A stretch of 64,000 nucleotides of DNA, taken from Apostichopus japonicus (taxonomy: Eukaryota > Echinodermata > Holothuroidea > Aspidochirotida > Stichopodidae). The translations under genes were made by a program, and so were the position numbers. The notes beneath the pieces were generated by a model that was given only the letters and a program-made list of their open reading frames with translations, was not told the origin of the DNA and ran no database searches. Location of the stretch: positions 5,831,001-5,895,000 of the forward strand of contig NC_092570.1 of assembly GCF_037975245.1 (NCBI RefSeq). Reading direction: 5' to 3'. Each line of letters starts with the position of its first letter. Position 1 is the first letter of the stretch. Below, in pieces: positions 1-64,000 of this stretch.

Positions 1-2853
1 GGGTGCGGTTCCTCATTTAATATATCACCGCTATGATTGAAATCGGTAATTCTTAATTCACAACAGTTGTAAACTGCTTTTTATATTCGAGGGATTGAAC
101 AGATGAGGCTAAAACATTAACAACTACTAATATCATATCACAATGTTTCCCTTTATGAGATACACAGGTCATTATGCACCTGGTATGCCTAGCGCCTACA
201 AGAGTCTGTCACAAAACCTGGAGGGTGGGGGGGAGGATTTCATATTGTGTCCCCTACCCTTCAGAGAGTGGGTGGGGGACCGCATGATTGATGCCCCTGA
301 TGACTGGTGCAACTCTGACAGTTGTCGGGGTTGTCTTTTGGCGAAAACATCAAAGCGATTCAAAAATACAACGTGTATTGATATGACTGGCTTATGATGG
401 TGAGAACATATCATATGCCTTGAGCATAGGCGTAGGAGTCCAATTTGATTGGGGTGGGGCTGTAATAGTGTAATGACTTGTCCAAAAAAATATAACCAAC
501 ATTTTTCGCGCGCTCCAAAGCGCGTTCAACGTCTTAATGTGCATATCATACAGGCATGCATTGGTTATTACATCGCATGCCAATTACATACAATCATTTG
601 CCTTGTATACCCTTCAATATTGGTTATCATTTTGGGGGAAGTCGTTACAAAAATAATGATAATAATAATATAAGTTTAGCCAATTCTCTTATTTGGCTAC
701 ATCGTCTTTGTGATGAGGAGAACGATTTGACTCAGAATTCAAACGTTCTTTTATTAAATGGAAAGAAGTAAAAACAGTATAGGAGATTTGGAGGTAAATA
801 TAAAATATTAAAACTTTGTAACATTAGTGTGCAAAAAATGTCAAAAGTAGGGAGCCAAATTCAGTATTTCCCCTGACTTTTTAAGGTATGGGGCTCAACT
901 TTTGTGGAAGGGCCAGAGGCGAATGAAGGATTTTATAAAGGGAGAAGGCTGCACTTGGTTCAGTGTAACCAACACACATGTAGGGCGGTCTGGGGGTAAC
1001 AGGGGTAATTGCCCCAACTTGGTGCATAGACCATTATGGACAGGCCAATGGAGGCAGATCAAGGTCTTAACAACGGGGTCAATTGAAACAGGCTCTAGAT
1101 TGGCACTGAAGAGAATAACATAAGTCAGCTTTAGTGATGAAAACCAATAAGGAAAGACCATAATCCCGGTAGAACAAATGGCGAACGGGGCATCAGTACC
1201 TCCTCCCCCACTCTCCCTCCCCCACCTCGAATTGTTTATCTAAATTGTTCAAACGAACGATAATGAAAGCTTTATTGCTGCCACATGGGAAAAAATTCTC
1301 TTTTTTCTAAATTACGAAAAGACTTTTCTAAATTTTGAGCAAAATTTTTTTCTCTTGAAATTTCGAATTTTTTGTTTTTGAAATTACAATTTTTTTCGGT
1401 ATTTAAACATGCGTGGCAGTAATACACTTCCGTATATGAAATAACTTCTTCGGACACTTTTAAACGGAACAAACATCACAACCACTTCATTCATGACTTT
1501 TTAACAGAAAATCTCAGTATATTTCATGCATAAATTAAAATGTGACATCATGAAAGTTTCTTGGCGTGAAAATGGCAAATGAAACCAAATATGAATGTTC
1601 TCAATATAAATATAACAAAAGATGGGATCACAGTGCATAAATATATTTGATATTTCTTATTTGAGTTTTAGAAGGATCAAGAATATGTTGTTTCAGCGAG
1701 AACATAATTCCATGCATAATAAAAACCAATACAAACTTACAAAAAATAACCATTATATGACCGGCACAATTACATGGCATTTGTAACAGAGATTATCTCC
1801 CTATACTTTGTAGAAGTTTCTTTCAATAGTGCATCAATATAACACCTAGACATTAAGAGGACCTGTAGTACTCACAATAGTAACCAGTGTAACCAGCACT
1901 ACTACATGGCATTCTAACATAAAAAAGTCATCTCCCTATATTAATATGTCTTGAGTATAATGTTGATGGAATTATCTGAAAAAAAGTTCGAAAATGGATC
2001 AATTTATTAATTTCATCTCAAAATAAAACCAACATTTGTTGTAGATGTTGTAATTCTAAATAATTTATTTATTTTGTGCTTTAAAATACGAGTATAATGT
2101 TTAATGCTGATATATCGTAAAAGGAAAATCTGAGTGTTTGTAAAATTTCAATAAAACATTCAAAACCCCAGAAGAGAAGAAAAGTGGTATGTATATACAA
2201 CCTAGGCTGCTGATTTTTAATGTTTTTTATAAGTCTATTTTGAAAAGAAAAAAAAACATGTCAGTGGGTACACTTTCGAACAATAAAATTGTTTAAATAC
2301 AACCACTTGCTGGGTTTACGAATATAAATTTTTTTGACTCGATTTGACAAAGATAGAAAAATAGGTGCAATTTTCATACTTGATGGGTGTACTTTAAGTA
2401 GAGTTAGAAAATGGTCAAAACCCTTTTTTTTAAAACATATTTTAAAAAAAATATTGAAAATTTATATAAAAAAATTACTAGCAATGTTTGTTCATGGGTT
2501 CATACCAGAGAAATCACTGCTTATTCTGGAATGTTAAGGAGCATGCATGGGGCCACTGCAGGGTATAGGCAGTTGTAGAGGGGAGGTATAGGCTATTCAT
2601 GGGAGGTCTCACAGGGTATAAGGCAATAAAATCCCTCAGTGTGTACTATACTGCTATAGACTACTAGCCAAGTCTACCCTGGCTGCAAAGCCATGGTACT
2701 GAAGGGAGCAGTGGGGCCATGCCAGATATTCTGCCTGGACCATTCCATTATCTATGAGTGATTATTTACATGACTATTTCGATACTATCACATATTTCGG
2801 GTTATGCACCACACAGCCATAAGGTTGTGCAGCTTTTTCCCCTTTAAATTGCA
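1..2853. other. Intergenic, no gene recognised
   Basis: AT-rich sequence with short poly-A and poly-T runs and no open frame resembling a known protein. The reading frames here are short and lack splice context. Nothing else can be supported. Confidence 0.6.
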
Positions 2854-2861
2854 GAACACCA

Positions 2862-4390
2862 CAGCGACGTAGCCAGGAATTTGAAGGGGGGGGGAGCACT
2901 TTTTGCGATTGATATGGATTTTCAAAGTTGTAGGCACGACTATCTGAGCGGAGCGCCACCATCGGTTGGTGCGGAGCGTACAAGAAAATTTTTGGTTTTA
3001 CAAACCCCCCAGATGGCCGGAAACGGCCCTTCCCGAGTGTTCATTCTGGTTCCCTGGCCTCTTGCTAACTTGAGACACCTCATTCAATATCACTTTTAAA
3101 CCCAAAAAACAAATGAGTTAAAATAGTACGTAATTCAATACTACATATTTGTATTTAAAATTAGCAAGGTACACGTACAGAGTAGTCTTACGTTTCAACT
3201 TCTGATACTTATAGAAACAAAGATAGGCCTGAAATGTCTTTGATATAACTATAGCCAGTAATTGTCTTTGATACAACTGTAGCTATTAAATGTTTAAGTT
3301 AGCCTAATAAGAGAAGGCAAGAGGTATCCGACGATTGCAATCTGATGCAAATTTCTCAACTGTTTTCTCAACTGAAATATTATCTGCGTAAACGGGTTCT
3401 TAACTACATGTTAAAAAACTGACAAGATCGGATCCTAGTCTTTTTCGGCGGGTAGAGTGTTGAATGAAACGGCACGCGATAGAAATGACAGCCTAGATGA
3501 CAGAAGAATAGGTCACCTAATTTAGCCATATTCTTGCTACGTTCATTTCAATAGTTTTTCCTGTCTAGTGTCTATAGACTCTTAAACTCGTCCAGCAAGC
3601 TTATCGATTTGAATTATGGGTGTTTTTAAAAAAAAGATAACTTGGCCAAAAAAAATGTAGGCGCGGGCCTACAGTGCTACATACTGGCTACGCCCCTGAT
3701 CATATGATATCATAATCAGCAGATTTTGTTTCCTGTTTGAATTCTTTTACATGTTCTTTTACATAATATATCAAAAAGACAAACATAGTGCTCTTTTACA
3801 ATTTTTCCAGTAGGATGATTCTTGTTTATTGTCCAATGTCTGGACTTTAATACATTTGACGAACTTAACTGATGGACAATATAAACTTTCATGTTTTGTA
3901 ATATTGCCAGATATGCAGTGGTCTAAAAAAAATATCGTTATCGCAGTGTATTAGCAGTGTAATAATTATTACAGGAAGTGCGTATCACGTACGATTGCTA
4001 GCTTAGCTTCATAACATGCTGTTCGTGCAACACCTTAGGACAACTCATAGAACGAACGTTGTCAACGTTGTTGTGCATACAGTTCGTGACATTCCATAGA
4101 GTGCGGTTAGGTAGGCAATATGTATTTTATTACACAGTGGCCAACTGAAGGCTTGTAATTGGCTATAAGCTAAATTTAGCAAATTGCATCTGCCAAACTA
4201 AGTAAGTAGTTGAATCAGTAGGCGTGAATGTTACTACGATTACAATGGAGTTAACGGAGCTGGCGAGTATTCAAGATCAAAAGAGCACTGACAAAATACC
4301 ATGCTAAAAAACGACAGTTTAAAAAAAAAATTGACACTGAAAGGGGGGGGAGCGGTCGCTCCCCCTGCTCCCCCCCTGGCTACGTCCCTG
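2862..4390. mobile_element. Non-autonomous hAT element, 1.53 kb
   Basis: The ends are CAGCGACGTAGCCAGG and the inverse CCTGGCTACGTCCCTG, flanked on both sides by the perfect 8-bp duplication GAACACCA (2854-2861 and 4391-4398). An 8-bp target duplication and CAG-type termini are typical of hAT transposons. No transposase frame is visible, so it is a deletion derivative. The segment at about 2930-3040 is shared, in inverse orientation, with the element at 32441-33576. It lies 45 bases beyond the AIFM2-like stop codon, so it probably falls within that gene's 3' untranslated region. Confidence 0.85.
4126..4131 (-). promoter_or_regulatory. Candidate poly(A) signal AATAAA of the AIFM2-like gene
   Basis: Minus-strand AATAAA, about 310 bases past the stop codon at 4443. 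It lies inside the hAT element, so if used the transposon supplies the transcript end. Further TTTATT motifs occur at about 3825, so this choice is uncertain. Confidence 0.25.
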
Positions 4391-4442
4391 GAACACCATC
4401 ATGACAATTTTTCCCACCTACATGAAGGCAATGATTAACAAC

Positions 4443-7400
4443 TTATTTGGTGTTTGCCGGAAGTTTCTGGTTAAGTAAGGACCACTGCTTCCCGGCAAAC
4501 AGATCTCTGCTCTTCAGTCTACTAGTTACAAAAGATCCAAACGTCATAAACTTGAGCTGCATAGCACCTCCGTTCCGTCCAAGAGAGACTGCAATAATGT
4601 CCGTTACTGCCGAGGGGGAAGAATCAGAAGACAAAGGATTTTAATTAGAGTATAGTCCTCACAGCATGGGATACTTCACATGCAGTTTCAGATCTTATCT
4701 ATGTAGTTTTGGGCCTCAATCTTTGTTCTGATGGGGGTATTATGGGCACAGGTTTTTTTTAGAGTAAATATCATAATATGGGATATATCACACATTTGTT
4801 CCGGCTACTACTCAGTGGTGTATTTAATTAAATAATTTGTGTAAAAATAAGTTGGCCTGACGTTTCGATCCTAGCAGGATCTTCTTCAAAGGCTAAATAC
4901 AGGGATCGAAACGTCAGGCCAACTAATTTTGACACATTCTCCTACACAGGCTCTCTAGTGGATAAGCAGTTTGCTAACAGTTTTAATTTATTTTAATTAA
5001 ATAACTTATCATTATTTGTTTTAGTGACTATGTTATGTTTTTGTGCTATAGTATAATGGTGGTGCTATAGTACATCTATTGCTAAAAATATGGCCTTGGA
5101 TTTTCTGTTCTGATGAGGTGAATTATGGTTCAGTTTTTTTAGAGTAAATATAACAATATGGGATATACCACACATTTGTTCTGGCTACTACTAATGTACT
5201 TAATTAAATAACCTATTATGTTTTAATGGTAATCGTGTTATGGTATTGTGACATACAGTAGTATAATGGTGGTGCTATAGTACATCTATCGCTAAAAATA
5301 TGGCCTTGGATTTTCGATTCTGATGGGGTGAATTCTGATTCAGGTTTTTGAGAGTAAATATCACAATAAGGGATATACCACACATTTGTTCTGGCTTCTA
5401 CTAATGTACTTAATTAAATAACCTATTATGTTTTAATGGTAATCGTGTTATGGTATTGTGCCATAGTATAATGTTGGTGCTATAGTACATCTATTGCTAA
5501 AAATATGGCCTTGGATTTTGGTTCTGATGAGGTGAATTATGGTTCATGTGTTTTAGAGTAAATATCACAATAAGGGATATATCACACATTTGTTCTGGCT
5601 ACTACTGGTGTACTTAATTAAATAACCTATCATGTTTTAATGATGGTGTTATGATATTGTGCTATAGTATTGTGCCACAGAATAATGGTGGTGCTATAGT
5701 ACATCCATTGCTAAAAATAAGCCTTGGATTTTCAGTTCTGTTGGGGTGAATTATCTTAAATGTTTGTTATTGTAACCACCACAGCACTGGTTTCTTTCTT
5801 AACTACTTATTTTAAAAAAATTTTATTGATGGGTATTTTTAGTGTTTACATGGCATCTAGTGAAAACACGTGCTAAATAAGTCATCAAATTTTTCTGTGA
5901 ATTTGAACTAAACCTGTTAATTCTAAAGTCGTATTCCGGACGATGAACCAATTCATGACTTACTCTACCAGGAGATTAAATGTCGTACTCACCTTCTTTG
6001 TAAGGTTTCAAGCTTTTACCGCCGCACAAGGCCTGTATGTTCTTAGCGACTGTCTGGGCCTGGCCTTCGCACTTCAGAGCCATCTTCACTGAATCGGCAT
6101 TGTTACAATCTCCGATGGCAAAGACGTCCTCGTGACCTTCGACCTGCAGAAACTGGTTCACCTTTATATTCTTTCTTTCATCCATCTTGTCGCCTGTACG
6201 AGATAAACATCACATGTTTAGTGCAATTCTTTTACATTCCTTACATGAAATTTGGCCTTTGCTTAGCAATTGATTGGCGTGATTATCTTCGTTGTTCACA
6301 GAAAGAAAACTATGTCCTATTCTATTTTGATCAATGCCAGACGGTAATTTGAACCTCTTAATAATCATAAAAAATGAATAAATAATAATCATAAAATAAT
6401 CATAAAATGTTCCAGTTACAGACAGCATGAAGCACACCGGATGACAATGATCTCTTTCATCACTGCCTTGTTCACAAAGCCACTCAATTTTTTATACTCT
6501 TGATGAAAGCTACTTTAGGTAGGTTTTCATTTCAAAATAAAATCATGGTTATTTGTCTTTATTTGCTGCTGTGTTTATGTTTCAAAAAAAAAAGGTGATA
6601 TTATTTTGTCAAAATTTGATCTTACTATTTGGTAAAATTGCTTAGACAATATCTTTCAGTTCAACTGAGATTGATCATGGTATTGATGCTGTCATTAACA
6701 GATACAAAACAGGTACAATATTTTCAAATATTGACACCAACGAGAGAGGGTTTCAACTATCGCTGTAGACGGACACTGCTCGGGACGTTCTTGCAATAAA
6801 TTTGACCTCTATCCTCAGATAACCCCCTCATTAAAAATTGGACGGCAAATTTTAAATACAATTCTTGTATATAAAATACGAGGGGAAATGAAGAACATTA
6901 AATACTGAGTATTTCACCGCCTACCAAATTTTTCTTGAAATATTTCAGTGTTGACGTGCATTCCTGTAGACACAATCACAAAATCTGCTTCTATCTCGGT
7001 ACCCTTGTCTGTTTTCACGGTGCATGCACCTACACTAGAGGTGGACAACTCATCCAGGTTGGTGACTTTTTCATCTGGCAATCAAGCAATAGAAACAATA
7101 ATCAAATATAGTTGTGACATTTAAAAGAAATAAAAAAAGAAAAAAAAATTATTCAGGGGGCATCACTAAGGTCTGAGTACCAAGGGGGAAAGAGGGGTGC
7201 TGACATTTTGTCATGACAAATATCTCAAATTACACCAACAGACCAGGCGAAAATTTATATAACTGACAGCCTGGATGGGATCATCGCTACGACAGGTTTA
7301 TATGTTCCCGACAAAGTGAAGAAAAGAGTCAAGACAATGTTGGAAACTTTCCTGAATGTAGGACATGGTTTTTTGTGACACTTGTATTCCATTGATACAA

Positions 7401-10400
7401 CCAGTTGAGAGATTTAGCAGTAGGTAACCATGATCACAACTGAATTGTGAAAAAGGACTAATACTAAAAACTGCGTAAACCTCTTCCACCGTCCCAAACG
7501 AAGTGTATCAATGAAATATTAATCCATCAGTCTCGAGCAAATATATGTAGAACTACTGAAGCATGCATAAAAAACGACTCTTCAATATTCCAACTATTGA
7601 TGAATGTAAAGTAAGAATCCTACATTGACTTACTAAATATCAAAACGACTCCTAAATCTGCCAGTTTATTCTTGATCGAGGCTCGCATTTTGTCTTTGAA
7701 AGGTCCGCCCACTACGTTATCCGCATTCGTCACCACGGTGACCTTCTTGCTTGGAAAGTCCTCGGCTATCTCCGCGGCCGTTTCAACACCAACAGCTCCA
7801 GCACCAACGACAGTGATTTTACTGGCAACATTTATCTGTGTTAGACACACAACGATAAGTTCTGGGTAGAACCGGTACTGGGATATAGGGTGCTTAGTAT
7901 TTATAAACAAAACCTTAAAGGCATTGAAGACTCGCCCTAAACCGCGTGCGGCCATCTGAAAAAGTTAACTTTCTGTTGCTTGCAAGTGACGTTTTGTGCA
8001 TGTCGCTACAAAATGCAGAGAGTAATGAAACGTGATACCTTGTCATCTTTAGCTGGACCTGAGATGTCCATCGCTGTATCGTTTGTATACTGTGCTGTGG
8101 GTATTGACCGCAGCTGTATGTACTGACTGTACACTAGTGTCTAATTACCGACGGTAGCAAGCTGTGTGTGTATTTTCTGGGATCGATGGTGGTGTTTAAC
8201 ACTTCTGTTACACCTCATTCGAAACTAGGTCAAATTACCGGCATGAGACGTTTCTTTTTGCGGAGTCTTCACACCCTTCAAGACCTGTATAGTCATGTTA
8301 GATGATCGTGGCACGCAGACAATAAGTGATCGTGACGACCAGTCAGTCCCATAAATCAAATTTGTAATAATTATGATTAAAATGTCTATAAAGTCAGTTA
8401 TTTTACAAAATGCAGCTACATGAATGTTGAAGTATCGGAGTACAATGATTTTTTAGCTCACCATATGGTAGGATTTGATGGGAGAACCCCGAGGTTTCCT
8501 CTGGAAAACCCATTGAAATGACAAATGAGTAATTATATAAAAAATATTCAAAATTTGTCAATGCCCAAGCCCCAAGTTCTATACTTCTTTTTTTGTCCGC
8601 CCCTTTTCTGTTTCTAAATATAGCTTAATGGATGGCAAACTTCCTAGCGATGTTGTCATTATACTGCTAAAAATGTAGCAAAACATTGAAAAGTTTTTTA
8701 ACTTTGAAATTAGACATAAGTAAGCACGAATCTCAGAATCACCTGTTCTTGTAATTTCTTATAATGACTTTCGGCTTCTGCAATTGTCAGAACATCCAGA
8801 TCAATCTTTCCAGGAAAGGGACTGGTACTCCCGGTAGCAATGACCACAAAGTCATACGATATCTCTTCACCATCCTCAAGGATCACCACCTTCTTCTCGG
8901 GATCGACGGATCTTACCTTAACTTGCTTGAATTTATCACCCCATGCTTTGGACAATGGAATCAAAATTTTCTTTTCAAATCCTGCAGCCAGAGAAAAAAA
9001 AGAAAAGAAAATGATAAAAATATGAAATGGAAAGTTATTATTGCAGAGTCAGGAAGCTCATTTGTAGATGGAAGAGAGACAGGTAAGGGAAAGATGGGTG
9101 GGTTTGGGGTGATGGTTGGCCTCAACTTGAAAATTGTGTTCATTCCCACCAAATTTTTATCTCATCATCATGTTTCTTCATAGGATAGAACCTGTCAAAG
9201 CCCTCTTGTTATATTGGTAATGTACAATTGTCATTGGTTTGATTCTAACTTGTCATATGCCAGCATCGACGAGTTCGGCAGATGACAGTCCTGACCATGA
9301 AATAATATTGTCCACCCATCGAAGACGAGGTCTGCCAGGGCCCCGACGAGTACCGGCAGGAAGACCACCAATCGCAGCACGTGCAAAGCCACCCAGTCTT
9401 GCCGCATGTCCAAGCCACATGGTTTTCCTACGAATGATGTCGATGGATGAGAAACACCACCGACCGCCAATCATCTCATGCAACCTTTCGTTTGAATCAT
9501 GGTCTTGCCACCTGATGTTAAGCATCGCACACCAGATTGACCTTCCCAGACTGTCATACTTCTTCAAAGTCACCCGACTTCAAAGTCAGTGTGGATGCAC
9601 CATATAAAACCCTAGATAGAAATAAGGCTTTAGCCAGTCTCACTTTCGTTTCGCTGCTAACACAAAACTTTTTATCTGCCAAAAGTTTAACAATAATTAA
9701 GTGGCAGCCAGCAGACATGTGTATAATTGCAATTATACTTTCCTTATTAACCAAAGATGGTACTAAGGCAGGGAATGCATTCTTTGGCCGATGTGTATGT
9801 GACGTCGTCATCAACTAGTCCTACTAGAAGTGCAATCGGTGTCCTTTTAATTGTTTTAATGTTCATATTCATAATACAAACAATTAATTCTGAAATTAAT
9901 GATATGTACAAACTTACATTAAAAACTTTTGACAGTTTAGTTAATTAATGTATTTAAGAACAACAGTGTAGGAAAGGGATGCAAACGATTAAAAAATGTT
10001 CCACCACTAGTTGCTATGTCAGTCTATCTGACTTCAATTTCAGACTTGCTAAAGTCATCTGCTTGCTATCCTACCTGAAGATGAATTTGTTTAATTCCAT
10101 TTCCCGGGCCTTCTCCGTTTGGACGGCCCAGAGCTTACCAACCCCCACCTATCCCTATACCCTATTGAAACTGACACATATTATACATATAAAGATGTTA
10201 GGTCCAGAAATTTGAAATTATCTAGAAATGATTTTCTATACCTGCTTCAACTGCCGCTCTTGGTGATCCGATGCAGTGATGGAAATATTCCCGAGGATCA
10301 ATCACAGTTAGGTGACATTTACCGTTCAGTTGGCTAGCAACTTGAGCACCAGCAAAGCCACACCCAACTATTACTACCTTCATCTCTGACAGCTTTGATG

Positions 10401-10407
10401 GACTCAT
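4443..10407 (-). CDS. AIFM2: AIFM2/FSP1-like NAD(P)H-quinone oxidoreductase, six coding exons
   Basis: Exons (minus strand, 5' to 3'): 10407-10242, 8981-8743, 7835-7634, 7074-6925, 6193-5993, 4606-4443. They sum to 1122 bases, giving 373 residues and a stop with frame kept at every GT..AG junction; human AIFM2 is also 373 residues. The FAD-binding Rossmann motif VVIVGCGFAG is near residue 11, ATGSTSPFPG near 104, the NAD(P)H-binding motif VVGAGAVGVETAAEI near 144, and the second FAD motif AIGDC at 278-282. The C-terminal LKSRDLF block is conserved. In vertebrates the protein reduces ubiquinone and vitamin K at membranes and lipid droplets and suppresses ferroptosis; a similar role is inferred. 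The start is the first ATG after an in-frame TAA. Unlike the human protein, residue 2 is Ser, so the N-myristoylation glycine is missing. A 5' non-coding exon acceptor is likely near 10490. Confidence 0.93.
4715..5750. repeat. About 208-bp tandem repeat in the last AIFM2-like intron
   Basis: Four to five units, marked by the recurring phrase TTGGATTTT followed by TCTGATG near 5096, 5305, 5512 and 5724 (spacing 207-212 bases). The first unit is split by a 157-bp insertion at 4836-4991. Units also share the words for AATTAAATAAC and GGTGGTGCTATAGTAC. No coding potential is seen. Confidence 0.85.
4836..4991. mobile_element. Penelope-like terminal fragment inserted in the 208-bp repeat
   Basis: About 156 bases inserted between direct copies of TTTAATTAAATAA (4823-4835 and 4992-5004); the uninterrupted sister repeat units carry one copy, so they act as empty sites. 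Inside are 22-bp inverted arms (reading AGTTGGCCTGACGTTTCGAT at the left) and the tail ACAGGCTCTCTAGTGGATAA, shared with 22770-22880. The arrangement of inverted partial ends fits a Penelope-like element; no reverse transcriptase is present. Confidence 0.6.
7915..8281 (+). mobile_element. 365-bp inverted-repeat element (MITE), copy 1
   Basis: The left end reads AAAGGCATTGAAGACTCGCC and the right end is a decayed inverse of it (GGAGTCTTCACACCCTT). It lies in AIFM2-like intron 2, about 80 bases upstream of exon 3. The same element occurs at 42634-42996, 57051-57417 and, truncated, 30185-30293, all in the opposite orientation. Superfamily unknown; no coding capacity. Confidence 0.8.
9240..9820 (-). 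pseudogene. Decayed non-LTR retrotransposon, reverse transcriptase C-terminal remnant
   Basis: Minus-strand frames with a break near 9560-9600 encode RLAKALFLSRVLYGASTLTL followed, in another frame, by IIRRKTMWLGHAARLGG and GPGRPRLRWVDNI. These are the usual 'LYG.E.W' and 'R.GRP..RW.D.I' blocks after the reverse transcriptase domain of LINE-type elements. The frames are interrupted, so it is dead. It lies in AIFM2-like intron 1 in the same orientation as the gene. Confidence 0.75.
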
Positions 10408-10764
10408 TTTTCTTCTCTTTTTTCCTTTATCTTGTCCAATTTGAAAGCGGTGATGTTATGATGGAGTTTAAATTCCTGTCCAGATTGATTAATCTGCAAA
10501 CGAAAGGGTAATGAGGTATAGGCTTCAACAAGTCACCTTCATTGTAAACTATAGGAAGGGTCATTTCATTTCCATGTTATTTTTATCATTTAAGTTGGGT
10601 CATTGACCTTGAAATCACCTGTATTACTAGTAGAGGGAAACAAATTACAAACTAGTTCCAGTTAGGCTAATATTTTATCTTGCATGAAGTCATATACTCA
10701 TGAGTATATAAAAACGGTCCACAAAGATTCCTTCCAGTACATTAGAACCAGGGCCCAGGAACTG

Positions 10765-11350
10765 GAATGGGAAAAAAGGTTTGTTATTCATTAATAGGAG
10801 AAAGCTGTCCGATATTCATAATCGATCAAAGGGTTCGTAATCCATGTGAAAAAAGGTTTGTTATTCATAATAGGAGAGAAGTGCGTCATACGAGTGCAAA
10901 AGATGTCCTCCATTTTCCTACTGACTTGTACGGAAACGACATAAATTTGTACGTTTCCTTTTCCTCATTGTGAATTAATGATACCGAACCTTTTTGGCTA
11001 GGCCTATTATGAATATAGGGACCCTTTGTTCCATTATGAATATCGAACATTTCCTCCTAATATTATGAATAACGAACCTTTTGGTCTATTATAGATTACG
11101 AACCCTTAGCTTTATTATGAATATCGTACCCTTCGTCCTATTATGAATAACAAGCCTTTTTCACCATTATATCGAACCCTTTTACCGATTATAAACAACA
11201 AACCTTTTTCACCATTATGAATATCGAACCTTATGAACAATGAACCTTTTTGCTCATTATGAATTGCGAACCTTATGAACAATGAACCTTATGGATGATG
11301 ACCCAAATGAACAATGAACCTTATTAATATAGAACCTTATGAATATCGGG
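10765..11350. repeat. Degenerate short tandem repeat with inverted copies at one end
   Basis: About a dozen diverged copies of a unit like TTATGAATAACGAACCTTTT run from 10980 to 11350. Two copies in the opposite orientation (AGGTTTGTTATTCAT) lie at 10779 and 10853, so the block could fold back on itself. It is about 400 bases upstream of the AIFM2-like start codon. No gene is visible in it. Confidence 0.6.
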
Positions 11351-14050
11351 CAGTCACCCCTAAAACAGCCTAGGCTACAGTATATAAGTTAGGCCTAAGT
11401 TGGTCCTATGGATACGTAGCCTAGGCTTGTTTGCAGAATATATGAACTTATATTTTATGTATAACTTTAAGGCATAGGCTACCTTGGTTTACGCTCGCAC
11501 CTGCTGCAAGTCGAAGAATCTACAAAGTGAATGAATTCTCCATCCCCTTTGGACATGTTGACAACAGGCTGTCACAAAATATCAATACATCTACACAATA
11601 GAGAAGCATATGCTCTGTGGTCAAAATAATTATTCTCGTCTGCTCATCCGTACGCCGTACGATCACATGTCTGATTGTTTAATCGATCCAGGGTAGCGAG
11701 TAGTTAATATCGTGACTCAGCAGAATTTAGACGTTATTCACATCTGCTCATCCATAGTCCCGGTGTCGTATTATCCATTGTGAAGTCGGAAGTTATTACA
11801 ATCATATTTGTTAATTTCGTGACTTAGCAAAAATTAAACACGGGGCGGTTTCGAAGGACAAGGTTGTTCATATTGGAAATTAAAAAGAAATATATTTGCA
11901 ATGGCTGGGTGGTTGGGATAGAGGTTATAGTTGTGGATCAGATGTAGATATACAGGCAAAGATCCTTTGTCAGTAATAGTAACTTAGCTATCAGTAACAC
12001 AGATCCTTTATTAGTAATTATTTATTGTCTATATGTATGATTCATAAGTGTACCCTATGAGAAAGTATCAAAATCTAAAACTTTTCTACCCCCTAGGCTT
12101 ACATGGAACTCTGCTCCAACCACCCCAGGGCCGGCCACACCACCTCCTTTCTAAAATCCTGGATCCTTCCCACATTAGTTGGGCAGGACACTTGAAGATG
12201 TAGGTAAGAGGGTAAATGGATGAGAACGAGTAAGGACAATTAGGAAGACTGTCTTGGGACAGCAGAAAACTGTTATAATAGCTTAGGCAGTTGCTAATTG
12301 CCCCTCACCTCTAAAGAAAAGGCATCAACACCAGCTAGCTGAACACCACCTTATGCCTCATTGAAAATGAAAAATATTGAATCCAACAGCTATATATACA
12401 CATCATATATTAGTGCAATTATAATTATATTAAGTATATAATTTTTGCAATTGCAACTGGATGACACAAAAAAAAAATCAATCAAGTCTGTTAATCTGAT
12501 ATTAAAACATTTATTGTGCTGTGCCGGTGTTTATGACATCATCATGCAAAAACACTATAATTATTTTCAGAAAGACAATATAATATAAAAGAAAATTGGG
12601 TGACCTCATTAAAGTCACATATTACACACTCAGTACATATACTATGACTTCACAATAGCTTTCAATGTAGCTAAAATATACAAACGTGGTTAACTTAATA
12701 CTTGAGGTAACTTCTAAAACATACATATATTATAATACTGTATATATATTAAGAGAAGGATAAGTATTAAGACAACTTGTAATGGGTGGGTAATTCAGGC
12801 TGGTTTACTAAATGTGTATGTCCAATAATTTTCTAGTTACACAGTGATGAATAGCAAGACCACACAATACAAATAAATCTACTGTAGAACAAGGTCATAA
12901 AATTTCACGTCAGGAAGACGCTATGTTAACTACTGTCGGTAATAATTTCAGATCAAAGTACATGACGCCAGTCGCATCACAAATACAGGGTTTTATCTAC
13001 TTTCCAGACCCATTGACATTAAAGTATTAACTTCTACTGCAAAAGACAACCAATAGAATGTCTCTGGCATTTATTACAAATATAATTATGGTGAGAAATG
13101 TTTGCTCGTTTGCTGACAAACCCACTGATCATCTCCTAGCAGTGCATCACATAAACAAGGTTGTATGGTTTACCTTATGCAGCCTATACATCAATTTGCG
13201 GTGATCAATCTATATGATTTCAGCTTGTGAAAGTCACTGAATGACTTGCAAGTTTAAAGGAATGCTGTTTGGCCCCAAATATGCTAGATATTCAAATATG
13301 GTCACCTTTGGTCAAAATTCTTAGACTGTTTCTATTACCATTCTTCGAGGAACTTTTCCTCGCTGGGACATTCAGTCATCTTCTGTGTTCCTTCACAGTA
13401 TCTGAGAACACTTTGGAGAGTAAAGACCTCCAGGAAAGTACTTTTTGGAAACTTCTAGCAATTATAGCAAGCTATAATTTGGGGCCTATACTGACTACCT
13501 TTAATCTAAAAAGATCTTAATATCAACAAAGACTGTAAACTGCAAGCGATATAACATATTAAAGTATGTCAGAAGTGATTTAGAATGATCAAAGGTCATC
13601 AAACACACACTATTAATCACCGTCACAATTATACAAGATCATATGCAGGAATTTTTGACATGACTTTCATATTATCTGGAATAATCTATAACTGTCAAAC
13701 TGGGCACAGAACAGTACTATACCAGAGCACCTCTTGATATGAGTATACACTTTAGTATGTGGGGTGCAGACAGGAGGGGTAGGGAGGGGGGAGGACTACT
13801 ATATACCATTTTTATAATATGCCATACTGCATGCTTTATAGCGCAATACAGATATCATAAAATATATTTGGGAGTTTTAAAGGGGAAAAAAAGCTGCCGG
13901 GGGTTCCAAACTTAGATTGCAATCTGTATCATACAGTTGCTGTTCCATCCTTTTTTTTCTTCAAAATTACAATATGGAACTCTGTAGTTATTTTTGCATC
14001 TTTGGTAAAATCTCTGAAAGTAGTCACACACCTATTGAAAAAATTCCATG
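11351..14050. other. Intergenic, no gene recognised
   Basis: AT-rich DNA between the AIFM2-like 5' end and the GRTP1-like 3' end. No protein-like frame was found. A word near 13430-13470 (AGGAAAGTACTTTTTGGAAA) recurs in inverse form near 35715, which suggests a decayed dispersed repeat. Confidence 0.5.
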
Positions 14051-14099
14051 ACTATGAATTTGGTCCAATAATGAGTTAGAATTTACACAACCATAGGAA

Positions 14100-14845
14100 G
14101 GCAACTGCCTTTATCAGTTGAGACGTCAAATGAGTCACATGTTAGTGATCAACCAATCAATTCTTTAGGAAATAAATACATTGGAATATTGAATGACAAT
14201 TTACATAACTTGATAAATATGCAAAATTATTAACACAGTGCAAATATGTTAACATGATGAAAAATGTATATAAATATCTATAATTCAATACAATTTCTGC
14301 TAAAAACAGCATTTATTGACTTTTTAATGCTAGGTATAATGTATCTGGCACACATATGTGTAACAATCCATGTAACCACTAATACAGTTACTAACAAATA
14401 CAAACATCTTGGCTATTCAGGTACTGTTGATGCATCAGTTTATGACCAAGCAATGCTTACAAAAGTTAGTATACTCAATGTGGTATGCATATGCTTTACA
14501 TATTTATGCCTAAAAGACTAGATGCATCACCTGTCAAAGATAACTGTTTGGCTTTTAAGAATAGTTGAGATGTCACACATATCAACCAATCAAAGCTCAA
14601 TATAAGTTAACTTTGGTAATCATATAATTTACATTACTACATACGTGTAAATAACTCAATGCAATACCTGCCAAAAACAACTATTTGGCTTTGAGGAATT
14701 ATTGAGATGTCACACATATTGACCAATCAGAGCTTAGTATGCTAAATATGTTATTCATATGATTTGCATAATTTACATATTTTGTCTGAATAATGCAGTA
14801 CAGTACATGCCAAAGACAGTAACATGGCTTAAATGGATTGTTCTT
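14100..14845. repeat. Degenerate about 150-bp tandem repeat
   Basis: Two clear units (14530-14690 and 14690-14840) share TTGGCTTT.AGGAATT.TTGAGATGTCACACATAT and CAATCA.AGCT, with weaker copies upstream to about 14100. No coding potential. Confidence 0.55.
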
Positions 14846-14869
14846 TCCTAATTTCAATAATAAATACAA

Positions 14870-15115
14870 TAACTTTGTCCTAGATAAGGAATCTCCGTTT
14901 ATGAGGATTGCTTTTAAACGCTCTCTCAAGACTCATCTGATGAAAACTGTTTAATTAATTGTTCACTGTTGCCCATTTTTGCTTGCAATTTTGTCTTGTA
15001 CTATATTTACTGTTTTTTGTTTTGCTGTCGCACTGTTTGTGTCACTGTGCCATGAGCAACTTTTTTGACGGATACCTGCACATTATAAATGTCAATTATT
15101 ATTATTTAATTTCTC
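14870..15115 (+). mobile_element. LINE 3' end fragment
   Basis: The plus strand reads LDKESPFMRIAFKRSLKTHL followed shortly by a stop, matching the C-terminal end typical of CR1/L2-group reverse transcriptase proteins. It is followed by a 3' untranslated part ending in ATTATAAATGTCAATTATTA, the usual simple-repeat tail. It is strongly 5'-truncated. Confidence 0.55.
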
Positions 15116-16113
15116 TCGAAGCAACTCTCTAATAAATCAACGGCTGAAGAGACAACTGGACTGTTGCATCGGTATTTGTTACATCAGAAATAAACATTCA
15201 AAATAAAATCATTTCTCAATAGCCAATCTTAGCCAGCCCTTGATTTATCTTCTTGGTTTTTATAGAGTTCACAGTACTGACCAACGAGACCAAGATCCAA
15301 ATGGCCAGCAGAAAGAGAGCCAGAGTGTTTCAAAATAATGTGAAAATCGATCATATAAAAAAAAGAGATCAAGATTGGACACTCTCTTTGATATTTACCG
15401 TTTTGGGGATTGTGAAAATTTGGGTTAGGACTAGTCAATATATTCTCTGTTTTACATCACTGTGATTGCCATGCACTCACTCATCTTGGAATTCAATTGG
15501 TTAACAATTTTGGTTTAAAAAATAGCCTTTCAACCTATATGATCTTGATCTATCAAGAGATATCAGTTTTGACTTATTTTATGTAGTTTTGACACATCTA
15601 GAATTGAAGATTTGTCAAGGTACCAGGTGAGGTAATGTCTCAGTAGCAAGAATCAAATCAAAAGGAAAAATATGAGTCCAATATGAGTCCAATATGAGTC
15701 CAAATACAAAGACATTGTTAAACTCCATGGCAAGATCATTATAAAAAAAAATTGGCAACACCTTTTTCGGATCAAAAGGGTAACAAAGTAAAATCTGATG
15801 CATAAAAAAATATTTTTTTTAAGGATTGATTCACATAGCTGATGGTTTTTACCATCTGGTATCACTCAAGCAAAATAGCAAACTAAAAAATTAAATTAAA
15901 ATAATTAAATGTGAAACAGACAAAAATTATCAAAGAAAACAAAGCAGAATTTGTCGTCTGGCAACTCTTAAACTGAGTATGTTACTGAACATTACTGTTA
16001 CATTATTTCAAATAATGAGGGCAATTAGAAGCTTACTGTGCAAATAGCTATATCACATAGTAGATACATACGGTATTAAACAAATAAATCAAACATAAAA
16101 ATTCTGTCTAAGA

Positions 16114-17333
16114 CCGTGGTTTTCAACCTTGGGCTCGCGGGCCCATTTGGGCCCGCGCAGCCGATTTTGTGGGCTCGCGAGCATTGCCCCAGTAATGATT
16201 AAAAATTGTGGCATTTTGGGGGGCTGGTGGCGAAGGCACATGATGATGTTTCTTAGAAAACCTTCGATGAAACCTTGTACAACAGGTAAAATCATTACTC
16301 AACCCTAACCCTATAAGACTAGTATAAGAGAAGTCGGTGACTCCCACCAACCACTGCACACTACGTATTACGTATTTACCAAGGTTATGATGTGTGGAAG
16401 CCTTGCTCAATCGAACCCAGCTCAATTCCAAGTGGCACGCAGCAAGTATTGTGCGATACCAGTAGTAATAAAAACAAAAATAATTTAGTACTAACATGCC
16501 TTTATACGACTAGCCATTGATCGATCAATCTTCTAATTATCGGTTAATAATAGGTCAAAGATCCGAAGAAAAAAAGTGGATCATATTTGTCTACACTTGT
16601 AAAAATTGCGATAATTCGAAGGAAAGGGCGGTAGTAGAATCCTTCTATTTTCAATACAATTAACCGTTAATTGTATTGGAAATAGAAGGATCCTACTACA
16701 GCCCTTTCCTTCGAATTATCGCAATTTTTACAAGTGTAGACAAATATTTGATCCACTTTTTTTCTTCGGATCTTTGACCCATTCTGCCTCGAATATGAGC
16801 AATAATTGGAATAACTTATACAGCGTGATATCTATACAGTCCGACACTTCTATCAGTTCTCCCGTTCTATTGTCAATACACAAAGTATTATTACGTTCTC
16901 TTTATTTCTTAATTTGTTTTCAATAAATAGAAATTACCTCACCGATTCGAAATATATCTCCTTTAATACTACTGGGCCTCATATGCACACGTCAAACGGT
17001 TTTGCTGCTTTTTTATTGCATTGTTCATCTCCATTTTTCTGCATTATTCTGATAGTGATAACGGTCACACATTTCTTATGAAACCAGTGTACCATTGAGG
17101 GTTGCAAAAAATCTTTGAGATAGGCTCTAATTGGGCAGTACCTGTCATCTGATCACGGAGGAACATACATAGCTCTGATTGAGTCCCCGGGTCGCTTGTG
17201 TCAAGAATACACTAATAAACGCTGTGAAATTGATTTTATGAAGTTGATAACTTTGCAGGGTAGGGTATGGGCTCGCGAGGACGGCTCGGAAGACGAATTG
17301 GGCTCGTGATCGAAAAAAGGTTGAAAACCAAGG
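16114..17333. mobile_element. Charlie-like non-autonomous hAT element, 1.22 kb
   Basis: The termini are CCGTGGTTTTCAACCTT and the inverse AAGGTTGAAAACCAAGG, flanked by the perfect 8-bp duplication GTCTAAGA (16106-16113 and 17334-17341). The terminal sequence resembles the CAGTGGTTCTCAACC ends of Charlie-group hAT elements. No transposase frame is seen. It contains the large palindrome at 16549-16781. Confidence 0.88.
16549..16781. repeat. Near-perfect 230-bp palindrome (hairpin)
   Basis: Arms of about 114 bases meet at position 16665 with one unpaired base. Comparing the arms by eye shows three mismatches and one 2-base gap. The centre reads CAATACAATTAAC then GTTAATTGTATTG. It lies inside the hAT element at 16114-17333. 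It could be a nested foldback element or an inverted duplication. Confidence 0.95.
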
Positions 17334-17341
17334 GTCTAAGA

Positions 17342-19820
17342 AATGAACAACAGAGAATCACGCTTTTGAGAAACTACCCAAAATCTTGGATAATTTCCGA
17401 TTGGCATACATGTGTGTTCGTGTTCGTTACAATGTACTCACTCCATGCCACATTTTATAAAGTCAAATGGCCAGCTGCTAAAGTTAAGGGCCCCCAAGTT
17501 TGTTTTTGGTGGGCCTTCCTATTTTTCTTCAATTTTAAGCCTAGTATTAACTTCACCTAGCTTTTAGGAGAATTTGACCAAAGTCTGGACGGAGGGGGCT
17601 TTTGGAGAGGGGCCTTGCACCCATGTACTGTATATCCTTCTTAACTAAGAACGCAATTTATGCACATGTAATAGCAAACATATTCAAACAACTTTTACTA
17701 TAATATTACTTTAAGTACAAGATTCCATGCACTTGTAGAGTGTTTGTAGCATGATTTTAGCTGATCGAGAACTCTGTGTTTTAAAGAAAGGTACTTGATA
17801 TGAAAAGCTGCGAGTAGCTTACTGGAAAAAAATCAGTGCATGCTCACAGGAATCTATGCATTACATATATACTATAAAGCGTGCAAGTACACTGCACAGG
17901 GCAAATTTTCACAACTTTTTTTTCCTTTCTGGAAGATAAAGATTTCATACAGACCTTTGAAGTGATGACTTGTAACCATGGTTTGAAAATGTTAACCTTT
18001 TTAAAATTATTATAATTATATCATGGTGAAACACTTGGATTTTTAATATTTGGTTCATAAAATCTTTCCCTAGATAGCACAACCTTAACATATCACATTC
18101 CTCTTGCCAGTGAATGGCTTGTATACTTCAAACATCAGCACCTTCTAAGATATACAAACAAATTTCACTAAAGCAAATATCAACTCTTTCAAATTATGCA
18201 CATTTTGTACTTCACTACCAATTGGATAAGAATTTTTTGTGAGGGAAAAATGTGTGTGATGATTAATTTAAAAAAAAAAAAATTTTTTATCCACATCATG
18301 AATGGGTTAACATGATACCAAATGGTTACTGCATGTTTATTTCACGTTTGAGAACTGGACAATATAGAACCCTGTTTATTCCAAACTCTAAGACCACTCA
18401 TTCAACTTGAACAAACAACATTTTTTCTACGTTTTAATTTTCAAACAATATCATCCAAAAAGTCTGGGTTTTATCATTAAAGAAAGTCTGATATTATAAG
18501 GCTCTAAAAAGTTTAAAGACAATTTCCGTCCATGATTGTGAATTGTTTATTTTATTTGAGCACCTGTTGTTGATTTATATAGGACATATACTCTGTATTT
18601 GAATGTTTAGCAACTCAAGACAAGAACCTAAATAACTGCTCATAGTGGAAAAATAATTCCACAACTCAACTCACAGTGTCACAGATCTTGTTAAATAAAT
18701 AATATAAATAATAATCATGAAAACACTGTGTTTTTTTAATGGCATGCCACCTCTAGCATCAGCAACACACTTCCCTGTTAAAATTTGTCCAAAATGAAAG
18801 TTTGAAAAAGTCAATTATGATTTCTGAGGCAACAGAATAAGACAAAATGTTGAGTTCCACAGACATACGTTGATACGTAAATCAGAGTATAAGTATTCAA
18901 ATCAGAGATTTTCATGTTTGGATGTCACAAAAATGTAAAAACCATTTATACATTGCAAAAACAGCTTTCTGTGTTTTGTCAACCGATGATAAATGATGTC
19001 TAACTTTCTGGACTTTGCATGTAAAATGGCGAATAAAGTCTTTCTTTTTATATGTTCTTCTTAAGAAACTTCTTTTCTACACCTTAAATATGCTGGCAGT
19101 GGTTCAAGTGAAGGTTTAGTTGTGCAGGTTACACCAGACACTACATCAAACTCTTTAATGATAGCAACAGTGTGCAAGAACAATGCATTTACCCATCCTT
19201 CCAAATCTTTGCATCTTATCTATGTATTCTAACACCGAAGATGTAGCTTCACAGTTTGAGAAATGATTTTTAATAAGCTGCAAGTTTAGAATTCAAGAAT
19301 ATTTGACAGTTTTTTTTCCCTACCAGAAAGGGAACCACTCGTCCTTCAAGCTAACCATTGTTCACCATCTTTAGTAACTTCAGAGCCAGATTTTCCCCTT
19401 CTCCTTAAAAGTGTTACATTTAATAGCACATTCTTTTCAAGCAGAGAATAACTGCCATCATTCAATCACCCCAGCCCTCCCCCAACCCTTAGGGATTGTG
19501 CAACCATTTCATTCTCAGTTTGAACACATCATAAACCAAAAAGGTCCAATTTGTCACACTTTCGGTCGGTATCAACCTATGTTCAATACACTGTCCCCTT
19601 TTTCTGTGTAACTATGAAATGGTTAACTTCTAAAAAATAATTTTTTCCAAGGAGCACAAAAATCTCAGGATTTCAAAGAGTGACCTCAGAAATACACTGG
19701 TTTGAATCCTGTTCTAGCGGAAACTTCTTTTGCCATTTCAAAATTTTGTCTATAAATAAATAATTACCAATGTCCGTTTCCACTGTCGATTGACTTACTT
19801 TAAAATATTGTCAAAAAGAC
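17342..19820. other. Intergenic, no gene recognised
   Basis: AT-rich sequence downstream of the GRTP1-like gene. No protein-like frame or RNA gene was recognised. Confidence 0.5.
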
Positions 19821-19824
19821 AGTC

Positions 19825-19830
19825 TTTATT
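19825..19830 (-). promoter_or_regulatory. Candidate poly(A) signal AATAAA of the GRTP1-like gene
   Basis: Minus-strand AATAAA (in TGAATAAAGACTG) about 166 bases past the stop codon at 19996. The spacing is ordinary for an animal 3' end. There is no transcript evidence. Confidence 0.4.
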
Positions 19831-19995
19831 CATGAGGTGATATAGTTTCGTGATCCTTGGTAGATTTGATGGACCGTATAATGCGTTGTGAAAAGGTCCA
19901 AAATTGAGGCAAATAATTGCATTTGCTGCAAGTACACAGCAAATTTGGTAATACTGTACTGATTGTTAATATCTGTGAGCTTTTAAAAGAAAAAC

Positions 19996-22900
19996 TTATA
20001 AATTCTGCTCACATTCTGATCTTAGTTTGTCAATAGTTGCCATCTTCAGAGGTTGGGAATCTAAAAACACTTTCTGAAAGTAGAATATAAAAAAAAGTAA
20101 AAAATGGAGGAATTAAATAACTTATGGCATGATATACTTGTATCTTTTTATTTCAAAGCAAAGAGATGTGCTGATTTGTGGAAATTAATGACTATCAATA
20201 ATTAATAACATTAATTAATTCTAATCAGGGTTGGTGAAAACACATCTGCTAAGGAAGCCATGTATGTCTTTGATTTGAAAGATAGATGATAGATTTCATA
20301 ACTTTCAAACATGCAAGGCTTTAGTTAGAGTACCCCACCCAATTTGTTAAACTTGAGAGTGCTTTATAAAAAAAAATGGTGGCATTCTAATTTTTTTAAA
20401 AGCTTTTCCAGCCGACAAATTTGCCTTCATTTCCCATAAGTATCTTGTATAGTCTACATTTGTTCCTCAATTTTCTCCAAACAATATCTATAAAGTTTTG
20501 TTACACCTTTTCATAAAAAAGTTACCTCAGCAGACGTAAGTGCTGTGAATAATAAAGTATTTGGAGAAATGTGCGAGTATTTGTTTTTCTTCTCTCCTTT
20601 TTGCTTGGCTCATGGTTGAACCATCCAAAGCCCCCAGATTAATGGTCGCTGACTAAAAAAAGCCTTGCCATCACGTGACAAATTTGACATTAATTATTTA
20701 CTAAAAAAATGAATGTTTTGCATCAGTACAACTCTTTTGAGTAATTTGAAATTCAATTATTTTTAATTTTTTTTTTTCTTCAAAAGTCATCTACATGAAA
20801 TTTTTGACATTAATTTTTCTAACAAATGAATATTTTGCATCAGTACAACTCTTTTGAGTAATTTTGAGAAATACTTCTATTTTTTAATTTTTTTTTCTTC
20901 AAAAGTCATCCACATGGCCAAAATGGTAACTCAGTACTAACCTGCATGAAGGTATGGCAGTCCATATTCAGAGGTTGTGACTTGACCTTTCGGAATCGTT
21001 CGACGATTTGACTTGTGTCGCGGGCTGTGAGAATGCTCTCCTCGTTCTGAAGCACCAGAGTCAGAGCGACCCTGAAGAGGATTTTAGGTCCTTCGTAGAA
21101 GAGGCAGTCCCAAATACGGAGAGTTGTCTGGGAAAGAGAATTGAGAAGAAGTTGCAAAAATATCTGATCACAAATTAAATGGCTTTATATGTAATATTAC
21201 ACAAATTTCATCTTCTGACTACTGCATGTGATGCTCGAGACTACTAAAGACCCATTGTGCCCCTCCACACAGGCCCATTGTGCCCTCCACAAAAGGCCAG
21301 TAGCAAGGAATTCTGGGCTGGAGGGAGGGGCACAAACTTGTGTCCTGTAACTTATGAAGTTTTTGTAAACATTTTGGTGGCTCAAATGACGGGCCACAGT
21401 AGTATGCCCTTAGGGAGGGGTACTTGTGCCCGGCCTAGATAAGGGCCTCCTCTACGAGCCACAATTTGACTTTTGTTAAAAGAAATAAAATGAAAAAGGC
21501 AAACCAAGAACCATAAACAAATATGTTCATACAAGTACAAGATATAAAGAGAGCTGTCTGTTGTTGAGTAAATTGAAGGGCATGATCATGTTTTCGCCAT
21601 TGATGACCACCAATGACTTATGACCTCCGCTATCATAACAAAACCTGGCTGAAAATTGACTTCATTCAAGAGTGAAAGACATTTAATTCTTTGTGTTCAT
21701 GGGTGGGTGGGAATTAATTCCTTATTTATTTTCTCTCGATGTCGATATTAAATCTGCAGTAGTTCAAAGTATGGGGGTGGACGGAGAGGGAAGAGGTCAT
21801 TCAGCTACAACTGTCATTTCTTTTCAGGAGGGAGGAGGTAGGAGGGAGGGAGGAGGGAGGAGGGAGGAGTAGAACATACATATGTTCTTGCTTTCTGTGC
21901 TAAACAGGTTTACTTTATACTGACAAAAAGTTGCGTCAGGGTTTAATTATGTGATAACGTAAGTTTGTCAATCAGATAGTTTAAACTAAATAAATACGGG
22001 TGGAAGGAGAGGGAAGAAGTCATTTTCAGCTACAACTGTCATTTCTTTCAGAACTTTTACCTCAATTGGCAGGATATCAAGGTACAGGCAGACAAACCAC
22101 TTCATACAGACGAGAGACCAGGGTGCCATTTTGTTTTCCATGTGGCTGGCGATATTGGGATTCCTTAACTTCACTAACTCTCCCAAGACCATCTGGTCCA
22201 CGTTCAATCCCCTGAGATTCTTGGAGTAGTAACCTGCCAAGATGCAAACATCAAATTTTATTTATAAAATTAAAGTAGACATTCTGAGAGTTTTCACCAT
22301 TAGCTTTGTGTTGTCACAATATCACAGAGTAAATTACCTTAACTTGTATGATAAGTTAGCTAGTTGCCTATCATTTCTACGGTTATACAACCCTAGATCA
22401 CTTCCCACCAAACATTTCACTACCTTTATCACTTACAAGCTTCTGGATATCACTTACACAGCCTTTGAAGCGAAACATAACATGCCGTTAAACAGCGGCC
22501 GCCACTTTCAGTCCATTTAAAACTGCACCACGACTGATGTGATGAAAAGCAGGCAAAAAAGGTTGGAAAATGCATGAACATAATAAAGCATTATGGTTTA
22601 TATTAAAGTTAGTTGCAAGTCAATTTTCTATACACTGGCCAGAAGTAGCTTAAATGTAACTTTTTTTTATTACTGAAAGTAGGCTATGCCAAGTTGCATT
22701 AATATAAACAAAAGAAGAATTTGTCATCACACTGTATTTCATTCTGATTTATTATTCTTGCCATTTAGCCTCTGAAGAAGATCCTGCTAGGATCGAAACG
22801 TCAGGCCAACTTACTTTTATACATTCTCCTACACAGGCTCTCTAGTGGATAAGCAGTTTGCTAACAGTTTTATTTTATTTTGCATTTATTATTCACTAGT

Positions 22901-25900
22901 AATTATTCCACACGTAGTAAATAACTTGTTTTTAAGTGTACATGGAAAGTACAGCATACAGCTCAATCGACTTTCATAATCAATATTTTGAATTCAAGCC
23001 TTCAAAACCAACCCTCATCTTTGACTGTGCTTATTATTATTTCAATCTTTCCCTACCACCAAATCATTATCTTTGATCTTGAATACGGATAACTCACCTA
23101 AATTTCTATCATGCCAGATGTTCGAAATTTTAATCTCGATTAATTATCACAAAATCCGGCAACTATTGATGTATATATTGAATAAATTCCACCACACTTT
23201 TTCACTATCTACCAGGGTCACAATATTAACATCTGTTTTTACACACCATGAATTCTCAACACACAGCTAGAGTTAGTTAATGTAAAATCTCACAAACTCT
23301 TAAAAATTTGATGAATTATGGAATTTTTTTGTTTTGCCTGGTATGGTAGGAATAACGTCAAAAATTTCCTACAGTCTGTTAGAGTAGATTTCTTTGTTTT
23401 CAGATACCAAACAACTCAAACTGACAGAGTAACAGTAATACTGGAGTGAATGGAGGGAGGGGGGGGGGGGCTTGGAGAGGTAATGGAAGACAAAGAGATG
23501 GAACAGAATGGTCTCTATATAAAAGAAATAACTGAAATAAGGAATATTCTACAACATTGAATGTTGGAAATAATAATGATTACATCATCAATAAGGTCAA
23601 CCACTAATGTTGGCTATTCTTTATTAAAAGTTAAAAACTTGAAGGTTTATACTCCAGATTGTACCCTCTCAAAGGACTTAGGATACAAGAGTTAACTACT
23701 AGTCAATTTTAACTTGCTACACCCAACCAATCATTTCCAATATTTTCCTTTGCTTATTCAGAGTATACCAACAGTTATTATGAAATGCCTCACTATTGGG
23801 TAATGGCATATATAGGAAAATGAAACCTGTAAATGTTTAGCAATGTTCAATCATGCTGGAATAATCAGCTAGTGATAAATGTTTCAAAACTTTAGTTTCA
23901 CTTCCAATCATTCATGTGTAAATTCTATTTTAAGGTTTCTCAATTTCCAAAGAGGGGTCTAAATTAGCAGTTATTAATCAAACTCAATGTTCAGTTGATG
24001 ACAACTGATGATAAACATCAGCCCTGATTGATATGCAAAGGGTAAGTATCTCAACCATCAATCTTTGGCAAATCTAAGCTTAGTGTATATATATATATAT
24101 ATGTTGAGCAAAAAGACAACAAAGTCTTCTAAATTTTTCAAAACATTTTCTGATATACACAGCTTACAACATATTTTGTGTTGAATATTATTTGTGAGTT
24201 GGGAGATTTAACATTGCACTCACAACCAGCTGTTTTACTTACGATGGTTTCCATGGTTACAAACACACACACATGCACACACAAAATAACTACCAACAAC
24301 ATGCTATGGACATCTTTACCATTATGAAAATATGCAACTTTCAATGATTTGAACTCTAAAACTCTCGCTGATTTGAGATGCTTACCGACTAATATCTGTT
24401 TTGTGAGTTTCTCAAGCAGAAAGAAGCTTTTTTCTTCATCTTTGAGGACTATCAGCAACATGGCCACCACGTAGTTCAACCCTTGGCAGTAACCAATCTC
24501 GGGATTGTGGTTGGCAAATGCTTTGAGGACGTTACGTAGGGAGTCCTGCTTCCCGCTAGTGGCATCGTTGCAAAAGTATATATTTTCTGGAAATGTTCTG
24601 TGAAGATCTGCAAAGCAATTTATAATTCAGAGGAAAACCGATTCAGTTATGGTATTGCATAACATTTCGGCGGTGTCAAAAAATATCACGACCCAAAACT
24701 TTTCCTTTCATGTCCAGCTGTCAAATAAAAGTTATGAGATAAATGACTTTCACATGGCAATACTTTTACAAATAGCATCTTACAACTGTTCTTAATTACA
24801 GAACCTAAAACAAAAGGGAAAACGTAATTAACCCGACTGCTCCCTCTTTTATCACCACAAAAGAGAATAGGGGAAGTTGATCTTGGCATTTTTCTTTCTT
24901 TCTTTCATATAGATAGAACATGATGGCGGGGGGGGGGGGGGTGGGGGATCGCATTAACAAAATGGAAAGGCTTTGTTTGCACTCATATATACACTGCTTT
25001 CAATGCAGGATGTAGAAAAGAATTAGTTCTCTACAATTTTGCTACATTTTTGACTGCAAAAGGCACTCCAATTTGACCAACTTTCTCTGTCTTAATCAAG
25101 AAATAGAAACTGAAATCTTTTCAAAACTTTCAATTGGTTAAAGCCGGCAATCGTTAGGCCTCACTAACACTCCTGATTACAGTTCGAGAAAATATAATTT
25201 AGTTGAGAACATAGCCAAAAATATCAAAGGGATAAGTACAATAGAAAATAATTTAGTGTTAACGACTTAACGTTTTCTGTAGCAGTTCTGAAGGCTCTGA
25301 TTTTTGTTCCTCATGAAATACTATGGGGTTCCTGAGAACAAAAAACCCTGTTATACGACTTAACACTTGAATGGCGAGTTGACCATTTCCCATAGCACTT
25401 GGCCATGGGAGAGCAGAATGTATTATTCCCACGAGGCTGAAAGGGATATATAGAGCATTTTCTCCAAACAGTCATAGTCTAACAACAACAGCTTTTGTGT
25501 GAGATAATGTGTTTTGGATTGTATATATCTCTGCTAAATGTTGTTTTTACAAATTTGAAGAAAAAAAATAATCAGTTCAGTTCATTCTGAGGACACCACG
25601 ACTTGGGATACAGATATATGTTTTATATAAATAAACAGTTCTGGTTTGAGTTTTGAGAAGGACATACTTAAAGTTCAAACATGTTGAAAGGTAAAGAGAC
25701 AAAACCTATTCTCACTTGTGCAATAAGCGGTTCCATAACTCCAATTGTACAGATGTCTTTCTTTCTGGTCAAGTGATACATAGATTTAAGCATACATGTG
25801 TGTTTGTCGTTACATCTGGTCAAGATACATAGATTTAAGCATACATGAGTGTGTGTCGTTACTTCTGGTCAAGTGATACATAGATCTAAGCATACTGTAC

Positions 25901-28900
25901 ATGTGTGTGTTTTTACATCTGGTCAAGTTATATATAGATTTAAGCATATATGTGTGTCGTTATATCTGGTCAAGTGATACATTATCTGAGCATACATGTG
26001 TGTGTGTTGTTACATCTGGTCAAGTGATACATATATTTAAGCATACATGAGTGTGTATTGTTTCATCTGATCAAGTGATACATAGATTTAAGCATTCATG
26101 TGTGTATGTCATTACATCTGGTCAAGTGATACATAGATTTAAGCATACATGTGTGTATGTCATTACATCTGGTCAAGTGATACATAGATTTAAGCATATC
26201 TATGTGTGTGTTGTTACATCTGGTCGAGTGATACATAGATTTAAGCATACATGTGTGTATGTCATTACATCTGGTCAAGTGATACATAGATTTAAGCTTA
26301 CATACAATACAGTGTTTGTCGTTCCTTCTGGTCGAGTGATACATAGATTTAAGCATACATGTGTGTGCATCTTCTTTCTGGTCAAGTGATACATAGATTT
26401 ATGCATACATGTATGTGTGTTGTTACATCTGGTCAAGTGATACATAGATTTAAGCATAAATGTGCAGCACATGCAGAGTTGTGACAAGTCACATTATTTT
26501 TGAGATTGAACAGAGTCACCACTGGCTTGTTATACAGTATCACTGAACATATTTACATTAATAAATACATATGAAATAAAAGTTAATATCTGTCTGACAT
26601 TTTTCTTTATTCAATAAAAGTAGGCTAGTTTCTTAAGTTCCTTCTTAACATCAATTACAATTTTTCACTTTGCATGGGTGCAACTGGAATAAAGAAAACC
26701 CCACAATTCACATGGTTTGGGTAATCGTCGTGGTTTCTTCAAAATAAAAATGTTTTTCAATTTTGAACAATCTTTTTCATGTTAGCTTCTTCCAAAAAAG
26801 TCTCAAAACCTTTTCCCACAAATCTCAACCAGAATGACATTTGGTGAGATAAAGCAGATACAGTAATATCTTCAAAATATGCGAATCTTAAAATAATTCA
26901 TCGGAACGAGAAAACTGCAGAGACGAGTGTCATTTTCCGGGGGGTTCTCCTCGAAACTGGCTACAAGAAACTCACCGATATCGATTTCACTCTGGATGGA
27001 TGGATCTAATTCTTGTCCTAAAAGTCTTTGATAAAGTCCTTCATTACTGTCCATCAGCTTCTTGGCTTTGCTGACACACATCCACATCTCGCCACGGTGT
27101 TCGTTTGGGATTCCTTTCCGGACATATCTTTTCACTGTTGGGGAAATGTAAGAATGAATTATTATAGATCAATGAAGGTATGGTAGCCAAGGGTATCACG
27201 TTTACACCCAAACATGTTCTTGTTGGGCATGGACAGACTCTACGTACCGCATCCTTCGCACGCTATGAAATCATACTCCAACAGGATGTGAAAACATTGC
27301 AACACCCATCAGAGATATTGTTCTGTCACTGGCAATAAAGTATTATAGTGTCACGTTCGTACACACAGTGTACAGCAGTGTTCATTTGCACTGAATGTGT
27401 CAAATGTTAACATTTTAAGACATAAAATGGGTTAAAAGAAACTAAACGGTACACTCTCTTTGCATTGGGCAGATTCTGACAAGTGCATTGTAAGGGCAAA
27501 ACAAGGTATAAACACCCTTTATCACCATGACAATGGCTTTCAGAAGAGATTTTCCCTTAGGGATCAATGCCACTGATCCCCCCCCCCCCTCCACAATGTA
27601 GGATAACTCTACTTGTTAATCCCCTCAATGGTTTTTAGTTTACATCCTCTTTATTCAGATTTCAAGTTTCTCAAAACCGACAAAAATTTTGGTTGACTTT
27701 GACTGCTCTTTGATAAGTTTATTGTAATATATATGTCCTTTATATTAAACTATGAATTAAGATGATAGAAACTCACAGTTCATTAAGTAGGCTTTTCAAA
27801 TGTGGATATTATCAAAATGCCCTAAATAAATTGTTCTTTTGTGCCATCGGTCAACATGTCGGTAGTCTTTAACAAATTATACAAGCTATTTACAGACCAT
27901 TGCACTACAGTACTCAACTGGGTCAGATAGTAACAGCTAACAGGTCTACACAGTAAACTCACAGCAGCAGTACTAGCACGTAGTAAATGCTCTGTACAGG
28001 AATTTAGGCAATCAGCCCATTTATATACACATTTGCTCAAATAAAAACATTTGTTCTTAAAAATCCTGCTGGTTTAATCACTGATGAAGAAGCAATGGTA
28101 TGGCATAAATTGGGCAGAAAAAATGCATCACAAAAATTACCAGCAAAGTTACTTAACATGCCTTGTAAGAATGTAATATAAAAAAAAAAGCTAATAACAG
28201 TAGAAATATATCTTCGTTATCTTATAAAATGTAAAATAACATTTAACACAAAATGCTGGTTGAATATCTCATGCTAAAACCCTGCTTATGTATCATAACA
28301 CATAAGCCAAGAAACTGCAATGTCACAATGTACCAGTTTTTGTTTAATATTCAAGATGGGTATCACATTCCAAAAAATTCAAAGTTACCAAAAATTTTCA
28401 GTCATGTAGATACAATCAAGAAATTGCACCGTTCCAATGTCTTTCAATAAGCCACTGTACATACACTATATTCACTCGGTTCACTAAGATACTCTACTTG
28501 GCAAGTTCTGTGTTGTAATGAGAACCTTGACAGCTTTTACATCTACGTATATAAGGTTTCTACTACTCCCAAACATCACCACACGCACATTACAATCATG
28601 AGCGATGAATAATAGCCCTGTTGGATTCCATACATGCATTGCTTGAAAACATAATTGTGATATTAAGCATACTTTCAGTACAGTACATAACTATTTCAAC
28701 CACCAGTTAATGGATTAAGCTACAATGGTACATTAAAGGTCGTCAGTATACCCCTCCGCCACCCTCCTACCCTATAAATTCTATACGTAAATTCATTCTC
28801 AAAACTTCAACTGGGACTTTATATTGGGACTTATATGGGCATAATGTAGAGTAGGTGGGCGGGGGGGGGGGCACAAAATGGGATCTTTAGTACCAAAGTG

Positions 28901-30457
28901 ATATTCTGCACCCACTCTGCAGGCCACAACATTATTTCAAGATGTACCCACAGTACTCATGTCTTTAAGGCAGTTTGACAGTTTATATGGTCTGTCAAAA
29001 GATTAGGCAGTTCTACATACATTTGCATTGTTCATCTTTTACAGTGAAATATCACAAGTACTGTAGGCCTTTCATCGTTTATATACAAACTCTCCAAATT
29101 ATACATATTTTCCATGTCCAGGTTGTCCAAAGTTCTGTAGACCTTGTCAATAGGGTTTCGGAACCTTCTAGCGGGCTGCAATATAATTTTCTGGAGGGCC
29201 GCAAATTTGCTCACCTGTGTTGTGGAGGGCCTGGAATTTCTTCACTAAAAGTTTTTGTTTGAAACTTTAATATAGCAGGCTAAATTGAAGGGCATATTAG
29301 TGACAAAAGTTAAAAAAGAAAAGAAATGAATCAAAAAGTCTTTTGAGAAATGACCAAATCCAGCAATAAGAACATGATCCTCACCTTTACTGGATCGTTT
29401 CACCGAGCCCGATCCGCTTAATAACTTATTCCACTTGCTGGCTCTCCTGGCTAAGATGCTCAGATATCTGGACATGAACTCCTCGTATGAGTCGTAGTCA
29501 AAGTCCTCCCCGTGTTTGAAACCGTAAGCGTCTATTTCACTGGAATTGAAAAGAACGTTTTTGCATCGAATAAATGCAACCTGTTGTAGACATTTTCTAC
29601 CTGAGATCAAAACAAAGTTTATTTGACCGTGTCTGCTAGTTCTGGCCATTTTACAGACTCGTTCCCGAAGGAAGACAACCGGACCGCTCCTGATACACAC
29701 GGCACCTTTAAATTGAAAACACAGGACGAACACTCTGCAGACCACTTTTGTCTTGTCAAACCTTTCAGCTCATTCCTAGTTTTCTTTGCAATATCTTTTT
29801 TCCACATTTTTCGACAACTATAACCCGATGCTGGTTCGGATGATTTGCGATATACTCTGACCATGTGTGTGACCGAATATAAGAAACTGCCTTGAACTTC
29901 TAATTTTCTTTGACCAAATCTGATTAACAGAACTTTCTCTTTCAAGCAAACTGTACTGATACTATAAAGACCTGTTAGGGTATTGATTGTGATTGCAACC
30001 ACTATTTGTTGACGTTAACAATCACTTATAATTTGGGGTGGGGGCTGAAGAGATGGAGTGGTCGAGGGTCCATTCTCAGTCTCCATATTGCTTGACTATA
30101 CTACTTCCCCCCTCCCCCCCGCCCCAAGTTGTATATATATTCCAAGCTCCTAACTGGAACATTAGTCTTTGATATGGCTACAATCTGTCTGCATTTTGAA
30201 GCTACAAGAAAAAAATTCACTTGCAAGCTACGGAAAGTTAACTTTTTCACAGGGGGGGGCGTGGTTTGGGGCGAGTCTTCAATGCCTTTAAACTACATTT
30301 TTCTTCTGTGTCACTATGTCATTGTATCTGAGCCTACACCCCCCACCACCATCTCTTCCAACACAAGCCCACAAAACCCATACATCTACTGCAGGTACTC
30401 AACTGAAGAATTACTGTACCTTCTGTGCAGATCATTAGAGTTTGAAGCAGACATCAT
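19996..30457 (-). CDS. GRTP1: GRTP1-like TBC-domain Rab GTPase-activating protein, seven coding exons
   Basis: Exons (minus strand, 5' to 3'): 30457-30420, 29539-29385, 27134-26976, 24607-24386, 22233-22061, 21127-20942, 20073-19996. They sum to 1011 bases, or 336 residues plus stop, the same length as human GRTP1, with frame kept throughout. The N-terminal DAYGFKHGEDFDYDSYEEFM block precedes the TBC domain. That domain opens with VKRYVRKGIPNEHRGEMW (about 65-82), has the catalytic arginine motif IDIDLHR (Arg121) and the glutamine motif IGYCQG (Gln159), then WFVCLYLDILPIE and LRIWDCLFYEGPKILFRVAL. Both catalytic residues are kept, so GAP activity is expected; the Rab target is unknown. The ATG follows directly after an in-frame TAA. 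Exon 1 is tiny (38 bases) and is the least certain; its donor phase matches exon 2. Confidence 0.93.
22768..22880 (+). mobile_element. Penelope-like terminal fragment with hammerhead-like fold
   Basis: Shares the GATCGAAACGTCAGGCCAAC core and the ACAGGCTCTCTAGTGGATAA tail with 4836-4991. At 22768-22806 it can fold as: stem I GCCT/AGGC, core CTGAAGA, stem II GATCCT-GCT-AGGATC, then GAAA and cleavage triplet GTC. It lies in the GRTP1-like intron between exons 4 and 5. No reverse transcriptase is present. Confidence 0.55.
25740..26465. repeat. 51-bp minisatellite in a GRTP1-like intron
   Basis: About 14 copies of a unit containing GGTCAAGTGATACATAGATT and AAGCATACATGTGTGT, with period close to 51 bases. 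Because 51 is divisible by 3, it makes repetitive open frames on both strands, none of which has gene context. It lies in the intron between exons 3 and 4 and touches neither exon. Confidence 0.9.
30185..30293 (-). mobile_element. MITE copy 4, truncated
   Basis: Matches the last 110 bases of the copies at 42634 and 57051, ending in GGGCGAGTCTTCAATGCCTT. A poly-G stretch replaces part of the element. It lies in GRTP1-like intron 1. Confidence 0.75.
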
Positions 30458-30479
30458 TTAGCCATGCACAAAGAACCTG

Positions 30480-32079
30480 TAAGAACAAAAGCAAAAATTA
30501 TATTTTAAATGCTCAGTAATACAATACAAGATCTGAATTCTAACCATCTAAATTCCATTGTAAACAAAATTTATTAACACAATTACAGTAAAAACAAGCC
30601 AAGTTTTTAAAATGCAAAAGGAATGAGAGAATAAATTCTTATGGAATGTTTGCCAAATTTGTTGCATTGGAAGAATAATGAGACCCTAAACGTTTGTTGC
30701 ATGCACAATTAAAATCTGAGGGTATCTCTGATCAACATGTTTTCTGCTGACAAATTTGGAGCGCGGAAAGCACCGTTTTGTGTCTGCGGATATAGTACCA
30801 TGTGCGGAGAATAACAGTACCCAAATATTACAAACAACGATACAGCAGGCAACCTAAACTTTTTGAAGCGAAGCAGAGTTACATCTTTCATGAGTTTAAA
30901 TCCATTTCATGTATGTGCTGATCAATTAGTGTTTTTCTTGTAATACCCTATCCCCAGTTTTGCACATATTTTGGGTATTTGGAAATCTTACTTCCAAAAA
31001 CTAACCAAACTTACCTCAACATGATACCACTGGCACTAGCCTACTCTCTGAGCCTCTGGGTCCTGTCCTGTCTTCGCTTAGATGCTCAGACTTCAGAGCA
31101 TAGCAAAAAGCATCCATCCAGTGAATGGATTTATACTTACACAAAAGTTACAGTTAGCTTATCGACGAATGTGTCAATTTTTGGGTATGAGAGAACTTGA
31201 CACGGCAGGTATTTGGGTCAAATTCTGCTCAATTGTACGTTGCGCAGGTACAGAATAAATATTTTGAGATCATTGTTTTGCTGAGGAACTACACATACTG
31301 TGTGAAAAACACATACAGTTGAGTGATTAGGATTTTTCCTTGATAGACATAGTTGATCACATCCCTAAGTGCGTCAATTATTAGCCCACCATGCTATAAT
31401 AATGCCTGATATTGTTTCAATAGCCTAACTTTAGAATATTAGCAAGTGAACCATGTATAGCCTAGGCTACAGTAACTTTATAGACATAGGCCTATTATTA
31501 AAAGGCTAGTTTGGCCTAACGTTAAAAAGGGAACAAATAATATTCATAGAATTATCCAAAAGTGAATGCAAGAGATATTGTAAGATTACCATTAAGTCAA
31601 GTCAGAGAAGTAGGGGCCAATCATGTAAATGCGTCTATCACAAAACTTCACTTGCAAAGTATTATATCAAATGTCTCGTAGTTCTTTTTCAATCTCCTTT
31701 CACCACGCTACGACTTCGTAATGTTTTGATCGCTGCTGGAAAGTTTACATCAACTGTTTGACATACATACAGTAACAGCTGTAATTCGAAGTGACCAGTC
31801 TAGCATTTCGGAACCTGTACAGTATAACCATCAGAAGAATAAAAGGGGGCGTATATACTTCAATATACCGGGCCTGGGATACAAATAAAAGCCTTCTACA
31901 TCTGTATACACATAATTATCGGTTACATGTACAGGCATACTACCCCTCAATCCAAATGTAGTATCTTTTGACTGCTCGATATCAATCCGAGAAGAGAAGA
32001 TTTTGGTGTCCTGTTAATTTCTAAGTAATGTCATTTATAGTATGTATATATTACCTTCCTTGGGGCCGGGGGAGGGGGG
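30480..32079. other. Upstream region of the GRTP1-like gene, no gene recognised
   Basis: No protein-like frame. It probably holds the promoter and 5' non-coding exon(s) of the GRTP1-like gene, but no specific signal could be identified. Confidence 0.4.
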
Positions 32080-32159
32080 TTAATAATTTAGACAGTTTAC
32101 GAAGATCGAAGAGTGACCCGGGTCACACTTCGATCTTCGTAAACTGTCTAAATTATTAA
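32080..32159. repeat. 80-bp hairpin with 40-bp arms
   Basis: The arms TTAATAATTTAGACAGTTTA... and its inverse meet at 32119/32120 in GACCC|GGGTC with one mismatch along 40 bases. It lies between genes in a G-rich setting. It could be a tiny foldback element or a small-RNA precursor; no mature product can be inferred. Confidence 0.9.
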
Positions 32160-32440
32160 CGGGTTATAACCTTTGCTTTTTTACTTCTTTGAATGTCAAG
32201 TTAGAGTAAGTTCCCCCCCGGACGCCCACCCCATTCCCCAGCTGCGTACGTCCACCGGCATAGCATTCTTCCCACACCAATCAACCAACTAAGCTATCTG
32301 TGAAACTTTTAAAAGCTAGACTTTCCATGCGAATTGTTGCCAGCATGTGAAAAGAAATCCGTCATTTGAAAAAAAATATATATATATATTTGTAGAAACA
32401 CATTTCTTAAAAATATTGAATGAAAGTGCATGGATGGAAG

Positions 32441-33576
32441 CAGTGGCGGCGGAACCGGGGGGGGGGGGCTTGGGGGCTCAGCCCCCAATGAAAAAGTTGA
32501 GGGGGCAAATGCATGATAAGCCCCCCTCCCCCCAATATTTACCAAGGCTCCGAAACGTGCATCTGCCCATTTTTCAATGCATACTTGTCGATCTGTCCGA
32601 TGCACACGTATACTATATAGGAGTAATAATTTAAGTAAATGCTGGGGGGACCCTCGGCCCGTCCCCTGGCTATAGACCACATTGTCACCCCAACCGCGTC
32701 TTCACGCCCCGTGAAATGTGGAAGCAGTGAGTGTGAGTACCGGTGAGCGCAACACAACTTCGTCTTAGGCCAATGACTTGCCTCATTTCAGCCAGTTCTC
32801 CAACATCCCCTGAAGGATATATCCTATCCTATGGGAGTGGTGGGGAGCAGGGCGAACATTGGGGGGGGGGTGGTAAGTGCGGAGCATTGCAACCAGAGCA
32901 TTCAAACGATATGATAATTGACGGTCCGTATCATACCTCATCGAATATTAGTGTTTTAAATAAGAGTGTAATAAGCTAAACGCTACACTCATCAAAATTT
33001 GCGTTTACACTACGAGTACACGCAAAGCGTGGAACATGGCTCTATGTTTAAACGCAATCAATTATTAAACGAACAAAAACACAATGTTAGCATTTCACCT
33101 GTACTACTGTATAGGGTAGGCCTACATGCGTTTGTGACAGTGCTTTGTTCATAGAAATTTGTTAGCAACTGCACAAGTTTTGGAATTACCCATTTGTTGA
33201 CATTAAGAAATGCTTTCTGTTTTTTCTTATGACAGTTATTTAATTATTGCATTTAATTGCAAGTAGTAATTTACTACACTCAAAAACTTCTTTGCGAGTA
33301 CACTACGAGTAATAGCTACACCATTGAATATACAAATTACAATGTTTTTACAGCTTTTTACGTGCAATCTGAGAAACTGCAGGCTTTAGACCCATATTTT
33401 AGGGCTAGGTATTCGCAGCATAAAACACTCGGGAAGTGCCGTTTCCGGCCATCTGGGGGTTTGAAAAACCCAAAATTTTCTTGTACGCTCCGCGCCAACC
33501 GATGGTGGCACTCCGCTTAGATAGTCTCTACACATTAGCCCCCCCCCCCAATAACTTTCCCGTTCCGCCGCGCCTG
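32441..33576. mobile_element. Non-autonomous hAT element, 1.14 kb
   Basis: The ends are CAGTGGCGGCGGAACC and the inverse GTTCCGCCGCGCCTG, flanked by the perfect 8-bp duplication GATGGAAG (32433-32440 and 33577-33584). The right half (about 33400-33540) carries, inverted, the segment found at 2930-3040 in the other hAT element (ATGGCCGGAAACGG, CCACCATCGGTTGG), so the two belong to one family. No transposase frame. Confidence 0.85.
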
Positions 33577-33599
33577 GATGGAAGTAACGGTCAACACGT

Positions 33600-34560
33600 A
33601 TAGTTGGCTCACTTCAAGAGAGCAGAGGCAACTGTGCTGATTTCCCTGTAGCCTACTCCAAATTTGAGGTCGGGTTCTTTTGCTTTCGACATCCAATATT
33701 ATGATTTGGAAAATTCATTGGTTGTCATGATTAGCAAGAAAAAACTCGCCAAAATCATCTTACTTCAAAGTATCTGCCAGTTTTAAGGGGCAATCAAAAT
33801 AGGTAGGGATTGGCTGGGGTACGTAGCGGAAGAGGGTCAATTCGGGAGGGGGGGGGGGCATAAATTCTGAGGGATTGGAACATTTAACTTTTACAGGAGA
33901 GTTATTTGATGATATTCTAACAAAACAAAAAAGGATCCTCTATGCTTCCTTTTCCACAAATTCCAATATTTGAATATTTTTCAACAAAATGGTACTCATT
34001 TAATTACTTTCCGCACTTATTTTCCAACACTGAACAGGGCACTTTTCAATGCTATAATTTTCCCCAACAACCAGAATACAAAAAAGGCATTGTGGTTTCC
34101 ATGATGTAACATGAGCATTTTTTTTCATGAATCTGACATTCTTTATAGTGAGGGTGTACAACTACTTTGGCCTAAATGGCATAAATGCACAAAGTAGCCT
34201 TCGCGAACCTGCGCCGAATAAACAAAGGGAAGGGAAGGTAAAAAGAAAGGACTTACCAACACTACAGGTGTAGAAGGCTACAGTTGGATGCAGTAAACAA
34301 GACAATTCTACTCGTGTCGAACAAAAACTGTGTAAACCGGCTCCCAGCAGTCGAGGCTGAAACCCTTAGCTAACAAGGAATGCATATGCAGTGCATGCAT
34401 TCCCAGGTTAAGTGAGGTCCTCACTCCACCAAGACAAATGGTAAGCTGAGCTGGCAAGACAATGCGCTTCTCATGTTAAACCGAAGTGAGTGTGATGGTA
34501 TGTAGAATTGATCTTAGTAAGTTATATAGTGAAAAGCCGAGTGATCGAGGTGACAAACAA
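33600..34560. other. Intergenic, no gene recognised
   Basis: AT-rich sequence with poly-G runs. Nothing specific can be supported. Confidence 0.4.
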
Positions 34561-34579
34561 TAAATTCAAAATGACACAG

Positions 34580-35600
34580 GCTGTCCTGAAATGACCATTG
34601 ACCTCAACAACAGGTTTCTTGTACTATAAATGTGATAGATACTTCAACATATGGAGTGTTAGCTCAGTGGTTAACACCGGTGCCTTTCAATCATAAGGTC
34701 CCCTGTTCGAGTCACTCCCAGATTAATGTGTGTCGTCTAGTTACAGAGTTGTTGACAATTAACAATTCATAATCATGGACGTTAAATATGAATGTGAGAG
34801 ACTGACTTCGGTCAGCTTGCGGCTTTGATAAGCCAATTAGGCTTCTTCGCGAGTTCCTGCTTGCAGGAGGATCTAATATACATACATACATACTAAATAT
34901 GACATCTGTCCTTGTTGAAGTATTGTGCAAAACATGGTTTTCACAATTTGACCCATGGTGAACTCTAACGACCATTCACATCCGTCCTCATTAGGCTTGT
35001 TATACTCAATGTGGTACAATTACATATCAAATATGTGATCTGTCCAAGCTTCCCTTGCAATATTATGTTTAGGAAGGTGTGTTAGTGTAGAAAGACAGGT
35101 TAGAGGGGAGTGAAGTAAATGTGTGGTGTTTGTTGACTTCAAATGACCATTCCCCTCCGCAAAAGTAATAATAGGCTCCTTAAAAAGTTGATATGGTGCA
35201 TCCTCAAACCAAATATGAGATCTGCCCCAGGTTCCCTTCTTGCAATATCATGTTTACGAGGTTTTCACTTTTTAACTTCTGATGACCCCAAATGACCTTT
35301 GACCTCCACCAAAAACTATACGCTTCTTGTACTCAATGTGGTTCATATACATATTAAATATGACATCTGCTCAAGCTTACCTTCTTGAGATATCCTGGTA
35401 ACAAGGTTTTCACAATTTGACCCTTGGTGACCCCAAATGACCTCTGAACTCCAAAAAAACAATAGGCTTCTTGTACTCAATGTGGTACTTCTACACACCA
35501 AAAACGAAATTGGTCCAACCTTCCCTTCTTCAGACATTATGTTCACAAGCTGGACGTCACAAATGCACACACACATACGCCATCATGAATGCAAAGGTAA
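34580..35600. repeat. Decayed 140-180-bp tandem repeat, interrupted by a SINE
   Basis: About five diverged units, each with a form of AGGCTTCTTGTACTCAATGT, AAATATGACATCTG, and TTTTCACAATTTGACCC followed by TGACCCCAAATGACC. Landmarks are near 34992, 35172, 35319 and 35461. The first unit (from about 34590) is split by the SINE at 34651-34892. Confidence 0.7.
34651..34892 (+). mobile_element. tRNA-derived SINE
   Basis: The head has a perfect RNA polymerase III A box (TAGCTCAGTGG) and a B box (TGTTCGAGTCA) at tRNA spacing, with a GGAGTG/CACTCC acceptor-like pairing. The body follows (GACTTCGGTCAGCTTGCGGC, then GAGTTCCTGCTTGCAGGAGG), and the 3' end is a run of CATA repeats. The D and anticodon stems are irregular, so it is a SINE head and not a functional tRNA gene. 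Confidence 0.75.
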
Positions 35601-36215
35601 ACAACCAGCAGGTCCTCACAGGATACTGTTATATCTTTATCTAAGATATAACATATAGTTTTTTAAGTTTTAATGTAGTCTTTTTAACCCTCCAAATTTG
35701 AGCATGATAAAAGTTTCCAAAGTACTTTCCTGGAAGTTCAAACCATTTATAGCAAGGTGCTAAAGAGTGTTTTTGAACTTTACTGACAATAAAAATGTTT
35801 CAGTGAGCTTGGAAAAGCCTTTGAGAATGATGGCAGTGAAATGCTTGCTAAGGGTTTGAACCGAAGTGCCAATTTTTTTCTCCACTTTTTGGCATAAATT
35901 TGTGATCTCTGTTTTTCAGGGGAGGGGGTGGTGTGGGGGAGGATGGACGGAGATGAGAATAGGATCCCCAATAATTATCATGGGTTGGTACAGTGCATAT
36001 CTTGAGGCAAATGCTCATTGCTACTTTTAGTTAATCAATGTTCCTGTTTTTGGTAAATTTGTGGGGGGGGGGCTGAGGAGAGGGGGACCTTGGGCTGAGG
36101 AGGTGAAGCATACCCACCATGGGCCCGTACTGTTCAATCTAGTCAAATATCAAACACAACCCAAAACTTGACATGTAAAGAGACAAGTCAGTTATTTTCT
36201 TTATCCGATGAATAC

Positions 36216-36221
36216 TTTATT
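36216..36221 (-). promoter_or_regulatory. Candidate poly(A) signal of the VWD/fibrinogen-domain gene
   Basis: Minus-strand AATAAA about 173 bases beyond the stop codon at 36394. The position is ordinary for a 3' end. Confidence 0.4.
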
Positions 36222-36393
36222 CGGTTCAAATATTTCATTACGAATTAAGTCTTTCATGTTTAGAAATGAAAAAGTTTGTAGCATCTTACTTTAATTATTT
36301 ATGAAAATAACTCTATCAACGGTAAAGGTGATAAACAGATCGACAGAGCGAGACAATCTGGTTCACGATTCTGGAGTCTCTTCGAGCCATGTT

Positions 36394-39300
36394 TCAAGGT
36401 ATGTTTGGTCGTACCTTCATCTGGGAGCTCTTGGTATGGAATGGACTGAAGTAGAATTGATCGCTATTCTGACCGTTGAGATTAGAGAAAAAGCAATTAT
36501 TATACCACCAGCCTCCGGTACCGATCACGGCGCAGTTACCATCAGGCCTGTTATCGTTGTCCCGGTCAGAGGTCGAGAATGGCATGTCATTGTGACTAGT
36601 TAAACCATTAACTGTTATGATAAGAGAAAAAAATAAAGGTAGAAAGAAGAAATTTGATAATCAACAATTAAGCTATCTCTACAAAACAAAAATATCAATG
36701 TTGGACAGCAATATCATAAGCTTAATTACATCTGCAATTAAAATAAATAAAATAAATAATATTCAATATAATTTGATTGATTATAACAGATACAGAAACA
36801 TTACCTGGCTGTACTTATGATTTCGTCTCTTTTTCTTCTCCGACTATTACATATCAAGATTAAAATTCTGCTCCAAGTCACCCGTTCCAGATCGTTATTT
36901 ACTTCCCTACAGACTCTCGATAGTCGTAAAAATTGAGTCAAAATTTGCAGTTTTACCGCAATTTTCATATCATTCACCCGGCTGTTTTAAACGAGGAGCC
37001 TCAAATTAAACAATAAGCAGAGGTCATGACCAAAATGGTGGTTATAGTAAATGAAATTGTTACTTGTTTTGTCGTTTTTGGCCACCCTTGTTCCTCTCTC
37101 GCCTTTGAGGGGCTTGCCTGTGTTGTATGTTCTTTTACGTGTTGAGAAAAACTACTAGCATCTACGACAGACGAACAGGCAATCGAGACACAAGATTTTC
37201 AGAGTAAGTCGTGGAATTTTCAGAAATGACACAAATTCAACTTAATAAATTGTCAGCAAAGATATTGAACTCAGTGCAAAGATACTTACATAAGAAAGTT
37301 CCTGATGTGTATTGCCAGTGGATTCGGTAGTTGTCCTGTTCCGCTGAGATCCTGAAGACTCCATAAAGACCGTAAGAACTCATACTAAATGTGTTTGTCA
37401 GTTCGATTCGCATGCTGGTTTCCCTCTGGTTTGTGATGTAATGAACGGCCTCGTTACCCAACCAGTAATCGCCGTTGACGTCGCCAAAGCCGTTCTTGTA
37501 ATCGTCCCAACCGCGGTTGAAGTCCTCACTCAAGTCTTGCCTATTTTGGAAAACCTGGCAAAGGTAAAATATGAGAAAGACGTTGAAATAAAGATATGTA
37601 CACATAGTGTTACCGCAGTGCAATTCAATTTTCAGTTGCATGGTTTTTGGAAAAAAAGGAGATCCTAATTCGAGTCCCAGCAACTTCGTTTTGCCAACGA
37701 CAAAAAACCGCGGCAGGTTGGATCGACGACAAGACGTAACAAGGTTAGATGGTACTATTTTGAATGGTTGGGGGAGCTTGACTACAATAGCAATACCACG
37801 GTTGCAGTATGCTGCTTTGGTGGCAGACATTGTCCCTGATGTTTTAGAAATTTGAACAGACGAAGAAATGTTAATTTTCTGATTGTTATTCTGTGATAAA
37901 ACCTTCCTCTTTGTCATTGGATTCAGTCTAAAATGGAAAAAAAAGGAGACAACAAATTTCCCAACAGTGAAGCTCATATGACGACAAAGATCTTTGTCTT
38001 AATTATTTCATTTTTTCAGGGCAACATGTTTGCAAGTGTTGACACTGACACAATTGTCATCATCAGGTGGATTTCTGTTTTTAGATTTAGCATTTGCGAA
38101 ACCCATCTCCGTTACAGAAAATAAAGGTCGATATAAATTAAAGAAAAACATGAAGAAAAAAATTAAACACACGTGGCTATAGGTGAAGCTATGTTTAGAT
38201 CTGATCAAGCTGTCTCTGATATCTCTCAAGTAGAGCTGATCATAAGAGTCACTGTAGTGATACATAGTGTATACAAGTGTACATACCGTCCAACCACCTC
38301 CATCAGTGGTCATGTCACAGTAGACCTGCAAGGATCCACCAGGGTAGCCTGGAGGGGCGATGGTGTAAACACCGTTGGCCGTCTCGCCGCTAAGCAACAG
38401 TTCATAACAGTCAGCTGGAGCTTGAGCGACCTGCTCGCAAGTTTCACCGTCTCCTTCGAAACCTTCGTTGCAGTGACATCCTTGCACTTCATCCTTCACG
38501 CCACAAAATGCATCTGGTGAGCAGATGTATTCCTCGTCGGTCTGAATGGTTCCATCAATGCATTCGTAGGTCGCTGTGCAGTCATTGTTGACCAGGACTA
38601 TACCTTCCTGATGAGACAAAGAAGAGAATGAAAGGGTTACCAGTCAAAATTGTAAAGACTTTAACTATGAAACAGTATTCCTCAGTGTAGCAGTATGATT
38701 AACTTACGTCTATGATACCATATTTCTCAGTGTAGCAGTATGATTAACATACGTCTGTGATACCGTATTGCTCAGTGTAGCAGTATGATTAACTTACGGG
38801 GAGATGCCGTATTCCTCGGTGTAGCAGTATGATTAACTTACAGCTATGATACCGTATTCCTCAGTGTAGCAGTATGATTAACTTACGTCTATGATACCGT
38901 ATTCCTCAGTGTAGCAGTATGATTAACTTACGTCTATGATACCGTATTTCTCAGTGTAGCAGTATGATGAACTTAGGTCTATGATACCGTATTCCTCAGT
39001 GTAGCAGTATGATTAACTTAAGTCTATGATACCGTATTCCTCAGTGTAGAAGTATGATTAACTTAGGTCTATGATACCGTATTCCTCGGTGTAGCAGTAT
39101 GATTAACTTACGTCTATGATACCATATTTCTCAGTGTAGCAGTATGATTAACTTACATCTGGAATACCGTATTCCTCGGTCTAGCAGTATGATTAACTTA
39201 CGTCTATGATACCGTATTCCTCAGTGTAGCAGTATGATCAACTTACGTCTATTATACCGCATTCCTCAGTGTAGCAGTATGATTAACTTACGTCTATGAT

Positions 39301-41318
39301 ACCGTATTCCTCGGTGTAGCAGTCGCACTCCAATTCTGTGACACACTCTCCGTCCTGTAAGATGGAGCCACCGCTACAAGAACAGGTATCAATGCACCCG
39401 TGGAGACAGTCTTCGCTGCCGTCTAGATCCACACAGCTTGGTGAGCAGGCATTTGCACAGGTTGTATAAGTAGTAGAGCCTGGACATGTCATTTCTAAAA
39501 GCAAAGGAAAGCATCCCTTAAAAATGAAAATTCTGAATTTAATTTCCACTATATTGATATTAAATCCCAATATGGATTGACAGAGGGAAACAAAAATAAA
39601 TGTGTAGGGTCTTCCTTTGTCACCATTATCTCTGTGGCTTATAAAGAGCCTAAAAACTCTGATTATTAAATTGGTATGCTGGTACTCTATCATCAGTAAA
39701 TTTAAATCAAGTAATAGCACAATTGGCAGGTGATCAAGAATTAGCACATGAAAAAATAATCTCACAAACATGCAACCCCCCCACCCCCCTCCCCCTTCCT
39801 CTCACTACCTTGAATGAATTTGTAATTTTATAAACACGACAAAACCTCAAACCGTTACTCACCAGAGTCAGGTATTTCAGTTCTCCAGTTAACGGCTGGT
39901 CCCCCTGCAGCTCGACAAGTCTTGGCATACACGGCGAAGCAATCTACGACGGATGAATTGTCTACACAGAAATCTTGGATGCAGCCCTGGTAGTATGAAG
40001 CAGGATCGACAAAGTCGTGACAATCGGCAAAGATACCTGGAGAAAAAGGCAAAAAGTAATTTATCATTTCAAATTTCAAACTGACGAACGTTGAGAAAAC
40101 ACACGATTACGACACTTACGTTATTTCTGTGTTACGTTTGGTCCTGTACTTGACTTATATTATGATAATGTCACTATTTGGGCTGCATTTACCAAACACA
40201 AGAACCAAAACTCAGATGTACTTGAGCAATTAGATGAAATCATTTCCTTTATGCAACAACAACAAGGAGAAATAATTTCTTTGAGGGTTTTCCATGAATA
40301 TTTCAACATTTCATAGAAACACCAAACTGGTAAAAGTGAAGGGATATTAGGGATAAAGAGGAAGTAACACCTACATGAAGGTAATGAAAGATGTCTATGC
40401 ATGGCTTGTACCTTATGACCAAGTAAGTGTATTACTCAACGTTTGGAGTATGTATATGCATGGCTTGTACATTATGACCATGCTAGTAGTGTATAACTCA
40501 ACATCAAGAGTCTATTACTCCCCATCACGCTTGATGAGGTAGCCCGTATTACATATCTCATAACCAAGCAAGTAGTCTACTACTCACCATTAGTGTTATT
40601 GAGGTAGTGACACCTATATCTCTGGCTTGTACCTCATTACCAAGTTGTCTTCTACTCACCATCATTGTTATAGTGACACCTATATCTGTGGCTTGAACCT
40701 CATTCCCAAGTAGTCTATACTACTCACCATTAGTGTTATTGAGGTAGTGACACCTATATCTCTGGCTTGTACCTCATTACTGATTAGTTATCTCCTACTC
40801 ATCATTCATGTTATTGAGGTAGTGACACCTTATATCTCTGGCTTGTACCTCATTACCAAGTAGTCTTCTACTCACCATCAGTGTTAATTATTGAGGTAGT
40901 GACACCTATATCTCTGGCTTGTACCTCATTACCGATTAGTTATCTCCTACTCATCATTCATGTTATTGAGGTAGTGACACCTTATATCTCTGGCTTGTAC
41001 CTCATTACCAAGTAGTCTTCTACTCACCATCAGTGTTATTGAGGTAGTGACACCTATATCTCTGGCTTGTACCTCATTACTAAGTAGTAATCTTCTACTC
41101 ATCATTCATGTTATTGAGGTAGTGACACCTATATCTCTGGCTTGTACCTCATTTCCAAATAGTCTATACTACTCACCATTAGGGTTGCTGAGGTAGTAAC
41201 ACCTATCTCCAGCTTGTGCCTCATCGCCAGCACACGGATCGGTAGTTTGGGGAATATTGTGACATTTTTGATATGCAACAGTCAGCCAATCAGCACCTAA
41301 GGCAGTTATATCCGTAGT
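36394..41318 (-). CDS. Cassette E: C8, TIL, TILa followed by a C-terminal fibrinogen-related domain (6 exons)
   Basis: Exons: C8 41318-41177 and 40036-39863, TIL 39494-39292, TILa plus start of the fibrinogen-related domain 38607-38287, domain middle 37554-37290, domain end 36611-36394. The fibrinogen-related domain (about 220 residues) begins [18 protein letters not shown], has [35 protein letters not shown], the calcium-site motif DRDNDN and [15 protein letters not shown], and ends MKVRPNIP then stop. All usual landmarks are there, so it should fold. The acceptor at 36611 was chosen over a nearer AG because it has a pyrimidine tract and restores [14 protein letters not shown]. The donors at 41177 and 39292 lie in tandem arrays. 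Confidence 0.9.
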
Positions 41319-44300
41319 CTACAGACAGTGAGAAAATAACTTTGCAATATATACTTCCACGAAAGCAAAATAAATATTTCACACAGACGTACTTCATGTT
41401 CATACATTGCTATCTTTTATAACTTCTTGTATCATATATTTAAGCACCCCTAGTAACACAATCAACCAGTCCAATCTCTCACCTCCTCCCACAGGTGTAC
41501 ATAGACTTGTCCCATAGCAACCATTAGTCATAGTAATATCATAAGGGCCAGAGGTTATCACTTCTTGGACAGTTTATCTTTGTTTCTGTGGTCACTTATA
41601 TCCTGGTATAGTAGCAGAACAAGCTCACTGGGTTTGAGAGAATCATCATCACGTTGTGTTGTCTTAGTCCCATTATCCTTAGAACATTATACTAAGTTGC
41701 TTTCATGACTATTGTTAATTTCTTTTACGGCTGACAAGAAAACGAAAGTCGATATTGCTTTCTCACAAAAACAAGACCGCTGAGATTTAAAAAAAAAAAA
41801 AGACGAATAGCAGCAACCGCTGAGTCTGTTTTAATATCTTGAGAACGTTTTTTTTCCTGTGCAGCAGAAAATGTCTGGACGGTAGAAATCCGATCCTGAA
41901 TTTTTGTAAAAAAATAAAAGGAGGCTTACCACAGCTCCGCTCTGCAAGGCCAAATCATCACCAGCATTAGCATTGCAGGTTCCACACATACCAAATACCT
42001 GTCCTCTCAAATCATCAGTTATTTTAATAGAAGCCATGCCTGATTCAGTAAGAAGAATAGACAGCCCAAAGGAAGTTGTAAAGATCTGTGGAAAGGCAGA
42101 GAGATCTGCATAACATATGGACAGTTTATGAAACGCAAACCACCAATCCCAGTCATCGTTTTCCAACCGCTCATAGAAACATAACAAACCATTCCACCTA
42201 CGATTAATTACCACTGCTCATATTTGTGTCAGAGTTCAGGGTCAGGTCAGGTCAAGCTCAGCTAGAAGCATATGCTATACTAGAGACTACCCTAATTGCT
42301 TCATAATCTGGGAAGAAATAAACCAACCGGCTAGCTACAACATTCTTCAAATGTTCACGTTTTCAGGGTTTTAAAAACTGGCTTCATTGATTAATTCATA
42401 TTTGACCTCACATTTAGATTCACATTGTCAAGTTTTATATTAAGGGTGACTTCAAATTTTACCCAAAATCTTGTTCAACCGAAAGTTAGAAGTGAGTTCT
42501 TACAAGTTTGACTTTGACATCTCATATGTAAACCTGACATCAGAGCATCAGCATATATTGTACAAATAGACTGAGCTGAAATCATTTGAATACCCGCTCG
42601 ACAGGTGTCGATTGTTATTTCTGTGACTCTGTATTGAAGGGTGTGAAGACTCGCGCAAAAAGAGACGTCTCTTGCCTAGTTTCCAATGAGGTGTAACAGA
42701 AGTGTTAGACACCACCATCGATCTCAGAAAATACACACACACACATGCTACCGTCGGTAATTAGACACTAGTGTACAGTCAGTACATACAGCTGCGGTCA
42801 ATACCCACAGCACGTACAGTGTAGAAACGATACAGCGATGGACATCTCAGGTCCAGCTAAAGATAACAAGGTCTCATGTTTCATTACTGTCTGCATTTTG
42901 TAGCGACACGAACAAAACAACACTTGAAAGCAACAGAAAGTTAACTTTTTCAGATGGTCGCATGCAGTTTGGGGCGAGTCTCCAATGCCTTTTAAACTAG
43001 CATCTTACTCTCCCTCTGGCCAATTTTTTTTTTTAAAGTACTGCGTCAAATAGACATTATTTTACACATAAATATTCATTCTGATATATATAAAAGCAGA
43101 TCTACTTACCGAGCTTGCTTCCGGAAGGCGGACTACTGTGACAATGTCATCTGAGAAAGTGGTTCCCATTTCTACAAAACCTATTCTTAGTTGCCTGTCG
43201 AATCCCAGACTGTACGACCTGTCTTCGAATTCTAATCTGAACCCATACAGGTCGGTCGGCAGATTTTGTGCAAAGAGAGCGATCACTTCGAATTGCACCG
43301 GTCCAGTTCTGTCGGCGACCACTATATACTCGCATCCGATGTTGTGTTGGTAGCTGACCAGGTCAAACGTCCGGAAGCGAAGGTTGTTCCAGATCAAGCA
43401 CTCACAATCAGCTATAAAGAAATCAAAGTCAAAGGATGGAATTTAGACAGCATTTTTGTCTTGAAGTCCAGTAGAAAAAAGAAAAAGAAAAACAAATTGA
43501 GTATTGATAGAGTGCTTGTGATCTTTCGGTGGGCTACCTATTCTGGTCTGTCCACAGGCATCTCCCCTTGAAGCAAATGCAATGCAGTGGAATATATGGG
43601 GCAGAGACTGCTTTAACAATGGTGTAGTACATAGATAGCTTACTTTATATACCATACAACATCTGGTATGAGTTGTTATTATATCATCTATCTAACTGAC
43701 CAGAATTGCATGGGTTCAAATGAACAGGAGTTTAAACTGAGCTTTAATTTGCTAGTAAACATTAAGACATACACAAGGGAATTGAGAGATAGGTTACAGC
43801 TTGGGAACAATAAATGTCAATGGGCCCCTTTCTTGAAGTCTTTTAGAAATTCATGGTTTTCAGAATTTTTCTGGTGGGCAAAAGATCTGACCAGATTACA
43901 TCCTTTACTCATGCCTAACTATAAAATGTATTTATTTATAATTGGTATTTTAAATTATGAATATGATCAAACATTATTTTTGATCCCATTGTCCTCCAAG
44001 CCCCCTAAATGACTCTGACCACTGAAGCTGCAGACCCCTGACCTACTCTTGCCAGGTTTGGAAATGGAATAAATCTGATGTGGTACCTACCCAGCTCACA
44101 CTCTTGGCCATTGAAAACGTATCCAAGAGAACAATAGCAGTCTCTGTTTCCAGATTTGACCTCGCAGGAGGCCTGAGCAGAACACTGGTAGGTCTCACAG
44201 TCCAGCTCTCCCAGGATACATGTACACTTTTGTGAACATCCTTCATTGATATAGACAGAGCCAGGCTGAAAGAAGAGACACATGAAAACTGGTACATTCC

Positions 44301-47300
44301 ATTCTTGAGGATGTTACCCAAAAATAATGAGTTGAATACACGTATCACATATGATGAGGTAGAGCATACCTCATATAACCAATACATACCTCTATTACAT
44401 CCTTAGAGTAGTGTGTGCCTCATTTAATCAATGGTTAACTGTACATTATATGAGGTAGTATATACCTCATGTAACCAACAGAGCATTATATATTAGTTAT
44501 GAGGTATGACCTACTGTACTTCATAAACACCACATACTTCTGTTATATCCTTGCAGTAGTATTACATACCTCATTTATTCATAGATTACTTGTTCATTAT
44601 TGAGGTAGTATATACATCATATAACCTACAAACCATTATATATTAGCTATGCGGTATGACACACCTAAATACAGACTTCTATACTATCATCACAGTCAAA
44701 TAAACTTCACTCATAAAATAGTCACTGACTAATTTCACAGTATCTTTGAGGTAACTTATACATCACACTACCAATGTAAACATAACATATTGACAACAAT
44801 GAACATGTGATCTTTATACCGAGATGTAGGTAATCACACTACCAATGTAAACATAACATATTGACAACAATGAACATGTGATCTTTATACCGAGATGTAG
44901 GTAATCACACTACCAATGTAAACATAACATATTGACAACAATGAACATGTGATCTTTATACCAAGATGTAGGTAATCACACTACCAATGTAAACATAACA
45001 TATTGACAACAATGAACAAGTGATCTTTATACCAAGATGTAGGTAATCACACTACCAATGTAAACATAACATATTGACAACAATGAACATGTGATCTTTA
45101 TACCGAGATGTAGGTAATCACACTACCAATGTAAACATAACATATTGACAACAATGAACATGTGATCTTTTTACCGAGATGTAGGTATCCTCTGGAGTGA
45201 TGCATCCGCATTCTCTCGGATAAACACATTTATCTCCATCTAGAATCTTTCCTTCTGGACAGACACACGTCTCTACATTTGGAAGGTCACAGGCGATGGG
45301 ATTATCCCTGCTGGAGCAGGTGGTGGGACAGGCCGGGCCATCCGCTGTGTATATCATGCCCTCGGGACAAGGTCCAGCTGCAATTACATGAGACCAGAGC
45401 CAAGATTTAGGACCCAAATTTATACACAGCTAGACTGGATCAAAACCTAGACGTGGTGGTGCAGATATCACCCAGGTCAGGTTTGGACAGAGATCACATT
45501 TGAAAACACACACAGTGTCGTGAATGATAATCATTTTATATGAACTCCTAATATCAAACATGACTGATGATCTAATGTGACATATGTATTTATGTACTTG
45601 AATAATTTACACATGGCATTAAATGTTTTATTAATAGTAATCGTGTAACAAAACATGTTTAATATGAACCAGACATCTAATTTTTACTACTTTTAAACTT
45701 TACATAATATCTTATTTTGAGGGTCATAATAGTCATGCATAGATGAATTAACTGTTCGCAAATTTTGGCAGTTTTAGCATCCTGAATTCTGGGCAGATGA
45801 CCTTTCAACAGTATAGAATTAGAAAATAACGCAACAGTGTATTCATAGCTGCAGCATTTCTCCTGAACATCAAATATCTGACTGCCCCAAACCTGAGATC
45901 AACTTGTTTTACAAACCATGTGCATATATGCCACAGATAAGTTTAAAACATCTAGAAAATCTGCCTCTAGCAACTTTAGCAAACTAATCTAAACTTTGAC
46001 AGAAATTACACATGACCTCTGTAACCAAGACGACAGCGTAAGACACTGATATTAATGACGTTTCTTCGACTTGAGTTTTCAATTTGAATAGAATCTACAT
46101 TACCGTTTCATGACCAAATTTACCATAATGATATTTCGAAAGCTAGATAAAATGAAGATGCAAATGGACTCACGGCACTCTGCTACTTCTTCCCACCACT
46201 GTCCTGGGTCACCACCGGCATTGCGACAGGCGGTCGTAAATGCTTCTAAGGCAGCACAGAATGAGTCCGTCCCCTCGATGGCACAGGTATCGTAAACACA
46301 GCTGTTGTAATACGAATCAGGGTCCACAAACTCATGACAGCTGGCAAATGGACCTTAAACAACAACAGAGAAAGGAAATTGAGTTGATCTCTGCTTTATA
46401 TTGGAATTAGTAAATTCTGAAGATGAGACTTTTAATTTCTATTATTCCGTTTGGATCGTTGCTTTGGGAAGTTTTAAATTTTAAACTGTATTCTTTTTCT
46501 TTTGTAGGAGGAACTATGATATAAGCCATACTTGAGATAAACCAGGCTTGAGATTGAGTGTGGAAGGGTATATGGTGTGGAAGGGGATAGGGTGTGGGAG
46601 GGGATAGGGTGTGGGAGGGGATAGGGTGTGGGAGGGGATAGGGTGTGGGAGGGGGAGGGGGAGGGGGATAGGGTGTGGGAACAGGAGAGGTCAGACCAAA
46701 TTCTCACTGGTGGTGAAACTGACACCTGTGGGGCCACCATGAAGGGTAAAAATCTTTGCTGCGAAAGATATTGGTGGGGGTGGGCATGGGGGGAAGGATA
46801 TTACTCCCCTGGTCCTGAGGAGCTCTGCTGCTGGAATGGGAAACCCAACAGGAGCTGGCAGGCTAATGTTTAGCAAGTATAGCAAGGCAGTCCCGTGACA
46901 CCACAGTGATAAACTGTACATGTTAAATAATGGTCTTTGACATCTCACAACAAACTGTTCTGGGTGTATACCATTAAATATGACAGATAATATTTTTAAT
47001 AATTGAAGGGCAGTTAAACTCACCATCAGCTTTCAGGATGTAACAAAGATTCTCTGCATCTACTTTGACATCATCTTTGCCATCACAAGGATCTATCCCA
47101 GAGTCTGGAGTACACTGCTTATCACCCACAGTCCAGGCATTACCAAATGCTGAAGCAGATTCCGCCTGTGAAAGATACCACAAGTTTTATTAGACAATGT
47201 AAAACAGTATCTGAACAAAGCGTAAAAGTATGGATGATGGGGCATAGAAAACAATTCACATGACAAAACATTTGAGCTGGAAACAATTCACAGTATTGGA

Positions 47301-50300
47301 ATATTTCATAACATATTGGAACTTGTTTTTGTTTATTCCATAGGTTTTTTCACCTCCCAACTGTAGCTGTTTGGCAAAGAACCCTGCTTTTTTTTTTGTA
47401 ACGTCACAGACTGACACAGAGACATCAGAGAAAGAGAGTGACTAATTTATACCAGGTTGTTTTTGGGTACATATTTATTCACAGGTGGGAAATTCAGAAT
47501 AAGGGAAAATTTCCCTAGACCTGTTCCTTGTCCTTAAATGAATAAATCAAGTCCAACTGCTTACTGAATATCTTCTGGATGCATGAAAAACGAAACTACT
47601 CAATCCAACATATCATGTTAAAGGCATTTGCACACAATGATCACGAGATGAACAGTGGTTGCACATGGGTGAAAACAGACAATCCTTGGGGGTGGGGTGG
47701 TGTATAAGTCATTACCGAGAATTGTTTGACTAATGAGGTTCATCAAGAGGACTTATACTTAAAGGGGTTGACCTATCAAATGCCAATGTCAAAAATTTAA
47801 GGGGTAAACTTACCAGTTGTCCATTGGGAAGGACAAATTCATCGGTTGGGTCCTTATTGCAGGTACCACAGAGACCACAAAGTACCTCGTAGTAGTCAGG
47901 ACTGACCTCCACAGTCAGACCGGCATCAGCATAGGTGAAGGTCATCTTCAGACCAAAGTGAGTGACCACCATCTGCGTTAAGGGTGAAAGTAATCACATT
48001 TACACATTAAAACCTCAAGCCAAGACTGAAACGTTGACTAGTAATGCCCTTAAATATGCTAGAGCACCAAATTATGGTCACTCATATTCAAATTTTGACA
48101 AAGTTAGACTCTCAAAAGCATTTTCCGTCAGTAAGAAATCGTTTTGAAAAGAGCAAAGAGGGATTTTGGCCAGAGCAGCATGCAGTCAAAAATGTGACCT
48201 CAGCATTATAAGTCCTGTAATCCACCCACTGAGCGCCCCAGCTGTTAGTTGGTGGCGATCCCCCCTGTTTCTTCACTCATAATTTGAGATGACATTAATA
48301 ATTAGTGTTGGTTTTAATGAAACACAACAGCCTATTATCTCAGTGTCACAATTTCTTAATATTTACACTGATTAAATTAATATTGGTACTTTAATGAAGT
48401 AATATTTTATATTTATTAAAATTATTATTTCGAATCCATAATATAATCTACATCTTAGTACAAATAATTTTCAAAACACAACTTCTCTAACCCCAAACCC
48501 CCCTCTCCTCACTTGTTCCATGTTCCTCCCCCCCCCCCCTTAAAAAGTTGTAGAAATATGTTTCATTATGTAAAAATAGAAAAGTAATAAATTTTCACTC
48601 ACTATTTTCCCTGGTGGTAGGAGCGTAATGGTTACATGTTCTGTACCTCCTGTCGTATAAGGTAGAGTCTCTGCTACCCCACCCACCTTCATGACACCAG
48701 AGCTGAGTATCTCATAGTCCACGTTATTATACTGCAATATTACTCGTCGCAGGTAAGAGACCGACTGAGATGGTAGGTTCTTGTCGTTACTACCGATGAC
48801 TCTGAAGGTTGGCAGGTCACCATGGTCGCAGGTTTCCACGAGAACGTATTCGCAATCTCCTTGGAAGTCGTAGGTCTTGCCGTCGAAGGTGATGTAATGG
48901 GGATCTCCCCAAACTTGACAAGAACAAGGCTCTACAAACAACAACATAAAGTTTAAAAAAAATGTGTTTGTTATCAAGCATTTAAGCATTCAGCTTGTTT
49001 TATATTTAATTGTAAAAAGCTTTACCAAAAAGAGTTTTTGCATGAAAGTATGCCATTTTATCTTAATTTATTCATTATCTAATCACTCAGTTACTGATGA
49101 ATTGACGAAGGCACCTCTCTGTCCCATTCCATACCCATGTGTCATCTGCTGTTATTCTTATACAAAATTCGACAAACTGTATGATATTCTCTCAAATAGT
49201 TCAAACACATCTGATGGACAGAGATATTGTAGCTTCAAACAGAACTTGCAACTTTACATAAACATTCGTATTGAGTTTTATCTGCAGATTCAGTTAGATC
49301 CAGGTTATATTTATTGTAAACGCATTGAATAGCCATCACTAGGGGAAGTTGCGTGCCTTCAATTGATCCAGTACTACAAAGTGATGAAGATGTTCCATTT
49401 CATATATTTTTCTTCTTTTTTAGCATGTGCAACACCTCCTGACTAAAATAAAAATCCAATATTTTCAAGTGTTCGCATCTAATTTATAGCGACAGTTTTA
49501 AAAGAGAAGAAAACAAACAGTCAACAATTACCATCGGAGCACTCTTGTCCGTTGAACTTCAACCCTTCCTTGCAGAAACATCCTCTCTCTGCGCCAACGA
49601 CCTTACATTCTTCGGTACCACGGCAACCGTAAGCTTCGCATTTTTCTTCCCCGTCCACACAGGTGCAGCGAAGAGAGCAATCGTCGTATGTGTACACATC
49701 ACCTTGCTGCAACGAAAGGGTCGTTAATTTACAAATCGTGATATGGCAAAGGAAATCGACAAGTGGCTCTCTTACTACTGAAGGATGTAACTGTTGGTAT
49801 TGTTCATCAGCAGGTTGCTACTCAAGGCCAGAGTGGTTAGTGCTTAGTATGATGTCATCACTCCTTAAGCTCAGTTCATCTGATAACAAATTTAGGTCAT
49901 TTCCATGCAGCAATGCCATTTTCTTTGCACAATCCTTGGAAAGTAGTTCACCACTGTGACAGTGGCTTCTCATTGGCAGATTTTCATATCATTAAAATGC
50001 ATAATTTGCATAGGAAGTTATTTTTGACATATAACTGAGCAAGCTATATTGTTTTCATTTATTCATCGAGCATGCTGTCATTTGCTACCTGGCTACTGGT
50101 AGACATTTGGCCAGAATGTACACAGAGAACAGAAAGACAGATATGACATGCTAATGTGTACAGTCCCAGCAGCATGGTCCCTGGATGAGTTGTGGTGACC
50201 AACAACAGGTGAAAAGAAAAGCAACATATAGCTATAAATAGCAATAACCAGAGTGCATAAGAGCAATACCCATGGAAATGACATCAATCAAACAGAAAAC

Positions 50301-53300
50301 ACAATTCCAACATTTTTGCAGTCATCTATGCTCAAATTGTCCAGGAATGTAAGAGTAATTTGAAAATTTCATTTCAGTTGTCAGATTCTCGATGAAAGTT
50401 AACTTTAAATGAACTTTTAACTCACAGATATGTAGACACCATTCTGTAATTTGCAGCCACAGTTATAATCAAAGACACATTTTTCACCATCCAGGACTTG
50501 TCCTTCTGGACACTGGCAGGTCTCGATGCAAGTCTCTGCGCACTCTTCGGGACCATCCGGGTTTTGGCAAGACGGTGGACAGGCAGTGCCACAATCTGTG
50601 TACTCCAGACCCGCTGGGCAGGGAGCAGCTGAAAACATGACAAATAAATATGACAAACAATTCTTCAAAAAAAAATCTTGAAAAAGGGGAACATGATTGC
50701 TGTAGAATATGAGATGTGCATCCCTTATGGGGAGCTGGTCCCCCTACCGGGGATAACATGGGTGGGATCAGCAAGGCCCTATGGGAGCAGCTGGATGTTA
50801 ACAGATGGATGACACATAGTTTGTTTTTGACACATAGTTTGTTTTTAAATCCTGATCATGGTTAACAAGAATTCTGTGGAAGTGAGATGTGCATCCCTTG
50901 TAGGGATCTGACCCCCTACCCTGGCTAACATGGGAGGGATCAGGGGGGTCTAAATATGGCCTGTGGTAATGTACAGGGGTAAGATTCAGTGTGGGATAAT
51001 GAATTGCGGACCTCAGGATATTCTGAGGTGTTTGCGATAAGAGACAACATGAATACAACTGAAAATGTACAAATGTATAGAAGGACTAAATGCATTCCTC
51101 CTCACAACCTCCAATAAAGCTATTTAAAAAAAAACTATACCCCAGCAGGACTGGAATAGTACTCACCACACTCAGGGACGTAGGTCCACCATGATCCAGG
51201 GCTACCCCCTCGGTTCCGACACAAGGTGACGTAAGCTTCGATATTTTTACAAATGTGCTCCGTCTCTAAGTTTGTCAAGCAGACATCGTAGACACAGTCA
51301 TCAAACAATTCTTGAGGATCTAAGAAATCCCTGCAGCCAGCTAGGGGACCTGGGTGACCAAGATCAGATACACACAAAATGTTAGAAACAATTCTGTAGA
51401 ATATAATGCAAACTTGTGTGAAAGCTGCTGTTCTATATACCAGTCAACGAATCCTTAAAACTCAATTGTGCAAATAACTTAGATTTTGAAATTTGGCACA
51501 AATCACGGCCATAATCAACTTTCATAATGCCCAGCTAGCAGGGAGTTCCATAGTTACAAGGAATCCCACACACAGGATGATGTGGAGTCCATAATCAACA
51601 GCTTCAAAGGGCATGGAGAGTTATATGTCTGAAAAAAATCATTATTAATTATGACTTACCAAACTGATCTACCATAACCCAACACTTATCAATCGCTGTG
51701 GCCCTATTAGGATCGCCCTCAGGACAAGGATCAACAGGTTCAGGTGGCTGACACTCTCTGTCACCAGTCACCCAGGAATTACCAAACTGTGCAACGTTTC
51801 GTGCCTAGGAATGAGAAATGTATAGTAAATACAGGAACTTGGTCTCCGCACAGCATACGACAAGATACTTAACCCTCATTGGCTGATCAATCAACATTCT
51901 AACTCCCATTGATGGATCAGCTTTATTCTGAATCAGCAGGAAGAGAAATGACGAAGACTAAAATGGAACGTTTCTTTGGTCACTATGAAAACTTCATCGG
52001 GAATTAAAACTGAGGGAAACACAAGTGCTTGGGCGGGGAAAAACAAGGTTTTTTTTTTATATCCTAAAATGGTCATATTGCTATCATGCGAGACTCCAAA
52101 ATGGGCTATTTTAAGAATTTCCAAGAAAAACTATAGCGGTATGCTTACTATAATAATAATAATTATCAAAGAATTACAAGGCAGGCATGTTATTATTGCA
52201 CAAATTCCTACTCTCAGAAACCACCACTGATATTTCCATCCCATGGACGAGAGTATTTGTAGTTCAGCATCTGACCACTTTTTCAAGTAACGAGGGAGGT
52301 GAAGGTACCCCATCCAAGAGAAATTGTTTCAAAGCCCCATTTTGCCACTTTGCAAACCAGAAAATACCAAATCCACTGATATGACTCTACTCAACAACAT
52401 TGCACAGCAGCAATTTGAATACATCGAGAGAATATGGTTCCTGGTGAAGCTTTGAACAGGAGACCTAGTGGTTGTGAGGCATATTCTATAACTGCTGTGT
52501 CACGCTATCACCCTAAGCTAAGCAACCATTGGGTTTATAATTGGCCAATCACTTAAAGACATTGTTATTCGTCAGTAGGAGAGGTCGCCCTACTAGTAAG
52601 AATCACCTCTATGACTGGTCAAGCCTGCATATAAAAAAACAATCCTCCTCAAATTTACTCGAGCATTAATAATTTGTTACTTGATACACTGCATACACCA
52701 CCCTAAGTACTGACATTAGGATTCATCCTTGAGCCACCTAATTAATTGACCAGCCACCGTATGATTGTAAACATAAGTGCTCTATTAAATGTTCAGCACT
52801 ACTTTCCTGTGTGTGAAGACAAGTTTGGCTTGACCACTGACATAGTACACTGTGTGTTTAATCATGAATTTGTGCAGAGGAGCGTTCAGTATAGCTAGAA
52901 TTACCAACTTGCGCCCGTAGATACTCAATCTCCCCAGTTTTTGGCCAAAAACAGGGGACTCTGGTGGTATTTGCTATACGCAGGGAAGATCGTAATTTCA
53001 GAATGCATTGAAGTACAATAGTGTACTTTTGAACCTTTTCTATATAAACATGTCCAGAGCATCAGAATGATAGCAACAGAAGCTTTAGCTCCACATGACA
53101 GCCACGTCACACTTTGTCTCAAGTCCCTGCAGTCTGTTTGGAAGTACACTAAAGGTCGATGGGTAGCATCCAGAAATGTTATTATATGCTCACCTTTAGA
53201 ATGAACTCGATCTTAATTTTAACTTACCTTTTGACCATTACGCATCGTCAGATCGTCTCTCCTGTTTCCATTAGCCGAACCAAACAGTCCACAGACTCTC

Positions 53301-53492
53301 TCTGTAAATTCTGGTGGAAGCCTGACTACAATATTAGCATATTGGGTACGTTGCCAAACGCTAAACTCGCTGTTAATGACCAGGCCAAAGTCGGACGTTA
53401 TTAACTGAAGAAAGGAAAGAAATAGTCATTTGTAGGTTTATTGTCTGTAAACATAGTAAATAACATGTATATATATATATCTCTATCTCCAC

Positions 53493-53539
<47 letters not shown>

Positions 53540-53658
53540 AATGAAAATCGTAATGAGTTGGAAAATCAAGAACAGTGAAAAAACTTTCAGCCTCCACTGG
53601 GATTCGAACCACGGGCCTTCCGCTTACATATAACGGATTACATATGTTTGTAGAACTG

Positions 53659-53690
<32 letters not shown>

Positions 53691-56600
53691 TATTAGAGAA
53701 AACCAGAGAAATAAGATATGACTCATAATTGACAAATAAGGAGTAAAGTTTAAGAACATATATTGGAATTTTCGGTCCCCTTGGGACCTTCGTCAGCAAT
53801 ACTTGGCAGTCGAATGAAAAGTACAAAATGTAACACAATGAAAGTATGACGCTAGATAAGTGTAAATTGCATTGATGGAATAGGAACAAATAAACCATGA
53901 CTATACAGGAAGCGGATTAAGGAGCAAAGAACGGATTACATATGTTTGTAGAACTGATAGTTGTTAAGTGGTCCTTTGGTGATAGTTGTTAATGGAATCC
54001 TGCAAAATAATTTTGCAGGATTCCCAGTTTCCAAAATATTTTCAATCTTCATAGTCATTCTCTCAAAAACCTAAAATGTATATTAATTGCCTCGTACTTC
54101 AAATACGCAACTGAACGTAAGTAAACGTTAAGAAATCGATTGGATATTTCGTATTAAGTCTCACATCACCGGCCTTGACGCTTATGCATGGTCAGAGTGA
54201 CAGACCTGTTTGAGTTGTGCAAGGCACGGCTCCTGCAGGTAACTGACGCTTATCTGCTCCCCACAAAGATTTATAAACCAGGCAACATTGCAGAGTTGAT
54301 TTGCTACACGGTCCTCTTCTTCCCAGCTGTTTACTCTCCTTTTCCTTTCCTGTAATTCCTCTGCTGTTTAATATCGGATCAAAATCAAAAGGCTGCGGCC
54401 CTGCCATAGAACCTTCTCTGTTTTCTTTCGTTTTGGTTCTAACGAAATAGCTGTTTACTGAATCTACTTTAGTACCTTCAGTGCCTTCTTTATTCCTTTT
54501 AAGTTAACACATTTTCTTTCCCGATCTACTATAAAAGTGTATGGAGAACACAACAGACAGAGAGGAAAACTGCCAACAAATCTATTGACCAAAGAGAACA
54601 AAGCTTTGGTCTTTAACCAGCTGCAGTCTGTGATTGACTTGAGCTTGACTTACCCACTTATTGCGTGGAACATACGTCATAGTAACACCATCTCTTGAGA
54701 AGGGCAGTGTGACCGCCGCACCATCTACGAAACATCCACGCGCACCCTTGACTTCAAAGACGATTCCTCTGTAATGTAGTCTATAAGAGGCAGTCACGGT
54801 GACCTTGAATGAAGGTCTTGGCTTGTTGAAGTTACCGATCAGTTCAAAGTAAGGAAGGGCTTCTCCCGTGCCACAGGTTTCTACCAGCGTATATTCACAG
54901 GATCCTTGGTAATCAAACTTCAATGAATCGAAGGAGAGGAAATGAGGATCGCCGCTGAGACTGGCAGAGATGTCACCTGTAAGAAAAAGGGAGAGAAACC
55001 ACTGAAGATTTATAAACAATTATGAAAAGGATGAATAATTATAGTTAGAACCGTGAATATATAGTTCTGGATAATATCATTCTTAAAGCTAGATCTCTGT
55101 CAAAAAACAAAACAAAACGGATTGTTCTCTGAATACTTACTACCAGTACAAGTCTGTCCATCACCACTGTAACCATGGCGACAATAGCAATTTCTCATTC
55201 CATCTTTGAGTTCACAGTTTGCGTTCTCGTCACAGGAGTACGGATCGCACTCCAAGCCTGTAGTACTACAATGACAGATCTCGTCACAGTTATCCGATAT
55301 GTATCTGTCCCCATCCTGCGAGGTTAAATTATAACATCAAAATGGTTTGACAGTTTATTTGAGAACTCAACTACCTAATTCTTCTCCTCACCCTCCTCCC
55401 CTCTCCATTCCTTCTTACCCCATCCCCCACCCCACAACACACCCCTTAAAATGATAAGAATTTATAATCTCATTACTGAGTGATGCAATTCAAGATCTGC
55501 TGTATAGACCCCAACTATAGCACACTATCATGGGAAAGTTTCTTAAGATTACGTAATCCACCTGCCTTGGTCGTAAAATGACCTCTTTTTACCAATTATT
55601 CTGCAATGCCTTCTGCATATTTTTGTCTTGTATGAGGGTCTTTGTGTGAATGCTGTACGATTAACTACACTGTAGACATGAACATATTTCCACGCAGTGT
55701 TTACACAAAGAGCGAAATGGTGATAAGAAGCTATGCAGGCTAATTGTAGAGCCTGCGGTCGATTTTCGACCGTGGCAGTTCGATAATTTTATCACAAAAC
55801 TTTCTTAGCTATAAGGGTGCTATGATTGGAGACAATAAAGCAGATCTTTAAAATGGAAGAAGTTTAAATTTCAATGATGCCTATTTTGTTTTCTTTTTTT
55901 CACAGCTCATATAGGATACAGGTCATTCCAGACTTGTACAGTTTGCAAAGAATAAAGAAGATATCAAAATTTCTTGACACATTTCATTCTTTTACTGCGA
56001 ATATGTCCAAAAAAAACCCACTTCATTATGACAGATCGTCTACGCAATAAACTGTTTGGAGTGACAAGGAGCTGTCGACATCTTGCCAACTCTGTGACTG
56101 GGCTGTAATTGAATAATCGCTATGTCATTTTGAGAATTCTCAGTATGTTTTTTTCTGTAAATTTCTGGAATCCTGTGAGCAAAAACAGCTACCATATGCA
56201 AAATTTTCTACTTTTTTAAACTTAAATCTTTAAAATATCTCATTTGCATATTTTACCTCCATTAAATAGTTGCTAGGGGATACGCATCCACAATCGCCGG
56301 GGTCGATGCACTCATCGTTATGGAGAATGTTAGGAAACTGGCAGAGACAGGTCTCTATGATGGTGTTTGGCTGACAGTTTTGCTGTCCCGTGGGATCGTT
56401 GCACGTTGGTTGACATCCCTCACCGAATGGAATCAATATCGAACCATCTGGACAAGCTTTGAGTGCTACCAAAAAAACAAAACAAAAGTTGGCAGGGTTA
56501 CTCTTACGAGTGGATTTTTTTTGTTTTACTTTAGGCTGAAAACCCACTGAAACCCGCTGAAAACCCGCTGAAAAACCCTTCTGCAAAACCCACGGCAAGT

Positions 56601-59600
56601 CATTTCAAAGGTAGATTGATATGACAGGAATATCGCAGCCCAGTTTAATAGTTGCCTCGACTCACAGATGATATTTTTGCTTTGCACGCTGCTGTACCTT
56701 CGAAACCATACTTTTATTTAAGAAACTACATCCTGCGAAGTTAGAGAGTATATTGCAATCGCAAGAATAAAGTTATCATGAATCTGTGTTGAACATAACC
56801 AGTTAAAATTAGTAGCTATATGTAAAGCCAAGCTAGTGGCATCTCATTATGAAATATAATAATTATTATTAATTATTATTATTATTGTAATAATTATATA
56901 AATATAACAAAATCACTTCAATAGCTAGCTGCCTTATGGACCGTGTCAGAGAGAAAATCTACAGTAGCTGCAAGTGGACTTGCAGCAAGTCTGAATCAAT
57001 GTCAAATAACAGACACAGTTACTACCTATGCAAACCAATAGTGCCTATTGTTTAAAGGTATTGAAGACTCGCGCACAAAGAAACGTCTCATGCCGGTAAT
57101 CTGACCTAGTTTCGAATGAGGTGTAACAGATGTGTTAGACACCACCATCGATCCCAGAAAATACACATACAGCTTCCTACCGTCGGTAATTAGACACTAG
57201 TGTACAGTCAGTACATGCAGCTACAGTCAATACCCACAACACAGTGTACATAGCAGCGTGGACATCTCAGGTCTAGATAAAAGATAACAAGGTATCACGT
57301 TTCATTACTGTGTGCATTTTGTAGCGACACGAAAAAAAAATCACTTGCAAGCAACGCAAAGTTAACTTTTTTCAGATGGCTGCACGCGGTTTAGGGCGAG
57401 TCTTCAATGCCTTTAAAGAAATGCAGAGCGCAGAGCGATCACATTCCGACGCAGCATGGATGCAATGAGGCTGCAGCTGCCTCAGCATTTTGACTTTTGA
57501 CAGAGTGCCTCGAGGTCTTTTTACGTTCATACTGATGGATGTGATTCTGGGTGAGGAGAGGGTACCTGCTGGTTCCTGGCAGTGAGGGGCCTGGGCCACC
57601 CAATCTCCGGGCACTCCACCAGCCTGTCTACATTGTTGGGCGAAGAGTTTCATAGCTGAGCAGGACATGGCGGGCTGTTGTGACATGCAGACATCCTGCA
57701 CACAGGCATCATACATGTCTTGTGGAGTTTTGAAATCACTACAGGGTGAAAACGGTCCTGGGGAAAAAAAAATGAAACACATACATAGAAAGATAAAAGA
57801 AAACATTTTGGTCAAACTTTATTTATTTTGTATGTCTTACAGTTTGCAATAAACATTAGGTCTTTGGTGGTAACTACCAAACATAGTAAAAAAATAATTA
57901 AAAAAATGTAAAAAGAAGTAGAAAGAATATTTTAAACAAATTCTACTCTTTCTTCATTAAAAAAAGCAAGTATTGAATAATTATACATCTGCATCCCATA
58001 ATTTTTTTTTTTTATGCAATAATTTTTGGCTACCTTGCTGCTCACTTTTCACCAATTGTTCTGTCTTGCTGAAATTTATTCATGTTGTTAATTATCCAAC
58101 TATTAACACATCTGGCCAAATCTGTCTAATTATAACCTCGTTGTCTCCATCTTAATTTTAGCCTGCCTCTCATGAGAGATCCTACTAGGATGGAGAAACA
58201 TGACGGCTTTTCGATGATATCATGTTCATTCATAAATAAACGACACATAGTAAAAGTTGCTATCTCTTCTAAACTGCTATAAGAATGTGGTTCTAAAAAA
58301 AAAATGGTCACACTCTTTTTACTTTTTATAAAATTAGTATATTTTGATATAAAACCTGACAAGAATGATGAACAAACCTTTATCAAAAATTTCAAATTTC
58401 ACAACTGTTTTTTTAAGTTTTTTATGTGCAATGACGTGGAAAGGATGATCATTTCAGTAGGTGTTTTGTCTTCAAAAGGAGCCAGAAAAATTGAGCTTAT
58501 TCATCAGAGCATCATGGTGTCTATCAAAGATTTAATGCTTTACCTGGAACGGCTAACAGAAGACTGCAGAGGTCTTTGCCCTGCGTTTCTCCATCAGAGC
58601 CTGGTTTGCAGGGATTGTCTGTCACGTCCTCTGTTCCGCATGTCTCGTCATTTCTCCAGGCAGCTCCGAATGCTTCCACGGAATCGGCCTGAATCGCAAA
58701 CAACAGTAATTTATTACTGCAAGTGTAACACTCCCAGTGTCCAGCAACTATATCACACACATCACAGGTGAGAATATCCCTATAAAAATACTACATGTTG
58801 TTTAATCATGTATACTTTGTAAGTCATATGTATATTATATCCACCCCCTTATTCCCCCTTATGTCTCTGTACATGTACCACACATACCATACCATACATA
58901 TAATACTTACAAGTTGTCCATTAGGTAATGTTAGTTCATCAGACTGTGTCTCTGTACATATACCACACATAACATACATATAATACTTACAAGTTCTCCA
59001 TTAGGTAATGTTAGTTCATCAGACTGTGTCTCTGTACATGTACCACACATACCATACCATACATATAATACTTACAAGTTGTCCATTAGGTAATGTTAGT
59101 TCATCAGACTGTGTCTCTGTACATGTAACACACATACCATACCATACATATAATACTTACAAGTTGTCCATTAGGTAATGTTAGTTCATCAGACTGTGTC
59201 TCTGTACATGTAACACACATACCATACCATACATATAATACTTACAAGTTGTCCATTAGGTAATGTTAGTTCATCAGACTGTGTCTCTGTACATGTACCA
59301 CACATACCATACCATACATATAATACTTACAAGTTGTCCATTAGGTAATGTTAGTTCATCAGACTGTGTCTCTGTACATGTAACACACATACCATACCAT
59401 ACATATAATACTTACAAGTTGTCCATTAGGTAATGTTAGTTCATCAGACTGTGTCTCTGTACATGTACCACACATACCACATGTTTGGCCAGCATGTTGG
59501 GCGTGTACATGGATCTCGGCCTTTTGTAAGTTGTCAAACATCACAAACAGTCCAAATTTGGCAGCGATTGTCTAAAGACAAACAAGAGATTGAGTATGTG

Positions 59601-62600
59601 AGATATGAAAGTTTGTTAAAAACATGTTATTACGTATAAATTCAGTTTTGATTTTCTGACTCCAATATCCCTCCTTGCATGCCAATAAAACACGACCACT
59701 AAGTCAGAATTTGATCGTGAAAAGACGAAGAGATAACGACAAGGAAGGGGTTAATCTTTGACGATGAAATTATAAATTTTTTGATAGAGAGGTCAGCTTA
59801 AAATTTTCAGTAGGTACTAGTCCTCACTCGCAAACCGATCTTTCCTTATCCGCCGCTCCTAATCGTGGCTCAATCTTGAGACATAATCACATCTATGAAA
59901 GCAAAAATTTTCATCGTAGGAGTCAAAGAAAACTCACTGTAAATCCAAAGACTTGATTTCCAACGGTGATCCCCTTCTCCTCGTCTACGTAGGGCAAAAA
60001 CACTCTCCGTCCGTTCACTTTGACTTTGCCTCCGAGGAATATCTCGTACGAGACGCCGTCCAGCTCCAGCCTCAGGTAACGGAGATACGAGACCTCGTCT
60101 CGGGGAGCGTTCTTGCTGAGTTGACCGAACAGCTTAAAGTCCGGTAATTCTTCTGAATCTCCGCACTTCTGAGCCAGGATGTATTCGCATTCTCCGTGGA
60201 AGTCATAGGCCAACTTGTCAAAAGTTGTGAAGTGAGGGTTGCCAAACACGCTACACACGCAAGGACCTTTGTAAGTGATATAAACCAAAGACACTTACTA
60301 CCATATTACTATAGATGCATGGCAAGGGTTACATCTCGCATATGGAGCACATCTGGTTAGTTCTATGATGTAAGTATGGCGTCATGTTCACAATGATATA
60401 AAACACCGAAAAACTGTTTAAACCTTGAAAATCTTTAAATATGAAAGACAAACATTGCGAGCTCCGCTTTAAGACTTTTCAGTTAAGATAAAAGGAAGAA
60501 AAAAGGTTACCAAGTCACAGTCTGTTACCCACCTACATCTACCTCTTTTAAATATACAACCTTTCACCATTACAGGTAATGTTCACCTGCATTTAACCTA
60601 CACCTACTTCTTTCACATGTACCATCTTCCACCATTCACATGTACTTTTCACCTGCATTTAACCTACACCTACTTCTTTCACATATGTACCAACCTTCAC
60701 CATGTAAAGGTTGATGCTCACCTGCATTTAACCTACACCTACCTCTTTCACATGTACCATCTTTCATGACATATTGGTCAGGGCAGTAGCAGTTCCTGAT
60801 TCCGTTCTTCACATCACATGTGGCTTTACTAGGACAGGTATTTGCTGAGCAATCTAATCCTGTCTCCGTACAACGACAGACCTCGCTGCAGTCCTCATTC
60901 ATGACCTCTTCACCTTGCTGTCAACAGAAGCAAAGACTTATCTTATAAAAAGAGAAATAAAGATGCTCTCATTTCCCAATCAACTTTGTGTTCACATCTT
61001 TTCATTATTTCAGAGCGTGCAGAGTAAGATTGATCATTCATTTAGTCAGTGTACAGTTTTGATGTCAGTGATTGTGTGTTGCAATTTAAACGTCAAGGTC
61101 TTCAAATGAATCTCAATATTTCAAAATTTTGACTCAAAACTACCTGGAGGAGGATGGGGGGGGGAGGTGTGGGGGGGGGGTACAGTCTTATGGGGGTACC
61201 AGTCAGAGGCATGAAGTTTGACATAACTACCTGGAGGAGGATGGTGGGAGGAGGGGGTTGGGAGGGAGGGGGTACAGTCCTAGGGGGTACCAGTCAGAGG
61301 TATGAAGTTTGACATAGCTACCTGAATATAACCTCCAGTTGGTATTTTACAACCACATTCTGCTTCCGGTACACATCTATCTACATCTAGCATCAGACCC
61401 TCGGGACAAACGCAGACGTCCTCACAGAGGAACTTACACTCATCAGCTAACTGCCCCGCACACGTAGATTGACAGGCTGATCCGCAAGGATCGTACACCA
61501 TATCGACGGGGCAAGGCGGTTCTGGAACAAGCAGGAGTAATTCAAACAGAAATTAAACCATTAGCAATCCGCCACAGAGGACAAACAATACATAATTAAG
61601 ACAACAGAGTTCTGTAATAAACAGTGCTCGGAGAGAACATGTTGGTTCTGAAACAGAATCATGACTTATATGACAAGTTGGTTCTAACACAGAAGCACAA
61701 GTACTGTAGTTAGTGCAAAGGGTGAAGCTCAAGGATTTACAACAGTGCTAAGAGAACACGGTGGTTCTGAAACATGAGTAAGTTAATAGGCTGATTCACA
61801 AGGATCAAACACTATTCAATACAAAGACAAGTTGGTTCCAAAGCAGATGCACTGCTAAGTTCATCGAGTGATCCTCAAGGATCCTAAAAAGTGTGTTAAG
61901 AGAAGATGATGGTTCTGAAACATGAGTCAGTTGATAGACTGATTCACAAGGATCAAACACTATTTTAATACAAGACAAGTTGATTCTAAAGCATATGCAT
62001 GTGTAGCTAAGTTCATCAGGTGATCCTCAAAGATCTATATACCATTCATCATTCTGGATCAGGAGGACAAGGTTAGCTGCACAGCATTTCTATGTTATAC
62101 AAAATCAAAGAATCAGGGTCCATAAAATCTTGAGATAAGTACATTTCTTTAAAACATTATGTCGGACGGTAGCTGATGTATGTACTGTACAACCACAAGG
62201 ATGAAAATCCAGACAGGAATAAGAAGGGGGGGGGGGAGGAAAACCAGAAATATTTGCCCGCATATTTACCAACAAAGCAGGAAATAATTTAAAGTTTGTG
62301 GTTTTGAAAGCTCTGAATTAAAAAAAAAAACTCCTGTGTAAGAAACGCTGTGTAAAAACTGCAAAAAACTGTGTAAAAACTATGTAATAAAATCCTGTGT
62401 AAGAAAACTGCTATACATCATATTACACTAAGTTAATACATATAGCTATGTTGGACTACTTTGCGTAGCACTTCGAATTGCGTTATTCCGGAAATTATTC
62501 ACCGTAAGTTGATATATTTTTTATATTAATATTTCAGCTGCGTCAATTTAATTCTTCACATTTTAAGGGTTTTGTCATTTTATTGTCATTGTAAAGCGCT

Positions 62601-63769
62601 CTTGAACATGCTTAAGCATGAAAAGAGCGCTATATAAATTTGGTAAATAATAATAATAATATCTATTAGTTAATAAGTCGATCTGACAGATCTTGTCTCA
62701 CTGTGATAGCATCTGTTATGTAAAACCATGTAACAAGACAGAGCATAAAACAGGGTTTCCCTTCATCTGTGGGAGAGTGAATTTACGATAGTCGCATTTC
62801 CTTGCAACACATTTCAGCATTTACTTCCCAAGTTTAAGCCTTACCACAATCAGGGAGAATCTCCCACCAGTTTCCAGGATCCCCGCCCTCATCTAGACAG
62901 GCCCTAGAATAGACTCTCAGGTTGGTGCATAGGGCTTCAGCCTTGTCTTCCATGACACAGGCATCCGTTAGACAAGTGTCGAATATGGCAGAGGGATCCG
63001 AGAAAGCGTGGCACTCTGCAAACGGACCTGTTCATTGTGAAAGATGAGTACAGTGTCAGGGGAACCATAACAGGGATGTGCTCACGCTGGGTGGCACTGA
63101 GCAGCCCCGCCCAGCACTAAAAATTACCGCCCAGCACTGTCTTAAAAATTGTGAATCCCGCCCAGCACTATTCACATCTAAAATCCTGACATTCCTAACA
63201 ATATATTCAACAAAAATTGGGCCTAGTCTTTGCCAAAATCATACAGACTAATAATGCATCAGTTTTGCATGCGAGAAACGTTACTTACGGCTCTCAATCG
63301 GTCCCTAGTAAAATCTCTTTGAAACAAACTAATAACTTTTACCAGGTATGTAATGTATTTCACTAAAAAAAATTAAAAATGTTAATTGTTAGCAAAATTA
63401 GTACTTGTGTATGTGCTTAAAATGCTACACAAGTAGTGCCAGCATTTGGCATCTGAGCACCTTAAAGAACAAAAAAGGAAAATCGTTTACTTAGATGAGA
63501 TTGCAATAGAACAGATGAAAAGTTGGTCAATCAGAAGAAAGCACATTTCTATTGATTTTTTCAGTTGGATTAGAAAAATACCGTCTAAAAATGTCTAAAT
63601 GGAACAAACTTTCATCCGACTTACCAGAGACATGCGTTAAGACGCTACAGCTCTCTTCTGCATTTTTCTTGTCTTCTGAGCCTTCTTTACAGGGTTCCTC
63701 TCCTTCATCCTCGTCACAAGTTCTTTCGCCATTTGACCAGGCGTTGCCAAATTCAGCGACATTGGTTGC
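36394..63769 (-). CDS. Large secreted VWD-C8-TIL protein with C-terminal fibrinogen-related domain (3' part, 30 exons; 5' end outside window)
   Basis: Thirty exons, 6084 coding bases (2027 residues and a stop), keep one frame through every GT..AG junction. The domain order is four times C8-TIL-TILa-VWD, then C8-TIL-TILa-fibrinogen-related domain. This module is that of IgGFc-binding protein, zonadhesin and gel-forming mucins, which are secreted, disulfide-rich, multimerising proteins of mucus or extracellular matrix. A similar extracellular role is inferred; the precise function is unknown. Each cassette uses six exons with fixed phases, so it expanded by duplication of a six-exon block. The ending in a fibrinogen-related domain is not found in the vertebrate members just named. 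Seven splice junctions lie in tandem repeat arrays. The signal peptide and first modules lie beyond 64000. The cassettes are described separately below. Confidence 0.92.
38671..39327 (-). repeat. 45-bp tandem array carrying the TIL exon 3' edge and splice donor (14 copies)
   Basis: Each unit on the minus strand reads exon end ...GAATACGGTATCATAGAC then GTAAGTTAATCATA. The last unit on the right is the real exon edge (donor after 39292); 14 further copies fill the following intron. Most copies keep GTAAGT or GTATGT; three have lost it (CTAAGT or similar near 38975, 39020, 39065). Reading through any copy meets TAA directly after the donor. Confidence 0.93.
40390..41225 (-). repeat. About 75-90-bp tandem array carrying the C8 exon 3' edge and splice donor
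   Basis: Units share, on the minus strand, GAGGTACAAGCCAGAGATAT, TACCTCAATAACAC and the donor-like ATGGTGAGTAG. They are copies of the end of the real C8 exon (GAGGCACAAGCTGGAGATAG ... AACCCTAATG, donor after 41177). About eight good and two decayed units are seen; some carry ATGATGAGTAG, with the donor lost. Confidence 0.88.
41930..47165 (-). CDS. Cassette D: C8, TIL, TILa and divergent VWD exons (6 exons)
   Basis: Exons: C8 47165-47024 and 46353-46174, TIL 45377-45175, TILa 44265-44091, VWD 43411-43110 and 42085-41930. The VWD is the most diverged: [20 protein letters not shown] has NNLR in place of GDPH, the first exon is 27 bases shorter than those of A and C, and the second exon has [15 protein letters not shown], losing the first cysteine of CGLCG. 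It therefore probably neither autocleaves nor multimerises in the usual way. The TIL exon donor at 45175 is the edge of a 71-bp tandem array. The reading frame is intact, so this is divergence and not decay. Confidence 0.88.
42634..42996 (-). mobile_element. 365-bp MITE, copy 2
   Basis: The full-length ends TTGAAGGGTGTGAAGACTCG and GGGCGAGTCTCCAATGCCTT mark the same element as at 57051-57417. It lies in the intron splitting the cassette D VWD, about 115 bases downstream of the first VWD exon. Confidence 0.8.
44330..44690. repeat. Two-copy 180-bp tandem repeat
   Basis: Recurring GAGGTAGTATATAC.TCAT and CATTATATATTAG.TATG at about 44455 and 44605. It lies in the intron upstream of the cassette D TILa exon. 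No splice site is included. Confidence 0.55.
44757..45190 (-). repeat. 71-bp tandem array carrying the TIL exon 3' edge and splice donor (6 units)
   Basis: Nearly identical 71-base units on the minus strand contain CCTACATCTCGGTATAAAGA, a copy of the real exon edge CCTACATCTCG then GTAAAAAGATC (donor after 45175). The high identity between units suggests recent expansion. Copied donors read GTATAA where the real one reads GTAAAA. Confidence 0.92.
46565..46680. repeat. G-rich 17-18-bp minisatellite
   Basis: About six copies of a unit like GGGATAGGGTGTGGGAGG in the intron downstream of the cassette D first C8 exon (between 47024 and 46353). The G-rich plus strand could form four-stranded structures; this is inference. 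Confidence 0.8.
47814..51804 (-). CDS. Cassette C: C8, TIL, TILa and VWD exons (6 exons)
   Basis: Exons: C8 51804-51660 and 51349-51167, TIL 50628-50426, TILa 49706-49532, VWD 48931-48603 and 47972-47814. This is the most regular cassette: the VWD opens [20 protein letters not shown] (intact GDPH) and its second exon carries [16 protein letters not shown] (intact CGLCG). It is the best candidate for a VWD that still autocleaves and takes part in disulfide exchange. No repeat array touches its splice sites. Confidence 0.93.
53228..58688 (-). CDS. Cassette B: C8, TIL, TILa and VWD exons (6 exons)
   Basis: Exons: C8 58688-58544 and 57757-57566, TIL 56465-56257, TILa 55315-55141, VWD 54976-54654 and 53404-53228. 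The VWD opens [12 protein letters not shown], so the GDPH autoproteolysis motif known from mucins and IgGFc-binding protein is intact. The CGLCG position is changed to CGLFGSANG, losing one cysteine. The TILa exon can end at 55144 or 55141, because two in-frame donors lie side by side (GTAGTAAGT); 55141 gives the 175-base length shared by the TILa exons of cassettes A, C and D. Confidence 0.9.
53455..53700. repeat. AT, CT and TA microsatellites with a B-box-containing SINE remnant
   Basis: Runs of TA and CT dinucleotides flank a minus-strand segment GTGGTTCGAATCCCAGTGGA (about 53586-53605), a good polymerase III B box, which suggests a tRNA-derived SINE whose head is broken. The word AACGGATTACATATGTTTGT at 53630 recurs at 53931, so about 300 bases lie between direct copies. 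Confidence 0.5.
53700..53960 (-). mobile_element. Penelope-like fragment with second hammerhead-like fold
   Basis: At 53761-53801 the minus strand folds as stem I TATTG/CAATA, core CTGACGA, stem II GGTCCC-AAG-GGGACC, GAAA and triplet TTC. The block lies between 30-bp direct repeats at 53630 and 53931. No coding part survives. Assignment to Penelope-like elements rests on this structure and is tentative. Confidence 0.4.
53994..54024. repeat. 31-bp perfect palindrome
   Basis: GGAATCCTGCAAAAT, one central A, then ATTTTGCAGGATTCC. It lies in the intron between the two VWD exons of cassette B, beside the repeat debris at 53700-53960. Role unknown. Confidence 0.85.
57051..57417 (-). mobile_element. 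365-bp MITE, copy 3 (best preserved)
   Basis: The terminal inverted repeats AAAGGTATTGAAGACTCGCG and GGGCGAGTCTTCAATGCCTT are intact, inside TTTAAA at both ends (the duplication could be TTTAAA or TTAA). It lies in the intron between the second C8 exon and TIL exon of cassette B, about 150 bases from the C8 exon. Confidence 0.85.
58880..59470 (-). repeat. 85-bp tandem array carrying the VWD exon 3' edge and splice donor (7 copies)
   Basis: Each unit holds the last 46 or so coding bases of the VWD exon ([16 protein letters not shown]) and its donor CAACTTGTAAGTATTATATG. Copies of the donor are at about 58911, 58991, 59075, 59160, 59245 and 59330; the real one follows 59416. Units are nearly identical. 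An 85-base period shifts frame, so using a decoy would break the protein. Confidence 0.93.
59416..63769 (-). CDS. Cassette A: C8, TIL, TILa and VWD exons (6 exons)
   Basis: Exons: C8 first half 63769-63625 ([11 protein letters not shown]), C8 second half 63027-62845 ([20 protein letters not shown]), TIL 61521-61322 ([20 protein letters not shown] to [13 protein letters not shown]), TILa 60917-60743 ([14 protein letters not shown]), VWD first half 60266-59938 and second half 59571-59416. Lengths are 145, 183, 200, 175, 329 and 156. The VWD begins [15 protein letters not shown]: the autocleavage motif GDPH is changed to GNPH. The CGLCG motif is present as CGMCGTC. Four of the splice sites (donors of TIL, TILa and VWD exon 2, and the TIL acceptor) are embedded in tandem repeats. 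Confidence 0.92.
60525..60770 (-). repeat. About 68-bp tandem array carrying the TILa exon 3' edge and splice donor (4 copies)
   Basis: Units on the minus strand contain GTACATGTGAAAGAGGTAGG and TGTAGGTTAAATGCAGGTGA. The rightmost one is the real exon edge (donor after 60743); three diverged copies follow, two with GAAAGAAGTAGG and one with AAAAGAGGTAGATG. Confidence 0.85.
61141..61330 (-). repeat. About 90-bp tandem array starting at the TIL exon splice donor
   Basis: The real junction TATATTCAG then GTAGCTATGTCAAACTTCAT (donor after 61322) is copied twice downstream as CTCCAGGTAGTTATGTCAAA near 61230 and CTCCAGGTAGTTTTGAGTC near 61143. Poly-G runs lie inside the units. The match lies mostly on the intron side. 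Confidence 0.75.
61500..62060 (-). repeat. Tandem repeat of the TIL exon 5' edge and splice acceptor
   Basis: The real exon start reads GTTCCAG then AACCGCCTTG and, 30 bases on, GATCCTTGCGGATCAGCCTG. Diverged copies occur upstream on the minus strand near 61787-61850 and 61925-62000 (GATCCTTGTGAATCAGCCTA, preceded by TTTGGAACCAACTTG), with weaker traces near 61640-61760. In the copies checked the acceptor AG has been lost. Confidence 0.7.
62585..62660. mobile_element. Short repeat 3' end with AT-rich simple tail
   Basis: AAAGCGCTCTTGAACATGCT ... AAAAGAGCGCTATATAAATT followed by AATAATAATAAT. This GCGCTATATAAAT plus trinucleotide tail is a common 3' end of SINE and LINE families in many marine animals. 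Only the end is left. Confidence 0.5.
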
Positions 63770-64000
63770 CTTTGTTAAAAATGTATAAAATGTATAAAAA
63801 TGTATTTGTTTAAAAATGTATAAAAAAGAAGAAGGAATAAAACGAAAACAATTTAAGGATTAAATATCTAATGATAGTTCTACAAATTACACTAATAAAA
63901 TATTTAACAACAGCAATGATATTGTAGAACATGGCCCCTAATTCACATTCTGAAAATTTGCATAAAATTATCTTGAAAGGCACTAGAGACTATTGAAAAA

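Follow-up and report, generated by a model that had tools for sequence, protein, structure and literature searches.

Tandem arrays at splice donors of a VWD/fibrinogen-domain gene in the echinoderm Apostichopus japonicus resemble the mirages of lancelets

Introduction

When several splice junctions of one gene lie inside tandem arrays, each with a repeat unit that contains the exon edge together with the splice signal, the question arises whether chance, function, or a recurrent type of mutation has placed them there. Such a gene was noticed in a 64-kb stretch of DNA (C10:5831001-5895000; hereafter, the window) from the 671.6-Mb genome of Apostichopus japonicus, which is assembled in 35 contigs. 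In lancelets, minisatellite-like tandem duplications of exon-intron boundaries have been described as mirages, and the accessible text of the two papers concerned lists them for globin genes, Adh3, PGBD5, and troponin C (PMC3087553, PMC3902484; the Adh paper, Canestro 2002, is quoted here via the text citing it). The same text reports haplotype and somatic length variation of mirages, and regular splicing that was undisturbed as judged by RT-PCR. Intron gain by tandem duplication is treated in a separate line of work (Rogers 1989; Venkatesh 1999; Zhuo 2007; Gao and Lynch 2009; all as references in PMC3087553).

Results

The host gene (gene A in the following) was assigned by Pfam searches with ten pieces and by exon mapping, its exon model being based on homology and splice consensus. 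It encodes repeated VWD, C8, TIL, and TILa domains with linker exons, followed by an EGF-like exon and a fibrinogen_C end, and it extends past the end of the window. Four paralogues (B to E) are located on the same contig. For the neighbouring genes, coding pieces of an FSP1/AIFM2-like and a RabGAP-TBC protein were confirmed, and Rfam and tRNA scans of the 64-kb window gave no matches. Two protein families were also searched for in the whole genome. For bindin, a family known in sea urchins and sea stars, one match was found (E 5.2e-29, profile positions 105-166 of 238). Lancelets have many GFP genes; the search for this family gave no match in the A. japonicus genome. The two results point to an echinoderm rather than a lancelet. 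The 14 control genomes of the GFP search likewise gave no match, nor did the controls of the searches that matched here, bindin included; these controls are therefore of little weight, and the lack of GFP is a weak negative. A comparison of the myosins with solved structures was uninformative about the phylum.

Six donor arrays were identified in the window by Tandem Repeats Finder (TRF) and by direct reading of the minus strand, and in each of them the exon edge and the GT are repeated (Table 1). The arrays, as delimited by TRF, end 3-64 bases inside the exon, the tandem unit spanning the exon-intron boundary. At 61322, the array reaches just 3 bases into the exon, so that the statement that it contains the exon edge is marginal there, and this is the weakest donor case. 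A seventh array occurs upstream of the window at another linker donor. Thus, of the seven junctions that the first-pass annotation had placed in arrays, the six donors stood, whereas the acceptor at 61521 proved to be accompanied by degenerate copies only. The consensus units of the nine arrays of gene A did not cross-match (blastn, E 0.01), so the units are unrelated, as had been asserted; independent tandem duplications across splice junctions are likewise supported.

Table 1. Mapped features of the host gene and junction-associated arrays in the window, upstream of it, and in myosin loci (window coordinates)
Feature	Position	Strand	Unit and copies	Boundary or basis
Host gene, exon span mapped in window	37294..63766	minus		Pfam on ten pieces and exon mapping
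Donor array	38665..39323	minus	45 bp x14.7	TIL exon (fifth in window); donor after 39292, edge unit with final ~32 bases of exon
Donor array	40557..41224	minus	76 bp x9.1 (units 68-79 bp)	linker exon; donor after 41177, edge unit with ~48 bases of exon
Donor array	44762..45187	minus	71 bp x6.0, 98% matches	TIL exon; donor after 45175, ~13 bases of exon
Donor array	58862..59479	minus	85 bp x7.3	VWD domain, second exon; donor after 59416, edge unit with ~64 bases of exon
Donor array	60531..60766	minus	66 bp x3.6	TILa exon; donor after 60743, ~24 bases of exon
Donor array (marginal)	61138..61324	minus	91 bp x2.1	TIL exon; donor after 61322, 3 bases of exon
Seventh donor array	68834-69253, upstream of window		42 bp x10	another linker donor
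Decayed acceptor copies	61522..62035	minus		acceptor and first ~60 bases of TIL exon starting 61521; alignment vs shuffled sequence
Myosin donor array, L027			53 bp x17.4	
Myosin donor array, L037			47 bp x25.4	at a second exon
Myosin donor array, L039			131 bp x4.6	exon recognised only by eye at array edge
Myosin acceptor array, L032			124 bp x3.0, 98%	acceptor and about 69 exon bases

The donors carrying arrays scored 6.9, 6.4, 5.1, 3.3, 3.2, 2.1, and -0.6, compared with -1.3 to 8.5 for the other 35 best donors of the gene (matrix scores). Compensation of weak donors by arrays was therefore rejected, the array donors lying inside the strength range of the others.

On the acceptor side, the array recognised by TRF near the exon starting at 61521 (61745-62035; 148 bp x1.9) has no contact to the exon. 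Upstream of this exon, the acceptor recurs in diverged copies, with an alignment score of 21 vs a mean of 9.5 and a maximum of 17 for shuffled sequences (0/300). In the paralogues, the same shuffle test gave 0/300 for B, C, and D and 1/300 for E. Paralogues B to E also carry a 33-bp array, consisting of polypyrimidine tract and AG, which ends at the TILa acceptor; in gene A, TRF finds no such array. Boundaries are, hence, duplicated on both sides of introns, at the 5' side (the donors of gene A) as well as at the 3' side (the myosin acceptor of L032 and the TILa acceptor of B to E).

How often arrays would meet splice sites by chance was assessed for arrays with a period of 25 or more and a score of 100 or more. 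In gene A, a donor is spanned by seven of nine such arrays, one array being located beyond the window on its upstream side. When unit-length segments, corresponding to the birth of an array, were placed randomly in the 42-exon span, 0.71 of nine were expected to span a donor (and likewise 0.71 of nine an acceptor; exons missed by tblastn would make the expectation slightly higher than 0.71), and none of 20000 placements reached seven. Permutation of whole arrays, a weaker test because long arrays easily touch junctions, gave p 0.004 for gene A (7/9 arrays at donor edges), 0.0045 for B (four donor and one acceptor array among 12), 0.04 for C (five and one among 12), and 0.03 for E (four and one among seven). 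The corresponding value for D (three and one among eight) was 0.19, which is not significant alone. These five p values are non-independent since many of the arrays are shared by descent. In B, C, and D, roughly one array in two lies away from recognised junctions. Genome-wide, pairs of the motif CAGGTAAGT with periods of 31-60 revealed no clear enrichment of donors: 99 matches at 29 places were obtained, the reversed motif yielding 76 matches at 15 places, and about 15 of the 29 places were, by reading, copies of two dispersed repeats. The overlap of arrays with splice sites, which the first-pass annotation had proposed to measure, was confirmed within gene A but not by the genome-wide motif test.

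Myosin loci served as controls (the best 20 of 70 matches, with 31 exons found by tblastn and three by eye). They contain 14 arrays above the same period and score thresholds, three of which lie at junctions, or four when L039 is included, vs about one expected (P 0.078 and 0.0145, respectively). For donors only, two arrays at exons found by tblastn correspond to P = 0.10, and three, including that at the exon recognised by eye, to P = 0.014. The other 10 arrays are at no recognised junction; some of their edges were inspected for unseen exons. Enrichment of arrays at splice sites in the myosin loci is moderate. The loci with junction arrays sit on contigs other than that of gene A, and the donor-array process in A. 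japonicus is not confined to this gene; the view of the first-pass annotation that the pattern is special to one locus had to be abandoned. In a 10-kb stretch, comprising 12 exons, of a second VWD gene (L046, on C15), there is no array with a period of 25 or more, and the exon layout of gene A recurs in this gene. Donors bearing arrays amount to 7/42 in gene A vs 2/31 for the myosin exons found by tblastn (Fisher p = 0.29), or 2/43 when the 12 exons of L046 are added (p = 0.089). A local excess of donor arrays in gene A relative to the controls is, thus, possible.

The five paralogues permitted the history of individual arrays to be followed. Four donor arrays (at 39292, 41177, 59416, and 60743) are shared by all five genes but differ in copy number, which upholds the anticipated copy-number change, here between paralogues. 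At the last TIL donor (39292), for instance, 14.7, 7.0, 3.9, 2.0, and 2.0 copies were counted; at the equivalent of 60743, the TRF edge falls short of the exon in D. The array at 61322 was found by TRF in A only, with a partial second copy visible by eye in B. Likewise, the 71-bp array at 45175 exists in A only, and B to E have the unduplicated junction and intron start at the same place. Its absence from four paralogues indicates that this array is young, and the plain junction in B to E indicates that the intron predates it. In effect, gene A and its paralogues would represent a before-and-after pair of the birth of an array, the new joint of which displays, by eye, an apparent microhomology of 2-3 bases and one extra base. 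C and E share 99.7% identity along an 8.2-kb piece whose start lies inside the 85-bp array, yet C holds about 1.9 kb of other sequence within that array. Despite this identity, the linker arrays of the two genes are distinct both in sequence and in the state of the decoys. The paralogue series shows both birth and turnover of arrays.

Many, although not all, array copies retain the splice signal: 131 of 163 inner (decoy) donors in 24 arrays keep the GT. In a stricter set of 138 decoys, 110 of them with GT, identity to the first unit was 0.84 for the donor G and 0.94 for the T, compared with 0.89 elsewhere; in this comparison of GT retention with neighbouring positions, no sign of selection on decoys was apparent. 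At the linker donor, the GT is kept in 2/15 decoys in C vs 13/13 in E. In 22 of the 24 arrays, the reading frame runs into a stop before it reaches the second donor copy; only the TILa arrays in genes A and B differ. Given the scatter in GT retention and the frequency of stops, the decoy donors look neutral. GT retention, stops, and donor strengths taken together provide no sequence sign that inner donors are used or selected, and functional decoys or alternative exon ends, both raised as possible effects in the first-pass annotation, look unlikely.

Discussion

Most probably, the arrays are mirage-type minisatellites: short stretches spanning splice sites were repeatedly duplicated in tandem, and such duplications would be tolerated since splicing would still take place at the site adjoining the exon. 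Each event would begin with a segment, roughly 33-150 bp long, that lies at a splice site or straddles it. Its tandem copies would end up in the intron, given that the spliceosome keeps to the site directly joined to the complete exon. Thereafter, the array may expand, shrink, and be homogenised by unequal exchange or slippage, with selection preserving the unit at the exon edge alone and the decoy splice sites of the inner units drifting neutrally. The preferred reason for the excess of donors would be that an exon-anchored array is never wholly lost, selection acting on its first unit, from which the array can grow again. We infer the donor in use, the duplication mechanism, and the reason for the over-representation of donors from the sequence. 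The process would lengthen pre-existing introns, an effect of the arrays that is supported as previously suggested, and would not have created the 45175 intron, the one that could be tested.

Three other explanations have to be weighed against this one. The least improbable of them, and still improbable, is coincidence, i.e., a high density of minisatellites anywhere in introns, some of which cover junctions by chance. Arrays are indeed frequent, many of those in the paralogues and myosin loci lie off recognised junctions, paralogue D on its own is not significant, and the CAGGTAAGT motif test was without clear excess; nevertheless, chance would have to account for seven donor-spanning arrays in gene A where fewer than one was expected, a count that no random placement reached, and for the three to four junction arrays among the 14 of the myosin loci, where about one was expected. 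A slightly smaller chance still is given to selection of the donor arrays for a function, by which decoys or alternative exon ends would tune splicing or the protein sequence. The persistence of four arrays at the same donors across all five paralogues, the GT in 131/163 decoys, and the position of the second donor copy ahead of any stop in the TILa arrays of genes A and B speak for such a function. Yet the GT of decoys is retained no better than adjacent positions, C and E are wholly different at the same linker donor, a stop stands ahead of the second donor in all other arrays (22/24), and the array donors are not set apart by their strength.

Recurrent intron gain via tandem duplication of AG/GT proto-splice sites, the route to which the first-pass annotation had linked the arrays, is the least probable explanation. 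It is a route proposed in the literature (in the accessible text of PMC3087553 and PMC2891723), and the units do hold exon edge and GT. For 45175, it is contradicted by the presence of the intron without the array in B to E, and the same exon layout exists in the array-free VWD gene on another contig; from both observations, the introns look older than the arrays. Recurrent duplication at existing splice sites, thus, remains the preferred reading. A broader proposal is made tentatively and may well prove wrong: that a few per cent of donors genome-wide in an echinoderm seed exon-anchored arrays that keep re-expanding, that intron 5' ends would accordingly be hypermutable, and that mirages would be either ancient in deuterostomes or convergent, rather than a peculiarity of lancelets. 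If it holds, this genome would offer a natural experiment in the choice of 5' splice sites, in which as many as about 25 near-identical donors follow one another.

Irrespective of this proposal, a structure described in a few lancelet genes is now encountered in apparently a different phylum and in unrelated genes. The arrays represent a natural test of how the spliceosome chooses among many near-identical donors, and a source of intron-length variation. They also constitute a warning for gene prediction, as inner copies mimic extra exon ends.

That a pattern of this kind is undescribed, as had initially been supposed, is refuted by the lancelet mirages, which have the same structure according to the accessible text of PMC3087553 and PMC3902484. 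The structure itself is, therefore, already known, and it is apparently its occurrence in this phylum that is new: outside lancelets, none was recognised in the accessible parts of the literature searched (including PMC12783039, PMC3488318, PMC3045353, and PMC2891723), which comprised few subscription papers and is, hence, no proof of absence. Mirages, thus, do not seem to be limited to cephalochordates. Intron gain by tandem duplication, as outlined in the accessible literature, has in common with the present arrays that the duplication includes a splice motif, but differs in that here an existing intron is extended, and no new intron position was found. The likeness to lancelet mirages, as far as the same sources describe them, is closer. 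In both, the 5' or 3' splice boundary lies within units whose length ranges from tens of bp to about 160 bp, AG/GT is present in many but not all copies, copy number is variable, and the authentic boundary is located at the end of the array. The hosts differ, being cephalochordates there and an echinoderm here, and gene A, unlike the lancelet genes in these accounts, combines seven donor arrays in one gene with five paralogues that can be compared.

Near-donor arrays and further candidates

In four of the five paralogues (B, C, D and E), a 63-65-bp array starts ∼30-50 bases 3′ of a linker exon, leaving out the donor of that exon. These near-donor arrays may be mirages (minisatellites whose edge unit holds the exon edge and splice site) with a decayed edge unit. 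In paralogue C, the 85-bp donor array is interrupted by ∼1.9 kb of other sequence (L017:6610-8508), which is absent from E, a close relative of C. Two long arrays on other contigs, each with CAGGTAAGT within the unit, are candidates for additional donor arrays. In the window, ∼1 kb separates the TG-rich array from a segment coding for RabGAP-TBC at 24138-24626.

Arrays and their positions
Array	Unit (bp)	Copies	Position
Near-donor, B	63-65		L015:1188-2461
Near-donor, C	63-65		L017:9180-9375
Near-donor, D	63-65		L020:8051-8181
Near-donor, E	63-65		L023:8910-9105
Long, with CAGGTAAGT	∼45		C9:2047527-2049917
Long, with CAGGTAAGT	∼54		C2:28048938-28050349
TG-rich unit	51	13.7	25764-26464

Among the matches listed for the initial portion of the VWD domain, at least ∼25, all on one strand, fall at C15:15.82-15.94 Mb, a region of which 10 kb (L046) was examined and which perhaps represents a single giant gene.
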